In this document: positions 1-40,836 of the stretch, one piece after another | Position numbering within the stretch: the stretch's first letter is position 1 | How the letters are laid out: each line of letters begins with the position of its first letter | Source of the DNA: Oscillibacter sp. | GTDB lineage: Bacteria; Bacillota; Clostridia; Oscillospirales; Oscillospiraceae | NCBI GenBank assembly: GCA_022797935.1 | Contig: JAAWLO010000012.1 | Span: forward strand, 1-40,836 | DNA: 40,836 nucleotides | Direction of reading: 5' to 3' | Made by a program: the position numbers and the translations under genes | The notes under the pieces: model-generated | What the model saw: only the letters and a program-made list of their open reading frames with translations | Told to the model about the DNA's origin: nothing | Databases searched by the model: none

Positions 1-26
1 TTCTCTTTTGGACCGTGCACGGCCCG

Positions 27-241
27 TTTTCTCTTTTTGGCGCAACCAAAAAGAGAAAATGGGGGGTGCATTGAACCAGCCAGCATCCTGGCTGGCATTT
101 CCCCGCCCGTCAGGGCAGGTACCAACTTTCCCCTTCGGGAAAAAGCAAAATCTCCCTATTCGAAGAAAAAGACCACCGTTCCCCTGCGGGGAAAAATCCA
201 GTCCCCCCTCGAAGAGGGAACCCCTTCCCCGTTCGGGGAAA
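27..241. repeat. Chain of short hairpins in the non-coding left end
   Basis: No gene is supported in the first 336 bases. The stretch holds consecutive inverted repeats: a perfect 14-bp stem at 27-40/46-59 (loop cgcaa), CCAGCCAG/CTGGCTGG near 78-98, and a series of C-rich/G-rich mini-hairpins roughly 25 bases apart (about 128-143, 179-193, 203-220, 226-241), each of the type TTCCCC-loop-GGGGAA. Successive units share flanking words such as CCAG and ACTCCCCC, so they look like degenerate tandem copies. Short open frames across it are repetitive and not gene-like. It may be a REP-like intergenic element or a multi-hairpin terminator for a gene to the left. Confidence 0.6.
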
Positions 242-255
242 AACCAGACTCCCCC

Positions 256-284
256 TTGACAATATCGATATTCGATAATATAAT
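256..284 (+). promoter_or_regulatory. Consensus sigma-A promoter of the padR operon
   Basis: TTGACA at 256-261, a 17-base spacer, and TATAAT at 279-284: a perfect consensus match, which suggests strong intrinsic activity normally held down by a repressor. It lies 53 bases upstream of the padR start codon. Confidence 0.85.
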
Positions 285-310
285 AAAGCTACCAGTAACG
301 ATATTCGATA
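266..310 (+). promoter_or_regulatory. Duplicated operator-like repeat for the PadR regulator
   Basis: The 12-mer CGATATTCGATA occurs at 266-277, inside the promoter spacer, and again at 299-310, just past the expected transcription start. The copies are 33 bases apart, about three helical turns, and are followed by similar A/T-rich sequence. Two identical sites flanking the -10 box and start point suggest autorepression by the PadR protein encoded next. This is inference from position and repetition. Confidence 0.6.
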
Positions 311-336
311 TAATATCACAGGAGGCAAGTGCCCCC

Positions 337-690
337 ATGGCAAGAGAGAAATTTCAAACCCTGACGGAGCCAATGTTCTACATTCTCCTCTGCCTGCGGC
401 AGGAATGCTGCGGCGCAGACATCATGTTCCAGGTAACCCGCCTGACCCGCGGCCGGGTCGCCATTGGTCCCGGCACCCTCTACAACCTGCTGGACAGCTT
501 CCTCCAGGCCGGTATGATTCGGGAAACCAGCGTTGCGGGCCGGAAGCGAAGCTACCTCATCACCCCCAAGGGCCAGGACACCCTGGACGCCGAGTACCGC
601 CGCCTGCTGACCCTCACCGAGGACTACCGGGCTTTCACCGATGGTCTTCCGCCCCCTGACAGCGGCGCAAGAAAGGAGAGTCACCCATGA
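337..690 (+). CDS. PadR-family transcriptional regulator
   Basis: A 117-residue winged-helix protein of the PadR family. The sequence shows the usual order: TEPMFYILLCL at the N-terminus, a recognition region ending in GRVAIGPGTLYNLLDSF, and the wing KRSYLITPKGQ. The ATG at 337 was chosen because GGAGG lies at 321-325 and residues upstream of it are translated hairpin repeats. Length (about 110-120) is normal for the short PadR class. Its stop overlaps the start of the DUF2812 gene by four bases (ATGA), so the two are co-translated. PadR plus DUF2812 is a recurrent Firmicutes pair in which the regulator is thought to control its membrane partner. The inducer is unknown. Confidence 0.93.
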   Translation: MAREKFQTLTEPMFYILLCLRQECCGADIMFQVTRLTRGRVAIGPGTLYNLLDSFLQAGMIRETSVAGRKRSYLITPKGQDTLDAEYRRLLTLTEDYRAFTDGLPPPDSGARKESHP

Positions 691-2102
691 AAAACCACAA
701 ATACCGCCTGGAAAACCTGGTGATCTATGACTACCGGGGCGTCGAGGAGCACCTCTCCCAAATGGCCGCCAAAGGCTGGGAGCTGGAGAAGGCCGGTTCT
801 TCCCTCTGGAAGTACCGGCGCATAGAGCCCGCTCAAATCCGCTACGCCGTCACCTACAGCCCTGACGCCTCCCGTTTCAACCCCGGTCCCACAGTTGGCC
901 AGCAGTCCCTGGAGGAGCTCTGCGCCGCCGCCGGATGGAAAAAGATCTGCGACTGGAACCAGATGCAGATTTTCTCCTCCCGAGAGGAACACCCTATGCC
1001 CCTGGAGACCGACGAGGGCCTTCGTCTGGAGAACATTCACCGCGCCATGAAGAAAAGCCTTCTTTTGGGAAATCTTGTGCTGCTGCTGTTGGCGCTCTTC
1101 TGGGGTGTGAGCATCTGGGGCACCCTTTTTACAGCGCCTTTCAAGGTCCTGAGCAGCAATGGAAAGCTCTTCTCCGGCAGCATGTGGACCTTCCTAGCGC
1201 TGCTGGAGCTCTACACCTTCGCCCACTATTTCCTCTGGCGGCGGCGGTCCCTCCGGTCCATCGCCGATGGCGGGGGCTGCGTCCCCCTTGGGCGGGGATG
1301 CCAAATCGTCAACAAGCTTTCTTGGGCAGTTCTGGCCCTGCTGCTGGCGGGTTTCCTGCTGGCGGAGCTGATCTTGGGAAACCGGGGCAGCATTCTCTAT
1401 CTGTCGATGTACATGTCCCTGTTTTTCGTGGTGGTCTTTCTGGTCCGCAAAACCACCGAGCTCCTGCAGAACCGGAAGGTCTCCAAGGGTGCGAATATCG
1501 TGGGAACCCTTGTGGTAGATGTGGTGCTGTGCTTGGCCCTGATCGGCGGACTGGCCTATGTTTCCATCCACTTCGGCTGGTTCAGCAAGGATTCCGGCGA
1601 AACCTATGAGTACCAGAACCGGGACTGGGACGCCCGCCCCGTGGAGGGTGCGCCCCTCACTCTCTCCGGTCTGACGGGGGAATCCTACGCCCACATCCGG
1701 CGGGAGTGGGTGCGGGAGGGTTCCCTGCTGCTGCCAAGCTGGAGCTTCTGGGAGCGGGCACTGCCGGAGGACAGCGATGAGGCCCGGGGCATGGCGTACA
1801 CCATCTGGGATACGGAGAATTCATGGATGTACCAATCCATTGTTGACAACTTCCAGGAGAAGAGCAAGCTGGTCTTCAGCGCCTACTGGATGGGCCGCCC
1901 GGAGAACCCGGCGGACTGGGGCGTCGAGGCGGTCTACCGGCGGTACTTTATCGGCAGCGGGGGAGAGAGTCCGGAAAGCGTCTTCCTCCTCTGCCAGCCC
2001 GGGCGGATTGTCCGGCTGGAGCTGGACGGGGAGCCCAGCGCGGCGGAGCGGCAGCGGATGGTTCAGGCGCTGTTTCCGGAATCAACGAGGCGGGAGAGCT
2101 GA
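687..2102 (+). CDS. DUF2812 domain membrane protein, partner of PadR
   Basis: A 471-residue membrane protein. Residues 1-105 form a cytoplasmic DUF2812 domain (MAAKGWELEKAG, a W-rich segment, then AAGWKKICDWNQMQIF). Five hydrophobic segments follow at roughly 122-146, 160-180, 207-227, 234-252 and 270-294. A long C-terminal region (about 300-471) is probably extracellular and rich in Trp and acidic residues. It starts inside the padR stop codon and has a good ribosome site, GAAAGGAGAG, ahead of its ATG. DUF2812 proteins have no assigned biochemical function; the pairing with PadR suggests a stress or envelope response. The C-terminal region matches no family I recognise. Confidence 0.85.
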   Translation: MKNHKYRLENLVIYDYRGVEEHLSQMAAKGWELEKAGSSLWKYRRIEPAQIRYAVTYSPDASRFNPGPTVGQQSLEELCAAAGWKKICDWNQMQIFSSREEHPMPLETDEGLRLENIHRAMKKSLLLGNLVLLLLALFWGVSIWGTLFTAPFKVLSSNGKLFSGSMWTFLALLELYTFAHYFLWRRRSLRSIADGGGCVPLGRGCQIVNKLSWAVLALLLAGFLLAELILGNRGSILYLSMYMSLFFVVVFLVRKTTELLQNRKVSKGANIVGTLVVDVVLCLALIGGLAYVSIHFGWFSKDSGETYEYQNRDWDARPVEGAPLTLSGLTGESYAHIRREWVREGSLLLPSWSFWERALPEDSDEARGMAYTIWDTENSWMYQSIVDNFQEKSKLVFSAYWMGRPENPADWGVEAVYRRYFIGSGGESPESVFLLCQPGRIVRLELDGEPSAAERQRMVQALFPESTRRES

Positions 2103-2197
2103 TGGTTCAGCCCTCCCGCGTTTTGACCTTATATGGCGTTTTTCGTCCTGGCGGAATTCCGCCTTTCCTTCATCTATCTACAACCCTCTGACCGCCT

Positions 2198-2216
2198 GCC
2201 GCATAGCGGCTTTTTT
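2198..2216 (+). terminator. Probable terminator of the padR operon
   Basis: A short GC stem GCCGC/GCGGC (2198-2202, 2206-2210) with a three-base loop, directly followed by six T residues. It lies 96 bases after the DUF2812 stop and before the end of the convergent protease gene. Confidence 0.55.
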
Positions 2217-2287
2217 GCCTTGCCGCAGCGATTGCCGCGAAGCCGCCGTCAGGCGAACGAGGACGTATTCCGGTTTCAGGGCCGGAG

Positions 2288-3655
2288 TCAGTTCCAACCG
2301 TAGAAATAGCGGAAGAGGTCGTCAAAGGGATTGGCGTACCCGCTGTTTCCATTGCTGTTGTCCTGATTCTGCTGGGGCTGCTGCACCGCCGTCTGTTCCT
2401 CTCTGGGCGCCGCGCCCCAGGTGATTTCAACCGTAATGGCGCCGTCGGGACGGTAGACCTCCAGTGTGGCGGTGTCCCCGGCGGAATACTTCTTCTTTGC
2501 CAGGTTCAGGTCCTCCACCGTCTTGATGACCGTGTCGTCCACCTTGGTGATAACGTCGCCCATTTTCAGGCCCGCTTTGCCGGCGGCGCTGTCGGGCTCC
2601 ACGTAGTTGATGAACACACCGGCGGTGATGTCATAGTGGAACTGGGCGGCTGTGCCCTCCGTCAGGGTCTGGGGGGTGATGCCCAGGTAGGCCCGGTTGG
2701 AGACGTAGCCGTTGGTCATGATGTCCTTCACCATGGAGAACACGTCGTTCATAGGGATGGCGAAGCCCAGGCCCTCCACGGAAGTGCCGTTGGAGGCTTT
2801 GGAGTACTTGGCGGAGACAATGCCCACCACCTCGCCGTACTGGTTGAAGAGGGGACCGCCGGAGTTGCCGGGGTTGATGGAGGCGTCGGTCTGAATCATG
2901 TTGAAGGGCGTGCCGTCCACATTGATGGCCCGGTCCACGCAGGAGACCATACCGCCGCTCATGGAGAAGGTCAGCTCACCCAGGGGGTTGCCGATGGCCA
3001 GCACGTGGTCGCCTACATTCAGGGTGCCGCTGTCCCCCAGGGTGACGGGCTGGAGGTTCTGGGCCTCCACCTTGATGACGGCAATGTCGTAATCCTCCTC
3101 GCCGCCGATATAGGTGGCGCTGTACTCGTCACCGTTGTACATGGTGACCGTTACCGTCTCCGCGCCCTTCACCACGTGGTAATTGGTGAGGATATAGCCG
3201 TCCTTGCTGAGAATGAAGCCGGACCCGGCGGAGGAGGTTTCCACCGGCTGATTGAAGAAGTTATAACCGGCGGTGGCGGAGGTGCGGATGGATACTACGC
3301 TGTTGACGTTGGCGGCGTAGACCTCCGCATCGCTCATAGCGGTTTTGCCATCCACGCTGCGGAGGGACACCTGGGTGACGGGGCGGCTGGAGACATTGAT
3401 TTCGCTTTCGTTTCCGCCGCCGCCCTGGGATATGGCCCAGACAGCTCCGCCGCCTGCCGCGCCGCCCAGGAGGGCACAGCTGAGGGCCAATGCGGTGATC
3501 TTCAGTCCCATACGGTTTTTCTTCACAGGCTTCCTCTCCCATTCAGGCCCTTGAGGGCCGGGCTGTCCGCCGGGATGGACGGTCTCCCGAAGGGGGAGCT
3601 CGCTGCCGTCCTTGCGGTAGGTGTAGTGATACAGATTGTGTTCGTCGTTATACAT
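2288..3655 (-). CDS. htrA: HtrA-type trypsin-like serine protease with PDZ domain
   Basis: A 455-residue membrane-anchored protease that degrades misfolded envelope proteins. A cytoplasmic N-terminus of about 49 residues (opening HNLYHYTYRKDG) precedes one transmembrane segment (about 51-77). The trypsin-like domain carries the triad His160 (TNYHVV), Asp190 (DYDIAV) and Ser265 (NPGNSGGP). A PDZ domain follows at about 310-410 (SAAGKAGLKMGDVI), then a Q/N-rich tail. Length and order match Gram-positive HtrA/YkdA proteins. The start is supported by AAGGAGG eight bases upstream. It is a single-gene unit; no two-component genes lie nearby, so how it is induced cannot be seen here. Confidence 0.95.
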   Translation of the reverse strand: MYNDEHNLYHYTYRKDGSELPLRETVHPGGQPGPQGPEWERKPVKKNRMGLKITALALSCALLGGAAGGGAVWAISQGGGGNESEINVSSRPVTQVSLRSVDGKTAMSDAEVYAANVNSVVSIRTSATAGYNFFNQPVETSSAGSGFILSKDGYILTNYHVVKGAETVTVTMYNGDEYSATYIGGEEDYDIAVIKVEAQNLQPVTLGDSGTLNVGDHVLAIGNPLGELTFSMSGGMVSCVDRAINVDGTPFNMIQTDASINPGNSGGPLFNQYGEVVGIVSAKYSKASNGTSVEGLGFAIPMNDVFSMVKDIMTNGYVSNRAYLGITPQTLTEGTAAQFHYDITAGVFINYVEPDSAAGKAGLKMGDVITKVDDTVIKTVEDLNLAKKKYSAGDTATLEVYRPDGAITVEITWGAAPREEQTAVQQPQQNQDNSNGNSGYANPFDDLFRYFYGWN

Positions 3656-3841
3656 AATGGCTTCCTCCTTATTATGTATCCCGTTTTCTCATTTCTTAGA
3701 AGATAAGATAACACGGGATTGTGTCGAAAGTATGGACAGGGGTTGTCTTGTTTTTAAACTTTTGTCTCTCTCGAACCTATGGCCTTAGTATAGACCGGAG
3801 AACTTAAACATTCCTGAAAGGGATTTAAAGAATCTTTGAAC

Positions 3842-3875
3842 AAAAAGCGGACCCGCGAAAAAACGGGCCCGCTTT
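3842..3875 (-). terminator. Terminator of the dus operon
   Basis: Reading leftward, AAAGCGG and GCCCG pair with CGGGT and CCGCTTT around a loop of T residues, followed by a run of five T. It sits just past the stop codon of the tRNA-dihydrouridine synthase gene. Confidence 0.75.
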
Positions 3876-3877
3876 CC

Positions 3878-4837
3878 TTATATCAATTCGCCCAAAGGCG
3901 CGTCCAGCAATTCCAGCTCCTGAAATATCCGGGCCTCCAGCAGCTCATAATCCCGGGCGCCCCGGGAGCGGCGCATTTTTCCGCCCAGGCGTTCGCCGCC
4001 GTCAAACAGATGGATCAGGTAAAACCAGACCTCTTTCATCCGCTGGGAGGCGGGATTCACCTGCCCATAGAAGTCCTGATAGGCCTGATACAGTTGGGCC
4101 ATGAAGGCCTGGAGTTCCGCTTTTGCCGCCGGCGGGCCGCCCCGCAGACGCCGGAACAGGGCCGGGTCCGCAATGGCTCCGCGGCCCAGCATCACGGCCT
4201 CCAGCCCTGGGAACCGGGCCTCCAGGGTCCGGACGCCCGCCACGCTGGTCAGGTCGCCGTTGTAGCAGACGGGGTTCCGGCTCTCCGCCAGGGCCGCCGC
4301 GAACAGGTCCAGATGCACCGCGCCCCGGTATTTCTCCGGCCGGACCCGGGGGTGGACCGTGAGACAGGCAATGGGATAGCGGTCGAAGACCTCCATCAGC
4401 CGGGGAAACTCCTCCGGCGTCTGATAGCCCAGCCGGGTCTTGACGGAGACGGCGATGGACGCCTGGGCAAAGACCTCATCCAAAAAGCGGTCCAGCTGGT
4501 CCGGGTCCGCCAGCATTCCGGACCCCTTCCCCTTGGCGGTGACAGTGCCGGAGGGGCAGCCTAGATTCAGGTTTGCTTCCCGGAATCCCATGTCCGCCAG
4601 AACTTCCAGGGCCCAGAGAAAGTCCGCCGCCCGGCGGGTCATCACCTGGGGCACCAGTGGGAGGCCAAGAGGATTTTCCAGCTCCCGCCGGTCCCGGGGC
4701 GTGAGAATGTGCTGGTCCGTGGGGGAAAAGAAGGGGACGAAATACCGGTCCGCCCCGCCGAACTGCTGGCTCCACACCTCCCGGAAGACCCGTTTGGTGA
4801 TGCCGTCCAGGGGCGCGAAGTCAAAGCGGGTAATCAT
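3878..4837 (-). CDS. dus: tRNA-dihydrouridine synthase
   Basis: A 319-residue FMN/NADPH-dependent enzyme that reduces uridines in the tRNA D-loop. It opens with the family signature FAPLDGITKRVFR (6-18). The catalytic cysteine is Cys94 in NLNLGCPSGTV, and a lysine-rich stretch KGKGSGML follows. FMN-phosphate binding residues fit the segment CYNGDLTS...VMLGRGAIADP. The C-terminal helical domain is present, so the length is normal. The start at 4837 is preferred over upstream codons because GGAGGAACGGCTGGG precedes it and it overlaps the ArsC-like stop by four bases. It is the last gene of the leftward operon. Which Dus subgroup it belongs to is not certain. Confidence 0.93.
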   Translation of the reverse strand: MITRFDFAPLDGITKRVFREVWSQQFGGADRYFVPFFSPTDQHILTPRDRRELENPLGLPLVPQVMTRRAADFLWALEVLADMGFREANLNLGCPSGTVTAKGKGSGMLADPDQLDRFLDEVFAQASIAVSVKTRLGYQTPEEFPRLMEVFDRYPIACLTVHPRVRPEKYRGAVHLDLFAAALAESRNPVCYNGDLTSVAGVRTLEARFPGLEAVMLGRGAIADPALFRRLRGGPPAAKAELQAFMAQLYQAYQDFYGQVNPASQRMKEVWFYLIHLFDGGERLGGKMRRSRGARDYELLEARIFQELELLDAPLGELI

Positions 4838-5184
4838 CCCAGCCGTTCCTCCCACTCCTTGGGCCGGAAGCCGGTGAGCACGAAGTCCAGTCCCACCAGA
4901 AGGGGCCGCTTCACCAGCATGCCGTCTGTGGCCAGAAGGGCCAGCTGTTCTTCCTCGCTCATAGCGGGGAGCTTGTCCTTCAGGCCCAGGGCCTTGTACT
5001 GCAGGCCGCTGGTGTTGAAAAAGCGCTTCAGCGGCAGGCCGCTGGCCGTCCACCACCGGCGGAGCTCCTCTGCCGTGGGGTTGTCCTCCTTAATGTCCCG
5101 GAATTCACAGGAAAGGCCCTGTTCTTCCAGCCAGGCCTTGGCCTTCTGGCAGGTGGAGCACTTGGGATACCAGAGCATGAGCAT
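4834..5184 (-). CDS. ArsC/Spx-family thioredoxin-fold protein
   Basis: A 116-residue protein of the arsenate reductase/Spx/MgsR superfamily. It has a CxxC motif, Cys9 and Cys12 in WYPKCSTCQKAK, then the family segments EFRDIKEDNPT and LVKRPLLV. True arsenate reductases rely on a single N-terminal cysteine plus distal ones; the CxxC and small size fit the Spx/YffB-like branch better. The role may therefore be redox-linked regulation or thiol reduction rather than arsenic resistance. No ars genes are nearby. It lies 30 bases after the M24 peptidase stop with AAGGAGG before its ATG, and overlaps dus, so it is part of the same operon. Confidence 0.88.
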   Translation of the reverse strand: MLMLWYPKCSTCQKAKAWLEEQGLSCEFRDIKEDNPTAEELRRWWTASGLPLKRFFNTSGLQYKALGLKDKLPAMSEEEQLALLATDGMLVKRPLLVGLDFVLTGFRPKEWEERLG

Positions 5185-5214
5185 GGGAATACCTCCTTAA
5201 TTTGCGGCAGGTCC

Positions 5215-6303
5215 TCACAGGACCAGAAGTTCCTTCGGGGCCCGGGTCAGGTTCTGACAGCCCTCCGGGGTGATGCGGATGACGTCCTCAATGCGCACCC
5301 CCAGCTTCCCGGGGATGTAGATGCCCGGTTCGGCGGAAATCACCGCCCCGGCAGGCAGGGGAGCGTCGTTGCTGGCGGCGGCGTTGGGGGCCTCGTGAAT
5401 CTCTACGCCCACGCCGTGGCCAAAGCTGTGGGTGAAATAATCCCCGTATCCGGCCCTGGCAATCACGTCCCGGGCGGCGGCGTCCACATCCTTGCCGGTG
5501 ACGCCGGCCCGGGCGGCGGCAATGCCCGCCAGCTGGGCGGCCAATACGGTTTCGTAGACCTTCCGCATCTCCTCCGTCGCGGAACCCACCGCCACGGTGC
5601 GGGTCATGTCGGAGCAGTAGCCTCCCCAGATGCAGCCGAAATCCAGGGTGACGAATTCCCCGGCCTGAATTTCCTTCTCCGAGGGCACCCCGTGGGGCAG
5701 GCTGCCGTTGGGGCCGGAGACCACAATGGGGTCAAAGGACAGGTCCGACGCGCCATAGTGCAGCATCAAATATTGCAGGCGGGCGGCAATCTCCTTTTCC
5801 GTCACGCCGGGGCGGATTTCCTGCAGAATGTCTTCCAGGGCCCGTTCCGCAATGCCCTGGGCGGTCTCCATAGCCCAGAGTTCCTCCTTATCCTTGGTCT
5901 GCCGGAGCTTCAGAACCGGCGCGGAGGCGGGGACCAGCTCACAGGGTGCTTTGCCCTCCGACAGGGCCTTCTCCAGCCGCCGGAAGGACTGGACGGACAG
6001 GGCCGCGTCCTCGAAGCCCAGGCGGCGGATGCCTTTCAAAGAGACCAATTCCTTGAGCTGGTCCATCAGCCCCCTGCCGGGCTTTACCTCCCGGAGCTCC
6101 GCGTTCTCCAGATGCCGCCCGGCGGCCTCGGTGTAGCGGGCGTCGGTGAAGAAAAACGCCTCCCGCCGGGAGACCAGGGCGGTGGCGTCGCCGCCAGGGG
6201 TGAAGAAGCCGGAGGCGTAAAACCGGTTGGCCTCCCCAGTGAGGAGAACGGCGTCCAGCTCCTCCGCCTCCAGAACGGCGGCAATGTTGGCAAAATGATT
6301 CAT
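5215..6303 (-). CDS. M24 family metallopeptidase (Xaa-Pro peptidase type)
   Basis: A 362-residue aminopeptidase P/prolidase-like enzyme that releases residues next to proline. A creatinase-like N-terminal domain (about 1-130) precedes a pita-bread catalytic domain. The five metal ligands are visible: Asp221 (TLDFGC), Asp232 (YCSDMTRT), His296 (HSFGHGVGVEIHEAP), Glu325 (ISAEPGIY) and Glu339 (GVRIEDV). The ATG at 6303 is preferred to a TTG 21 bases upstream because GGAAGGA sits at the proper distance before it. The gene follows the RNHCP gene after a G/C-rich hairpin and precedes the ArsC-like gene by 30 bases. Confidence 0.93.
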   Translation of the reverse strand: MNHFANIAAVLEAEELDAVLLTGEANRFYASGFFTPGGDATALVSRREAFFFTDARYTEAAGRHLENAELREVKPGRGLMDQLKELVSLKGIRRLGFEDAALSVQSFRRLEKALSEGKAPCELVPASAPVLKLRQTKDKEELWAMETAQGIAERALEDILQEIRPGVTEKEIAARLQYLMLHYGASDLSFDPIVVSGPNGSLPHGVPSEKEIQAGEFVTLDFGCIWGGYCSDMTRTVAVGSATEEMRKVYETVLAAQLAGIAAARAGVTGKDVDAAARDVIARAGYGDYFTHSFGHGVGVEIHEAPNAAASNDAPLPAGAVISAEPGIYIPGKLGVRIEDVIRITPEGCQNLTRAPKELLVL

Positions 6304-6341
6304 ACAGATTCCAGTCCTTCCCAATTGAAATGGATATGGGC

Positions 6342-6373
6342 GGGGCGGTCTCCCCCTTTGGAGAAACCGCCCC
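6342..6373. other. Intergenic hairpin between RNHCP and M24 genes
   Basis: GGGGCGGTCTCC (6342-6353) pairs with GGAG...ACCGCCCC up to 6373, with a two-base bulge. No T run follows on either strand, so it is more likely an RNA-processing or stability element within the operon, or a weak attenuator, than a full terminator. Confidence 0.45.
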
Positions 6374-6379
6374 GTCCGG

Positions 6380-6806
6380 TTACGGCAGCTGCCCGTCTCC
6401 GCCCATGAGGGCGGTCATCTCCTGGATGCGCTCCAGCGGAAAGGGCGGGGCGCACAGGGGCTTCATGGCAATGCTCATCAGGTTTCAGAGGGTTGTCGTC
6501 CGCTGCCAGACGGTTGGAGCTGAGGGCCCCGCAGCGCCGGCAGCGGTGGACCACCGCCCACTCGCCGCCCTTGCGGACCCACACGGCAATGGGGTCCATA
6601 ACGCCGCCGCAGTCCGCCGCCCGGTCGCCGGGCTCCACGTCCAGATGGACGCTGGAAAGGCAGTTGGGACAGTGGTTGCGGTGGTCGCTGCCTGCGCCGC
6701 CGGGAGCAACCGGACGGCCGCAGACCCGGCAGGTGAACGCGTCGGTGCAGGGGTGGGTTTTATAGTAGCCTTTTTCGTATAATTTCCGTTTGTTTTCACG
6801 GTTCAT
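6380..6806 (-). CDS. RNHCP zinc-binding protein, frameshifted near its end
   Basis: A small zinc-ribbon-like protein of the RNHCP family, named for the motif seen here in SDHRNHCPNCLSSVHLD. Cysteine pairs also occur in FTCRVCGRP and HRCRRCGALS. The reading frame from ATG 6806 runs normally to DDNPLK near 6483. The unshifted frame then continues as a non-homologous basic tail to a stop at 6300. Moving one base restores the family ending LMSIAMKPLCAPPFPLE and a stop at 6380. I therefore read one extra base around 6480-6484, next to a CC. It could be a real mutation or a sequence error. The function of RNHCP proteins is unknown; tRNA or nucleic acid binding is only a guess. Confidence 0.8.
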
Positions 6807-6839
6807 GCATGAATTCCTCCTGAAGATGTGGTAACTCTT

Positions 6840-6872
6840 CCGGGAGGAATGGCCGGCTCGCCAACCTCCCGG
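6840..6872 (-). other. Hairpin after the 12-codon reading frame
   Basis: CCGGGAGG (6840-6847) and CCTCCCGG (6865-6872) form a perfect 8-bp stem with an inner GGC/GCC helix. It follows the short frame at 6873-6911 directly. There is no T run, so terminator function is uncertain. Confidence 0.4.
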
Positions 6873-6911
6873 TTAAGCGGCACTCTCCGACGCAAAGTAT
6901 TTCTGTTTCAT
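6873..6911 (-). CDS. 12-residue open frame, possible gene remnant
   Basis: ATG at 6911 with AAGGAATT upstream encodes MKQKYFASESAA and then stops. The peptide resembles the extreme N-terminus of a larger protein rather than a complete product. It could be the stump of a deleted gene, a leader peptide, or chance. Nothing downstream continues it in any frame. Confidence 0.25.
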   Translation of the reverse strand: MKQKYFASESAA

Positions 6912-6972
6912 AGCAAATTCCTTCTTAAAATGATAGAGATCGAATGGTGGGCAGGGAACCGCGATGCGGACC

Positions 6973-7251
6973 TCACCAGTCGTGGCGGGAGGTGTAGATT
7001 CCGTTTTCTGCCAGAGTATCGACGATTGCCTCAATCCGATGAAAGCATGCCGGGTCGCTGAATTCCTCGTTGTCCAGTATGTTCCGGATTTTCTCCAGAA
7101 CCAGCAGAGCTTGGGACTCCGCCCGCGCGGCAGCCTGCGCCAGGACGTTTTCATCCGTCAGAAGCTTGCAAAGCTCTGCCGCGATGAGGTTCGCCGCGAA
7201 CAGTTCTTTCATTGCCGGATATCCGTTTTCTTCATGGTGGCCAGTATTCAT
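6973..7251 (-). CDS. Small helical protein of unknown function
   Basis: A 92-residue acidic protein that I do not recognise. It is predicted almost wholly alpha-helical (MKELFAANLIAAELCKLL, ARAESQALLVLEKIRNIL, FHRIEAIVDTLAENGI), with no signal peptide or membrane segment. The ATG at 7251 has AAAAGGAGG ten bases upstream, which favours it over start codons further up that fall in the regulatory region. It has a clear promoter (7298-7326) overlapped by a palindrome matching one before the divergent XRE gene. This suggests that the XRE protein controls it. The pair could be a small regulatory or toxin-antitoxin-like unit, but nothing in the sequence shows toxicity. Confidence 0.7.
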   Translation of the reverse strand: MNTGHHEENGYPAMKELFAANLIAAELCKLLTDENVLAQAAARAESQALLVLEKIRNILDNEEFSDPACFHRIEAIVDTLAENGIYTSRHDW

Positions 7252-7267
7252 AAAATAATCCTCCTTT

Positions 7268-7286
7268 TGACCTTTAGTAAATGTCA
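7268..7286. promoter_or_regulatory. Palindromic operator-like site 1
   Basis: The 19-mer has the form TGACnTTTAnTAAAnGTCA, a near-perfect palindrome. Its 18-base core matches the inverse of site 2 (7321-7338) at 16 of 18 positions. It lies between the promoter and ribosome site of the leftward gene. Confidence 0.65.
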
Positions 7287-7297
7287 GCTGCGTTCTC

Positions 7298-7326
7298 ATC
7301 ATAACATAGAATAAAGCAAATGACAA
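7298..7326 (-). promoter_or_regulatory. Promoter of the small leftward gene
   Basis: Reading leftward, TTGTCA (7326-7321), a 17-base spacer and TATGAT (7303-7298). The -35 box is the first six bases of palindrome 2, so a protein bound there would block RNA polymerase. Confidence 0.7.
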
Positions 7327-7339
7327 TTACTGAAGGTCG
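7321..7339. promoter_or_regulatory. Palindromic operator-like site 2
   Basis: TGACAATTACTGAAGGTC is the inverse counterpart of site 1, again with TGAC/GTC ends. It is 12 bases upstream of the XRE start codon and overlaps the -35 box of the opposite gene. Confidence 0.65.
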
Positions 7340-7350
7340 GGAATTACTTT

Positions 7351-7599
7351 ATGTACAAAAATCATGCGCCAGACGGGCGGCATAACATTTGCGGCAGCTG
7401 GGTAGCTGAACTGCGCAAGGCCAGAACGCCGAGATTATCTCAGCGTGGTTTGGCAGACATACTCCAGCTGATCGGGTTGGATGTGGATAAAAATGCAATC
7501 CAGCGCATCGAGAGCGGGGAACGCTTTGTAACGGATATTGAGCTGAAGGCCCTGGCGGAGGCGCTGGAGGTCTCGGTGGAAGAATTGCTGCGGACTTAG
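7351..7599 (+). CDS. XRE-family helix-turn-helix regulator
   Basis: An 82-residue single-domain DNA-binding protein. The Cro/C1-type helix-turn-helix covers about residues 15-80: LRKARTPRLSQRGLADILQ, the recognition part KNAIQRIESGERFVTD, and a closing helix LKALAEALEVSVEELL. There is no sensor domain. Its ribosome site is weak (GAAGG, 16 bases upstream), which suggests low-level translation. It is divergent from the small leftward gene, and two matching palindromes lie between them, so autoregulation and control of the neighbour are likely. A strong hairpin terminator follows. Confidence 0.88.
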   Translation: MYKNHAPDGRHNICGSWVAELRKARTPRLSQRGLADILQLIGLDVDKNAIQRIESGERFVTDIELKALAEALEVSVEELLRT

Positions 7600-7630
7600 A
7601 AGCTTCGGGAAGGCCCGAAGCTTCTGTTTT
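7598..7630 (+). terminator. Terminator of the XRE gene
   Basis: A perfect 12-bp stem AGAAGCTTCGGG/CCCGAAGCTTCT (7598-7609, 7614-7625) with a four-base loop, then GTTTTGT. It begins at the last base of the stop codon and may also serve the convergent pyrG gene. Confidence 0.85.
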
Positions 7631-7659
7631 GTCCGCAGGCGGCCCGGGGGCCGCGTGGT

Positions 7660-9273
<1,614 letters not shown>

Positions 9274-9331
9274 TCATCCTTCAAATTTTTCCCAGTTTCA
9301 TGGAGGGATTTTTTCCGCATATACTGGTTTC

Positions 9332-9360
9332 AGTTTAGCATTCTGGGACAGGATTGTCAA
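9332..9360 (-). promoter_or_regulatory. pyrG promoter
   Basis: Reading leftward, TTGACA (9360-9355), a 17-base spacer and TAAACT (9337-9332). The leader to the start codon is about 65 bases. Confidence 0.75.
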
Positions 9361-9449
9361 TCCGGGATATCCCAGGTTTCCGCCGTGGCGGGCGGGAAAA
9401 GCTGTCCTGCCCCTTGCGCAATCCGGTCCGCTGTGCTACACTATGCATC

Positions 9450-9512
9450 GGCGGACCCATGGTCCGCCAGTTGAAAAGGGGTTACAACTCCTTTTCAGCT
9501 GCGTTGACTATA
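9450..9512 (+). mobile_element. Partial copy (right end) of a small repeat element
   Basis: Two consecutive hairpins, GGCGGACC/GGTCCGCC (9450-9457, 9461-9468) and TTGAAAAGG/CCTTTTCA (about 9471-9497), run into CTGCGTTGACTATA (9499-9512). The same terminal sequence forms both ends of the complete element at 39642-39768. No matching left end is visible here, so this looks like a truncated or solo-end copy. It fills most of the 291-base gap between pyrG and the DUF975 gene. Confidence 0.55.
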
Positions 9513-9549
9513 TAGGCAGGTACTTCATTTTCTGAAGGAGGTTCTCGGT

Positions 9550-10365
9550 ATGTATTTTGAACAGATTGACCGCCCCCAGCGCAAGAGAGAAGCGGCGGAG
9601 CTCCTGCGGACCGCGCAGGTCTCGCCCAAGCTGATGACGGTTTTTTATCTGCTGATCGTGCTGCTTCTGGATTTAATCAATAATTTCACCGGCGGAATCC
9701 TGGGTATGTTCAGCTCCGTTCTGATTCTTCTGATTTCCGTGGTTCTCGGCGCCGGATACACGCTGTACTGCATGGCCCTGCGGCGGGGAGAACGGGCGGA
9801 GTATGTCACGCTGTTTGACGGCTTTTCCTTCGCGGGAAAGATCATTTTGCTGGATATTGTTTCCAGCCTCTTTGTGTTTCTTTGGTCCATGCTGTTTTTC
9901 ATTCCCGGTATCATTGCTGCCTACCGGTACCGCTTCGCCAAGCTGAATCTGTATGAGAATCCCGACATGGGCGTCTTTGAGGCGCTGAACCTGAGCAAGC
10001 GGCAGACCATGGGCTATAAGAGCCAGCTGTTTCTGCTGGATTTGAGTTATTTGGGCTGGAACCTTGCGGCGTCCGTGCCGTCCATGGTGCTGAACATACT
10101 GATGAACCAGGAGCTGACCCAGGCGGTGCTCTACGGCATTCCCGCCACGAATGTGTTCTGGGGTCTGCCCATGCTGGCCTGGACCCTGGTGATCGGCGTG
10201 TGGCAGATTGCCGTTTCGCCCTTTTACCTGCCGAATTACACCTGTGTGTCGCTGTCCTATTTTGAGACGGCCAAGTCCACGTCCGGCCTTGGGAAGGACG
10301 CGCCGCCGCAGAGCGGAAATCCCCCCTTCGATTCCGGATCCTGGACGCCGCCGGATGGCCTTTGA
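9550..10365 (+). CDS. DUF975 family integral membrane protein
   Basis: A 271-residue polytopic membrane protein of the DUF975 family, common in Clostridia and of unknown function. After an amphipathic N-terminus (REAAELLRTAQVSPKLM) there are about five to six hydrophobic segments (about 28-45, 53-76, 98-124, 158-180, 200-228). The conserved family region FIPGIIAAYRYRFAKLNLYENP at about 115-140 is followed by ALNLSKRQTMGYKSQLF. The C-terminal 40 residues are hydrophilic and proline-rich. AAGGAGG precedes the ATG. It is monocistronic and ends at a bidirectional terminator shared with the convergent transporter gene. Confidence 0.9.
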   Translation: MYFEQIDRPQRKREAAELLRTAQVSPKLMTVFYLLIVLLLDLINNFTGGILGMFSSVLILLISVVLGAGYTLYCMALRRGERAEYVTLFDGFSFAGKIILLDIVSSLFVFLWSMLFFIPGIIAAYRYRFAKLNLYENPDMGVFEALNLSKRQTMGYKSQLFLLDLSYLGWNLAASVPSMVLNILMNQELTQAVLYGIPATNVFWGLPMLAWTLVIGVWQIAVSPFYLPNYTCVSLSYFETAKSTSGLGKDAPPQSGNPPFDSGSWTPPDGL

Positions 10366-10373
10366 GAACTCAA

Positions 10374-10412
10374 CAAGCGCCCCGCTTCCGGATTTCCGGG
10401 GGGGGGCGCTTG
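10374..10412. terminator. Bidirectional terminator between DUF975 and ECF genes
   Basis: CAAGCGCCCC (10374-10383) pairs with GGGGCGCTTG (10403-10412), a 10-bp stem. T-containing sequence follows on the plus strand and TTGTTGAG on the minus strand. Confidence 0.75.
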
Positions 10413-10426
10413 TTTGCTGCTTGGCG

Positions 10427-10981
10427 TTACAGATGGGGGAACTGCCGCCGGATGGAAGCGCTTCGCCGCAGGGCCAGCACCAGCAGGGCCGACGCCGCCG
10501 TCCCGAAGATTCCCTGGGCAAGATTGCCCGGAATTCCCGCGGCCGCCGCGGTCAGACACAGCCCGAAGGAGCCGCCGCCGGACGCCGCCGCCAGCAGGCC
10601 GCCAAAGAGCCAATAGCCCAACACCATAACGGTTTCCGCCGCCAGACCGCAGGCCAATAAGCCGCCGCCCGTCCGGCCGATGGTCCGGTACAGCCCTGCT
10701 GCCAGGAGCGCCATGACGCCTTTGATGAGCAGCGTCGCCGGGACGTAGACCGCGTAGCCGGACAGCAGGTCTGCCATAGCCGGACCGAGGCCGCCCGCCG
10801 CCGCGCCGTAGGCCGGTCCCAGCAGGTAGGCGCCCAGCAGCACCACCGCGTCGCCCAGGTTTACATAGCCGCCGGTGGGGGACGGAACCTGAAGTGCCAT
10901 AGTCGCCGCGCAGCCCAGGGCTGCCAGCACGCCTGCCGTTACCAACTGCCGGACCTGCGTTTGTTTTTCTGCGTGTTCCAT
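10427..10981 (-). CDS. ECF transporter substrate-binding (S) component, probably vitamin B6-type
   Basis: A 184-residue hydrophobic protein with six predicted membrane helices, typical of ECF-transporter S components that capture vitamins for a shared energising module. The N-terminus has the basic/amphipathic start and AALGCAATMALQVPSP. The central GGYVNLGDAVVLLGAYLLGP and AAAGGLGPAMADLL match the ECF S family (PF07155-like). No EcfA/EcfT genes are in the window, as expected for group II systems. The divergent MocR regulator and overlapping promoters point to a pyridoxine-family substrate, because MocR/PdxR proteins often control B6 uptake or synthesis. That assignment is inference from context. 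A GGAGGGAG ribosome site precedes the ATG. Confidence 0.85.
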   Translation of the reverse strand: MEHAEKQTQVRQLVTAGVLAALGCAATMALQVPSPTGGYVNLGDAVVLLGAYLLGPAYGAAAGGLGPAMADLLSGYAVYVPATLLIKGVMALLAAGLYRTIGRTGGGLLACGLAAETVMVLGYWLFGGLLAAASGGGSFGLCLTAAAAGIPGNLAQGIFGTAASALLVLALRRSASIRRQFPHL

Positions 10982-11000
10982 GAAACTCCCTCCTTATTGG

Positions 11001-11034
11001 TTGCTATCATAGCGCATCTGTGATATGATGAAAA
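11001..11034. promoter_or_regulatory. Overlapping divergent promoters of the ECF and MocR genes
   Basis: Rightward: TTGCTA (11001-11006), 17 bases, TATGAT (11024-11029). Leftward: TTTTCA (11034-11029), 17 bases, TATGAT (11011-11006). The two promoters occupy nearly the same DNA and ATTGG/CCAAT words flank them (10996-11000, 11038-11042). One bound regulator could switch both genes, as is typical for MocR proteins. Confidence 0.6.
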
Positions 11035-11078
11035 TAGCCAATTTCTATCTTTTTTATAAGGTCAGAAAGGAGGACAAC

Positions 11079-12455
11079 ATGCTGACCGTTGACTGGGAGA
11101 ACCGGGGGACCCTGCCGCTCTATGAATATCTCTGCCGCCGCATCCGGGACAGCATTCTGGACGGGGAACTGACAGCGGGAGAACGCCTGCCCTCCAAGCG
11201 GTCTCTGGCGGAGCATCTGCGGGTCTCCGTCATCACCGTGGAGAACGCCTACCAGCAGCTGGAGGCGGAGGGCTATGTGTACACGCTTCCCCGGCGGGGA
11301 TTTTTTGTCTCTCCGGTGGACCGCCGTCTTCCGGCCCGACGGCCTCCGGCCATTCCGGAGGGTCCGCCGTCCCCGGTCTGGCGGCTGGATCTGCGGAGCG
11401 GGCAGCTGGACCCCGCCTGCTTTCCCTCCGCCCTTTGGGCCCGGCTCACCCGGCAGGTTCTCTCCAACGGGGACCATCTGGCCCCGGTACCGAACCAGGG
11501 TCTTCCGGCCCTGCGGCAGGCCATTGCCCAAGACCTGCGGGAATTCAAGGGAATGGCGGTCTCGCCGGAGCAAATCATCGTGGGCGCAGGGGCGGAATAC
11601 CTCTATCTGCTGCTGGTCCAGCTGCTTGGCCGGGAGGCGGTCTTTGCCCTGGAGGACCCGGGCTATCCGAAAATCCGTCAGGTCTACGCCCAATGGGGAG
11701 CCGTCTGCCGCCCGATTTCCCTGGACAGGCAGGGCATACCGCCCGACGCCCTCTTTGCCTCCGGGGCCAGTGTGGTTCACTTCTCGCCGGCCCATCATTA
11801 TCCCACAGGCGTTGTCACTCCCATTGCCCGGCGGCAGGCGCTTCTTCGCTGGGCGGAGGAAACCGGGGGCGTTATCATTGAGGACGACTATGACAGCGCG
11901 TTTCGCTTCACAGGCCGTCCCATTCCGACGCTGCAAAGCATTGACACGTCCGGGCGGGTCATTTACCTCAGCACCTTTTCCCAGACGATTTCCCCCTCTA
12001 TGCGGGTGGGCTTTCTGGTTCTCCCGCCCTGGCTGCTGGAGCGCTGCCGGCGGGAACTGGGGTTTTACGCCTCCACGGTCCCTGCGCTGGAGCAGCAGGT
12101 GCTGGCCCGGTTTCTGGAGCGGGGATGGTACGAACAGCATCTCTCCCGCATCCGGAAAAAATACCGGCTTCGCCGCGCCGTTCTGCTGGAGGCCTTCGCC
12201 GCCTGTCCCTTTGCCGCCTCCCTTGCGGACCGGGGAGCGGGACTGCACTTTCTCCTGCGGCTGAACACGAAGGAGGAGGACGAGGTCCTGCGCCGCCGGG
12301 CGGAGGAGCGGGGCGTCCGGCTTGCCTTTTTGTCGGAGTTCGCCGCCATACCCCGGGACGCATACCGCCGCACGCTGGTGGTGAATTACGCGGGCCTGGA
12401 CCCGGCGCGGCTGGAGGAGGCACGGGCTCTGCTGGAAGAGGTGTTCGGCGTCTAG
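11079..12455 (+). CDS. MocR/PdxR-type regulator lacking the PLP lysine
   Basis: A 458-residue fusion of a GntR-type winged helix (about 10-78, with LPSKRSLAEHLRVSVITVENAYQQLE within it) and a fold-type I aminotransferase-like domain (about 100-458). Family landmarks are present: a FSPAHHYPTGVV region, EDDYDSAFRF near 268-277, and STFSQTISPSMRVGF near 298-312. In typical MocR proteins the last motif reads TFSK and the lysine binds pyridoxal phosphate; here residue 302 is Gln, and EDDYDSEF has Ala for Glu. PLP could still bind non-covalently, or the ligand may have changed. ATG 11079 is supported by AAAGGAGG. The stop codon lies in the left end of a MITE-like element. Confidence 0.9.
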   Translation: MLTVDWENRGTLPLYEYLCRRIRDSILDGELTAGERLPSKRSLAEHLRVSVITVENAYQQLEAEGYVYTLPRRGFFVSPVDRRLPARRPPAIPEGPPSPVWRLDLRSGQLDPACFPSALWARLTRQVLSNGDHLAPVPNQGLPALRQAIAQDLREFKGMAVSPEQIIVGAGAEYLYLLLVQLLGREAVFALEDPGYPKIRQVYAQWGAVCRPISLDRQGIPPDALFASGASVVHFSPAHHYPTGVVTPIARRQALLRWAEETGGVIIEDDYDSAFRFTGRPIPTLQSIDTSGRVIYLSTFSQTISPSMRVGFLVLPPWLLERCRRELGFYASTVPALEQQVLARFLERGWYEQHLSRIRKKYRLRRAVLLEAFAACPFAASLADRGAGLHFLLRLNTKEEDEVLRRRAEERGVRLAFLSEFAAIPRDAYRRTLVVNYAGLDPARLEEARALLEEVFGV

Positions 12456-12618
12456 AGTCTGTTTTAATACCGTCAAAACGCCGTCTTGGGGCATCTGATT
12501 CCGTCAGGACTGCGTTGATTGGACTGGAAGTCCGTCAGGATTCCTGCGTCCAATGGCCTTGCCTGACGAAAAAATCTGCCCCAATCCGGCATTCCGCCGG
12601 TTTGAAAACAGACTCTAG
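12452..12618. mobile_element. MITE-like palindromic element with 14-bp terminal inverted repeats
   Basis: CTAGAGTCTGTTTT (12452-12465) is repeated exactly in inverse at 12605-12618. Inward the match continues imperfectly: TTGGGGCA, CGTCAGG and CCAAT words mirror each other, so the 167-base unit folds as one long hairpin. The outermost TA beside GAGTCTG at each end fits a TA target duplication, as produced by IS630/Tc1-type transposases. There is no coding capacity. The left TA supplies the TAG stop codon of the MocR gene, so insertion may have set the end of that protein. Confidence 0.8.
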
Positions 12619-12682
12619 GCCTTGATAAAAGAAGAGAAAAACGCCCCGGACCGTTCCAGGTCTGCGGCGTTTGCCGGTACGG

Positions 12683-12718
12683 AAAAAACGGGCGGTGCGC
12701 TGGCACTGCCCGTTTTTT
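12683..12718. terminator. Bidirectional terminator downstream of metK
   Basis: AAAAAACGGGC (12683-12693) pairs with GCCCGTTTTTT (12708-12718), with an inner TGC/GCA helix. Six T residues follow the stem on either strand. A second weaker ACGCC/GGCGT hairpin lies at about 12640-12671. Confidence 0.85.
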
Positions 12719-12743
12719 GTGCGGCTGTGTTCTGTTGTGCTGG

Positions 12744-13931
12744 TTATCCCTGGACCGCCGCTTTCAGCGCTTCCGCCCGGTCGGTCTTCTCCCAGGCTAC
12801 GCCCAGGTCCTCCCGGCCCATGTGGCCGTAAGCGGCCAGCTTGCGGTAGATGGGCTTGCGGAGATCCAGGTCCCGGATGATCGCGGAGGGACGCAGGTCG
12901 AAGACCTTGGCCACGGCTTCTTCCAGTTTGCCGTTGCTGACGGTGCCGGTGCCGAAGGTGTCAACCATGATGCTCACAGGCTTGGCGACGCCGATGGCAT
13001 AGGCCAATTCAATCTGGCAGCGCTTGGCCAGCCCAGCCGCCACAATGTTCTTGGCTACCCAGCGGGCGGCGTAGGCGGCGGAACGGTCCACCTTGGTGGG
13101 GTCTTTGCCGGAGAAGCAGCCGCCGCCGTGGGGAGCGCTGCCGCCGTATGTATCCACGATGATCTTCCGGCCCGTCAGGCCCGCGTCTGCGGCGGGACCG
13201 CCTTTGACAAAGCGGCCGGTGGGGTTGATATAGTACTTCGTGTTCTCGTCCAGCATGCTGGCGGGGAGTACTACCTTGGCCACCAGATTGATCATGTCCT
13301 GGCGAATCTGCTCCAGGGTGACATCGGGGTTGTGCTGCGTGGAGATGACCACGGTGTCAATGCGGACGGGGTTGTTGTTCTCATCGTACTCTACCGTGAC
13401 CTGGCTCTTGCCGTCGGGACGCATGTAGGATACCAGACCGCTTTTGCGGACAGTAGTCATCTGCATGCAGAGCTTTTGGGCCAGGGAGAGGGGCAGGGGC
13501 ATCAGCTCATCGGTCTCGTCACAGGCGTAGCCGAACATCATGCCCTGGTCGCCTGCGCCGTGGTTCAGCTCGGCTTCCTCGTTGTTCTTGTTCTCCAGGG
13601 ATTTGTCCACGCCCAGGGCAATGTCGGCGGACTGCTCGTCAATGGAGGTGATGACGCCGCAGGTGTCGCAGTCAAAACCGTACTTGCCCCGGTCATAGCC
13701 GATTTCCCGGACCACTTCCCGGGCGATTTTGTCAATATCCACGTAGCAGCTGGTGCTGATTTCGCCCATGACGTGAATCAGGCCTGTGCAGGCTGTGGTC
13801 TCACAGGCCACGCGGCCCTGGGGGTCCTGGGCCAGGATGGCGTCCAGAACCGCGTCGGAAATCTGGTCGCAGATTTTGTCGGGATGGCCCTCCGTCACGG
13901 ACTCGGAGGTAAAGAGATAATGTCTGCTCAT
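12744..13931 (-). CDS. metK: S-adenosylmethionine synthetase
   Basis: A 395-residue enzyme forming SAM from methionine and ATP. The family signatures are intact: [18 protein letters not shown] near the N-terminus (methionine/ATP contacts), [12 protein letters not shown] (about 125-136) and [19 protein letters not shown] (about 270-288, phosphate loop). The length is normal. The ATG at 13931 has AAAGGAG upstream; codons further up lie in the riboswitch expression platform. A SAM-I riboswitch with its own terminator precedes the gene, so its product shuts off its own transcription. It is monocistronic. Confidence 0.98.
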
Positions 13932-14033
13932 GCTGCACTCCTTTTTCGCTTCCCGGGGAAGCGGTGCGCCTGTTCTCCCGGCGCGAGGGGATTTTGTACT
14001 GTCGTACCATATCACACCGCGTAACCTGAGCGG

Positions 14034-14068
14034 AAAAAAAGCCGCGCGTTTCGACAGGAAACGCGCGG
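14034..14068 (-). terminator. Riboswitch-controlled terminator before metK
   Basis: A perfect 11-bp stem CCGCGCGTTTC/GAAACGCGCGG (14068-14058, 14052-14042) with a five-base loop, followed by CTTTTTTT on the minus strand. It lies between the aptamer and metK. Confidence 0.9.
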
Positions 14069-14084
14069 GAAGTTTTTTTCTTCA

Positions 14085-14184
14085 CTCGCTCCTCATCTGT
14101 CGGTTTCCGTCGGAATTGGCACCTTACAATGCAGGTTGCCGTGGCTTCATCGGGCCGGTCCCTCCGCCACTCTTGATAAGGATA
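14085..14184 (-). ncRNA. SAM-I (S-box) riboswitch aptamer
   Basis: Reading leftward, the conserved aptamer words appear in order: CTTATCAAGAGTGGCGGAGG, the GGCCCGATGAAGCC / CGGCAACC core, AAGGTGCCAATTCC, and the closing GATGAGG that pairs with CCTTATC as P1. All four helices can form, including the kink-turn side. Downstream A-rich and AAGTTC/GAACTT-type sequence and the terminator at 14034-14068 make a transcriptional OFF switch responding to SAM. Confidence 0.95.
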
Positions 14185-14201
14185 TGAACTTGTACAGCTC
14201 T

Positions 14202-14229
14202 ATTGTAACAGCTTCCCCGGGTTTGTCAA
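14202..14229 (-). promoter_or_regulatory. metK promoter
   Basis: Reading leftward, TTGACA (14229-14224), a 16-base spacer and TACAAT (14207-14202). Transcription would start just before the riboswitch aptamer. Confidence 0.8.
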
Positions 14230-14666
14230 GAGGCTTCCGGAATTTTTCTCGTGCCGGATGGGGGGATGCGGCGGCAGACAATCCGTTTTCGCCGGGCTGA
14301 AGCGGAGGCGGAAGAATCGGTATCAAAATCTGATATTCCAACAGTTGGAAATTGAGAGAATCTGTGTTAAAATGGAAAAGCAGTTCTTTGCGGGGAAGCT
14401 GCCGCCGGACGCCGGATTCGCTGTGTGTTTGGGAAATCAGAGTTCTTGAGATAGACAATCCGGTTGGCTTCTTTCCGTTTTATAAGTTTCTTTTCATCTC
14501 TTTTCCCTGTTTGTGAAAGGGATGATGGGTATTTAGAGCTTCCGCGAAAACGCCAAGATGCGTTTTCTATCGCTCAAAAATTTTTCGGTATTTTGAAAAA
14601 TACCAATTCCAATTGGCAGACAAAATGTGACAATCCCTATATCCTCTTAGTTAGGAGGTGATCGAA
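14230..14666. other. Non-coding region with promoter-linked palindromes before the XRE gene
   Basis: No convincing gene lies in these 437 bases, which are richer in A/T than the surroundings. A perfect 15-base palindrome, TTCCAACAGTTGGAA (14336-14350), contains the -35 box of a possible promoter: TTGGAA (14345-14350), 17 bases, TAAAAT (14368-14373). A second palindrome, CCAATTCCAATTGG, lies at 14603-14616, about 50 bases before the XRE start. Both look like operators. The transcript would have a leader of roughly 290 bases. Confidence 0.5.
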
Positions 14667-14966
14667 TTGTCAAAGAAAAAGAAGAGAAGCGTCTACAGGG
14701 ACTTTCCGAATGTAAGTAAATTTCTGGTAGAGAAGATGACGCAGAGAAGAAAGGAGCTGAAACTCTCACAGACTGCTCTGGCAGGAAGAGCGGGAGTTAC
14801 CCGGAATTGTATCCAGCAGATGGAATGCCATGAACATTTACCGCTGCCGTCCACTTTGTTCAAGCTGCTGAAAGCGTTGGACTTCAGCAAAGAAGAGTCC
14901 GCTGAGTTCTGGGTTGAAATTGACGCTGCTTACAACCGGGACAATGCGATACAGGAAGATACCTAA
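14667..14966 (+). CDS. XRE-family regulator upstream of the adhesin locus
   Basis: A 99-residue DNA-binding protein with a lysine-rich start (SKKKKRSVYRDF) and a Cro/C1 helix-turn-helix at about 20-80: MTQRRKELKLSQTALAGRAG, then VTRNCIQQMECHEHLPLPST. A short acidic C-terminal helix follows. A TTG at 14667 is preferred as the start because AGGAGG ends eight bases upstream; a GTG at 14658 overlaps that ribosome site. It lies 33 bases before the Spo0A-like gene and is probably co-transcribed with it. Two palindromes upstream suggest autoregulation. Its targets, perhaps the adhesin gene, are inferred only from position. Confidence 0.85.
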   Translation: MSKKKKRSVYRDFPNVSKFLVEKMTQRRKELKLSQTALAGRAGVTRNCIQQMECHEHLPLPSTLFKLLKALDFSKEESAEFWVEIDAAYNRDNAIQEDT

Positions 14967-14999
14967 AAAATCGGAATGAAAACATAAAGGGTGGCCAGG

Positions 15000-15398
15000 A
15001 TGGATGAGAAGTTTTGCGAAACGGATATCTATGATCTCTTATATCGCCTTGGGGTAACGGCAAATTATACCGGCTTTTTTCACACAGCCTATGCGGTGTC
15101 GCTGTGCATGAGGCAGCCGGACCGGTTGCTTCTGGTAACGAAGTGGCTGTACCCGGAGGTGGCAAAGCGGTATAAAACCAACTGGAAAGCGGTAGAACGG
15201 AACATCCGGACTGTGAGCGGCATCATCTGGCGGGAAAACCGCTTCCTGCTGGAACAGCTGGCTGGCAAGCCCCTGGCCCAGAGACCCTGTACCTCGCAGC
15301 TGCTGGCGATTTTGTCCTCAGCGATTCCGGCAGCTTATGGCCTGGATGAGGCAGCGGCTCTCATGGGAGAATGTACTGGAACAGGAAACAGGAACTAA
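15000..15398 (+). CDS. Stand-alone Spo0A C-terminal-like DNA-binding protein
   Basis: A 132-residue protein resembling the effector domain of Spo0A (PF08769) without a receiver domain. The similarity covers about residues 10-90: IYDLLYRLGVTANYTGF, then LYPEVAKRYKTNWKAVERNI, which corresponds to the Spo0A recognition-helix segment LYPxIAxKYxTTxxxVERAI. The rest is helical and unfamiliar. Without the phosphorylation domain it may be constitutively active or controlled by a partner, such as the XRE protein just upstream. ATG 15000 fits the AAGGGTGG ribosome site better than a GTG at 14991. The master Spo0A itself is not in the window. No exact TGTCGAA box was seen before the adhesin promoter. 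Confidence 0.8.
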   Translation: MDEKFCETDIYDLLYRLGVTANYTGFFHTAYAVSLCMRQPDRLLLVTKWLYPEVAKRYKTNWKAVERNIRTVSGIIWRENRFLLEQLAGKPLAQRPCTSQLLAILSSAIPAAYGLDEAAALMGECTGTGNRN

Positions 15399-15860
15399 TC
15401 AAAGAGGATACAGGGAGGCGGTTTCCAGCGAAGATGGCAGTTCGCTGGCTGAATACCGGGTTTGATAGGCTATGGCAGACTTCGGTATTTGCGGCGGTTT
15501 CAGACGGCCGGCTTGATTGACCTGGCGCGGCGGATAAAGGTATTCCGCGCGGTTATGATGGCGGCTGCCGTCAGCCGAACGCAAGCGGTTGCATTTTGTT
15601 TGAAAAACCGGTTTTGCACCGGCAGTGATTTTCCCAAGACAGCTCTGTCTTTTGAGCCGTGCGGCGCCGGACACTTAAAATCAGACTTTCGGTGTAACAG
15701 CCGGAAGTCTGGTTTTACTTATACAGGACGGAACGCCGGTTCTGCGGCGGGGACGTCTGCTTTTCTGCGTGGAATGGCCGTCCGGCTCAGACGATTACAT
15801 CCGGAATTTTGTGCCGGCAGGGGTTTTTGGGAAAAAGTCTGTAATTTACACAATTTTAGA
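15399..15860. other. Non-coding region before the adhesin promoter
   Basis: The 585-base gap between the Spo0A-like gene and the adhesin start has no supported gene in its first 460 bases. The frame open through it is only an upstream extension of the adhesin frame, without a ribosome site. It contains a hairpin at 15677-15716 (listed separately) and short repeats of CCGGTTTTGC-like words that I cannot interpret. Confidence 0.5.
15677..15716 (+). terminator. Hairpin terminator after the XRE/Spo0A-like operon
   Basis: AAAATCAGACTTTC (15677-15690) pairs with GAAGTCTGGTTTT (about 15704-15716) with one or two mismatches. The sequence runs into TTTTACTTAT. It probably separates the regulator transcript from the adhesin gene. 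Confidence 0.6.
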
Positions 15861-15889
15861 TTTACATTTGGCGGACAGATTGCTATAAT
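15861..15889 (+). promoter_or_regulatory. Strong extended promoter of the adhesin gene
   Basis: TTTACA (15861-15866), a 17-base spacer and TATAAT (15884-15889), preceded by TGC, an extended -10 feature. The leader to the start codon at 15984 is about 90 bases. Confidence 0.8.
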
Positions 15890-15983
15890 AGAAGCTGCGA
15901 AATGTATACTTTGTTCCTATAGTTTCCAGAACCCGCGTCCGCTCCCGAAAAAAACTCGCGCAGATAGAAGGAGGACAACTATA

Positions 15984-17111
15984 ATGAGAGAGGGAAAGAT
16001 CTGCCGCTCCCCGCATTCCGCCCATGGAAACCGCTGGCGGACCAGGGCGGCCGCCTGGGCGCTGGCCGTCGCTTTTTTGCTGCCGCTGGTCAATCAGGCC
16101 TTCGTGTATGCGGCGGACCTGCCGGAGGGCGGACTCTGCGTGCACCATCCGGCCCATGATGAAGCCTGCGGCTACAAAGCGGTCCAGGAAGCGGCGCCCT
16201 GCACCCACGTGCATGACGAGACCTGCGGTTATGCAGAGGCGCAGGAGGGTGCTCCCTGCACTCATGTTCACGGCGAGGCCTGCGGTTATCAGGAGGCCCA
16301 GCCGGAGATTCCCTGTGACCAGAACTGCGGGGCAGACGCCGTTGTAACGCATCAGGAGGACTGCTCCTTTGCTCCGGCGGCGGAGGAGTCCCCCTGTGTC
16401 CACGTTCATGACGAAGCCTGCGGCTACGCGGAGGAGACCGATTCCGCGCCTGCCGCGCCCTGTACCCACATTCACGGAGAGACCTGCGGCTATCAGGAGG
16501 CGCGGGAGGAAATCCCCTGCGATCAGAACTGCGGGGCGGAGGTTGTCCACCGGGAGGACTGCGCGTATACTCCGGCGGCGGAAGCGGCGCCCTGCCTCCA
16601 CGAGCATGACGAAGCCTGCGGCTATCTGGCGCCTGTGGAGGGTGCGCCCTGCACCCACGTCCATGACGAGGCCTGCGGCTACGCGGAGGCTCAGGAGGCC
16701 GCGTCGCCCTGCGGCTACGTCTGCGGGCTGTGTGTCACCGGCTGGGAGTGGGACGGCGAGGACGGCGTACTGGCTTGGAACGAGGAGAGCAGCCAGTGGG
16801 GGCTTGCCCTGCCCGGGGCCGGCCTGGAGGAACCCATTACCCGGGAGCTTCTGACGGAACTGCTGCCCAAGACGGTGACCGTTGAGACGAAGGCCGGAAA
16901 ACAGACAGCGGAGCTTCAGTGGGATTTCAGCCAGCTGCCAGAGGCGGCCTATGAGGGGAATTATGTCCTCACTGCGGCGCTGGGCGGGTTCTTGACACGG
17001 CGCCCAGCCTGCGGGTCCTGCTGGCTTTGGGCGGGGCGGAGACCTATGCGGTTGACGTTCCCAAATATCTCAATCAGTGGAGCTTTCTGGCGCGGGATGA
17101 TAGCAAAGTAA
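15984..17111 (+). CDS. Giant surface adhesin, N-terminal part (before frameshift)
   Basis: The ATG at 15984 follows AAGGAGG. A signal peptide is clear: basic residues, a hydrophobic stretch at about 22-40, and a VYA-AD cleavage site near residue 43. Residues about 50-240 hold seven copies of a Cys/His motif of the form CTHVHDExCGY, interspersed with two PCDQNCGA...EDC modules. The rest resembles a small beta domain ([17 protein letters not shown]). The reading frame departs from homologous-looking sequence at about 16960-17000 and stops at 17111. The continuation, [13 protein letters not shown] and onward, is in another frame. A single missing base, probably a C near 16991, would join the two parts into one protein of about 2,085 residues. 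Confidence 0.85.
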
Positions 17112-20100
17112 CCGACCGGAATATCATTGCCGCCAAGGAAGACCTGAGCCACATGTCCACTGACGAGATTTTGCAATGGCTGAAAGACACGGTGCTCCCC
17201 GTCAAAGTCCGCGGCTGGAGCAGTCCTGATAGTTGGAATGGCTCTACTTACAATAACCTGCAAAACGCTGGTTTCACATTAGACGGGCCGGATAAGCAAG
17301 ACGAACCGAAATTTGAAACAACAGCGGGCGACCCTATACTTTATGAAAGCCCGCTATATAAATGGGGCACTGTCCCCATTGAATGGCAAGGGTTCCCAGC
17401 CAGCTTTGAAGTGGACAAAGCCTATACTCTTACCGCAATCGTTCCGCCGAAGACTGTGAGTGGTAAAACCTATCAAATTTATGTAAACTCTAATGATTCA
17501 GAAGATTACAAAGGCACGCCCCCCAATAAAGACACCAGTACCAAACCCGACATCCTCAGCTTCACAGTCACCCTGAAAGAGATCAATCTTTCGGAACACG
17601 TTGTCGCTCCCGCCAGCCCGGACAATGTCACCGTCAACCTCTTCGACTACTGGGTCAAGGAGCAAACCCCGTCCGCCGCCACTGACGGGGACATTCTGGG
17701 GAAAAGCGACACCCACTTCCACGAAGAGGGCGGCGAGGGGTTGCTGGGCGACAAACCTACCGGATATTCCACCAGGAATGACTGGGACCTGGGTATCAAC
17801 AAGGGCCATCTCCTGCTCTTCGGCGACGGCCTGATTCACGCCGGACTCTGGAACAAGGGCGCAGGCGAGAACTGCCGCTATGGCAAACGGTATGCCGGTA
17901 TGGAGGGAATTGTCCAGAACCGGCTTGTGGCTGACGGGGATGCGGACCGGAACGGTGACCCCAATCAATACGGATATCCCGTTTTGAACCTCGCCCAAGC
18001 GGATAAGATTCTCACCGGTGGTGAGAACGGCGATCCCAAGCGGGACCATACCCTGATCAAGGACTGGAAATTGACCGGAGACCATACAAGTGAATTAAAA
18101 CCCGGCACCGGCAATTTTGACTACACATCCAGCGATATCCAGAACCTCAGCAACACGGTTATTGGCACCTGGGGCGGAGACATCAACTCGGACACGGAGT
18201 CCCTGCAATACCTCTTTGATCCCAATATGACCCACAACTACAAAACCAGTTACACCGACGTGAAGGGTCTGTTCCAGCTGGACGACAACGGGTATTACTA
18301 CTACAACATGCGGAGGAACTTTGCCGAGTTCCAGGGCGTTCCGCACACGCCGGGAACGGAAGCGGAGGAAGGCAATCACTTTATTTTATATGATGCCCCT
18401 GCCACAACCCGCACAGACGCCACAAGCACAAAATCCAGCATTGGCAACTTCTTCCCCTTCAACAAGGGCTCTGAGGTCTTCAACGGCATGAAGGCGGATG
18501 GAACCTTGACCAGCAGTGTGAACTGCGCCCGCAACGCCATGAACCACCACCTGGGCATGACGGTGAACGTGGACTTCTGCCAGCCCGCAAACGGCATGAT
18601 TCACACCGGCAGCGGCAGCAAGCCCATGACCTTCGGGTTCTCCGGAGATGACGACGTCTGGATTTTTATCGACGGCGTTCTGGTGCTGGACCTGGGCGGC
18701 ATCCACAGCGAGCTCTACGGTACCATTGACTTTTCCACCGGCGAAGTTTGCATTGGCCGGGCCTTCGGCGTTGAGGACATTCCGGAAAACCCGGCGGACC
18801 CCAGCATCCTGGTCACAAGAACTACTCTCAGAGAGCTGTTCAAAGCTGCCGGGGAGGACACCAGCGACAGCTCCAAGTGGGCCAACAATACCTTCGCCAG
18901 CAACACGGAACACACCCTGAACATGTTCTACCTGGAGCGGGGCAACTACGACTCCAGCATTGCCCTGCGGTTCAATCTCCAGCCTCTGCTCCACCAGAAA
19001 ATGATTAAGGTGGATCAAGACGGCATGCCGCTCAACGGCGTGAAATTCGCCTTGTATCCGGCGGAGGAGACGGCTGTGGAGACGGCGGACGCAATTTCCT
19101 GTCTTTACACTGATAACCCCAAGAAGGTGGGGCCCTTCCTGGTCCGGAAAAGCGAGACCAATCCCGCTGACGATACCCCGCTGAACGGGAAAGCGCTGAT
19201 CGAGATCACCACAGGCGGTCCCGGCGCGGAAGCCGGCGAGGCGGTCTTCCAATATCCGGACGGGGAGTACTTCAACTTCGCGGACCTCGGAAACCGGTAT
19301 TACATCCTCGAGGAGCTTGAGGCGCCGGAGGGGTACCGCAAGCAGCCGGTTCCCATTGTGCTGTATTATGACCAGGAGACCGCCATGCTCTCCGTGGCCA
19401 ACCGCTGGACGACCGGCGCTTACGCCTGCTCCACCTCCTACGATACCAGTGCCGGAAGGCTGACCTATGGCGTCCTTAACGGCGACAAGATTGTCGACTC
19501 CAAAACGCAGGTGCCTGCCAGCCTGGTTCCCGGGGAAAAGAACGATTTGCGGGATGGACTGGTGGTGGCGGTTCCCATGCTTCTGCAAAGGAGCACCGGC
19601 GCCTGGGTTCCGCTGTACGGCAGCAACCTGGGCGGATTCCACGCCGTCAGGCCCGCGGGGAATTCGGAAGAGGCTTGGAAGGCCGCTGTTCTGGAAGCGG
19701 CGCTCCATCAGGCGGGCAACGCCAAGGAGGACAGCCGGTATTTCCGCTGGCATCTGGATTGGGAAGCCGACAACCACCGCTTGATTGGCACACTGGATGA
19801 CCTCCCGGGCCTCGCCAGCCGCTATCAGCTCAGCTACGAAAACGCCGGTGAAAGCGGCGGCGACATGCGCATAGTCTACGGTATTATCGGCGGGGATACC
19901 CTGAACTCGCTGGGGATTCGAGGCAGCAGCGGGGCGGAGCGCTACGAGAATCTCATGGATTACGTAAACGCCGAGGGGGTAGAGACGGCTCTGGAGGAAA
20001 CCGGCAGCGGCTTCCGATTCCTGGTGGCTAGTCAATTCAACCGGAATTTCCGTTCTCTCGTCTACATTCCCAATGAGCGGCGGGAGCTGCGGGTCATGAA

Positions 20101-22243
20101 GGTGGACCAGGACGGCAAGCCCCTGCCCGGCGCGGAGTTTACCCTTTACCGGAAGATAGATAACAGTGTGGTCACCTCCGGCCTCACGGATGCCAACGGA
20201 ATGCTGGTCTTTTCTCCCACGGGAAACAACGGTACCCCGGGGCAGGCCCAGGCCATTTGGGCAAATGCCTCCGTAGAAGACCGCTATTACTTAAAGGAGA
20301 CCAAAGCCCCGGCTGGGTATGATGTGAATTCCACGGAGATTCCCGTAGTGGTGGGCACCTACTCCATCTATGCCGACGCGGGCACAGAGGACGACGGCGT
20401 TCTTGTCATGGCAGGCGCAGGCCGCTTGACCCAGACCATGCGCCAGTACGCGGAGGGCAACGACGTGGATATTACCCTCCAGGACATTACCGCCATTATG
20501 CAGACCCAGGACAGCGGCGCGTTCAAGATGGACGGCTGGGAGGATGTCCGACTGGCGGACAGCAGTGAACTCAACAGCAGCAACCTGCATTTCCACAAGA
20601 ATCATGTGATTGACTACGGTCTGCATGACGACGACGGCGGCCAAATTTATAAGCCTTACTTCATCACGGATACAGGCTTTGTCCGTACGCGGGTGGTGCA
20701 GAACTTTGATCCCAGGAACGGCGATGGCGAACGCTACGACGGTACCGTAGCTTCGGACATCAACAAGGATGATTTGGGCAGCACCAATCTGACCAATCTT
20801 TTCAGTCTGGTGAATGTGGTAGTGGTGACTGACGAGAGCAGGACGGAGACCAACACCGGCAAGCTGACCATTTCCAAGACGGTGGAGAATCCGCAGCCGG
20901 ATGAGGCAAAGAAGCTGTTCAGCTTCCAGCTGGAGCTGAAAGACGCCGGCGGCAATCCGCTGAGCGGAGAGTTTTACTATTATTTCCATGGTGAGACCTA
21001 TGAGGGCCGGGTTAAGGTTACCAACGGCCAAGCCGAGACACTGAAGCTTCACCATAACCAGTCCATCACCATTCTGGGTCTGCCCGCGGGGACTGTGTAC
21101 GAAGTGACCGAAGCGGTCCCGGAGGGCTGGCATGTCCAGGAACCCGCTGGCGGCACGGCAACGGGAGAAATCCAGAAGGATGAAACGGCAGACGCCAGCT
21201 TTGTCAACAGCCGGACGCCTGGAACTCCGGAACCCGGACCCAGAACCGGCGGCATATCCATCCATAAAATCGTAAATCCCGCGCCGGCTGTCAGCCGGGA
21301 ATTCAGCTTCACCCTCACCCTGAGCGGCGACAGTGAAAGCGGAACCAATGGCAGCGCGGTCAATGGGAAGTACGGCGATTTGAATTTCGAAAAGGGCAAG
21401 GCGAAGTTTACACTTCGCCACGACGAAACCAAAACGGCGAACGATCTGCCTGCTGGGCTGAACTACGTTGTGGAAGAGGAAAAAGCGGAGGGCTATGTTG
21501 CTGTTTATATCAATGGCCGCGGCTCTGTTCTCGCCAACAATGTCATTGCAGTTTCCGTTTCAAATAATGGAGACGGTGATGGTGACAGCGACGGCGATAG
21601 TGACGGTGACAGCGACGGTGATAGTGACGGTGACAGCGACGGCGATAGTGACGGCGATAGTGACGGCGATAGTGACGGTGACAGCGACGGCGATAGTGAC
21701 GGCGATAGTGACGGTGACAGCGACGGCGATAGTGACGGTGACAGCGACAGTGATAGTGACGGCGACAGTGATGGTGATGATGATGCCGACGCGGATGCTG
21801 ACGCGGATGCGGACGCCGACGCTGATGCGGATGCTGACGCTGACGCGGATGCTGACGCTGACGCCGACACTGATGCGGATGCTGACGCTGACGCTGACGC
21901 CGACACTGACGAAGGTGAGGAGGCGCCTCCTTCGGAAGAACCTCCAGAACCTGACACGCCGCCGGAATATCCCACGGAGCTGCCGGACCCCAATGATCCC
22001 GACAGTCCGGATGAGATCACGATATTGGAAGACGGCGTACCCCGGACCTACCTGAAGATTTGGGACCCGGAAAATGAGGAGTGGGTCTATCTTCCGGAGG
22101 ATGAAATTCCTCTGGCGTGGCTGGATGATTCTCCTGCCACCGGCGATGTCCGCCAGACAGATTTGTGGCTGGCGCTCAGCGGCCTGTCCCTCTGCGGCCT
22201 GACGGCAATCGGTCTCTCCGGCCGCAGGAAGAAGAAGTCGTAA
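16991..22243 (+). CDS. Giant surface adhesin, C-terminal part (after frameshift)
   Basis: About 1,750 residues continue the adhesin. In order: a long N-terminal region; a fibro-slime/PA14-like domain (18500-18990; [20 protein letters not shown]); two SpaA/Cna-B type isopeptide domains, each opening with MxKVDQDGxPLxG (near 18998 and 20096); two further beta domains opening [10 protein letters not shown] (20866) and [10 protein letters not shown] (21255); an aspartate-rich repeat (21569-21912); a proline/glutamate stalk; and a sortase signal SPATGD (22130) with a hydrophobic helix and RRKKKS tail. SPxTG fits the (S/P)PxTG motif reported for the C. difficile sortase. The segment near 17230-17560 is visibly lower in G+C. 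No start codon with a ribosome site exists for this part, so alone it would not be made. Confidence 0.85.
21569..21912 (+). repeat. Tandem DGDS and AD codon repeats in the adhesin
   Basis: From 21569 to about 21780 a 12-base unit encoding D-G-D-S repeats about 14-16 times. It alternates two synonymous versions (GGTGACAGCGAC and GGCGATAGTGAC), giving a higher-order 24-36 base period. From about 21785 to 21912 a 6-base unit encoding A-D repeats about 20 times. Such arrays change length by slippage or recombination. DxDxDG spacing resembles calcium-binding loops, and SD repeats are stalks in staphylococcal adhesins. Confidence 0.9.
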
Positions 22244-22284
22244 GCGGCGAAGAAATTCCTCGTTCTATTCTCCCTCCATCCGAA

Positions 22285-22317
22285 AACGCCCGCTGTCTTC
22301 GAAAGACAGCGGGCGTT
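22285..22317. terminator. Strong terminator between the adhesin and the lipoprotein remnant
   Basis: A perfect 15-bp stem AACGCCCGCTGTCTT/AAGACAGCGGGCGTT (22285-22299, 22303-22317) with a three-base loop. On the minus strand it is followed by TTTTCGG, so it may act mainly on the leftward gene, but the convergent position suits both. Confidence 0.85.
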
Positions 22318-22364
22318 CAGCTTGCTGAAAAAGGCGGTTTTTGTTCAGGTTCCGTCCGTGTTGT

Positions 22365-22814
22365 TCAGGTCAGAGGATTGTCCTCCCGAATGACCGCGCC
22401 GGTGGCCTCATTCACAAACTGGAGACGGACATTGCCGGGGGCCGTGCCGTTAAAGACGTGGTAAATGCCGCTGTACAAAAAGAGGGAAACCTCCAAAAGC
22501 CCTTCCGACAGACCGGGCTCCTCCGTGTTCAGCACGACTTTGTAACTCGTGTAGTCCTCATTGGCCTCAATACGGACAACTGTGGGATATTCCTCAGAGC
22601 CGGGCAGCGCGGAGAGTTCTTCGTCTATGGACGCTCTGATCTCGTTTACCATCTCCGCGTGCCGGGTTTTGGTCATTACATAGGTGACAGAGCCGTCCTC
22701 ATTCAGCACGGCGGATTTCAGGCCCTCTTCTTCCTGGACTTCCTGGCCCAGCTGTTCCTGGGTGACGTTTTCACCCAGAAAGTCCGACGGAAGCGTCAGT
22801 GTGACATCAAACAA
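22365..22814 (-). pseudogene. 5'-truncated secreted/lipoprotein-like gene
   Basis: A 149-residue frame whose sequence looks like the mature part of an exported protein: VTLTLPSDFLGENVTQEQL, SAVLNEDGSVTYVMTKTRH, and a C-terminal VRLQFVNEATGAVI. No family name comes to mind. The only start codon is a TTG at 22814 with no ribosome site. The frame stays open upstream (SGSFRVSSS and further) but has no usable start, signal peptide or lipobox before the glycerate kinase promoter region. The likeliest reading is a lipoprotein gene that has lost its 5' end by deletion or recombination. A strong terminator remains downstream. Confidence 0.65.
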
Positions 22815-22968
22815 GCTGCTGCTGACACGGAAGCTGCCGGAATGATTTTTTTCCCGGGCAGCGTGCCGCCTCCGTTTTATTTTTGGGGTTTGGCTGGAAA
22901 TTTTCTGTTTTTCTATTGTGTTTTCCTGACATTCCGGCTACCATGATAGGAAAGAGAGGTGTTTGCGT

Positions 22969-24213
22969 ATGAATCCAGTGCTTCGAAACCATGCGGACCG
23001 GATTATCGCGGCCAGTCTGCGGGCAGTCCTGCCCGACGAGGCGGTGCGGCGGGCGCTGAAGGATTTCCGTCCGGCAGGCGGCAGGACGCTTCTGGTGTCT
23101 GCCGGAAAGGCCGCGTGGCAGATGGCCAGAGCCGCTGCAGAGACCCTCGGCGCCGTGGACAGCGGCGTGGTGGTGACGAAATACGGTCATGTTATGGGGG
23201 AAATTCCTGGCGTCCGCTGTTATGAGGCGGGGCATCCGGTGCCGGACGAACATGGCTTTGCCGCCACGGAGAAGGCGCTGGAACTGGTGAGGGAACTGAC
23301 GGCGGAAGATACGGTGCTGTTTCTCCTCTCCGGCGGCGGCAGCGCCCTGTTCGAGCGCCCCCTTGTTCCGGGAGCGGAACTGCAGGCGGTGACGAAGCAG
23401 CTGCTGGCCTCCGGCGCGGATATCGTAGAGATAAATACCGTCCGCAAGCGGCTCAGCGCCGTCAAAGGAGGGCGGTTCGCGTTGGCCTGTGCCCCGGCTC
23501 AGGTATTTAGCATTGTCCTCAGCGACATTCTGGGGGATCCCCTGGACATGATTGCCAGCGGGCCTGCCTGTCCGGACGCCTCGACCTGTGCCCAGGCCCT
23601 GTCTGCGGCGAAAAAATATGATCTGAAGCTTTCCGGCGAGGCCTGGGCCCTTCTGAACCGGGAGACCCCCAAGCAGCTGTCCAACGTGACTGCCCGGATT
23701 ACCGGAAGCGTGCGGGAGCTCTGTGCCGCCGCCGCCAAGGCTTGCGGGGCGCTGGGGTATGAACCGGTGCTGCTGACGGACCAGCTGTGCTGTGAGGCCC
23801 GGGAGGCCGGGAGCTTTCTGGCCAGCGTATTAAAGACTCACGCCGGAACGGGCCGCAGGCTGGCATTCCTGGCGGGAGGGGAACCGGTGGTTCATCTCAC
23901 GGGAAGCGGACAGGGCGGCCGGAACCAGGAATTGGCCCTGGCCGCAGCCCCCGGCATTGCCGGGATTTCTGGGGCGGCCGTGTTTTCCGTGGGCAGCGAC
24001 GGCACCGACGGCCCTACGCCCGCCGCAGGGGGATATGTGGACGGGGAAACCCTGGAGGCTCTGCGGGCCAAAGGCCTGGACGTGTCCGCCGTTCTCCGGG
24101 AGAATGACGCCTACCACGCCCTGGAGGCGGTGGGAGGACTGCTTGTCACCGGTCCCACCGGCACCAATGTCAATGATGTGGCCGTTGCTCTGCTGGATGC
24201 GGAACGCGGATAA
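22969..24213 (+). CDS. Glycerate 2-kinase (MOFRL family)
   Basis: A 414-residue enzyme of the GckA/TtuD class that phosphorylates D-glycerate, usually to 2-phosphoglycerate, feeding glycolysis. The N-terminal domain shows LVSAGKAAWQMARA and the glycine loop FLLSGGGSALFE (about 118-129), then INTVRKRLSAVKGGR. The C-terminal MOFRL domain has GGEPVVHLTGSGQGGRNQE and SDGTDGPTPAAGGYVDGET. The length is normal. ATG 22969 has AGAGGTG upstream and is preferred to a TTG two codons earlier. It lies 15 bases before the DUF362 gene, with which it forms an operon. Confidence 0.93.
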   Translation: MNPVLRNHADRIIAASLRAVLPDEAVRRALKDFRPAGGRTLLVSAGKAAWQMARAAAETLGAVDSGVVVTKYGHVMGEIPGVRCYEAGHPVPDEHGFAATEKALELVRELTAEDTVLFLLSGGGSALFERPLVPGAELQAVTKQLLASGADIVEINTVRKRLSAVKGGRFALACAPAQVFSIVLSDILGDPLDMIASGPACPDASTCAQALSAAKKYDLKLSGEAWALLNRETPKQLSNVTARITGSVRELCAAAAKACGALGYEPVLLTDQLCCEAREAGSFLASVLKTHAGTGRRLAFLAGGEPVVHLTGSGQGGRNQELALAAAPGIAGISGAAVFSVGSDGTDGPTPAAGGYVDGETLEALRAKGLDVSAVLRENDAYHALEAVGGLLVTGPTGTNVNDVAVALLDAERG

Positions 24214-24228
24214 TGGAGGAGAGAACCC

Positions 24229-25065
24229 ATGGAGAAGATTTACGAGATATTTGGTCTGGACGCGCACAGTATGACCCTCTCCCTTCTGGAGGCCGCAGAT
24301 GTTGCCTCGGCCATTCCCGCCGGGGCCTCCGTAGCCCTGAAGCCGAATCTGGTGGTGGCCGGAACTCCAGACAGCGGCGCTACCACCCATGCCGGTATCC
24401 TCTCCGGATGTATGGAGTACCTGCAGGCCCATGGGATTCGAGATATCAGCGTCATAGAGGGATCCTGGGTGGGAGCCCGAACAGACCGGGCCATGCGGGC
24501 CTGCGGCTATGACAAGGTGTGCAGACATTATAACGTTCCCTTTTATGACCTGAAGCAGGATGAGACCCGCCGGGTGGAAACGCCTCTGCGGCCAATGGAT
24601 ATCTGCCGCCGGGCGTTGGAGGCGGATGTCCTCATCAACCTTCCCGTACTGAAAGGCCATTGCCAGACGGTGATGACCTGTGCCCTGAAAAACTGCAAGG
24701 GCTGTCTTCCGGACCGGGAAAAACGCCGGTTCCACGCCGAGGGGCTGACCGAACCCATTGCGGCCCTGGCCGCCGCGCTGAAGCCCGCGCTGACCATTGT
24801 GGACGGCATCTGCGGGGACCTGAACTTTGAGGAGGGCGGCAATCCGGTTCCCACCAACCGGATGTTTCTGTGTGCGGACCCGGTGCGGGCGGATGTCTAC
24901 GGCTGCCGTCTGATGGGCCTGGAGCTGGCAGATGTGCCCTATATTGGGCTGGCCGCGCAGTGGGGCGCGGGATGCGCGGAAATCGGACCGGAGGATGTGG
25001 TCACCCTGAATGCCCCCAGGCGGGAGCGGAGTATCCCCCGCCCTCCGGCCTGGTCCGGCAGCTGA
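24229..25065 (+). CDS. DUF362 protein, N-terminal part (frameshifted)
   Basis: A DUF362 family protein, probably an iron-sulfur protein of unknown reaction. Family words are visible: ALKPNLVVAGTPDSGATTH (about 36-54), then a VIEGSWVG loop, VLINLPVLKGHCQTVMTCALKNCKG (about 145-169) and LTIVDGICGD. After NAP (25009-25017) this frame gives an unrelated arginine/proline tail and stops at 25065. The family-like sequence continues in another frame as a cysteine-rich C-terminus to 25310. The switch falls in a run of five C (25013-25017) and one missing C would repair it. GGAGGAGAG precedes the ATG. Its operon partner is glycerate kinase. Confidence 0.85.
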   Translation: MEKIYEIFGLDAHSMTLSLLEAADVASAIPAGASVALKPNLVVAGTPDSGATTHAGILSGCMEYLQAHGIRDISVIEGSWVGARTDRAMRACGYDKVCRHYNVPFYDLKQDETRRVETPLRPMDICRRALEADVLINLPVLKGHCQTVMTCALKNCKGCLPDREKRRFHAEGLTEPIAALAAALKPALTIVDGICGDLNFEEGGNPVPTNRMFLCADPVRADVYGCRLMGLELADVPYIGLAAQWGAGCAEIGPEDVVTLNAPRRERSIPRPPAWSGS

Positions 25066-25310
25066 CCCGAATGGTCCGGCAGGACAGCGCCTGTTCCGCC
25101 TGTTACGCGGCTCTGGTCCGGGGCTTGTACATTGCCCGGGAGGAGGGCATTCCGGTAAAACAGGAAATCGCGGTTGGGCAGGGCTGGAAGGGAAAACGCG
25201 TGTCCTGCCTGGGCGTGGGAGCCTGCTGCGGCGCAGCGGAGTCCTGTGCTCCCGGCTGTCCGCCCACGGCGGCGGCGGTGGTAAAGCTTCTTCGGGAACA
25301 GGCGGGATAA
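25014..25310 (+). CDS. DUF362 protein, C-terminal part after frameshift
   Basis: About 98 residues continuing the DUF362 protein: QAGAEYPPPSGLVRQLTRMV, then CSACYAALVRGLYIAREEG, and a tail with CLGVGACCGAAESCAPGCPP. The clustered cysteines suggest an Fe-S or other metal site. It has no start codon or ribosome site of its own, so expression needs the frame restored. In the intact form the protein would be about 360 residues, a normal length. Confidence 0.75.
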   Translation, partial: PQAGAEYPPPSGLVRQLTRMVRQDSACSACYAALVRGLYIAREEGIPVKQEIAVGQGWKGKRVSCLGVGACCGAAESCAPGCPPTAAAVVKLLREQAG

Positions 25311-25318
25311 TCTGGGAT

Positions 25319-25351
25319 ACAGACAGTTTCTCGCGGGAGGCTGTCTGTTTT
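25319..25351 (+). terminator. Terminator of the glycerate kinase/DUF362 operon
   Basis: ACAGACAG (25319-25326) pairs with CTGTCTGT (25341-25348), with an inner CTC/GAG helix, followed by TTTTCC. Confidence 0.75.
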
Positions 25352-25398
25352 CCTTTGCCGCTCGTTCCATAGCGGGGCGCTTTTTGGGCGGGAACGCC

Positions 25399-25427
25399 TT
25401 GAAGTCTGCCGGAGCCCATGGTAAAAT
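25399..25427 (+). promoter_or_regulatory. Promoter of the SWIM/MoxR/VWA operon
   Basis: TTGAAG (25399-25404), a 17-base spacer and TAAAAT (25422-25427), 46 bases before the first start codon of the operon. It follows the terminator of the previous unit, so the five genes form a separate transcript. Confidence 0.7.
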
Positions 25428-25472
25428 AAAAAAATAGTCCATTGCTGCAAACGCAAAAGGAGTGAGAGATTC

Positions 25473-26909
25473 ATGGTATTGACGGAACAGATGATTCAGC
25501 TTCAGGCGCCCAATTCGTCGGCCGTGGAGAATGGGCGGAAACTGTCCAAAAAAGGAAGCTTCTCCGCCCATTGCCGGACAGAGGACGGTTCCCTGTACTG
25601 GGCCCAGTGTGCCGGCAGCGGCAAGACACCTTACCGGGTCTCCATTGACTGGACGGCGCCGGATGCTCCCGTGTGCCGGTGTTCCTGTCCCAGCCGGCAG
25701 TTCCCCTGTAAGCACGCTCTGGGCCTGATGTTTGAGCAGCTGTCCGGCAAGGTATTTGAGACGGCGGACATCCCCCCGGATCTTGCTGAAAAACGGGCCA
25801 GACAGGCGGCTCGAAGCGTAAAAAAAGAAGCCGCCTCCGGAGAACTCCCCAAGCCCAAAAAGGTCCATGCCGCCGCCCAAAAGAAGAAACTGTCCCGGCA
25901 GCTGGAGGGGCTGGACATGGCGGAGAAGATGGTAAACGATCTGGTTTCCGCCGGTGTAGGCACTTTGGCGGGCAGTTCCGCGCAGGTATACGACAAGCTG
26001 GCCCGGGATTTGGGCAGCTGTTATCTCACGGGGCTTCAGACGGCCTTTACCCGCATAGCCCTGACGGTGCGCGCCGTGCAAAAATCCCCGGACCAGGCGG
26101 AGCGGGTGTATGCCGAAGCTCTGCGCATTCTGGTGTCCCTGCGTTCCACCATCAAAAAGTCCCGGGTCTTTCTGGAAAACAAGCTGGAGGCGGGCAGTTT
26201 TTCTCCGGAGGATTCCGTCCTCTTCGAGGCCTTGGGCGGGGTGTGGAAGCTGGAGGATTTGCAGGCCATTGGGTCTTACCAGGAGAATGCCCGGCTGGTC
26301 CAGCTGTCCTTTGATGTGCGCTTTGACGAGGCGAAGAAGGAGTACATAGAGCGGGGCTGGTGGCTGGAGCTGAACAGCGGAACCATCTTTCAGACGAGGA
26401 ACCTGCGTCCGCTGAAGGCCCTGAAATACATAAAGGGAGACGACAGCCGCTTCGGTCTGCTGGAGGTCCCCGTTCTGTACATATACCCCGGGGAGGGGGA
26501 CCGGCGGGTCCGCTGGGAAAACGCGGTCTCCCGGCCTCTTGGACCGGAGGAGCAGGCCAGGCTGTCATCCCTGGCGCAGCCGGATTTGGCGGCGGCGGTG
26601 AAGCGGACCAAGGGTGTGATTAAAAATACCCTAGCGCCCAAATTCCTGGCGGCACTGCTTCCGGTAGGGCGCTTGGGGAGGATTGACGGCACATTTGTGC
26701 TGGAGGACCCTGCGGGAAGCCGGATTGTCCTGCGGGACCGGCCCGGGGAGGGAAATGCCCCCACAGCCCGGCTGGCCATGCTTCCGGGGGAACTCCCCCC
26801 GGGCAGCGCCTTGTTCGGCCTGCTGTTTTATGCGGAGGAGGACCGTTCCCTCTGCCTGCATCCTTACAGTGTGGTGACCCGGTCGGAGATCATCCGGCTG
26901 CAATATTGA
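25473..26909 (+). CDS. SWIM zinc-finger protein, first gene of the MoxR/VWA operon
   Basis: A 478-residue protein with an N-terminal SWIM domain. The zinc ligands CxC...CxH are Cys70, Cys72, Cys79 and His81 (CRCSCPSRQFPCKHALGL). A basic linker (about 110-145, KKEAASGELPKPKKVH) leads to a long helical region (about 150-270) and a C-terminal mixed region containing WWLELNSGTIFQTRNL and YIYPGEGDRRVRWE. SWIM fingers bind DNA or proteins. AAAAGGAG precedes the ATG. It starts an operon with HEAT-like, MoxR, DUF5682 and VWA genes, a set I recognise as recurring in actinomycetes and some Firmicutes but without a proven function. The C-terminal part resembles no other family I can name. Confidence 0.88.
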   Translation: MVLTEQMIQLQAPNSSAVENGRKLSKKGSFSAHCRTEDGSLYWAQCAGSGKTPYRVSIDWTAPDAPVCRCSCPSRQFPCKHALGLMFEQLSGKVFETADIPPDLAEKRARQAARSVKKEAASGELPKPKKVHAAAQKKKLSRQLEGLDMAEKMVNDLVSAGVGTLAGSSAQVYDKLARDLGSCYLTGLQTAFTRIALTVRAVQKSPDQAERVYAEALRILVSLRSTIKKSRVFLENKLEAGSFSPEDSVLFEALGGVWKLEDLQAIGSYQENARLVQLSFDVRFDEAKKEYIERGWWLELNSGTIFQTRNLRPLKALKYIKGDDSRFGLLEVPVLYIYPGEGDRRVRWENAVSRPLGPEEQARLSSLAQPDLAAAVKRTKGVIKNTLAPKFLAALLPVGRLGRIDGTFVLEDPAGSRIVLRDRPGEGNAPTARLAMLPGELPPGSALFGLLFYAEEDRSLCLHPYSVVTRSEIIRLQY

Positions 26910-26922
26910 GGGGGTGGCTTCT

Positions 26923-28863
26923 GTGAATTTACAGCCTCTGTATGATGTGAAGGAGCGGCTGGAACAGGCCGCCATTGCCGGAACCGGCTTGCTGGAGGAA
27001 GATTTCCGCCTCCAGCGGGCGGCGGAGAATCTGAAGCCTCTGGCGGCCGCCAGCCCGGTATTCGGAAAGATCTCCGCCGGGCTGGAAAAACTCCTGGCCG
27101 CCCCTGCGGCGGAGCACCCCGGCCTGCTGCTGGACCTGCTGGCACTGGTGGACGCGGTGGCCTACACCCAGGGGAAAACCGGCATAGAGGGAGAACTGGA
27201 ACCGCTGCCCACAGGACATGGGCAATACCAGGAGCTGTCCTGCGGTCAGCTTTCCCCCCTGCTGGAGGCCCTGACCAGCACCGGCGGCGGGCGGATGGAG
27301 ATTGTCCAGAGCGCGTGGGAAAATCATCCGGAGTACTTTTCCGAGTACCGGGTGCTGCCCTGTCTGATTCAGGATTTGGGGGACAAATTTACCTATTTGG
27401 CGAATCTGAACGTCAAAATCCTGACGGCCCTGGGCCCCGCTGTGGTTCCCGCGCTGAAAGAGGGCTTTGATCCCGCCGGGAAGGCGGCTATGGCCCGGCG
27501 GGTGGAAATTCTGGACGCGGCAGTGGGGGCGGCGGAAAACGAGTTCTATCTGGAGATGCTCCCCAAGGCCAGGAAGGATGTGCAGCTGGCGCTGATCTGG
27601 GCTCTGCGCCACGACCCGTCCAATGGTCTCAAGCTGCTGGAGCTGAGCCAGACCAAAAAGGGCGACGCGCAGGAGACGGCCTACCGGGCTCTGGCCTCCT
27701 CCCGTTCCCCGGAGGCGCAGAAGTATTTTGAAGAGCTGGCGGAGGAGCATGCAGACCTGACGCTGCGGTATCTTGCGCAGACGGCGGAGAAGGTGGACTG
27801 GGCCAGCCGCCTGACCGCCCGGCTGTTCCGGGCGGAGCTGGACCGGATAGCGGAAAATCCCCAGCTTCCCTTGACAAAGGAGCTGGAAAGACGCTTTAAG
27901 GTGCTGCTGGAAGCCCTCCGGAATAAGAGCGGTCCGGAAATCCGGGACGTTTACCGCCGTGCCGCCGCCTTGGGGGAGCAAGTGGAGCGGATGCGCACCT
28001 CCGGGGACCAGCCCATGAAGTTTGACGTCAGTTTCGGCCTGCGTCAGGCGGCGGAGGACAGCGGTTTCCGTCAGTCGGTCTGTCGGACTCTGGAAGGGAT
28101 GCTGATGCGGGACCCGGACCCGGAATGGAAGGCCCTGGCGCTGGAGCTGTACGAAGAGTATGGAAATCTCTACCTGGCCCCCGCGCTTCTCGCGCAGCTT
28201 CTCTCCCAGGACAGCGCCGCCTGCTATGAATGGGCGGAGGCGCGTTTTTTCCGGACCGCCGCCCCGGAGAGCCGGACGGTAGACCCAGAGGCCGTAAGGG
28301 CCTTTAACCGGGTGTTTGGAAACGTCTGCTGGATTCCGCGGCGGGAGCGCTATGAGATTTCACCTCTGTGGAATTACGGGGAGGACGCCCCCTTCATCAC
28401 CCCGCTGCCGCTCTTGGACCCCCGCTGGTTCGGCCTCTTCACAAAGGCGGGGAAGTCCATGGACCACCTGCTGGTCAGTCTCCTGCAGGAGCGGCGGCAG
28501 GCGCCGGAGGTCCTGGCCCAGATGGGCGCTTACCTGTACCGCCGGGCGGTCACCGGGGACAACCCCAACTATACGGAGTGGTATATTCGGATTCTCAGCG
28601 GCCTGGGCTGGACGGATTGGACGGACTTTTTCCCCGAGCGGGGAAAGCGGGTGGGGGAGTTCCTTTACCTGGAACTGAAGATGGGACTGGAACGGATGCC
28701 GGTTCCCCTGGAAGAGAAAATCCGCCAGCTGGAGCAGCTCAGCGAACTGGCCCGGCAGAAGAAGGTCCAGATTCGCTACAAGGGCTGGCCGGAGGAGGCG
28801 ATCCAGGATTGGATTACCCAATGGAAACTGGAAGAGAGGAAAGGGGAAGACCAGCATGTCTGA
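26923..28863 (+). CDS. HEAT-like alpha-helical repeat protein (possible DUF5691)
   Basis: A 646-residue, almost entirely helical soluble protein with repeated paired helices of the HEAT/ARM style in the middle (LPKARKDVQLALIWALRHDP, GDAQETAYRALASSRSPEAQ, YFEELAEEHADLTLRYLAQ). The position between the SWIM and MoxR genes is the one DUF5691 proteins occupy in related operons, but I cannot confirm that family from sequence alone. A GTG at 26923 with GAGGGGGTGG five bases upstream is preferred over a GTG at 26914 that overlaps the ribosome site. It starts 13 bases after the SWIM gene and its stop overlaps the MoxR start by eight bases. A scaffold role is inferred. Confidence 0.8.
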   Translation: MNLQPLYDVKERLEQAAIAGTGLLEEDFRLQRAAENLKPLAAASPVFGKISAGLEKLLAAPAAEHPGLLLDLLALVDAVAYTQGKTGIEGELEPLPTGHGQYQELSCGQLSPLLEALTSTGGGRMEIVQSAWENHPEYFSEYRVLPCLIQDLGDKFTYLANLNVKILTALGPAVVPALKEGFDPAGKAAMARRVEILDAAVGAAENEFYLEMLPKARKDVQLALIWALRHDPSNGLKLLELSQTKKGDAQETAYRALASSRSPEAQKYFEELAEEHADLTLRYLAQTAEKVDWASRLTARLFRAELDRIAENPQLPLTKELERRFKVLLEALRNKSGPEIRDVYRRAAALGEQVERMRTSGDQPMKFDVSFGLRQAAEDSGFRQSVCRTLEGMLMRDPDPEWKALALELYEEYGNLYLAPALLAQLLSQDSAACYEWAEARFFRTAAPESRTVDPEAVRAFNRVFGNVCWIPRRERYEISPLWNYGEDAPFITPLPLLDPRWFGLFTKAGKSMDHLLVSLLQERRQAPEVLAQMGAYLYRRAVTGDNPNYTEWYIRILSGLGWTDWTDFFPERGKRVGEFLYLELKMGLERMPVPLEEKIRQLEQLSELARQKKVQIRYKGWPEEAIQDWITQWKLEERKGEDQHV

Positions 28864-29947
28864 CAAAAATGTACTGCGTCTCCCGGCGGAGGAACTTTTT
28901 CAGAGGGAGCTGGACGCCCTCATTTCAGCGGAGACTGGCACGGTTCCCACCGGGTGGCGGATGTCGCCCAAGTCGGTTCTCGCCTACATCACCGGCGGCA
29001 CGAAGGTGAAGGGTGTGGACATCACGCCCAAGTATATGGGCAGTAAACGGCTGGTGGAAATCGCCATTGCCACGCTGGTCACGGACCGGGCCCTGCTCCT
29101 CACCGGCGAGCCGGGTACCGCCAAATCCTGGCTCAGCGAACATCTGGCCGCCGCAGTCAACGGCGACTCGACCAAGGTGGTCCAGGGCACCGCCGGAACC
29201 ACAGAGGAGCAGATTCGCTACTCCTGGAACTATGCCATGCTGATTGCGAAGGGACCCTGTCCGGAAGCCCTGGTAAAGAGCCCGGTATACCGGGCTATGG
29301 AGACGGGCTCAGTTGCCCGCGTTGAGGAAATCTCCCGCTGTGCCAGCGAGGTGCAGGACGCCTTGATTTCCATTCTGTCGGAAAAGCGGCTCAGCGTTCC
29401 GGAGCTGGGCCTGGAGGTCCCCGCCGCGAAGGGCTTCTCGGTCATTGCCACCGCCAATACCCGGGACAAGGGCGTCAACGACATGTCCGCCGCGCTGAAA
29501 CGGCGCTTCAACATAGTGGTGCTGCCCACGCCGTCCGATATGGAGACGGAGATGGAGATTGTGCGTACCCGAGTGGCACAGATGTCTGCGGGACTGGACC
29601 TGAATGCCTGCCAGCCCGGGGAGGACACGGTGGAAAAGGTGGTCACCATCTTCCGGGAGCTGCGTTCCGGGGCCACGCTGGACGGCAGGCAGAAGCTGAA
29701 AGCCGCCTCCGGCGTGCTGTCCACGGCGGAGGCCATCTCCCTGCTGGCCAACTCCATGGCGCTGGCCGGCAGCTTTGGGGACGGTTCCATCACACCCATG
29801 GATTTGGCGGCGGCCCTGCAGGGGGCGGTGGTCAAGGACGAGGACAAGGACGCGGTCACCTGGAAAGAGTATTTGGAAAACGTGATGAAAAAGCGGGGCT
29901 CCGCCTGGCTGCCCCTCTACCGGGCCTGCCGGGAGCTGAATTCATGA
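28856..29947 (+). CDS. MoxR-type AAA+ ATPase
   Basis: A 363-residue AAA+ ATPase of the MoxR class, typically a chaperone that remodels partners together with a VWA protein. Walker A is GEPGTAKS at 84-91. The Walker B position reads SVARVEEIS (152-160), with Glu in place of the usual Asp before the catalytic Glu. The helix SEVQDALISILSEKR that follows is typical of MoxR. Sensor 1 is Asn201 in ATANTRDKGVND and an arginine finger candidate is in LKRRFN. The length fits. It overlaps the previous gene by eight bases and the DUF5682 gene by four, implying coupled translation and a fixed protein ratio. The E-for-D exchange may be a subgroup trait. Confidence 0.93.
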   Translation: MSDKNVLRLPAEELFQRELDALISAETGTVPTGWRMSPKSVLAYITGGTKVKGVDITPKYMGSKRLVEIAIATLVTDRALLLTGEPGTAKSWLSEHLAAAVNGDSTKVVQGTAGTTEEQIRYSWNYAMLIAKGPCPEALVKSPVYRAMETGSVARVEEISRCASEVQDALISILSEKRLSVPELGLEVPAAKGFSVIATANTRDKGVNDMSAALKRRFNIVVLPTPSDMETEMEIVRTRVAQMSAGLDLNACQPGEDTVEKVVTIFRELRSGATLDGRQKLKAASGVLSTAEAISLLANSMALAGSFGDGSITPMDLAAALQGAVVKDEDKDAVTWKEYLENVMKKRGSAWLPLYRACRELNS

Positions 29948-32208
29948 GGACGGGACCGGTATTGTTCGGGGTGCGCCACCTGTCTCCGGCGGCGGCCGTG
30001 CAGCTGCGCCGTGCGCTGGACGAGGTCCGGCCCCAGCTGGTGTTGGTGGAGGGCCCCAGCGACCTGAACGGCCAGATGAAGTGGCTGTGCCACCCGGAAA
30101 CCCGGTTTCCCGCCGCGATTCTGGCGTATACCCGGCAGCCGCCGGTGCGTACCATTCTGTATCCCTTCGCCATTTATTCCCCGGAGGTGCAGGCCATTTT
30201 GTGGGCCCATGCCCACGGGGTGGAATGCCGGTTCATGGACCTGCCCTCCTCGGTGTTTCTGGCTCTGGAGGCCGGGAAGAATCCCCGGGAAGGGGAGGAA
30301 GCGGAGGCCGCGCGGTCTACCGAGCGTATCTACCAGCGGCTGGAGACGCTGACCGGCGAGAGTCACGACGTCTTCTGGGAGCGGAATTTTGAGCAGCTGG
30401 AGGCGGGTGCTTATCAGGCGGCGGCCAATACCTTTGGCCGGGAGCTGCGGGCGTCGTTGGCGGAGACCCCGGTCCGCGCGGCGGAAACCGTGATCCGGGA
30501 AGCCTACATGAAGCGGGTCATCTGTCAGGCGGTGGACGGCGGCATTCCTGCGGAAAAAATATTCTGCGTCTGCGGGGCGTTCCATGTAGAGGGGCTGGAG
30601 GAATGCGAGCCCATGACCGGCGAGGAGGCCGCCGCCCTGCCCCGGGCGGACGCTTTGGCCACCCTGATGCCCTACTCCTATTACCGTCTGTCCTCCCGCT
30701 CCGGCTACGGTGCAGGAAACCGGGCCCCGGCCTATTTTGAACTGCTGTGGGACGCCCTCAACGGCGGCGGACTGCAGGAGGTTCCCCTCCGCTACCTCAC
30801 CCGGCTGGCTGCCGCTCACCGGAGGGCGGGCAATCTGGTATCCCCGGCTGAGGTGATTGAGGCGGCGCGGCTGGCAGATAGTTTGGCGGCCATGCGGGGG
30901 AGCCGGTATCCTGCCCTGTCCGACCTGCGGGACGCCTCCGTCGCCACCATGGGCCATGGGCAGTTCTCAGAACTGGCTCTGGCGGCGGCGGATACGGAAA
31001 CCGGCAAAAAAATCGGCTTCCTCCCGGAGGGGGTCAGCCGCACCAGCGTGCAGGAGGATTTCTACCGCCAGCTTCAGGAACTGCGGCTGGAGAAATTCCG
31101 CAGCGCCGTGCTTCAGCGGCTGGATTTGGACCTGCGGGAGAAGCTGCATGTGAAGTCGGAGACCGCCGCCCTGACGGACCTGCGCCGTTCCTTCTTTCTC
31201 CACCGCCTGCGGGTTTTAGACGTCCATTTCGCGGTCCTCCTTCCCTCCCGGCAGAAGGGGGCCAGCTGGGGGGAATATTGGGAGCTGCGCTGGACGCCGG
31301 AGGCGGAAATCGAGATTGTGGAATCCGCCCTCCTGGGGGACACCATAGAGGCCGCTGCGGCCTACGCCCTGAAGGAACGGGGCGAGGAGAGCGCCTCCAT
31401 TGCCCAGGCTGCCGCCATTTTTGAGGACGCCTTTCTGTGCGGCATGCCTGCGGCCGCCGGTCACGCCCTGTCCGTGCTGCAGGGGCTGAGCGTGGATTCC
31501 GCCACCATTGCCGGCGTGGCGGAGACGGCCTCCCGGCTGTCCTTGGTGGTGCGCTATAGCGATCTGCGCCGGTTTGATTCCGCGCCGGTAATTCCCTTCA
31601 TCAAGCAGCTGTATCTGCGGGCCTGCCTGACGCTGAAAGAGGCCTGCGTCTGTGACGCTGAGGCCTCCCAGGCGGTGACAAAAGCCATGGACCAGCTCAA
31701 CGCGCTCCAGCTCAATCATGACTTTCTGGAGGAAGACCGCTGGCTCAGCCTGCTGGCGGAAATCTCCGACCGGGACGATTTGAACACCCGCTGTTCCGGC
31801 TTTGCTATGGCCATCCTGCTGGAGCGGGGCAGGGCGGACGAGGAACTGCTGTCCCGGGAAGTGGCCCGGCGGCTGTCTCCCGGCATCCCTGCGGATCTGG
31901 GGGCGGGATGGTTTGAGGGACTGGCCGCCAAAAACCGCCGGGCGCTCCTGCTCCGGCTGTCCCTGTGGCGGCACCTGGACCGCTACCTCTCCGGCCTGGA
32001 TGAGGCGGCTTTCCGCCGGGCGCTGGTTTTTCTGCGCCGGGCCTTTGCAGATTTTTCACCCGGGGAGAAAAACGACATAGCGGAAAACCTGGGTGAAATC
32101 TGGGGCGTCTGCCCCCAGCAGGCGGCGGAAGCCCTGATGAAAGAGACCACCCAGGCGGAACAGGAGCTGCTGGACAGCCTGGAGGATTTCAATTTTGACG
32201 ATATCTGA
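29944..32208 (+). CDS. DUF5682 protein with TraB/Tiki-like GxxH motifs
   Basis: A 754-residue soluble protein. The first 220 residues show two GxxH motifs, GVRH at 9-12 (LFGVRHLSPAAA) and GAFH at 211-214 (CVCGAFHVEGLEE), plus VLVEGPSD with Glu36. This spacing of GxxH, Glu and second GxxH recalls the TraB/PrgY/Tiki/EreA/ChaN-like superfamily, whose members include metal-dependent proteases and esterases. The rest is helical (about 225-754). DUF5682 has no experimental function known to me. The ATG overlaps the MoxR stop by four bases. The enzyme idea is inference; a purely binding role is possible. Confidence 0.85.
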   Translation: MRTGPVLFGVRHLSPAAAVQLRRALDEVRPQLVLVEGPSDLNGQMKWLCHPETRFPAAILAYTRQPPVRTILYPFAIYSPEVQAILWAHAHGVECRFMDLPSSVFLALEAGKNPREGEEAEAARSTERIYQRLETLTGESHDVFWERNFEQLEAGAYQAAANTFGRELRASLAETPVRAAETVIREAYMKRVICQAVDGGIPAEKIFCVCGAFHVEGLEECEPMTGEEAAALPRADALATLMPYSYYRLSSRSGYGAGNRAPAYFELLWDALNGGGLQEVPLRYLTRLAAAHRRAGNLVSPAEVIEAARLADSLAAMRGSRYPALSDLRDASVATMGHGQFSELALAAADTETGKKIGFLPEGVSRTSVQEDFYRQLQELRLEKFRSAVLQRLDLDLREKLHVKSETAALTDLRRSFFLHRLRVLDVHFAVLLPSRQKGASWGEYWELRWTPEAEIEIVESALLGDTIEAAAAYALKERGEESASIAQAAAIFEDAFLCGMPAAAGHALSVLQGLSVDSATIAGVAETASRLSLVVRYSDLRRFDSAPVIPFIKQLYLRACLTLKEACVCDAEASQAVTKAMDQLNALQLNHDFLEEDRWLSLLAEISDRDDLNTRCSGFAMAILLERGRADEELLSREVARRLSPGIPADLGAGWFEGLAAKNRRALLLRLSLWRHLDRYLSGLDEAAFRRALVFLRRAFADFSPGEKNDIAENLGEIWGVCPQQAAEALMKETTQAEQELLDSLEDFNFDDI

Positions 32209-32269
32209 AAAAGGAAGCCGGTACCACTCGGAAATTCCCGAGCGGATTCTGACCCGGAGGTGAGACACA

Positions 32270-33415
32270 ATGGCACAACCGGAACAGCTTGCCCGCTGGC
32301 GGCTGATTCTGGGTTCCGAGACCCAGGATTCCTTTGTCAATATGGGCGGAGCGCCGCTGTCCCAGGAAGAGGCGCTGATGGACTCCGCCCTTGGCGCCAT
32401 CTACGGTGGGCCGGGGGAGGGCTTTGACGCATTGGGCCGGGGCGCGGGAAAGGGCCCGTCCTCCCCGCTGATTTCCAAGTGGCTGGGAGACCTGCGCACG
32501 CTGTTTGACCCGGAGACCGTGGCGGTGGTGCAGAACGACGCCATTGAGCGCAAGGGACTGAAACAGCTGCTGCTGGAACCGGAGCTGCTGGACAGCCTGG
32601 AACCGGACCTGAATCTGGCTTCCACGCTGCTGATGCTGAAGGACCAGATTCCCAAGAAGTCCAAGGAGTCCGCCCGCAGGTTTATCCGGAAAATCGTGGA
32701 GGAAATCAACCGGAGGCTGGAGAACGACATGCGCCGGGCAGTGACGGCGGCGCTGAACCGCCGGGCCCATTCCCCTCTGCCCTCTGCCGCCGCGCTGGAT
32801 TTTCCCTATACCATCCGGCGCAATCTGAAGAACTACCGTCCGGAATTGGGGGCGGTCATTCCGGAGCGGGTATGGTTTTTTGACCGCTCCAGCCGGGCCA
32901 GCCGGTGGCACGTCATCCTGGATATTGACCAGAGCGGGTCCATGGGGCAGTCCATTCTCTATTCCTCCGTAATGGCCTGCATCTTGGCCTCCATGTCTGC
33001 CGTCAGGACCCATGTGGTGGCCTTTGATACGCAGATTATGGATCTTACCCCGCTGTGCGCCGACCCGGTGGACCTGCTGTTTGGCTTTCAGATGGGAGGC
33101 GGAACGGATATCGCGAAGTCGGTTGCCTATTGTCAGGGATTGGTGGAGACGCCGTCCAAAACCCTCTTGTTCCTCATCTCGGACCTGGAGGAGGGGGGAA
33201 ACCGGGCGGCGCTTCTGCGGCGGCTGGAGGAACTGAAGGCCTCCGGCGTCCGGGTGGTGGTTCTGCTGGCCATTGCGGACGGCGGCAAGCCGTACTACGA
33301 CGCGCAGACCGCCCAGCGGATCGCCGCCATGGACATCCCCTGCTTCGCGTGCGCGCCGGAGAAGCTGCCCCAGCTGCTGGAACAGGCGCTGACCGGACGG
33401 CTGGAGGGTTTTTAA
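32270..33415 (+). CDS. VWA (CoxE-like) protein with intact MIDAS
   Basis: A 381-residue cytoplasmic protein closing the operon. An N-terminal helical region (about 1-195) contains acidic and basic helices (LLMLKDQIPKKSKESARRF). The C-terminal von Willebrand A domain has a complete metal-ion-dependent adhesion site: DxSxS at Asp220, Ser222, Ser224 (DIDQSGSMGQ), Thr279 (GGGTDIAKS) and Asp305 (LISDLEEGG). There is no signal peptide, so it works inside the cell, as CoxE-type partners of MoxR ATPases do. A 61-base gap separates it from DUF5682 and GGAGGTGAG precedes the ATG. No clear terminator follows. Confidence 0.93.
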   Translation: MAQPEQLARWRLILGSETQDSFVNMGGAPLSQEEALMDSALGAIYGGPGEGFDALGRGAGKGPSSPLISKWLGDLRTLFDPETVAVVQNDAIERKGLKQLLLEPELLDSLEPDLNLASTLLMLKDQIPKKSKESARRFIRKIVEEINRRLENDMRRAVTAALNRRAHSPLPSAAALDFPYTIRRNLKNYRPELGAVIPERVWFFDRSSRASRWHVILDIDQSGSMGQSILYSSVMACILASMSAVRTHVVAFDTQIMDLTPLCADPVDLLFGFQMGGGTDIAKSVAYCQGLVETPSKTLLFLISDLEEGGNRAALLRRLEELKASGVRVVVLLAIADGGKPYYDAQTAQRIAAMDIPCFACAPEKLPQLLEQALTGRLEGF

Positions 33416-33545
33416 GACCCTGCCTTTTGCCTGGCGGGAAAAATCCTCTTCCATCCAGCATTCCCCGGCTGTGAATACAGGTTCCAAGTGCTGCCGGATG
33501 ACCGCCTGACAAATAAGCGTCAGCCGTGAAAGGGAGGAGAAGAAT

Positions 33546-33968
33546 TTGAAGATATACAATAAGCAAGCGTTTGTGTTCGGGATATTCTGCGCAGGCGGAC
33601 TGCTGTTTTTTGCCTTGGGCGTCATACCGGCGGACTGGTGGCAATGGGGGATTACCCTGGCCATAGCGGGCAGATACCTGTATCTGGGATTGTCCAAAAC
33701 GGCGGGGGAACAGGAGGCGGCCATTGGTCAGAAGTATAAGGAAACGGCTGTTAAGCTCTACGGGAAGTACGCTTTTTTGAAAACACATCTTCCCATTTTT
33801 CTGCTGGCGGCTTTTTTTGTCACGGCCTTGGCTGTCCGCTTTGTTTTTGATTGCGTTCCCGTTTGGTTCGCGGCTGTCTTCTGCGTTGTGCTGATGCTTT
33901 CCGCCGCCTACAGCATGGGACTGGAACGGAGTATCAGAAATGCCGTTATAAACGAGAAAAAGCCGTGA
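33546..33968 (+). CDS. Small integral membrane protein of unknown function
   Basis: A 140-residue protein with four hydrophobic segments (about 8-26, 32-47, 82-102, 105-124), a hydrophilic middle containing KTAGEQEAAIGQKYKETAVK, and a basic end. It starts with TTG at 33546, preceded by AGGGAGGAG at the right distance; no ATG is suitable. I recognise no family. It lies 130 bases after the VWA gene, without an obvious terminator between them, so read-through from the operon is possible, and 53 bases before the M20 peptidase. Confidence 0.7.
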   Translation: MKIYNKQAFVFGIFCAGGLLFFALGVIPADWWQWGITLAIAGRYLYLGLSKTAGEQEAAIGQKYKETAVKLYGKYAFLKTHLPIFLLAAFFVTALAVRFVFDCVPVWFAAVFCVVLMLSAAYSMGLERSIRNAVINEKKP

Positions 33969-34021
33969 ATGATTTCACCAGCGCGGGTATGACCAATATA
34001 AAACATAGGAGTTGAAGGAAC

Positions 34022-35182
34022 ATGACAGCTGATTCTGAGGCAATGGAAGCGGTCCGGCTCACACAGCAGATGGTCCGCATTGAGAGCAGCAATCCCGGTA
34101 CCTACGAGGAGGCTATGGCCGTCTTCGTATCCGAATGGCTCAGCCGGAACACGGCCGCCGAAGTGCGCCGGGAGCCGGTGCATCCGGGGCGGGACAATGT
34201 GACGGCTGTTTTGCGGGGAGAGTCCCAGGCGCATAATCTGACCTATATCTGCCACATGGACACCATGCCGGCAGGCGAGGGATGGGATACGCCTCCCTTT
34301 GCGGCGGAAATCATAGACGGAAAGCTGTATGGCCGGGGCGCCTGCGATATGAAAGCCGGTCTGGCCGCCGCCATGATTGCCTTCCGGAATCTTTCCCGGC
34401 TGGGCAGGCCGCTGCGCTATGATTTCCAGCTGATTGCCACAGTGAATGAGGAAGACGCCATGACCGGCGCGGAGCAGGCGGTGCGGGACGGCTATGTGAA
34501 CGCGGACAGCTATGTCTTGGACGCGGAACCCACAGACAGCCGGATTCAGGTGGCCCACAAGGGCAAGACCTGGTTTGAGCTGACCACCCGCGGCAAGACC
34601 TGTCACGCCAGCATGCCCCAGAAGGGCTGTGACGCCATTGCCGCTATGGCGGAGATCATCACCCGTGTCAGACAGAAGCTGGCAGACCTGCCGGTCCACC
34701 CGGAGATGGGCCCCTGCACCGCCACATTCGGCACCATTCAGGGGGGCTGGAATCCCTATATCGTTCCCGACGCCTGCAAGGCCACCCTGGACATGCGGCT
34801 GGTGCCGCCGGTCAGCAATGCCCAGTCGGTTGCCCTGGTACAGGAGGCGGCTGCTGAAGGCCTGGCGGCGGTTCCCGGCGTGACCTGTGACTGTGTGGTC
34901 ACGGCGCAGCGGCCCGCCATTGAGAAGGACGGCGGTTCCTTCCTGCTGAAGAAGCTGCGGAAGGCGGCGGCGGAGGTCACCGGCGGGGAGCTTCCTGTGG
35001 ATTTCTTTCCCGGCTATACCGATACGGCGGTCATTGCCGCCATGACTGGCTGCCGTAACTGCATGTCCTTCGGCCCCGGGAGTCTGGAGCAGGCCCACCG
35101 GCCCAATGAATTTGTCCCCTGCGGGGAGATTGTCCGCTCAGCGGCGGTGATGACCCGGCTGGCGGAGGATATTTTGCTGTAA
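34022..35182 (+). CDS. M20 family metallopeptidase (ArgE/DapE type)
   Basis: A 386-residue zinc amidohydrolase. The dinuclear metal site is visible: His78 and Asp80 (ICHMDTMP), bridging Asp109 (GRGACDMKAG), general base Glu143 with Glu144 (VNEEDAMTG), Glu169 (LDAEPTD) and His359 near the C-terminus (EQAHRPNE). A dimerisation/lid domain of about 180-290 includes HKGKTWFELTTRGKTCHAS. The family includes succinyl-diaminopimelate desuccinylase, acetylornithine deacetylase and carboxypeptidase G2; the substrate cannot be told from sequence. The neighbours give no pathway. GAAGGA precedes the ATG and a terminator follows at 35300-35340. Confidence 0.92.
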   Translation: MTADSEAMEAVRLTQQMVRIESSNPGTYEEAMAVFVSEWLSRNTAAEVRREPVHPGRDNVTAVLRGESQAHNLTYICHMDTMPAGEGWDTPPFAAEIIDGKLYGRGACDMKAGLAAAMIAFRNLSRLGRPLRYDFQLIATVNEEDAMTGAEQAVRDGYVNADSYVLDAEPTDSRIQVAHKGKTWFELTTRGKTCHASMPQKGCDAIAAMAEIITRVRQKLADLPVHPEMGPCTATFGTIQGGWNPYIVPDACKATLDMRLVPPVSNAQSVALVQEAAAEGLAAVPGVTCDCVVTAQRPAIEKDGGSFLLKKLRKAAAEVTGGELPVDFFPGYTDTAVIAAMTGCRNCMSFGPGSLEQAHRPNEFVPCGEIVRSAAVMTRLAEDILL

Positions 35183-35240
35183 CGGGGATGGTTTCCGCAG
35201 GATGGCCGTTTGGAAATCCAGATTCTTGCGCGGAGCCGGA

Positions 35241-35258
35241 AACTGTGCTGGCTATAAA
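35241..35258 (+). repeat. Solo end of the small repeat element family
   Basis: AACTGTGCTGGCTATAAA matches the right end of the complete element at 39753-39770 in 17 of 18 bases. GATTCTT upstream also echoes that element's hairpin. No left end is visible, so this is probably a decayed copy. Confidence 0.5.
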
Positions 35259-35299
35259 GAGCGGAAGGACATACCGGTTCCGGCCTGCCGGGAAAATAC

Positions 35300-35340
35300 G
35301 AGAGCCAGCGCCCTGCCGCGCCGGCTCTCACTGTTTTTTT
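35300..35340 (+). terminator. Terminator of the M20 peptidase gene
   Basis: GAGAGCC (35300-35306) pairs with GGCTCTC (35323-35329), with inner G/C pairing, and is followed by ACTG and seven T residues. Confidence 0.85.
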
Positions 35341-35383
35341 GCCCTGCCGCCGGATGTTCAGAAGGCGGCTGTACCGGTCCGGG

Positions 35384-36694
35384 TTACCGCTCGCACTTCC
35401 AGAAGGCCACGCTGTAGGGAGGCAGTTCGCTGCCGCCGCCAAAGTCGTGTGTCCTGCCGGTGAGGAGATCCACTGCCTGACCGCAGCCCGCGTCAAAATG
35501 GGCGGTGTAAGGGGCGTCGGAGGCATTGACCGCAACCAGAACCCGTTCCTTGTCTGTCCGGCGCTGGAAGATGGTCTGGTGATTGGTGAGGACCAGGTCC
35601 TTGAAATCGCCGTAACAGAGGGCGCCGCTTTCCCGATGGGCCTTCGCCATAGCGGCAATCCGGCTGGTCAGTTCTGTCCACTCCGGCTTGTCATAGGCGG
35701 GGCGAAGGGCGTCGTCCCCCTGGGACTTCTCACCCAGCGCGCCCCATTCACTGCCGTAGTAGAGGCAGGGGATGCCGGGCATTCCGAAGAGGAGACCGTA
35801 AATCAGAGGCAGATGGGCCGGGTTTGTCAGGATGCTGGCAGCCCGGGTGACGTCATGGTTGTCGGCGAAGCAGAGGAGGTGCTTGCCCTTGTAGAGGGTC
35901 CACTGTTCCGGGCCGAACTGGCGCTTGAGGCTGTGAACAATCTCAAAGAGGTTCATGGAGTTGAGACTGGAGTAGAGGCCCTTATAGCACTCGTAGTTTG
36001 TGCAGCTGTGCAGCAGGCCGTCGCCTACCCAGCGGTTGTAGTCCCCATGGAGGGTTTCGCCCACCAGGAAAAACTCCGGCTTCAGTCCGCCGGTGAACTG
36101 CCGCAGGCGGTGGAGGAAGTCCGGCTCCAGACAGTAGGCCACGTCCAGCCGCAGGCCGTCAATGTCAAATTCATCTGCCCAGAACTTCACGCAGTCCAGC
36201 AGATAGTCCACCACCGCCGGATTCCGCAGGTTCAGCTTCACCAGTTCATAGTGGCCCTCCCAGCCCTCGTACCAGAAGCCGTCGTTGTAGTTGGAGTTGC
36301 CGTCGAAATGGATGTGGAACCAGTCCTTGTAGGGGGAGTCCCACTTCTTTTCCTGGACGTCCCGGAAGGCCCAGAAGCCCCGGCCCACATGGTTGAACAC
36401 GCCGTCCAGCACCACCCGGATACCGTGGGCATGAAGGACTTTCACCACCTGGACAAAGTCCCCGTTGGTTCCCAGGCGGCAGTCAATTTTCCGGTAATCC
36501 CGGGTATCGTAGCCGTGGCGGTCACTTTCGAAAATCGGGGAGAGGTACACCGCGTTGGCGCCTACCCGCTGGATGTGGTCCGCCCAATCGCCGATTTTTT
36601 GAATGCGGCTGGCGGGAATGCCATCGTTTTCCCGGGGGGCCCCGCAAAAGCCCAGGGGATAGATCTGATAAAATACGCTTTCTTCCGCCCACAT
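35384..36694 (-). CDS. GH13 alpha-amylase family glucosidase
   Basis: A 436-residue cytoplasmic glycoside hydrolase. GH13 regions are complete: region I DGVFNH (97-102), region II with nucleophile Asp184 (DGLRLDVAY), region III with acid/base Glu213 (FLVGETL), and region IV with Asp281 (FADNHD). There is no signal peptide and no N-terminal carbohydrate domain. The sequence resembles neopullulanase/cyclomaltodextrinase or oligo-1,6-glucosidase types acting on imported oligosaccharides. A short C-terminal beta domain ends with LPPYSVAFWKCER. AAAGGA precedes the ATG. It has its own promoter (36730-36758) and no sugar transporter alongside, so the exact substrate is open. Confidence 0.93.
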   Translation of the reverse strand: MWAEESVFYQIYPLGFCGAPRENDGIPASRIQKIGDWADHIQRVGANAVYLSPIFESDRHGYDTRDYRKIDCRLGTNGDFVQVVKVLHAHGIRVVLDGVFNHVGRGFWAFRDVQEKKWDSPYKDWFHIHFDGNSNYNDGFWYEGWEGHYELVKLNLRNPAVVDYLLDCVKFWADEFDIDGLRLDVAYCLEPDFLHRLRQFTGGLKPEFFLVGETLHGDYNRWVGDGLLHSCTNYECYKGLYSSLNSMNLFEIVHSLKRQFGPEQWTLYKGKHLLCFADNHDVTRAASILTNPAHLPLIYGLLFGMPGIPCLYYGSEWGALGEKSQGDDALRPAYDKPEWTELTSRIAAMAKAHRESGALCYGDFKDLVLTNHQTIFQRRTDKERVLVAVNASDAPYTAHFDAGCGQAVDLLTGRTHDFGGGSELPPYSVAFWKCER

Positions 36695-36729
36695 AGTTGG
36701 TTCATCCTTTCTCCTGTGAGATGGGCTTT

Positions 36730-36758
36730 AGTATACCACAGATCCCCGCGCTGAGCAA
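36730..36758 (-). promoter_or_regulatory. Promoter of the GH13 gene
   Basis: Reading leftward, TTGCTC (36758-36753), a 17-base spacer and TATACT (36735-36730), 36 bases before the start codon. Confidence 0.7.
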
Positions 36759-36786
36759 CCGGGTTCGAAAAATCTTCTGCCAGCCC

Positions 36787-36815
36787 TTGACTTTTCAGAA
36801 GGGGAGTGCTATACT
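36787..36815 (+). promoter_or_regulatory. Promoter of the Cys/His repeat protein gene
   Basis: TTGACT (36787-36792), a 17-base spacer and TATACT (36810-36815), 36 bases before the start codon. It is back to back with the amylase promoter. Confidence 0.8.
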
Positions 36816-36850
36816 AAAGGTACTTGAGATTTATATGGAGGATTGGATTC

Positions 36851-37522
36851 ATGAAAAAGTTTCTTTCTCTCTTTCTTCTAACGGCCATGGTTCTGACCCT
36901 GCCCGTCTTTGCCCACGGCCACGGCGGCGGCCATCACGGCGGCGGCCGGAGCGCCGGTCAGAGCGCCAGCGTTTCCGTCTGCCCGGTGACGGGCTGCACG
37001 CTTGCCGGACGGCATAGTCACAATGGAAGAACCTATTGCGGCTATGGCCACGGAAACGGTGTTTGTGCCGGTACCTGCCATGCCCTCTGCACAGTGGAGG
37101 GTTGCACGCTGGCCGGGCCTCACAGCCACAACGGAGAGACCTATTGCGGCTACAGCCACGCGAATGGCTTTTGCGATGGTACCTGCCGCGCCCTCTGCCC
37201 GGTAGAGGACTGCGCAATTGCCGGGCGGCACACCCACAACGGCGTGACCTATTGCGGCTACAGCCACGCAAACGGTTTTTGCGATGGTACCTGCCGCGCT
37301 CTCTGCCCGGTAGAGGACTGCGCAATTGCCGGGCGGCACACCCACAACGGCGTGACCTATTGCGGCTACAGCCATGCAAATGGTTTTTGCGACGGCACCT
37401 GCCACGCTCTCTGCACGGTGGCCGGCTGCACCGTCTCCGGGCTTCATAGCCACCGGGGCGTGACCTACTGCGGCGTCCATCACGCCGGCGGCTTCTGCGA
37501 GGGAATCTGCCACACGGCCTAA
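36851..37522 (+). CDS. Secreted Cys/His-rich protein made of five 36-residue repeats
   Basis: A 223-residue exported protein. A signal peptide (MKKFLSLFLLTAMVLTLPVFA, cleavage near 21-22) is followed by a short HGHGGGHHGGG linker and then exactly five 36-residue repeats (44-79, 80-115, 116-151, 152-187, 188-223) that run to the stop codon. Each repeat has the form CPVxxCxxAGxHxHNGxTYCGYxHxNGxCxGTCxAL, with five cysteines and three or more histidines. The spacing suggests metal binding or disulfide modules. The HxH...CGY core also occurs in the adhesin. There is no sortase signal, so it is probably free or wall-associated. GGAGG precedes ATG 36851. I know no named family. Confidence 0.85.
   Translation: MKKFLSLFLLTAMVLTLPVFAHGHGGGHHGGGRSAGQSASVSVCPVTGCTLAGRHSHNGRTYCGYGHGNGVCAGTCHALCTVEGCTLAGPHSHNGETYCGYSHANGFCDGTCRALCPVEDCAIAGRHTHNGVTYCGYSHANGFCDGTCRALCPVEDCAIAGRHTHNGVTYCGYSHANGFCDGTCHALCTVAGCTVSGLHSHRGVTYCGVHHAGGFCEGICHTA
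36980..37519 (+). repeat. Five tandem 108-base coding repeats
   Basis: In-frame direct repeats coding the 36-residue modules. Copies 3 and 4 (37196-37411) are nearly identical in DNA, which points to recent duplication or gene conversion; copies 1 and 5 are the most diverged. Confidence 0.9.
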
Positions 37523-37537
37523 CCGCGAACAAGTTGA

Positions 37538-37572
37538 AAAAGCCCCCGGCGGTGTCTCCGCCGGGGGCTTTT
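37538..37572. terminator. Bidirectional terminator
   Basis: A perfect 15-bp stem AAAAGCCCCCGGCGG/CCGCCGGGGGCTTTT (37538-37552, 37558-37572) serves the repeat-protein gene and the convergent HAD gene. Confidence 0.9.
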
Positions 37573-37577
37573 CTGAT

Positions 37578-38351
37578 TTACAGAGTTTCCAAAATATCTG
37601 CCACCCGGCGGCACAGACGGGGAATGCGGGCCCGCAGCTCCGGCGCGGCGCTTTCCATCAGGTAGGGCTGGCCCACCCGTTCCAGCATGGGCAGATCGTT
37701 GAAGTTGTCCCCGAAGGCCATGACCTCCGACAGGGCAATGCCCAGACTCCGGCAGAGCTGCTCCAGCCCCAGGCCTTTGTCCGCCAGAGTGAAATCCAGC
37801 CAGGCGGCTCCCGCTACGGCGCAGCGGAAAGCGCCCTCCCAGACAGGGAACAGCCGCTGCCGGACAGGCTCCAGGATTCCGCCGGGGCAGTAGGCAGAGA
37901 CTTTGATAATGTCCTCCGGCACGGCTTCCGGAGAGGGAATCACCGTGGCATGGTTGCCCAGGAACCAGCGGATTTGGTTCTCATAGTCCGCCGTCTTGGG
38001 ACAGATGTAGCTGGTGTTGACGCCGGAGATGAGTACCTCCACCCCCTCCAGAGCCAGGATTTCCCGGCACAGGGTCTCCGCCTGGGCGCGGTCCATGACC
38101 GTTTTGCTCAGGATGGGTCCGGGACTGCCGGGGCCATATACTACCGCGCCGTTTTCACAAAGGAAGGGCGCCTGGTCCGCCACCGGGGCGAACAGCGTCC
38201 GCAGACTCTGGTATTGTCTCCCGCTGGCGGGGCAAAAGAGAATGCCTTTGTTCCGCAGGCGCTGGATGTGCCGGAAAATTTCCGGGGGGATGTCTTTGGC
38301 CCCGTTGAGGAGCAGGGTTCCGTCAATGTCACTGGCGATCAGGCGAATCAT
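37578..38351 (-). CDS. HAD-superfamily Cof-type phosphatase
   Basis: A 257-residue hydrolase of the Cof/SupH branch (type IIB cap), which dephosphorylates sugar phosphates or small cofactors. Motif I is SDIDGTLLL (about 7-15, nucleophile Asp8, acid/base Asp10). Motif II is ASGRQY (about 42-47), motif III is the Lys in ADKGLGLEQLC, and motif IV is FGDNFNDLPML. The cap lies between motifs II and III. ATG 38351 has AAGGAGG upstream and is preferred to earlier codons in the A/T-rich promoter region. The gene is divergent from the HPr-like gene. The substrate is unknown. Confidence 0.93.
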   Translation of the reverse strand: MIRLIASDIDGTLLLNGAKDIPPEIFRHIQRLRNKGILFCPASGRQYQSLRTLFAPVADQAPFLCENGAVVYGPGSPGPILSKTVMDRAQAETLCREILALEGVEVLISGVNTSYICPKTADYENQIRWFLGNHATVIPSPEAVPEDIIKVSAYCPGGILEPVRQRLFPVWEGAFRCAVAGAAWLDFTLADKGLGLEQLCRSLGIALSEVMAFGDNFNDLPMLERVGQPYLMESAAPELRARIPRLCRRVADILETL

Positions 38352-38372
38352 GCCGTGGCCTCCTTGTGGATG

Positions 38373-38391
38373 AGATGTCTGGAAAAGACAT
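38373..38391. promoter_or_regulatory. Inverted repeat upstream of the HAD gene
   Basis: ATGTCT and AGACAT form an inverted repeat with a short spacer in the A/T-rich leader of the leftward gene. It could be a small operator; there is no other evidence. Confidence 0.3.
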
Positions 38392-38455
38392 GAAATTATG
38401 TCGTTATATACAAAAATAATAGTGATGTGTTGTGCAAATCCTATAATATCCGGCG

Positions 38456-38484
38456 TTGACATTCTGACCCTGCCTTGTTAGAAT
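38456..38484 (+). promoter_or_regulatory. Promoter of the HPr-like gene
   Basis: TTGACA (38456-38461), a 17-base spacer and TAGAAT (38479-38484), a near-consensus match 57 bases before the start codon. Confidence 0.8.
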
Positions 38485-38540
38485 GTGGTGACTCCCAAAG
38501 GAGTACAAACCAAACGTCCGCGAAAAGGAGGAACAACATT

Positions 38541-38762
38541 ATGGTAAGAGAGCTTGACATCAAGAACGCGGAACAGGTTGCCCGCATCAACCGCCTTGCC
38601 TGCGAGGCCCCCTATGAGGTCTGGCTGAGCAGCGGAACCGTCATGCTGGACGCCCGCTCCCTGTTGGGACTGTATGCCCTCATTGGCCAGCGGGCCAAGG
38701 TAGTCACCGAGGACGATATCAATCCCAAGGCGCTGAACAAGCTGGTGGCGAAAATGGGCTGA
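38541..38762 (+). CDS. HPr-like protein without the phosphorylated histidine
   Basis: A 73-residue protein of the HPr family fold. The region VMLDARSLLGLYALIG (about 35-50) matches the HPr segment around regulatory Ser46. The usual GIHARPA segment with catalytic His15 is absent; the corresponding part reads NRLACEAPYEVW. It therefore cannot pass phosphate like a PTS phosphocarrier. A regulatory role through the serine, as in Crh, is possible. AAAAGGAGG precedes the ATG. It is monocistronic, between a strong promoter and a terminator. No PTS genes are nearby. Confidence 0.85.
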   Translation: MVRELDIKNAEQVARINRLACEAPYEVWLSSGTVMLDARSLLGLYALIGQRAKVVTEDDINPKALNKLVAKMG

Positions 38763-38786
38763 GGCCCTGCCTTTCCATGGGCTGTT

Positions 38787-38823
38787 TTCCCCAAACCTTC
38801 GAAAGAGGGTTTGGGGAATTTTT
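38787..38823 (+). terminator. Terminator of the HPr-like gene
   Basis: A perfect 11-bp stem TTCCCCAAACC/GGTTTGGGGAA (38787-38797, 38808-38818), then five T residues. It may also serve the convergent acetyltransferase gene. Confidence 0.85.
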
Positions 38824-38836
38824 GCGGACAGGAACG

Positions 38837-39463
38837 TCACCCCTTCCGCCCGTAAGAACAGACAGCCTCGTATTCCCGCCGGGCCGCCTCCCATTTGGCG
38901 TGGTCCTTCTCGGTCAGAGGCCGGAGAACCCGGCAGGGATTGCCTCCCGCCAGAACGTTTTCCGGAATGTCCTGGTTCACCACTGCCCCGGCGGCAAGCA
39001 CAGACCCGCTGCCAATGGTGACGCCGGGAAGAATCACCGCGTTTCCGCCGATCCAGACGTTGTCCCCCACGGTGATGGGACGGGCGTATTCCAGGTCCGT
39101 GTTCCGGATTTCGGGGACCATGGGGTGATTGACGGTGTAAAAGCAGACCCGGGGGGCCACATAGACCCGGCTGCCGAAGGTGATGGTTCCGGCATCCAGG
39201 AAGACGCAGTCAAAGTTGGCGTAAAAAAAATCCCCCAGGTGAATCTGCGTGCCATAGTCACAGCAGAGGCTGGGTTCTATGTAAGCGTCTTTTCCCACCG
39301 AGCCCAGAAGCTCCCGCAGAATCGCGTCCCGGCCCTGAAAATCCTCCGGGTCCGTGGTGTTGTAGCGGCGGCAGAGCACCCGGGCCCGCATACGGGCCTT
39401 GGCCAGGGCTTCGTCTCCGGGATGATAAAGCTGACCGGCGCCCATTCTCTCCAAATCGGTCAT
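38837..39463 (-). CDS. maa: Maltose/galactoside O-acetyltransferase-type enzyme
   Basis: A 208-residue hexapeptide-repeat acetyltransferase that moves acetyl from acetyl-CoA to sugars. The N-terminal Mac domain (MGAGQLYHPGDEALAKAR, about 7-24) is followed by left-handed beta-helix repeats (about 60-185). The catalytic His is in FYTVNHPMVPEIR (about 105-117). The segments ITVGDNVWIGGNAVILPGV and GSVLAAGAVVNQDIPENVLA are classic Maa/LacA. AGGAGG precedes the ATG. It is a single gene. The physiological substrate is usually uncertain in this family. Confidence 0.93.
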   Translation of the reverse strand: MTDLERMGAGQLYHPGDEALAKARMRARVLCRRYNTTDPEDFQGRDAILRELLGSVGKDAYIEPSLCCDYGTQIHLGDFFYANFDCVFLDAGTITFGSRVYVAPRVCFYTVNHPMVPEIRNTDLEYARPITVGDNVWIGGNAVILPGVTIGSGSVLAAGAVVNQDIPENVLAGGNPCRVLRPLTEKDHAKWEAARREYEAVCSYGRKG

Positions 39464-39641
39464 GGATTTGTCCTCCTGTGGCAGTTGATGCGGACTTCCG
39501 CTCAGGGCGGTGTCCCAATGGGACTATCATAGCAGAGGCGGCCCGGCTGGTCAACGGAAATTGCGGAATTTCCCGCTCCCGTTTCGCAGATTCCGGCCTG
39601 CCGCACGGATGTTATCCCGCGTTGCCTCCGGCTTCCGCTGA
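39464..39641. other. Non-coding stretch upstream of the acetyltransferase gene
   Basis: First part of the 425-base gap before degV. No gene, promoter or strong structure is evident here. The second part holds the repeat element (39642-39768) and the degV promoter. Confidence 0.4.
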
Positions 39642-39768
39642 TATAGTCAACGCAGTTGCGTTTCCTAGGAAGCCAGGCGCAGGCAGCCGCGTTGCGGCTC
39701 GAACCGCCGCCTGAGCGGCGGTTTGTTGAAAAGAATCCCTTGGATTCTTTTCAACTGCGCTGGCTATA
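39642..39768. mobile_element. Complete MITE-like element with 17-bp terminal inverted repeats
   Basis: TATAGTCAACGCAGTTG (39642-39658) is mirrored by CAACTGCGCTGGCTATA (39752-39768), matching 15 of 17 positions. Inside are successive hairpins: AGCCGC/GCGGCT (39685-39699), CCGCCGC/GCGGCGG (39704-39721) and a perfect 14-bp GTTGAAAAGAATCC/GGATTCTTTTCAAC (39725-39755). It is 127 bases long and has no coding capacity. The ends recur alone at 9499-9512 and 35241-35258, so a family is present. The TA ends could reflect target duplication. Confidence 0.7.
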
Positions 39769-39797
39769 AAAGCCAACCGTCATATCCTTGGAAGGAC

Positions 39798-39825
39798 TTG
39801 CATTTTCTGTAGAATTTGGTATAGT
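39798..39825 (+). promoter_or_regulatory. degV promoter
   Basis: TTGCAT (39798-39803), a 16-base spacer and TATAGT (39820-39825), 64 bases before the start codon. It lies 30 bases beyond the repeat element. Confidence 0.65.
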
Positions 39826-39888
39826 AAAGAGACTGGCGTCCCCTTTTCGGGACCCGGAACCACAGAAAATCAAAAGGGGGAGGGAATT

Positions 39889-40734
39889 ATGGCTGTCCGG
39901 ATTATCACCGATTCCACCAGTGACCTGACGCCGGAAGAGGCTGCGGCGCTGAAGGTCCTTCGGATTCCCATGCGGGTTATTTTTGAAGACGGGGTTTATA
40001 CCGACGGCGTGGACATTGACAAAGCGGGCTTTTACGCCAAGCAGGCCGAAGCCAAGGTGCTGCCCCGCACCACCCAGGTGAACCCACAGGAGTACTGCGA
40101 CGTTTTCTGTCCCCTTCTGGAAAACGGGGACGACGTGGTGGCGGTGCTGCTGTCGTCCAAGCTCTCCGGAAGCTTTCAGTCCGCGGTCATTGCCAAAGAG
40201 ATGACGGAGGGCGGAGAGCGGATACATCTGGTGGATTCCCGCAATGTCACCATAGGCGAGGGTCTGCTGGTCCGGGAGGCGGCACGCCTCCGGGACGCGG
40301 GAAAATCCGCCGCTGAAATCGCCGCCGCCCTGGAGGATCTGCGGGGACGGGTGCGGTTTATCGCCTTCGTGGGGACATTGAAATATTTGAAGATGGGCGG
40401 GCGGATCTCCGCCTCGACGGCGGCCCTGGGGACTGTGCTGAACATCTCCCCGGTAGTGGCCATTGTGGATGGGGAAGTCAAAGCGGTAGGCCGGGTTCGG
40501 GGCAGCCAGAAGATTTTGGCGTATACCCTGGATTTTGCCGCCCAATACCCGGTGGACAACCGGTACGCCGTGGTGTTCGGCCACTCCCGCTGTCAGGAGG
40601 TCATGGAGGCCTATCGGGAAAAGGTGTCGGCGGCTCTGGGACTGCGGGACTGCGTCTGGGATGAGCTGGGGGCTGTAATCGGAACCCACGCCGGTCCGGG
40701 GTGTTACGGTCTGGCGTATATCGGTCAAAAATAA
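39889..40734 (+). CDS. DegV family fatty-acid-binding protein
   Basis: A 281-residue protein of the DegV/FakB family, which binds a fatty acid for phosphorylation by the FakA kinase. The N-terminal signature VRIITDSTSDLTPEEA is followed by TTQVNPQEY, LSSKLSGSFQSA (fatty-acid carboxylate contacts) and VDSRNVTIGEG. The C-terminal domain has FVGTLKYLKMGGRIS and the closing GTHAGPGCYGLAYIG. The length is normal. AAAGGGGGAGGG precedes the ATG. No fakA gene is in the window, which is usual since FakB proteins are often encoded alone. Confidence 0.95.
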   Translation: MAVRIITDSTSDLTPEEAAALKVLRIPMRVIFEDGVYTDGVDIDKAGFYAKQAEAKVLPRTTQVNPQEYCDVFCPLLENGDDVVAVLLSSKLSGSFQSAVIAKEMTEGGERIHLVDSRNVTIGEGLLVREAARLRDAGKSAAEIAAALEDLRGRVRFIAFVGTLKYLKMGGRISASTAALGTVLNISPVVAIVDGEVKAVGRVRGSQKILAYTLDFAAQYPVDNRYAVVFGHSRCQEVMEAYREKVSAALGLRDCVWDELGAVIGTHAGPGCYGLAYIGQK

Positions 40735-40802
40735 AACTCCCAATTTGGCTTTGTGTTCCTGGTGTATACGCCAACAAATCCTGATAAAAGGAAAATACTA
40801 TT

Positions 40803-40836
40803 ATGAGAAAATGTATTCGGTGCGATATAGAAATGG
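40803..40836 (+). CDS. Start of a CxxC zinc-binding protein (cut by window end)
   Basis: ATG at 40803 with AAAAGGA upstream opens MRKCIRCDIEM and runs off the window. The CxxC pair resembles the start of short zinc-ribbon proteins in Clostridia. Only 11 residues are visible, so the call is tentative. Confidence 0.5.
   Translation, partial: MRKCIRCDIEM

Follow-up and report, generated by a model that had tools for sequence, protein, structure and literature searches.

A conserved five-gene MoxR-VWA module in Oscillibacter, related to E. coli yehLMPQ and predicted to include a TraB/Tiki-like domain

Introduction

The window analysed here is a 40,836-nucleotide stretch of the genome of a gut bacterium, Oscillibacter sp. 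(contig JAAWLO010000012.1). Within it, five consecutive plus-strand genes encode a SWIM zinc-finger protein (P0001), a HEAT-like helical-repeat protein (P0002), a MoxR AAA+ ATPase (P0003), a DUF5682 protein (P0004) and a CoxE-type VWA protein (P0005). The locus raises the question of whether these genes form one system and what such a system might do. The initial annotation proposed it as a candidate for an undescribed system. That description holds in part: no function is found in the literature searched, but the MoxR protein falls in the YehL subfamily, which already has a name (PMC3893208), and the parts are publicly annotated by domain name.

Results

The five open reading frames lie at 25473-26909, 26914-28863, 28856-29947, 29944-32208 and 32270-33415, and a recount confirms the operon at the position first reported. 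The recount also reproduces the reported overlaps (8 and 4 bases) and the final 61-base gap. The reported gap of 13 bases is correct if P0002 starts at its second GTG (26923), which is preferred, with the ribosome-binding site judged by eye; the first GTG (26914) gives a gap of 4. A promoter-like site, TTGAAG-17-TAAAAT, is present at 25399-25427 on the plus strand as claimed (9/12 matches). Sites of this grade occur three times in 25000-34100 vs 1.6 +/- 1.3 times in shuffles, so their number does not clearly exceed what chance would give. The co-occurrence counts put the operon itself far above chance. A repeat scan finds no direct repeats of at least 40 nt inside the operon.

Among the 58 relatives with enough flanking DNA, 55 carry all five genes and 50 have exactly the gene order seen here. 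All genes are on a single strand in 58/58 relatives, and 216 of 228 gaps between neighbours are 150 bp or shorter. In 55 operons chosen by length limits, the five proteins vary in step, with correlations of 0.88-0.95 between their pairwise identities. The VWA counts in the co-occurrence, order and identity analyses exclude DUF5682 frames, because DUF5682-VWA fusions contaminated the first VWA profile; the fusion and DUF4132 analyses use a rebuilt profile. The view that the genes belong to one conserved module is thus upheld by co-occurrence and order in the relatives. The system is also cross-phylum, in agreement with the earlier statement that related gene sets occur in other phyla.

Distribution within and among phyla is uneven. 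In the window's own genus, the system is present in 3/25 genomes, with two layouts among those three. By phylum, it is found in 30/143 for that of a Myxococcales locus, 20/148 for that of Rhodopirellula, 8/398 for the window's own and 7/198 for that of Chitinophaga. The flanks of the relatives contain no constant neighbour gene family. The commonest flank family, seen at 15 loci, varies in its distance from the operon. One other family, with 7 loci in total, immediately precedes the operon in two lineages, represented by L060 and three Paenibacillus loci, and is missing elsewhere. At the thresholds used, none of the other 39 relatives contains a match to either flanking gene, P0007 or P0009.

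Some lineages contain fused genes. DUF5682-VWA fusions are present in L008, L081 and L127 and in 12 of 20 further loci, a set partly selected for long frames. A MoxR gene is immediately upstream in 11 of these 15 fusion loci. In L149 and L157, MoxR genes are present behind overlapping frames, and in L127, L152 and L153 there is no MoxR match despite room for one. L086 contains a MoxR gene with no DUF5682 gene after it. In L006, SWIM and DUF5691 are fused. At the level of sequence, the DUF5682-VWA and SWIM-DUF5691 fusions, which are new here, tie the parts of the system together.

P0003 (363 aa; 28856-29947, plus strand) matches AAA_5 at 131.4 bits (cut-off 22). Of the two MoxR proteins compared, it is closer to E. 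coli YehL (38% identity, 234 bits) than to RavA (22 bits). Residues G84, G87, K90, S91, E157, E158, N201, R216 and R217 are each present in 55/55 aligned sequences. The local gene structure is of the YehL type, with DUF5682 and VWA genes directly downstream of MoxR and a SWIM gene in the cluster. P0005 (381 aa; 32270-33415, plus strand) matches VWA_CoxE at 157 bits (cut-off 26.4) and is 35% identical to E. coli YehP. Its MIDAS motif, D220-x-S222-x-S224 (32927-32941, plus strand) with T279 and D305, is present at every position in 55/55 aligned sequences. MoxR-VWA remodelling is reported as established for NorQD (PMC13036017; PMC9976466), and the assignment of P0003 and P0005 as a likely ATP-driven pair is retained.

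E. coli K-12 has a divergent version of the system, yehL-yehM-yehP-yehQ. The MoxR, DUF5682 and VWA genes are in the same order, with identities to the proteins here of 38, 25 and 35%, and a SWIM protein is also present. Unlike in Oscillibacter, the SWIM gene is last, and its product has no significant alignment to P0001 despite a Pfam SWIM domain. No HEAT gene is found; DUF4132 genes (yehI) are upstream instead. The E. coli version is core, with yehM in 5284/5426 genomes, whereas presence in the window's genus is patchy. The literature searched (open-access papers, bioRxiv aside) gives no function for the YehL subfamily or for yehL, yehM, yehP and yehQ, and DUF5682 and DUF5691 are not mentioned among the matches listed. 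Entries for yehM (a mutation in a copper-evolution paper, PMC12409786) and yehQ (a mutant in a butanol paper, PMC6442406) state no function.

A second related arrangement, SWIM-DUF5691-MoxR-DUF5682-VWA, is found in Deinococcus, Rhizobium, Methylosinus, Hymenobacter and Chitinophaga. These clusters have the same slot order; in some, a small additional gene precedes DUF5682. In the Deinococcus, Rhizobium, Methylosinus and Hymenobacter clusters, MoxR is 54-56% identical to P0003. The Hymenobacter cluster has SWIM and DUF5691 fused. The second gene differs: it encodes DUF5691, which has no significant profile link to P0002.

P0002 (26923-28863, alternative start 26914, plus strand) matches HEAT_2 at 24.3 bits, below the cut-off of 27.7, and its slot is kept in the relatives. 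Its C-terminal half, from residue 271 as counted from 26914 (27724-28860, plus strand), is hypervariable, with column conservation of 0.11-0.35 vs 0.41-0.60 in the first 275 residues. This half is 27-32% identical to that of three relatives whose MoxR proteins are 88-91% identical. Median pairwise identity is 0.22 for the HEAT protein vs 0.71 for MoxR. Tandem HEAT copies are present in L025 and L058 (two each) and in L027 and L061 (three each). The divergence of the C-terminal half may reflect relaxed constraint, since dN/dS between the window and three relatives is 0.58-0.88 and is lower in other pairs.

The initial annotation assigned recognition to the SWIM protein and a scaffold role to the helical-repeat protein. 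This division of labour is not supported. The HEAT protein is the fastest-evolving of the five and is sometimes duplicated, and recognition therefore suits it better than a fixed scaffold. On this pattern, the HEAT protein, chiefly its C-terminal half, is the best candidate for the recognition part, an assignment that is new here. Other lineages have DUF5691 in the HEAT slot, or a DUF4132 protein in the cluster in place of HEAT, which fits an exchangeable adaptor. Homology of HEAT, DUF5691 and DUF4132 is not supported by profile comparison; the sole link is a weak match of the HEAT profile to two DUF4132 proteins, with E-values of 7e-7 and 1e-5.

P0001 (478 aa; 25473-26909, plus strand) matches Pfam SWIM at 27.2 bits (cut-off 19.6), and its fold model has a pLDDT of 92.4. 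The zinc ligands C70, C72, C79 and H81 (25680-25715, plus strand) are each present in 55/55 aligned sequences, the window included. The N-terminus of P0001 is ZSWIM8-like, and residues 262-472 (26256-26888, plus strand) possibly form two tandem OB folds; both placements are new here. A PDB sequence search with the SWIM profile gives three matches (E 0.1-0.3), none with SWIM context.

P0004 (754 aa; 29944-32208, plus strand) matches Pfam DUF5682 at 484.2 bits (cut-off 26), its sole Pfam match at E up to 10. The structure model has a pLDDT of 88.2 and a pTM of 0.80. From profiles and this model, the protein is predicted to begin with a TraB/Tiki-like domain (residues 1-225; 29944-30618, plus strand) and to end in a HEAT-like helical solenoid (residues 454-748; 31303-32187, plus strand), an architecture that is new here. 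With hhalign, the DUF5682 N-terminal domain matches TraB/Tiki with a probability of 95 (E 3.8e-8; reversed control 0.6), and a second profile-profile run gives 88.9 (E 2.4e-6). Among 49 DUF5682 members, TraB is matched by 7 and ChaN by 3 in Pfam at E up to 10 (best 7e-4 and 2e-4). In the fold comparison, the modelled domain appears to have an alpha/beta core in common with the TraB/Tiki superfamily. In a viral structure library, too, the best row for the DUF5682 fold belongs to the TraB family (E 0.019); the TraB row against the DUF5682 model is obtained only through VIA re-alignment. Foldseek of the 754-residue model, which is dominated by the solenoid, finds nothing in the PDB at E 0.001, and a PDB sequence search with the DUF5682 profile gives no match.

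Residues H12, E36, R185, G211 and H214 of P0004 are invariant in 49/49 DUF5682 members, and the H...E...R...GxxH set is also invariant in a set of 9 sequences that includes E. coli YehM. Fourteen TraB proteins have matching invariant H, E, R, G and H residues with an identical H-to-E spacing of 24. H12, E36 and H214 correspond to the His-Glu pair and second His of the TraB/Tiki active site. Active Tiki enzymes are described with a 2His/2Glu motif (PMC6254334), of which P0004 matches three positions out of four; in place of the Glu that lies two residues N-terminal to the first His, it has V10. Among 19 TraB proteins, this position is T in all 11 for which the start is listed. The same source describes a Tiki-superfamily member that lacks both the 2His/2Glu motif and the activity tested for (PMC6254334). 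The domain thus resembles the TraB/PrgY/Tiki/ChaN superfamily in profile, fold and invariant residues. It differs in that approximately 500 more residues, partly helical solenoid, follow it, and in that DUF5682 is usually beside MoxR and VWA genes, with the three MoxR-less fusion loci named above as exceptions. The earlier guess that the DUF5682 protein is a hydrolase is supported as a candidate assignment through this predicted domain.

Discussion

The reading preferred here, held with somewhat less than even confidence, is that the operon encodes one ATP-powered machine, fitted with an exchangeable adaptor, that would remodel and process its substrates. Remodelling would fall to a MoxR ring and the VWA protein, with the target held at the MIDAS. 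The N-terminal half of the HEAT protein would dock and its variable half would bind the target, and the SWIM protein would serve as a further recognition component or as one linked to nucleic acids. The TraB/Tiki-like domain might cleave or otherwise process the target; the protein that carries it is fused to VWA in some lineages. Direct hand-over from MoxR to this domain is a presumed step. A more specific form, which is rather unlikely, is a new ATP-dependent processing protease. In this form, the YehL-type MoxR and VWA would feed targets to a TraB/Tiki-fold peptidase, and target choice would depend on the SWIM/OB protein together with a hypervariable adaptor that can be swapped (HEAT, DUF5691 or DUF4132). 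Such a protease would be unlike Clp, Lon, FtsH and the proteasome and would be present in nearly all E. coli.

An insertion chaperone of the NorQD/CoxDE sort is an unlikely alternative in which MoxR-VWA would mature a metalloprotein, perhaps the TraB/Tiki-like domain, with SWIM and HEAT as assembly factors. NorQ/NorD and CoxD/CoxE likewise pair a MoxR with a CoxE-type VWA, and the DxSxS-T-D MIDAS is complete in P0005. Metal insertion is reported to be driven by NorQD (PMC13036017), and Tiki is reported as metal-dependent and another superfamily member as metal-independent (PMC6254334). Unlike those pairs, the system here has three extra dedicated proteins and no constant gene alongside as a possible client, but the client could be elsewhere or DUF5682 itself. 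A dedicated hypervariable HEAT protein would be odd for a fixed client. Nucleic-acid-linked quality control, in which the SWIM protein would bind DNA or RNA through its OB folds and the machine would strip or process proteins there, is the least probable reading considered.

A regulated conflict system, as suggested initially, or an anti-phage system is quite unlikely. In such a system, a hydrolase effector would respond above a threshold fixed by MoxR-VWA, and the invader would be sensed by the SWIM/OB protein or the hypervariable HEAT protein. Patchy presence in the genus and a HEAT part that is hypervariable and sometimes duplicated are consistent with this. MoxR-vWA ternary conflict systems also have a MoxR-vWA core with extra components and are reported to prefer multicellular prokaryotes (PMC7159879); the system here is likewise commoner in some phyla with multicellular members (those of the Myxococcales locus and Rhodopirellula). 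VMAP, iSTAND, FtsH and beta-propeller parts are absent from the five proteins and five neighbours (Pfam, E 0.01), and the main text of PMC7159879 does not mention SWIM, DUF5682, the yeh genes, TraB or Tiki. The bpMoxR model matches P0003 at 26.9 bits, just below its cut-off of 27. PADLOC models give no match of weight: the sole hits are PDC-S62 at 15.6 bits and mad8 at 16.6 bits, both with E 0.0011. PADLOC families number 5 among 110 sampled flank proteins (of 440) vs 22 among 110 control proteins (of 181), the controls not being matched genome by genome; mad3 has 3 members in the flanks vs 9 in the controls. Both the lack of defence-gene enrichment in the sampled flanks and the core status of the system in E. 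coli weaken a defence role.

For the preferred remodelling machine, the TraB/Tiki placement points to three residues for mutation and to an activity that can be assayed, and the hypervariable half of the HEAT protein shows where to seek the target. The role of the YehL subfamily MoxR ATPases thereby becomes directly testable in a laboratory strain, for genes that are without a function in the literature searched, yet of which yehM is nearly universal in E. coli.

A phage system was also considered and rejected. A P0004 scan of viral contigs, which reaches close relatives only, confirms none, and phages yield no match to P0001. The sole candidate is an unverified faecal 'Bacteriophage sp.' scaffold that carries MoxR-DUF5682-VWA.

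Conservation of the five-gene unit

The operon consists of five plus-strand ORFs at exactly the coordinates that the initial annotation had claimed: SWIM (25473-26909), HEAT-like (26914 or 26923-28863), MoxR (28856-29947), DUF5682 (29944-32208) and VWA (32270-33415). Among the Pfam matches, SWIM, AAA_5, DUF5682 and VWA_CoxE are all above their cut-offs, and the HEAT_2 match of the HEAT-like protein (24.3 bits) is below the cut-off of 27.7. The proposed promoter pattern is present but not clearly above chance. No NCBIfam model reaches its cut-off in any of the five proteins.

Ten aligned MoxR proteins of the type in this operon served as the query against GTDB contigs. Of 590 relatives confirmed, the best 80 form the sample, which leans toward relatives of the window's MoxR without bias toward the other four genes. 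To detect the genes, profiles were started from seed proteins and then rebuilt iteratively from the hits that each one gave. Loci with at least 6 kb before and at least 5 kb after MoxR were usable (58 of 80; the 22 shorter ones were excluded). Among these loci from the best 80 of 590 relatives, the proposed five-gene set is complete in 55 of 58, and 50 of the 55 share the exact order SWIM-HEAT-MoxR-DUF5682-VWA. The remaining complete loci place HEAT ahead of SWIM (2), carry additional HEAT copies (2) or have DUF5691 at the HEAT position and a DUF4132 gene behind VWA (1). SWIM and HEAT are missing from all three incomplete loci; L028 also lacks VWA, L068 lacks nothing further and in L081 VWA is fused to DUF5682. 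DUF5682 is found in 79 of the best 80 relatives. The exception, L086, has other genes immediately behind MoxR and just 202 bases ahead of it.

In a set of 55 operons selected for length, the window's among them, each of the ten possible protein pairs shows correlated pairwise identities (0.88-0.95). This correlation shows joint descent and not contact, because shared ancestry alone can produce it.

Variability of the HEAT-like protein

Median pairwise identity in the 55 operons falls from MoxR (0.71) through VWA (0.55), DUF5682 (0.48) and SWIM (0.39) to HEAT (0.22). In 25-residue blocks, HEAT conservation is 0.41-0.60 over residues 1-275 and 0.11-0.35 thereafter. The window was compared with three relatives, L024, L026 and L027 (one of three L027 HEAT copies). 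MoxR identity is 88-91%; HEAT identity is 62-65% over the first 270 residues and 27-32% beyond. The dN/dS ratios, obtained by dividing printed dN and dS, are about 0.08-0.11 for MoxR, 0.08-0.14 for VWA, 0.19-0.21 for DUF5682, 0.18-0.21 for SWIM, 0.39-0.55 for the N-terminal half of HEAT and 0.58-0.88 for its C-terminal half. The dN ranking MoxR < SWIM < HEAT-N < HEAT-C recurs in all eight other pairs, where dS is mostly saturated and ratios are lower where dS is computable. For this reason, positive selection is not demonstrated. Tandem HEAT copies occur in four loci (L025, L027, L058 and L061), with 47-75% identity inside one operon. A recognition part would look like this; the initial annotation had instead given recognition to SWIM.

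Other layouts and fusions

In E. coli K-12, yehL (MoxR), yehM (DUF5682), yehP (VWA) and yehQ (SWIM) lie downstream of yehI (DUF4132); yehL, yehM and yehP are 38, 25 and 35% identical to the window's proteins. Two genomes of the window's genus, G019 and G021, have this E. coli-like MoxR-DUF5682-VWA-SWIM order with different neighbours. DUF4132 is present in G019, and the G021 contig stops before that position. The Agrobacterium order is MoxR-DUF5682-DUF4132-VWA-SWIM. In Deinococcus, Rhizobium and Methylosinus the order is SWIM-DUF5691-MoxR-DUF5682-VWA; the VWA gene is intact in the first two and split in Methylosinus, where the plasmid copy (L007:12214-13382) is broken into three overlapping frames. 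HEAT and DUF5691 occupy a common slot, for which DUF4132 may be another substitute. The HEAT profile weakly matches two DUF4132 proteins (E 7e-7 and 1e-5); beyond this, comparison does not establish homology among HEAT, DUF5691 and DUF4132.

L006 encodes a SWIM-DUF5691 fusion. DUF5682-VWA fusions occur in L008, L081, L127 and 12 of 20 further loci, picked partly for long frames. MoxR is directly upstream in 11 of these 15 and absent beside three; L158 ends too early. The three are L127 (7448-10429, genome G025), L152 and L153, with no MoxR match in the stretch read; the L153 fusion has ~400 additional N-terminal residues.

L009 (MT835988.1), an unverified faecal 'Bacteriophage sp.' scaffold that is probably bacterial DNA, carries MoxR-DUF5682-VWA with identities of 75, 52 and 62%. 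L010 (NZ_CP103756.1), an E. coli plasmid typed as conjugative, carries the chromosomal yehI-to-mlrA stretch flanked by two IS26 copies and adjoining resistance genes.

Proposed mechanism

We judge that the five genes encode one machine. In the flow of work that we infer, MoxR-VWA would act as motor and clamp, HEAT as an exchangeable receptor for the target and SWIM as a second part for recognition, with DUF5682 as the probable processing part, of TraB/Tiki type. The data establish the unit itself, the families of its proteins and their variability. The mechanism is tentative, and slightly more so given that certain DUF5682-VWA fusions have no MoxR beside them.

Distribution and genomic context

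DUF5682 above the Pfam cut-off, with the seed genome counted each time, is found in 3/25 genomes of the window's genus, many of them incomplete, and in 3/6 of the genus of a Paenibacillus locus. At phylum level, with names taken from locus titles, it is found in 8/398 genomes for the window, 30/143 for a Myxococcales locus, 20/148 for Rhodopirellula and 7/198 for Chitinophaga. yehM is present in 5284/5426 E. coli genomes, in 5166 over at least 80% of its length. The preference of DUF5682 for certain phyla resembles that of the MoxR-vWA conflict systems (PMC7159879).

Enrichment near defence genes is not borne out by mechanically called ORFs from the flanks (110 of 440 proteins) and from other stretches (110 of 181, genomes unmatched): at E 1e-15, PADLOC families number 5 in the flanks vs 22 in the controls. 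mad3 has 3 flank and 9 control members. Every family but mad3 has a single member, so one and the same protein may account for several of the control families.

Flank families vary. The most widespread is at scattered distances in 15 loci, another, present in 7 loci, immediately precedes the operon in L060 and in three Paenibacillus loci, and most others are common to close relatives only. The DUF362 (24229-25062) and M20-peptidase (34022-35179) genes flanking the window's operon have no match in 39 other relatives (E 1e-40 and 1e-60), so its surroundings look strain-specific. L054 has a gene between DUF5682 and VWA (3499-4695), and the same kind is near the operon in L074 and L078; we take it to be RtcB-like. 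The genes directly upstream of SWIM in L040 (1271-6719) are presumably Wadjet-type condensin and nuclease genes.

Elsewhere in the window, direct repeats spaced 108 nt apart (36975-37514) comprise a 216-nt register that occurs in four overlapping copies, and the plus-strand ORF across them has no Pfam match. A plus-strand gene (17027-22243) encodes a surface/pilus-like protein of 1738 aa with SpaA, DUF7601 and DUF5979 domains and contains a 12-nt repeat tract at 21497-21910.
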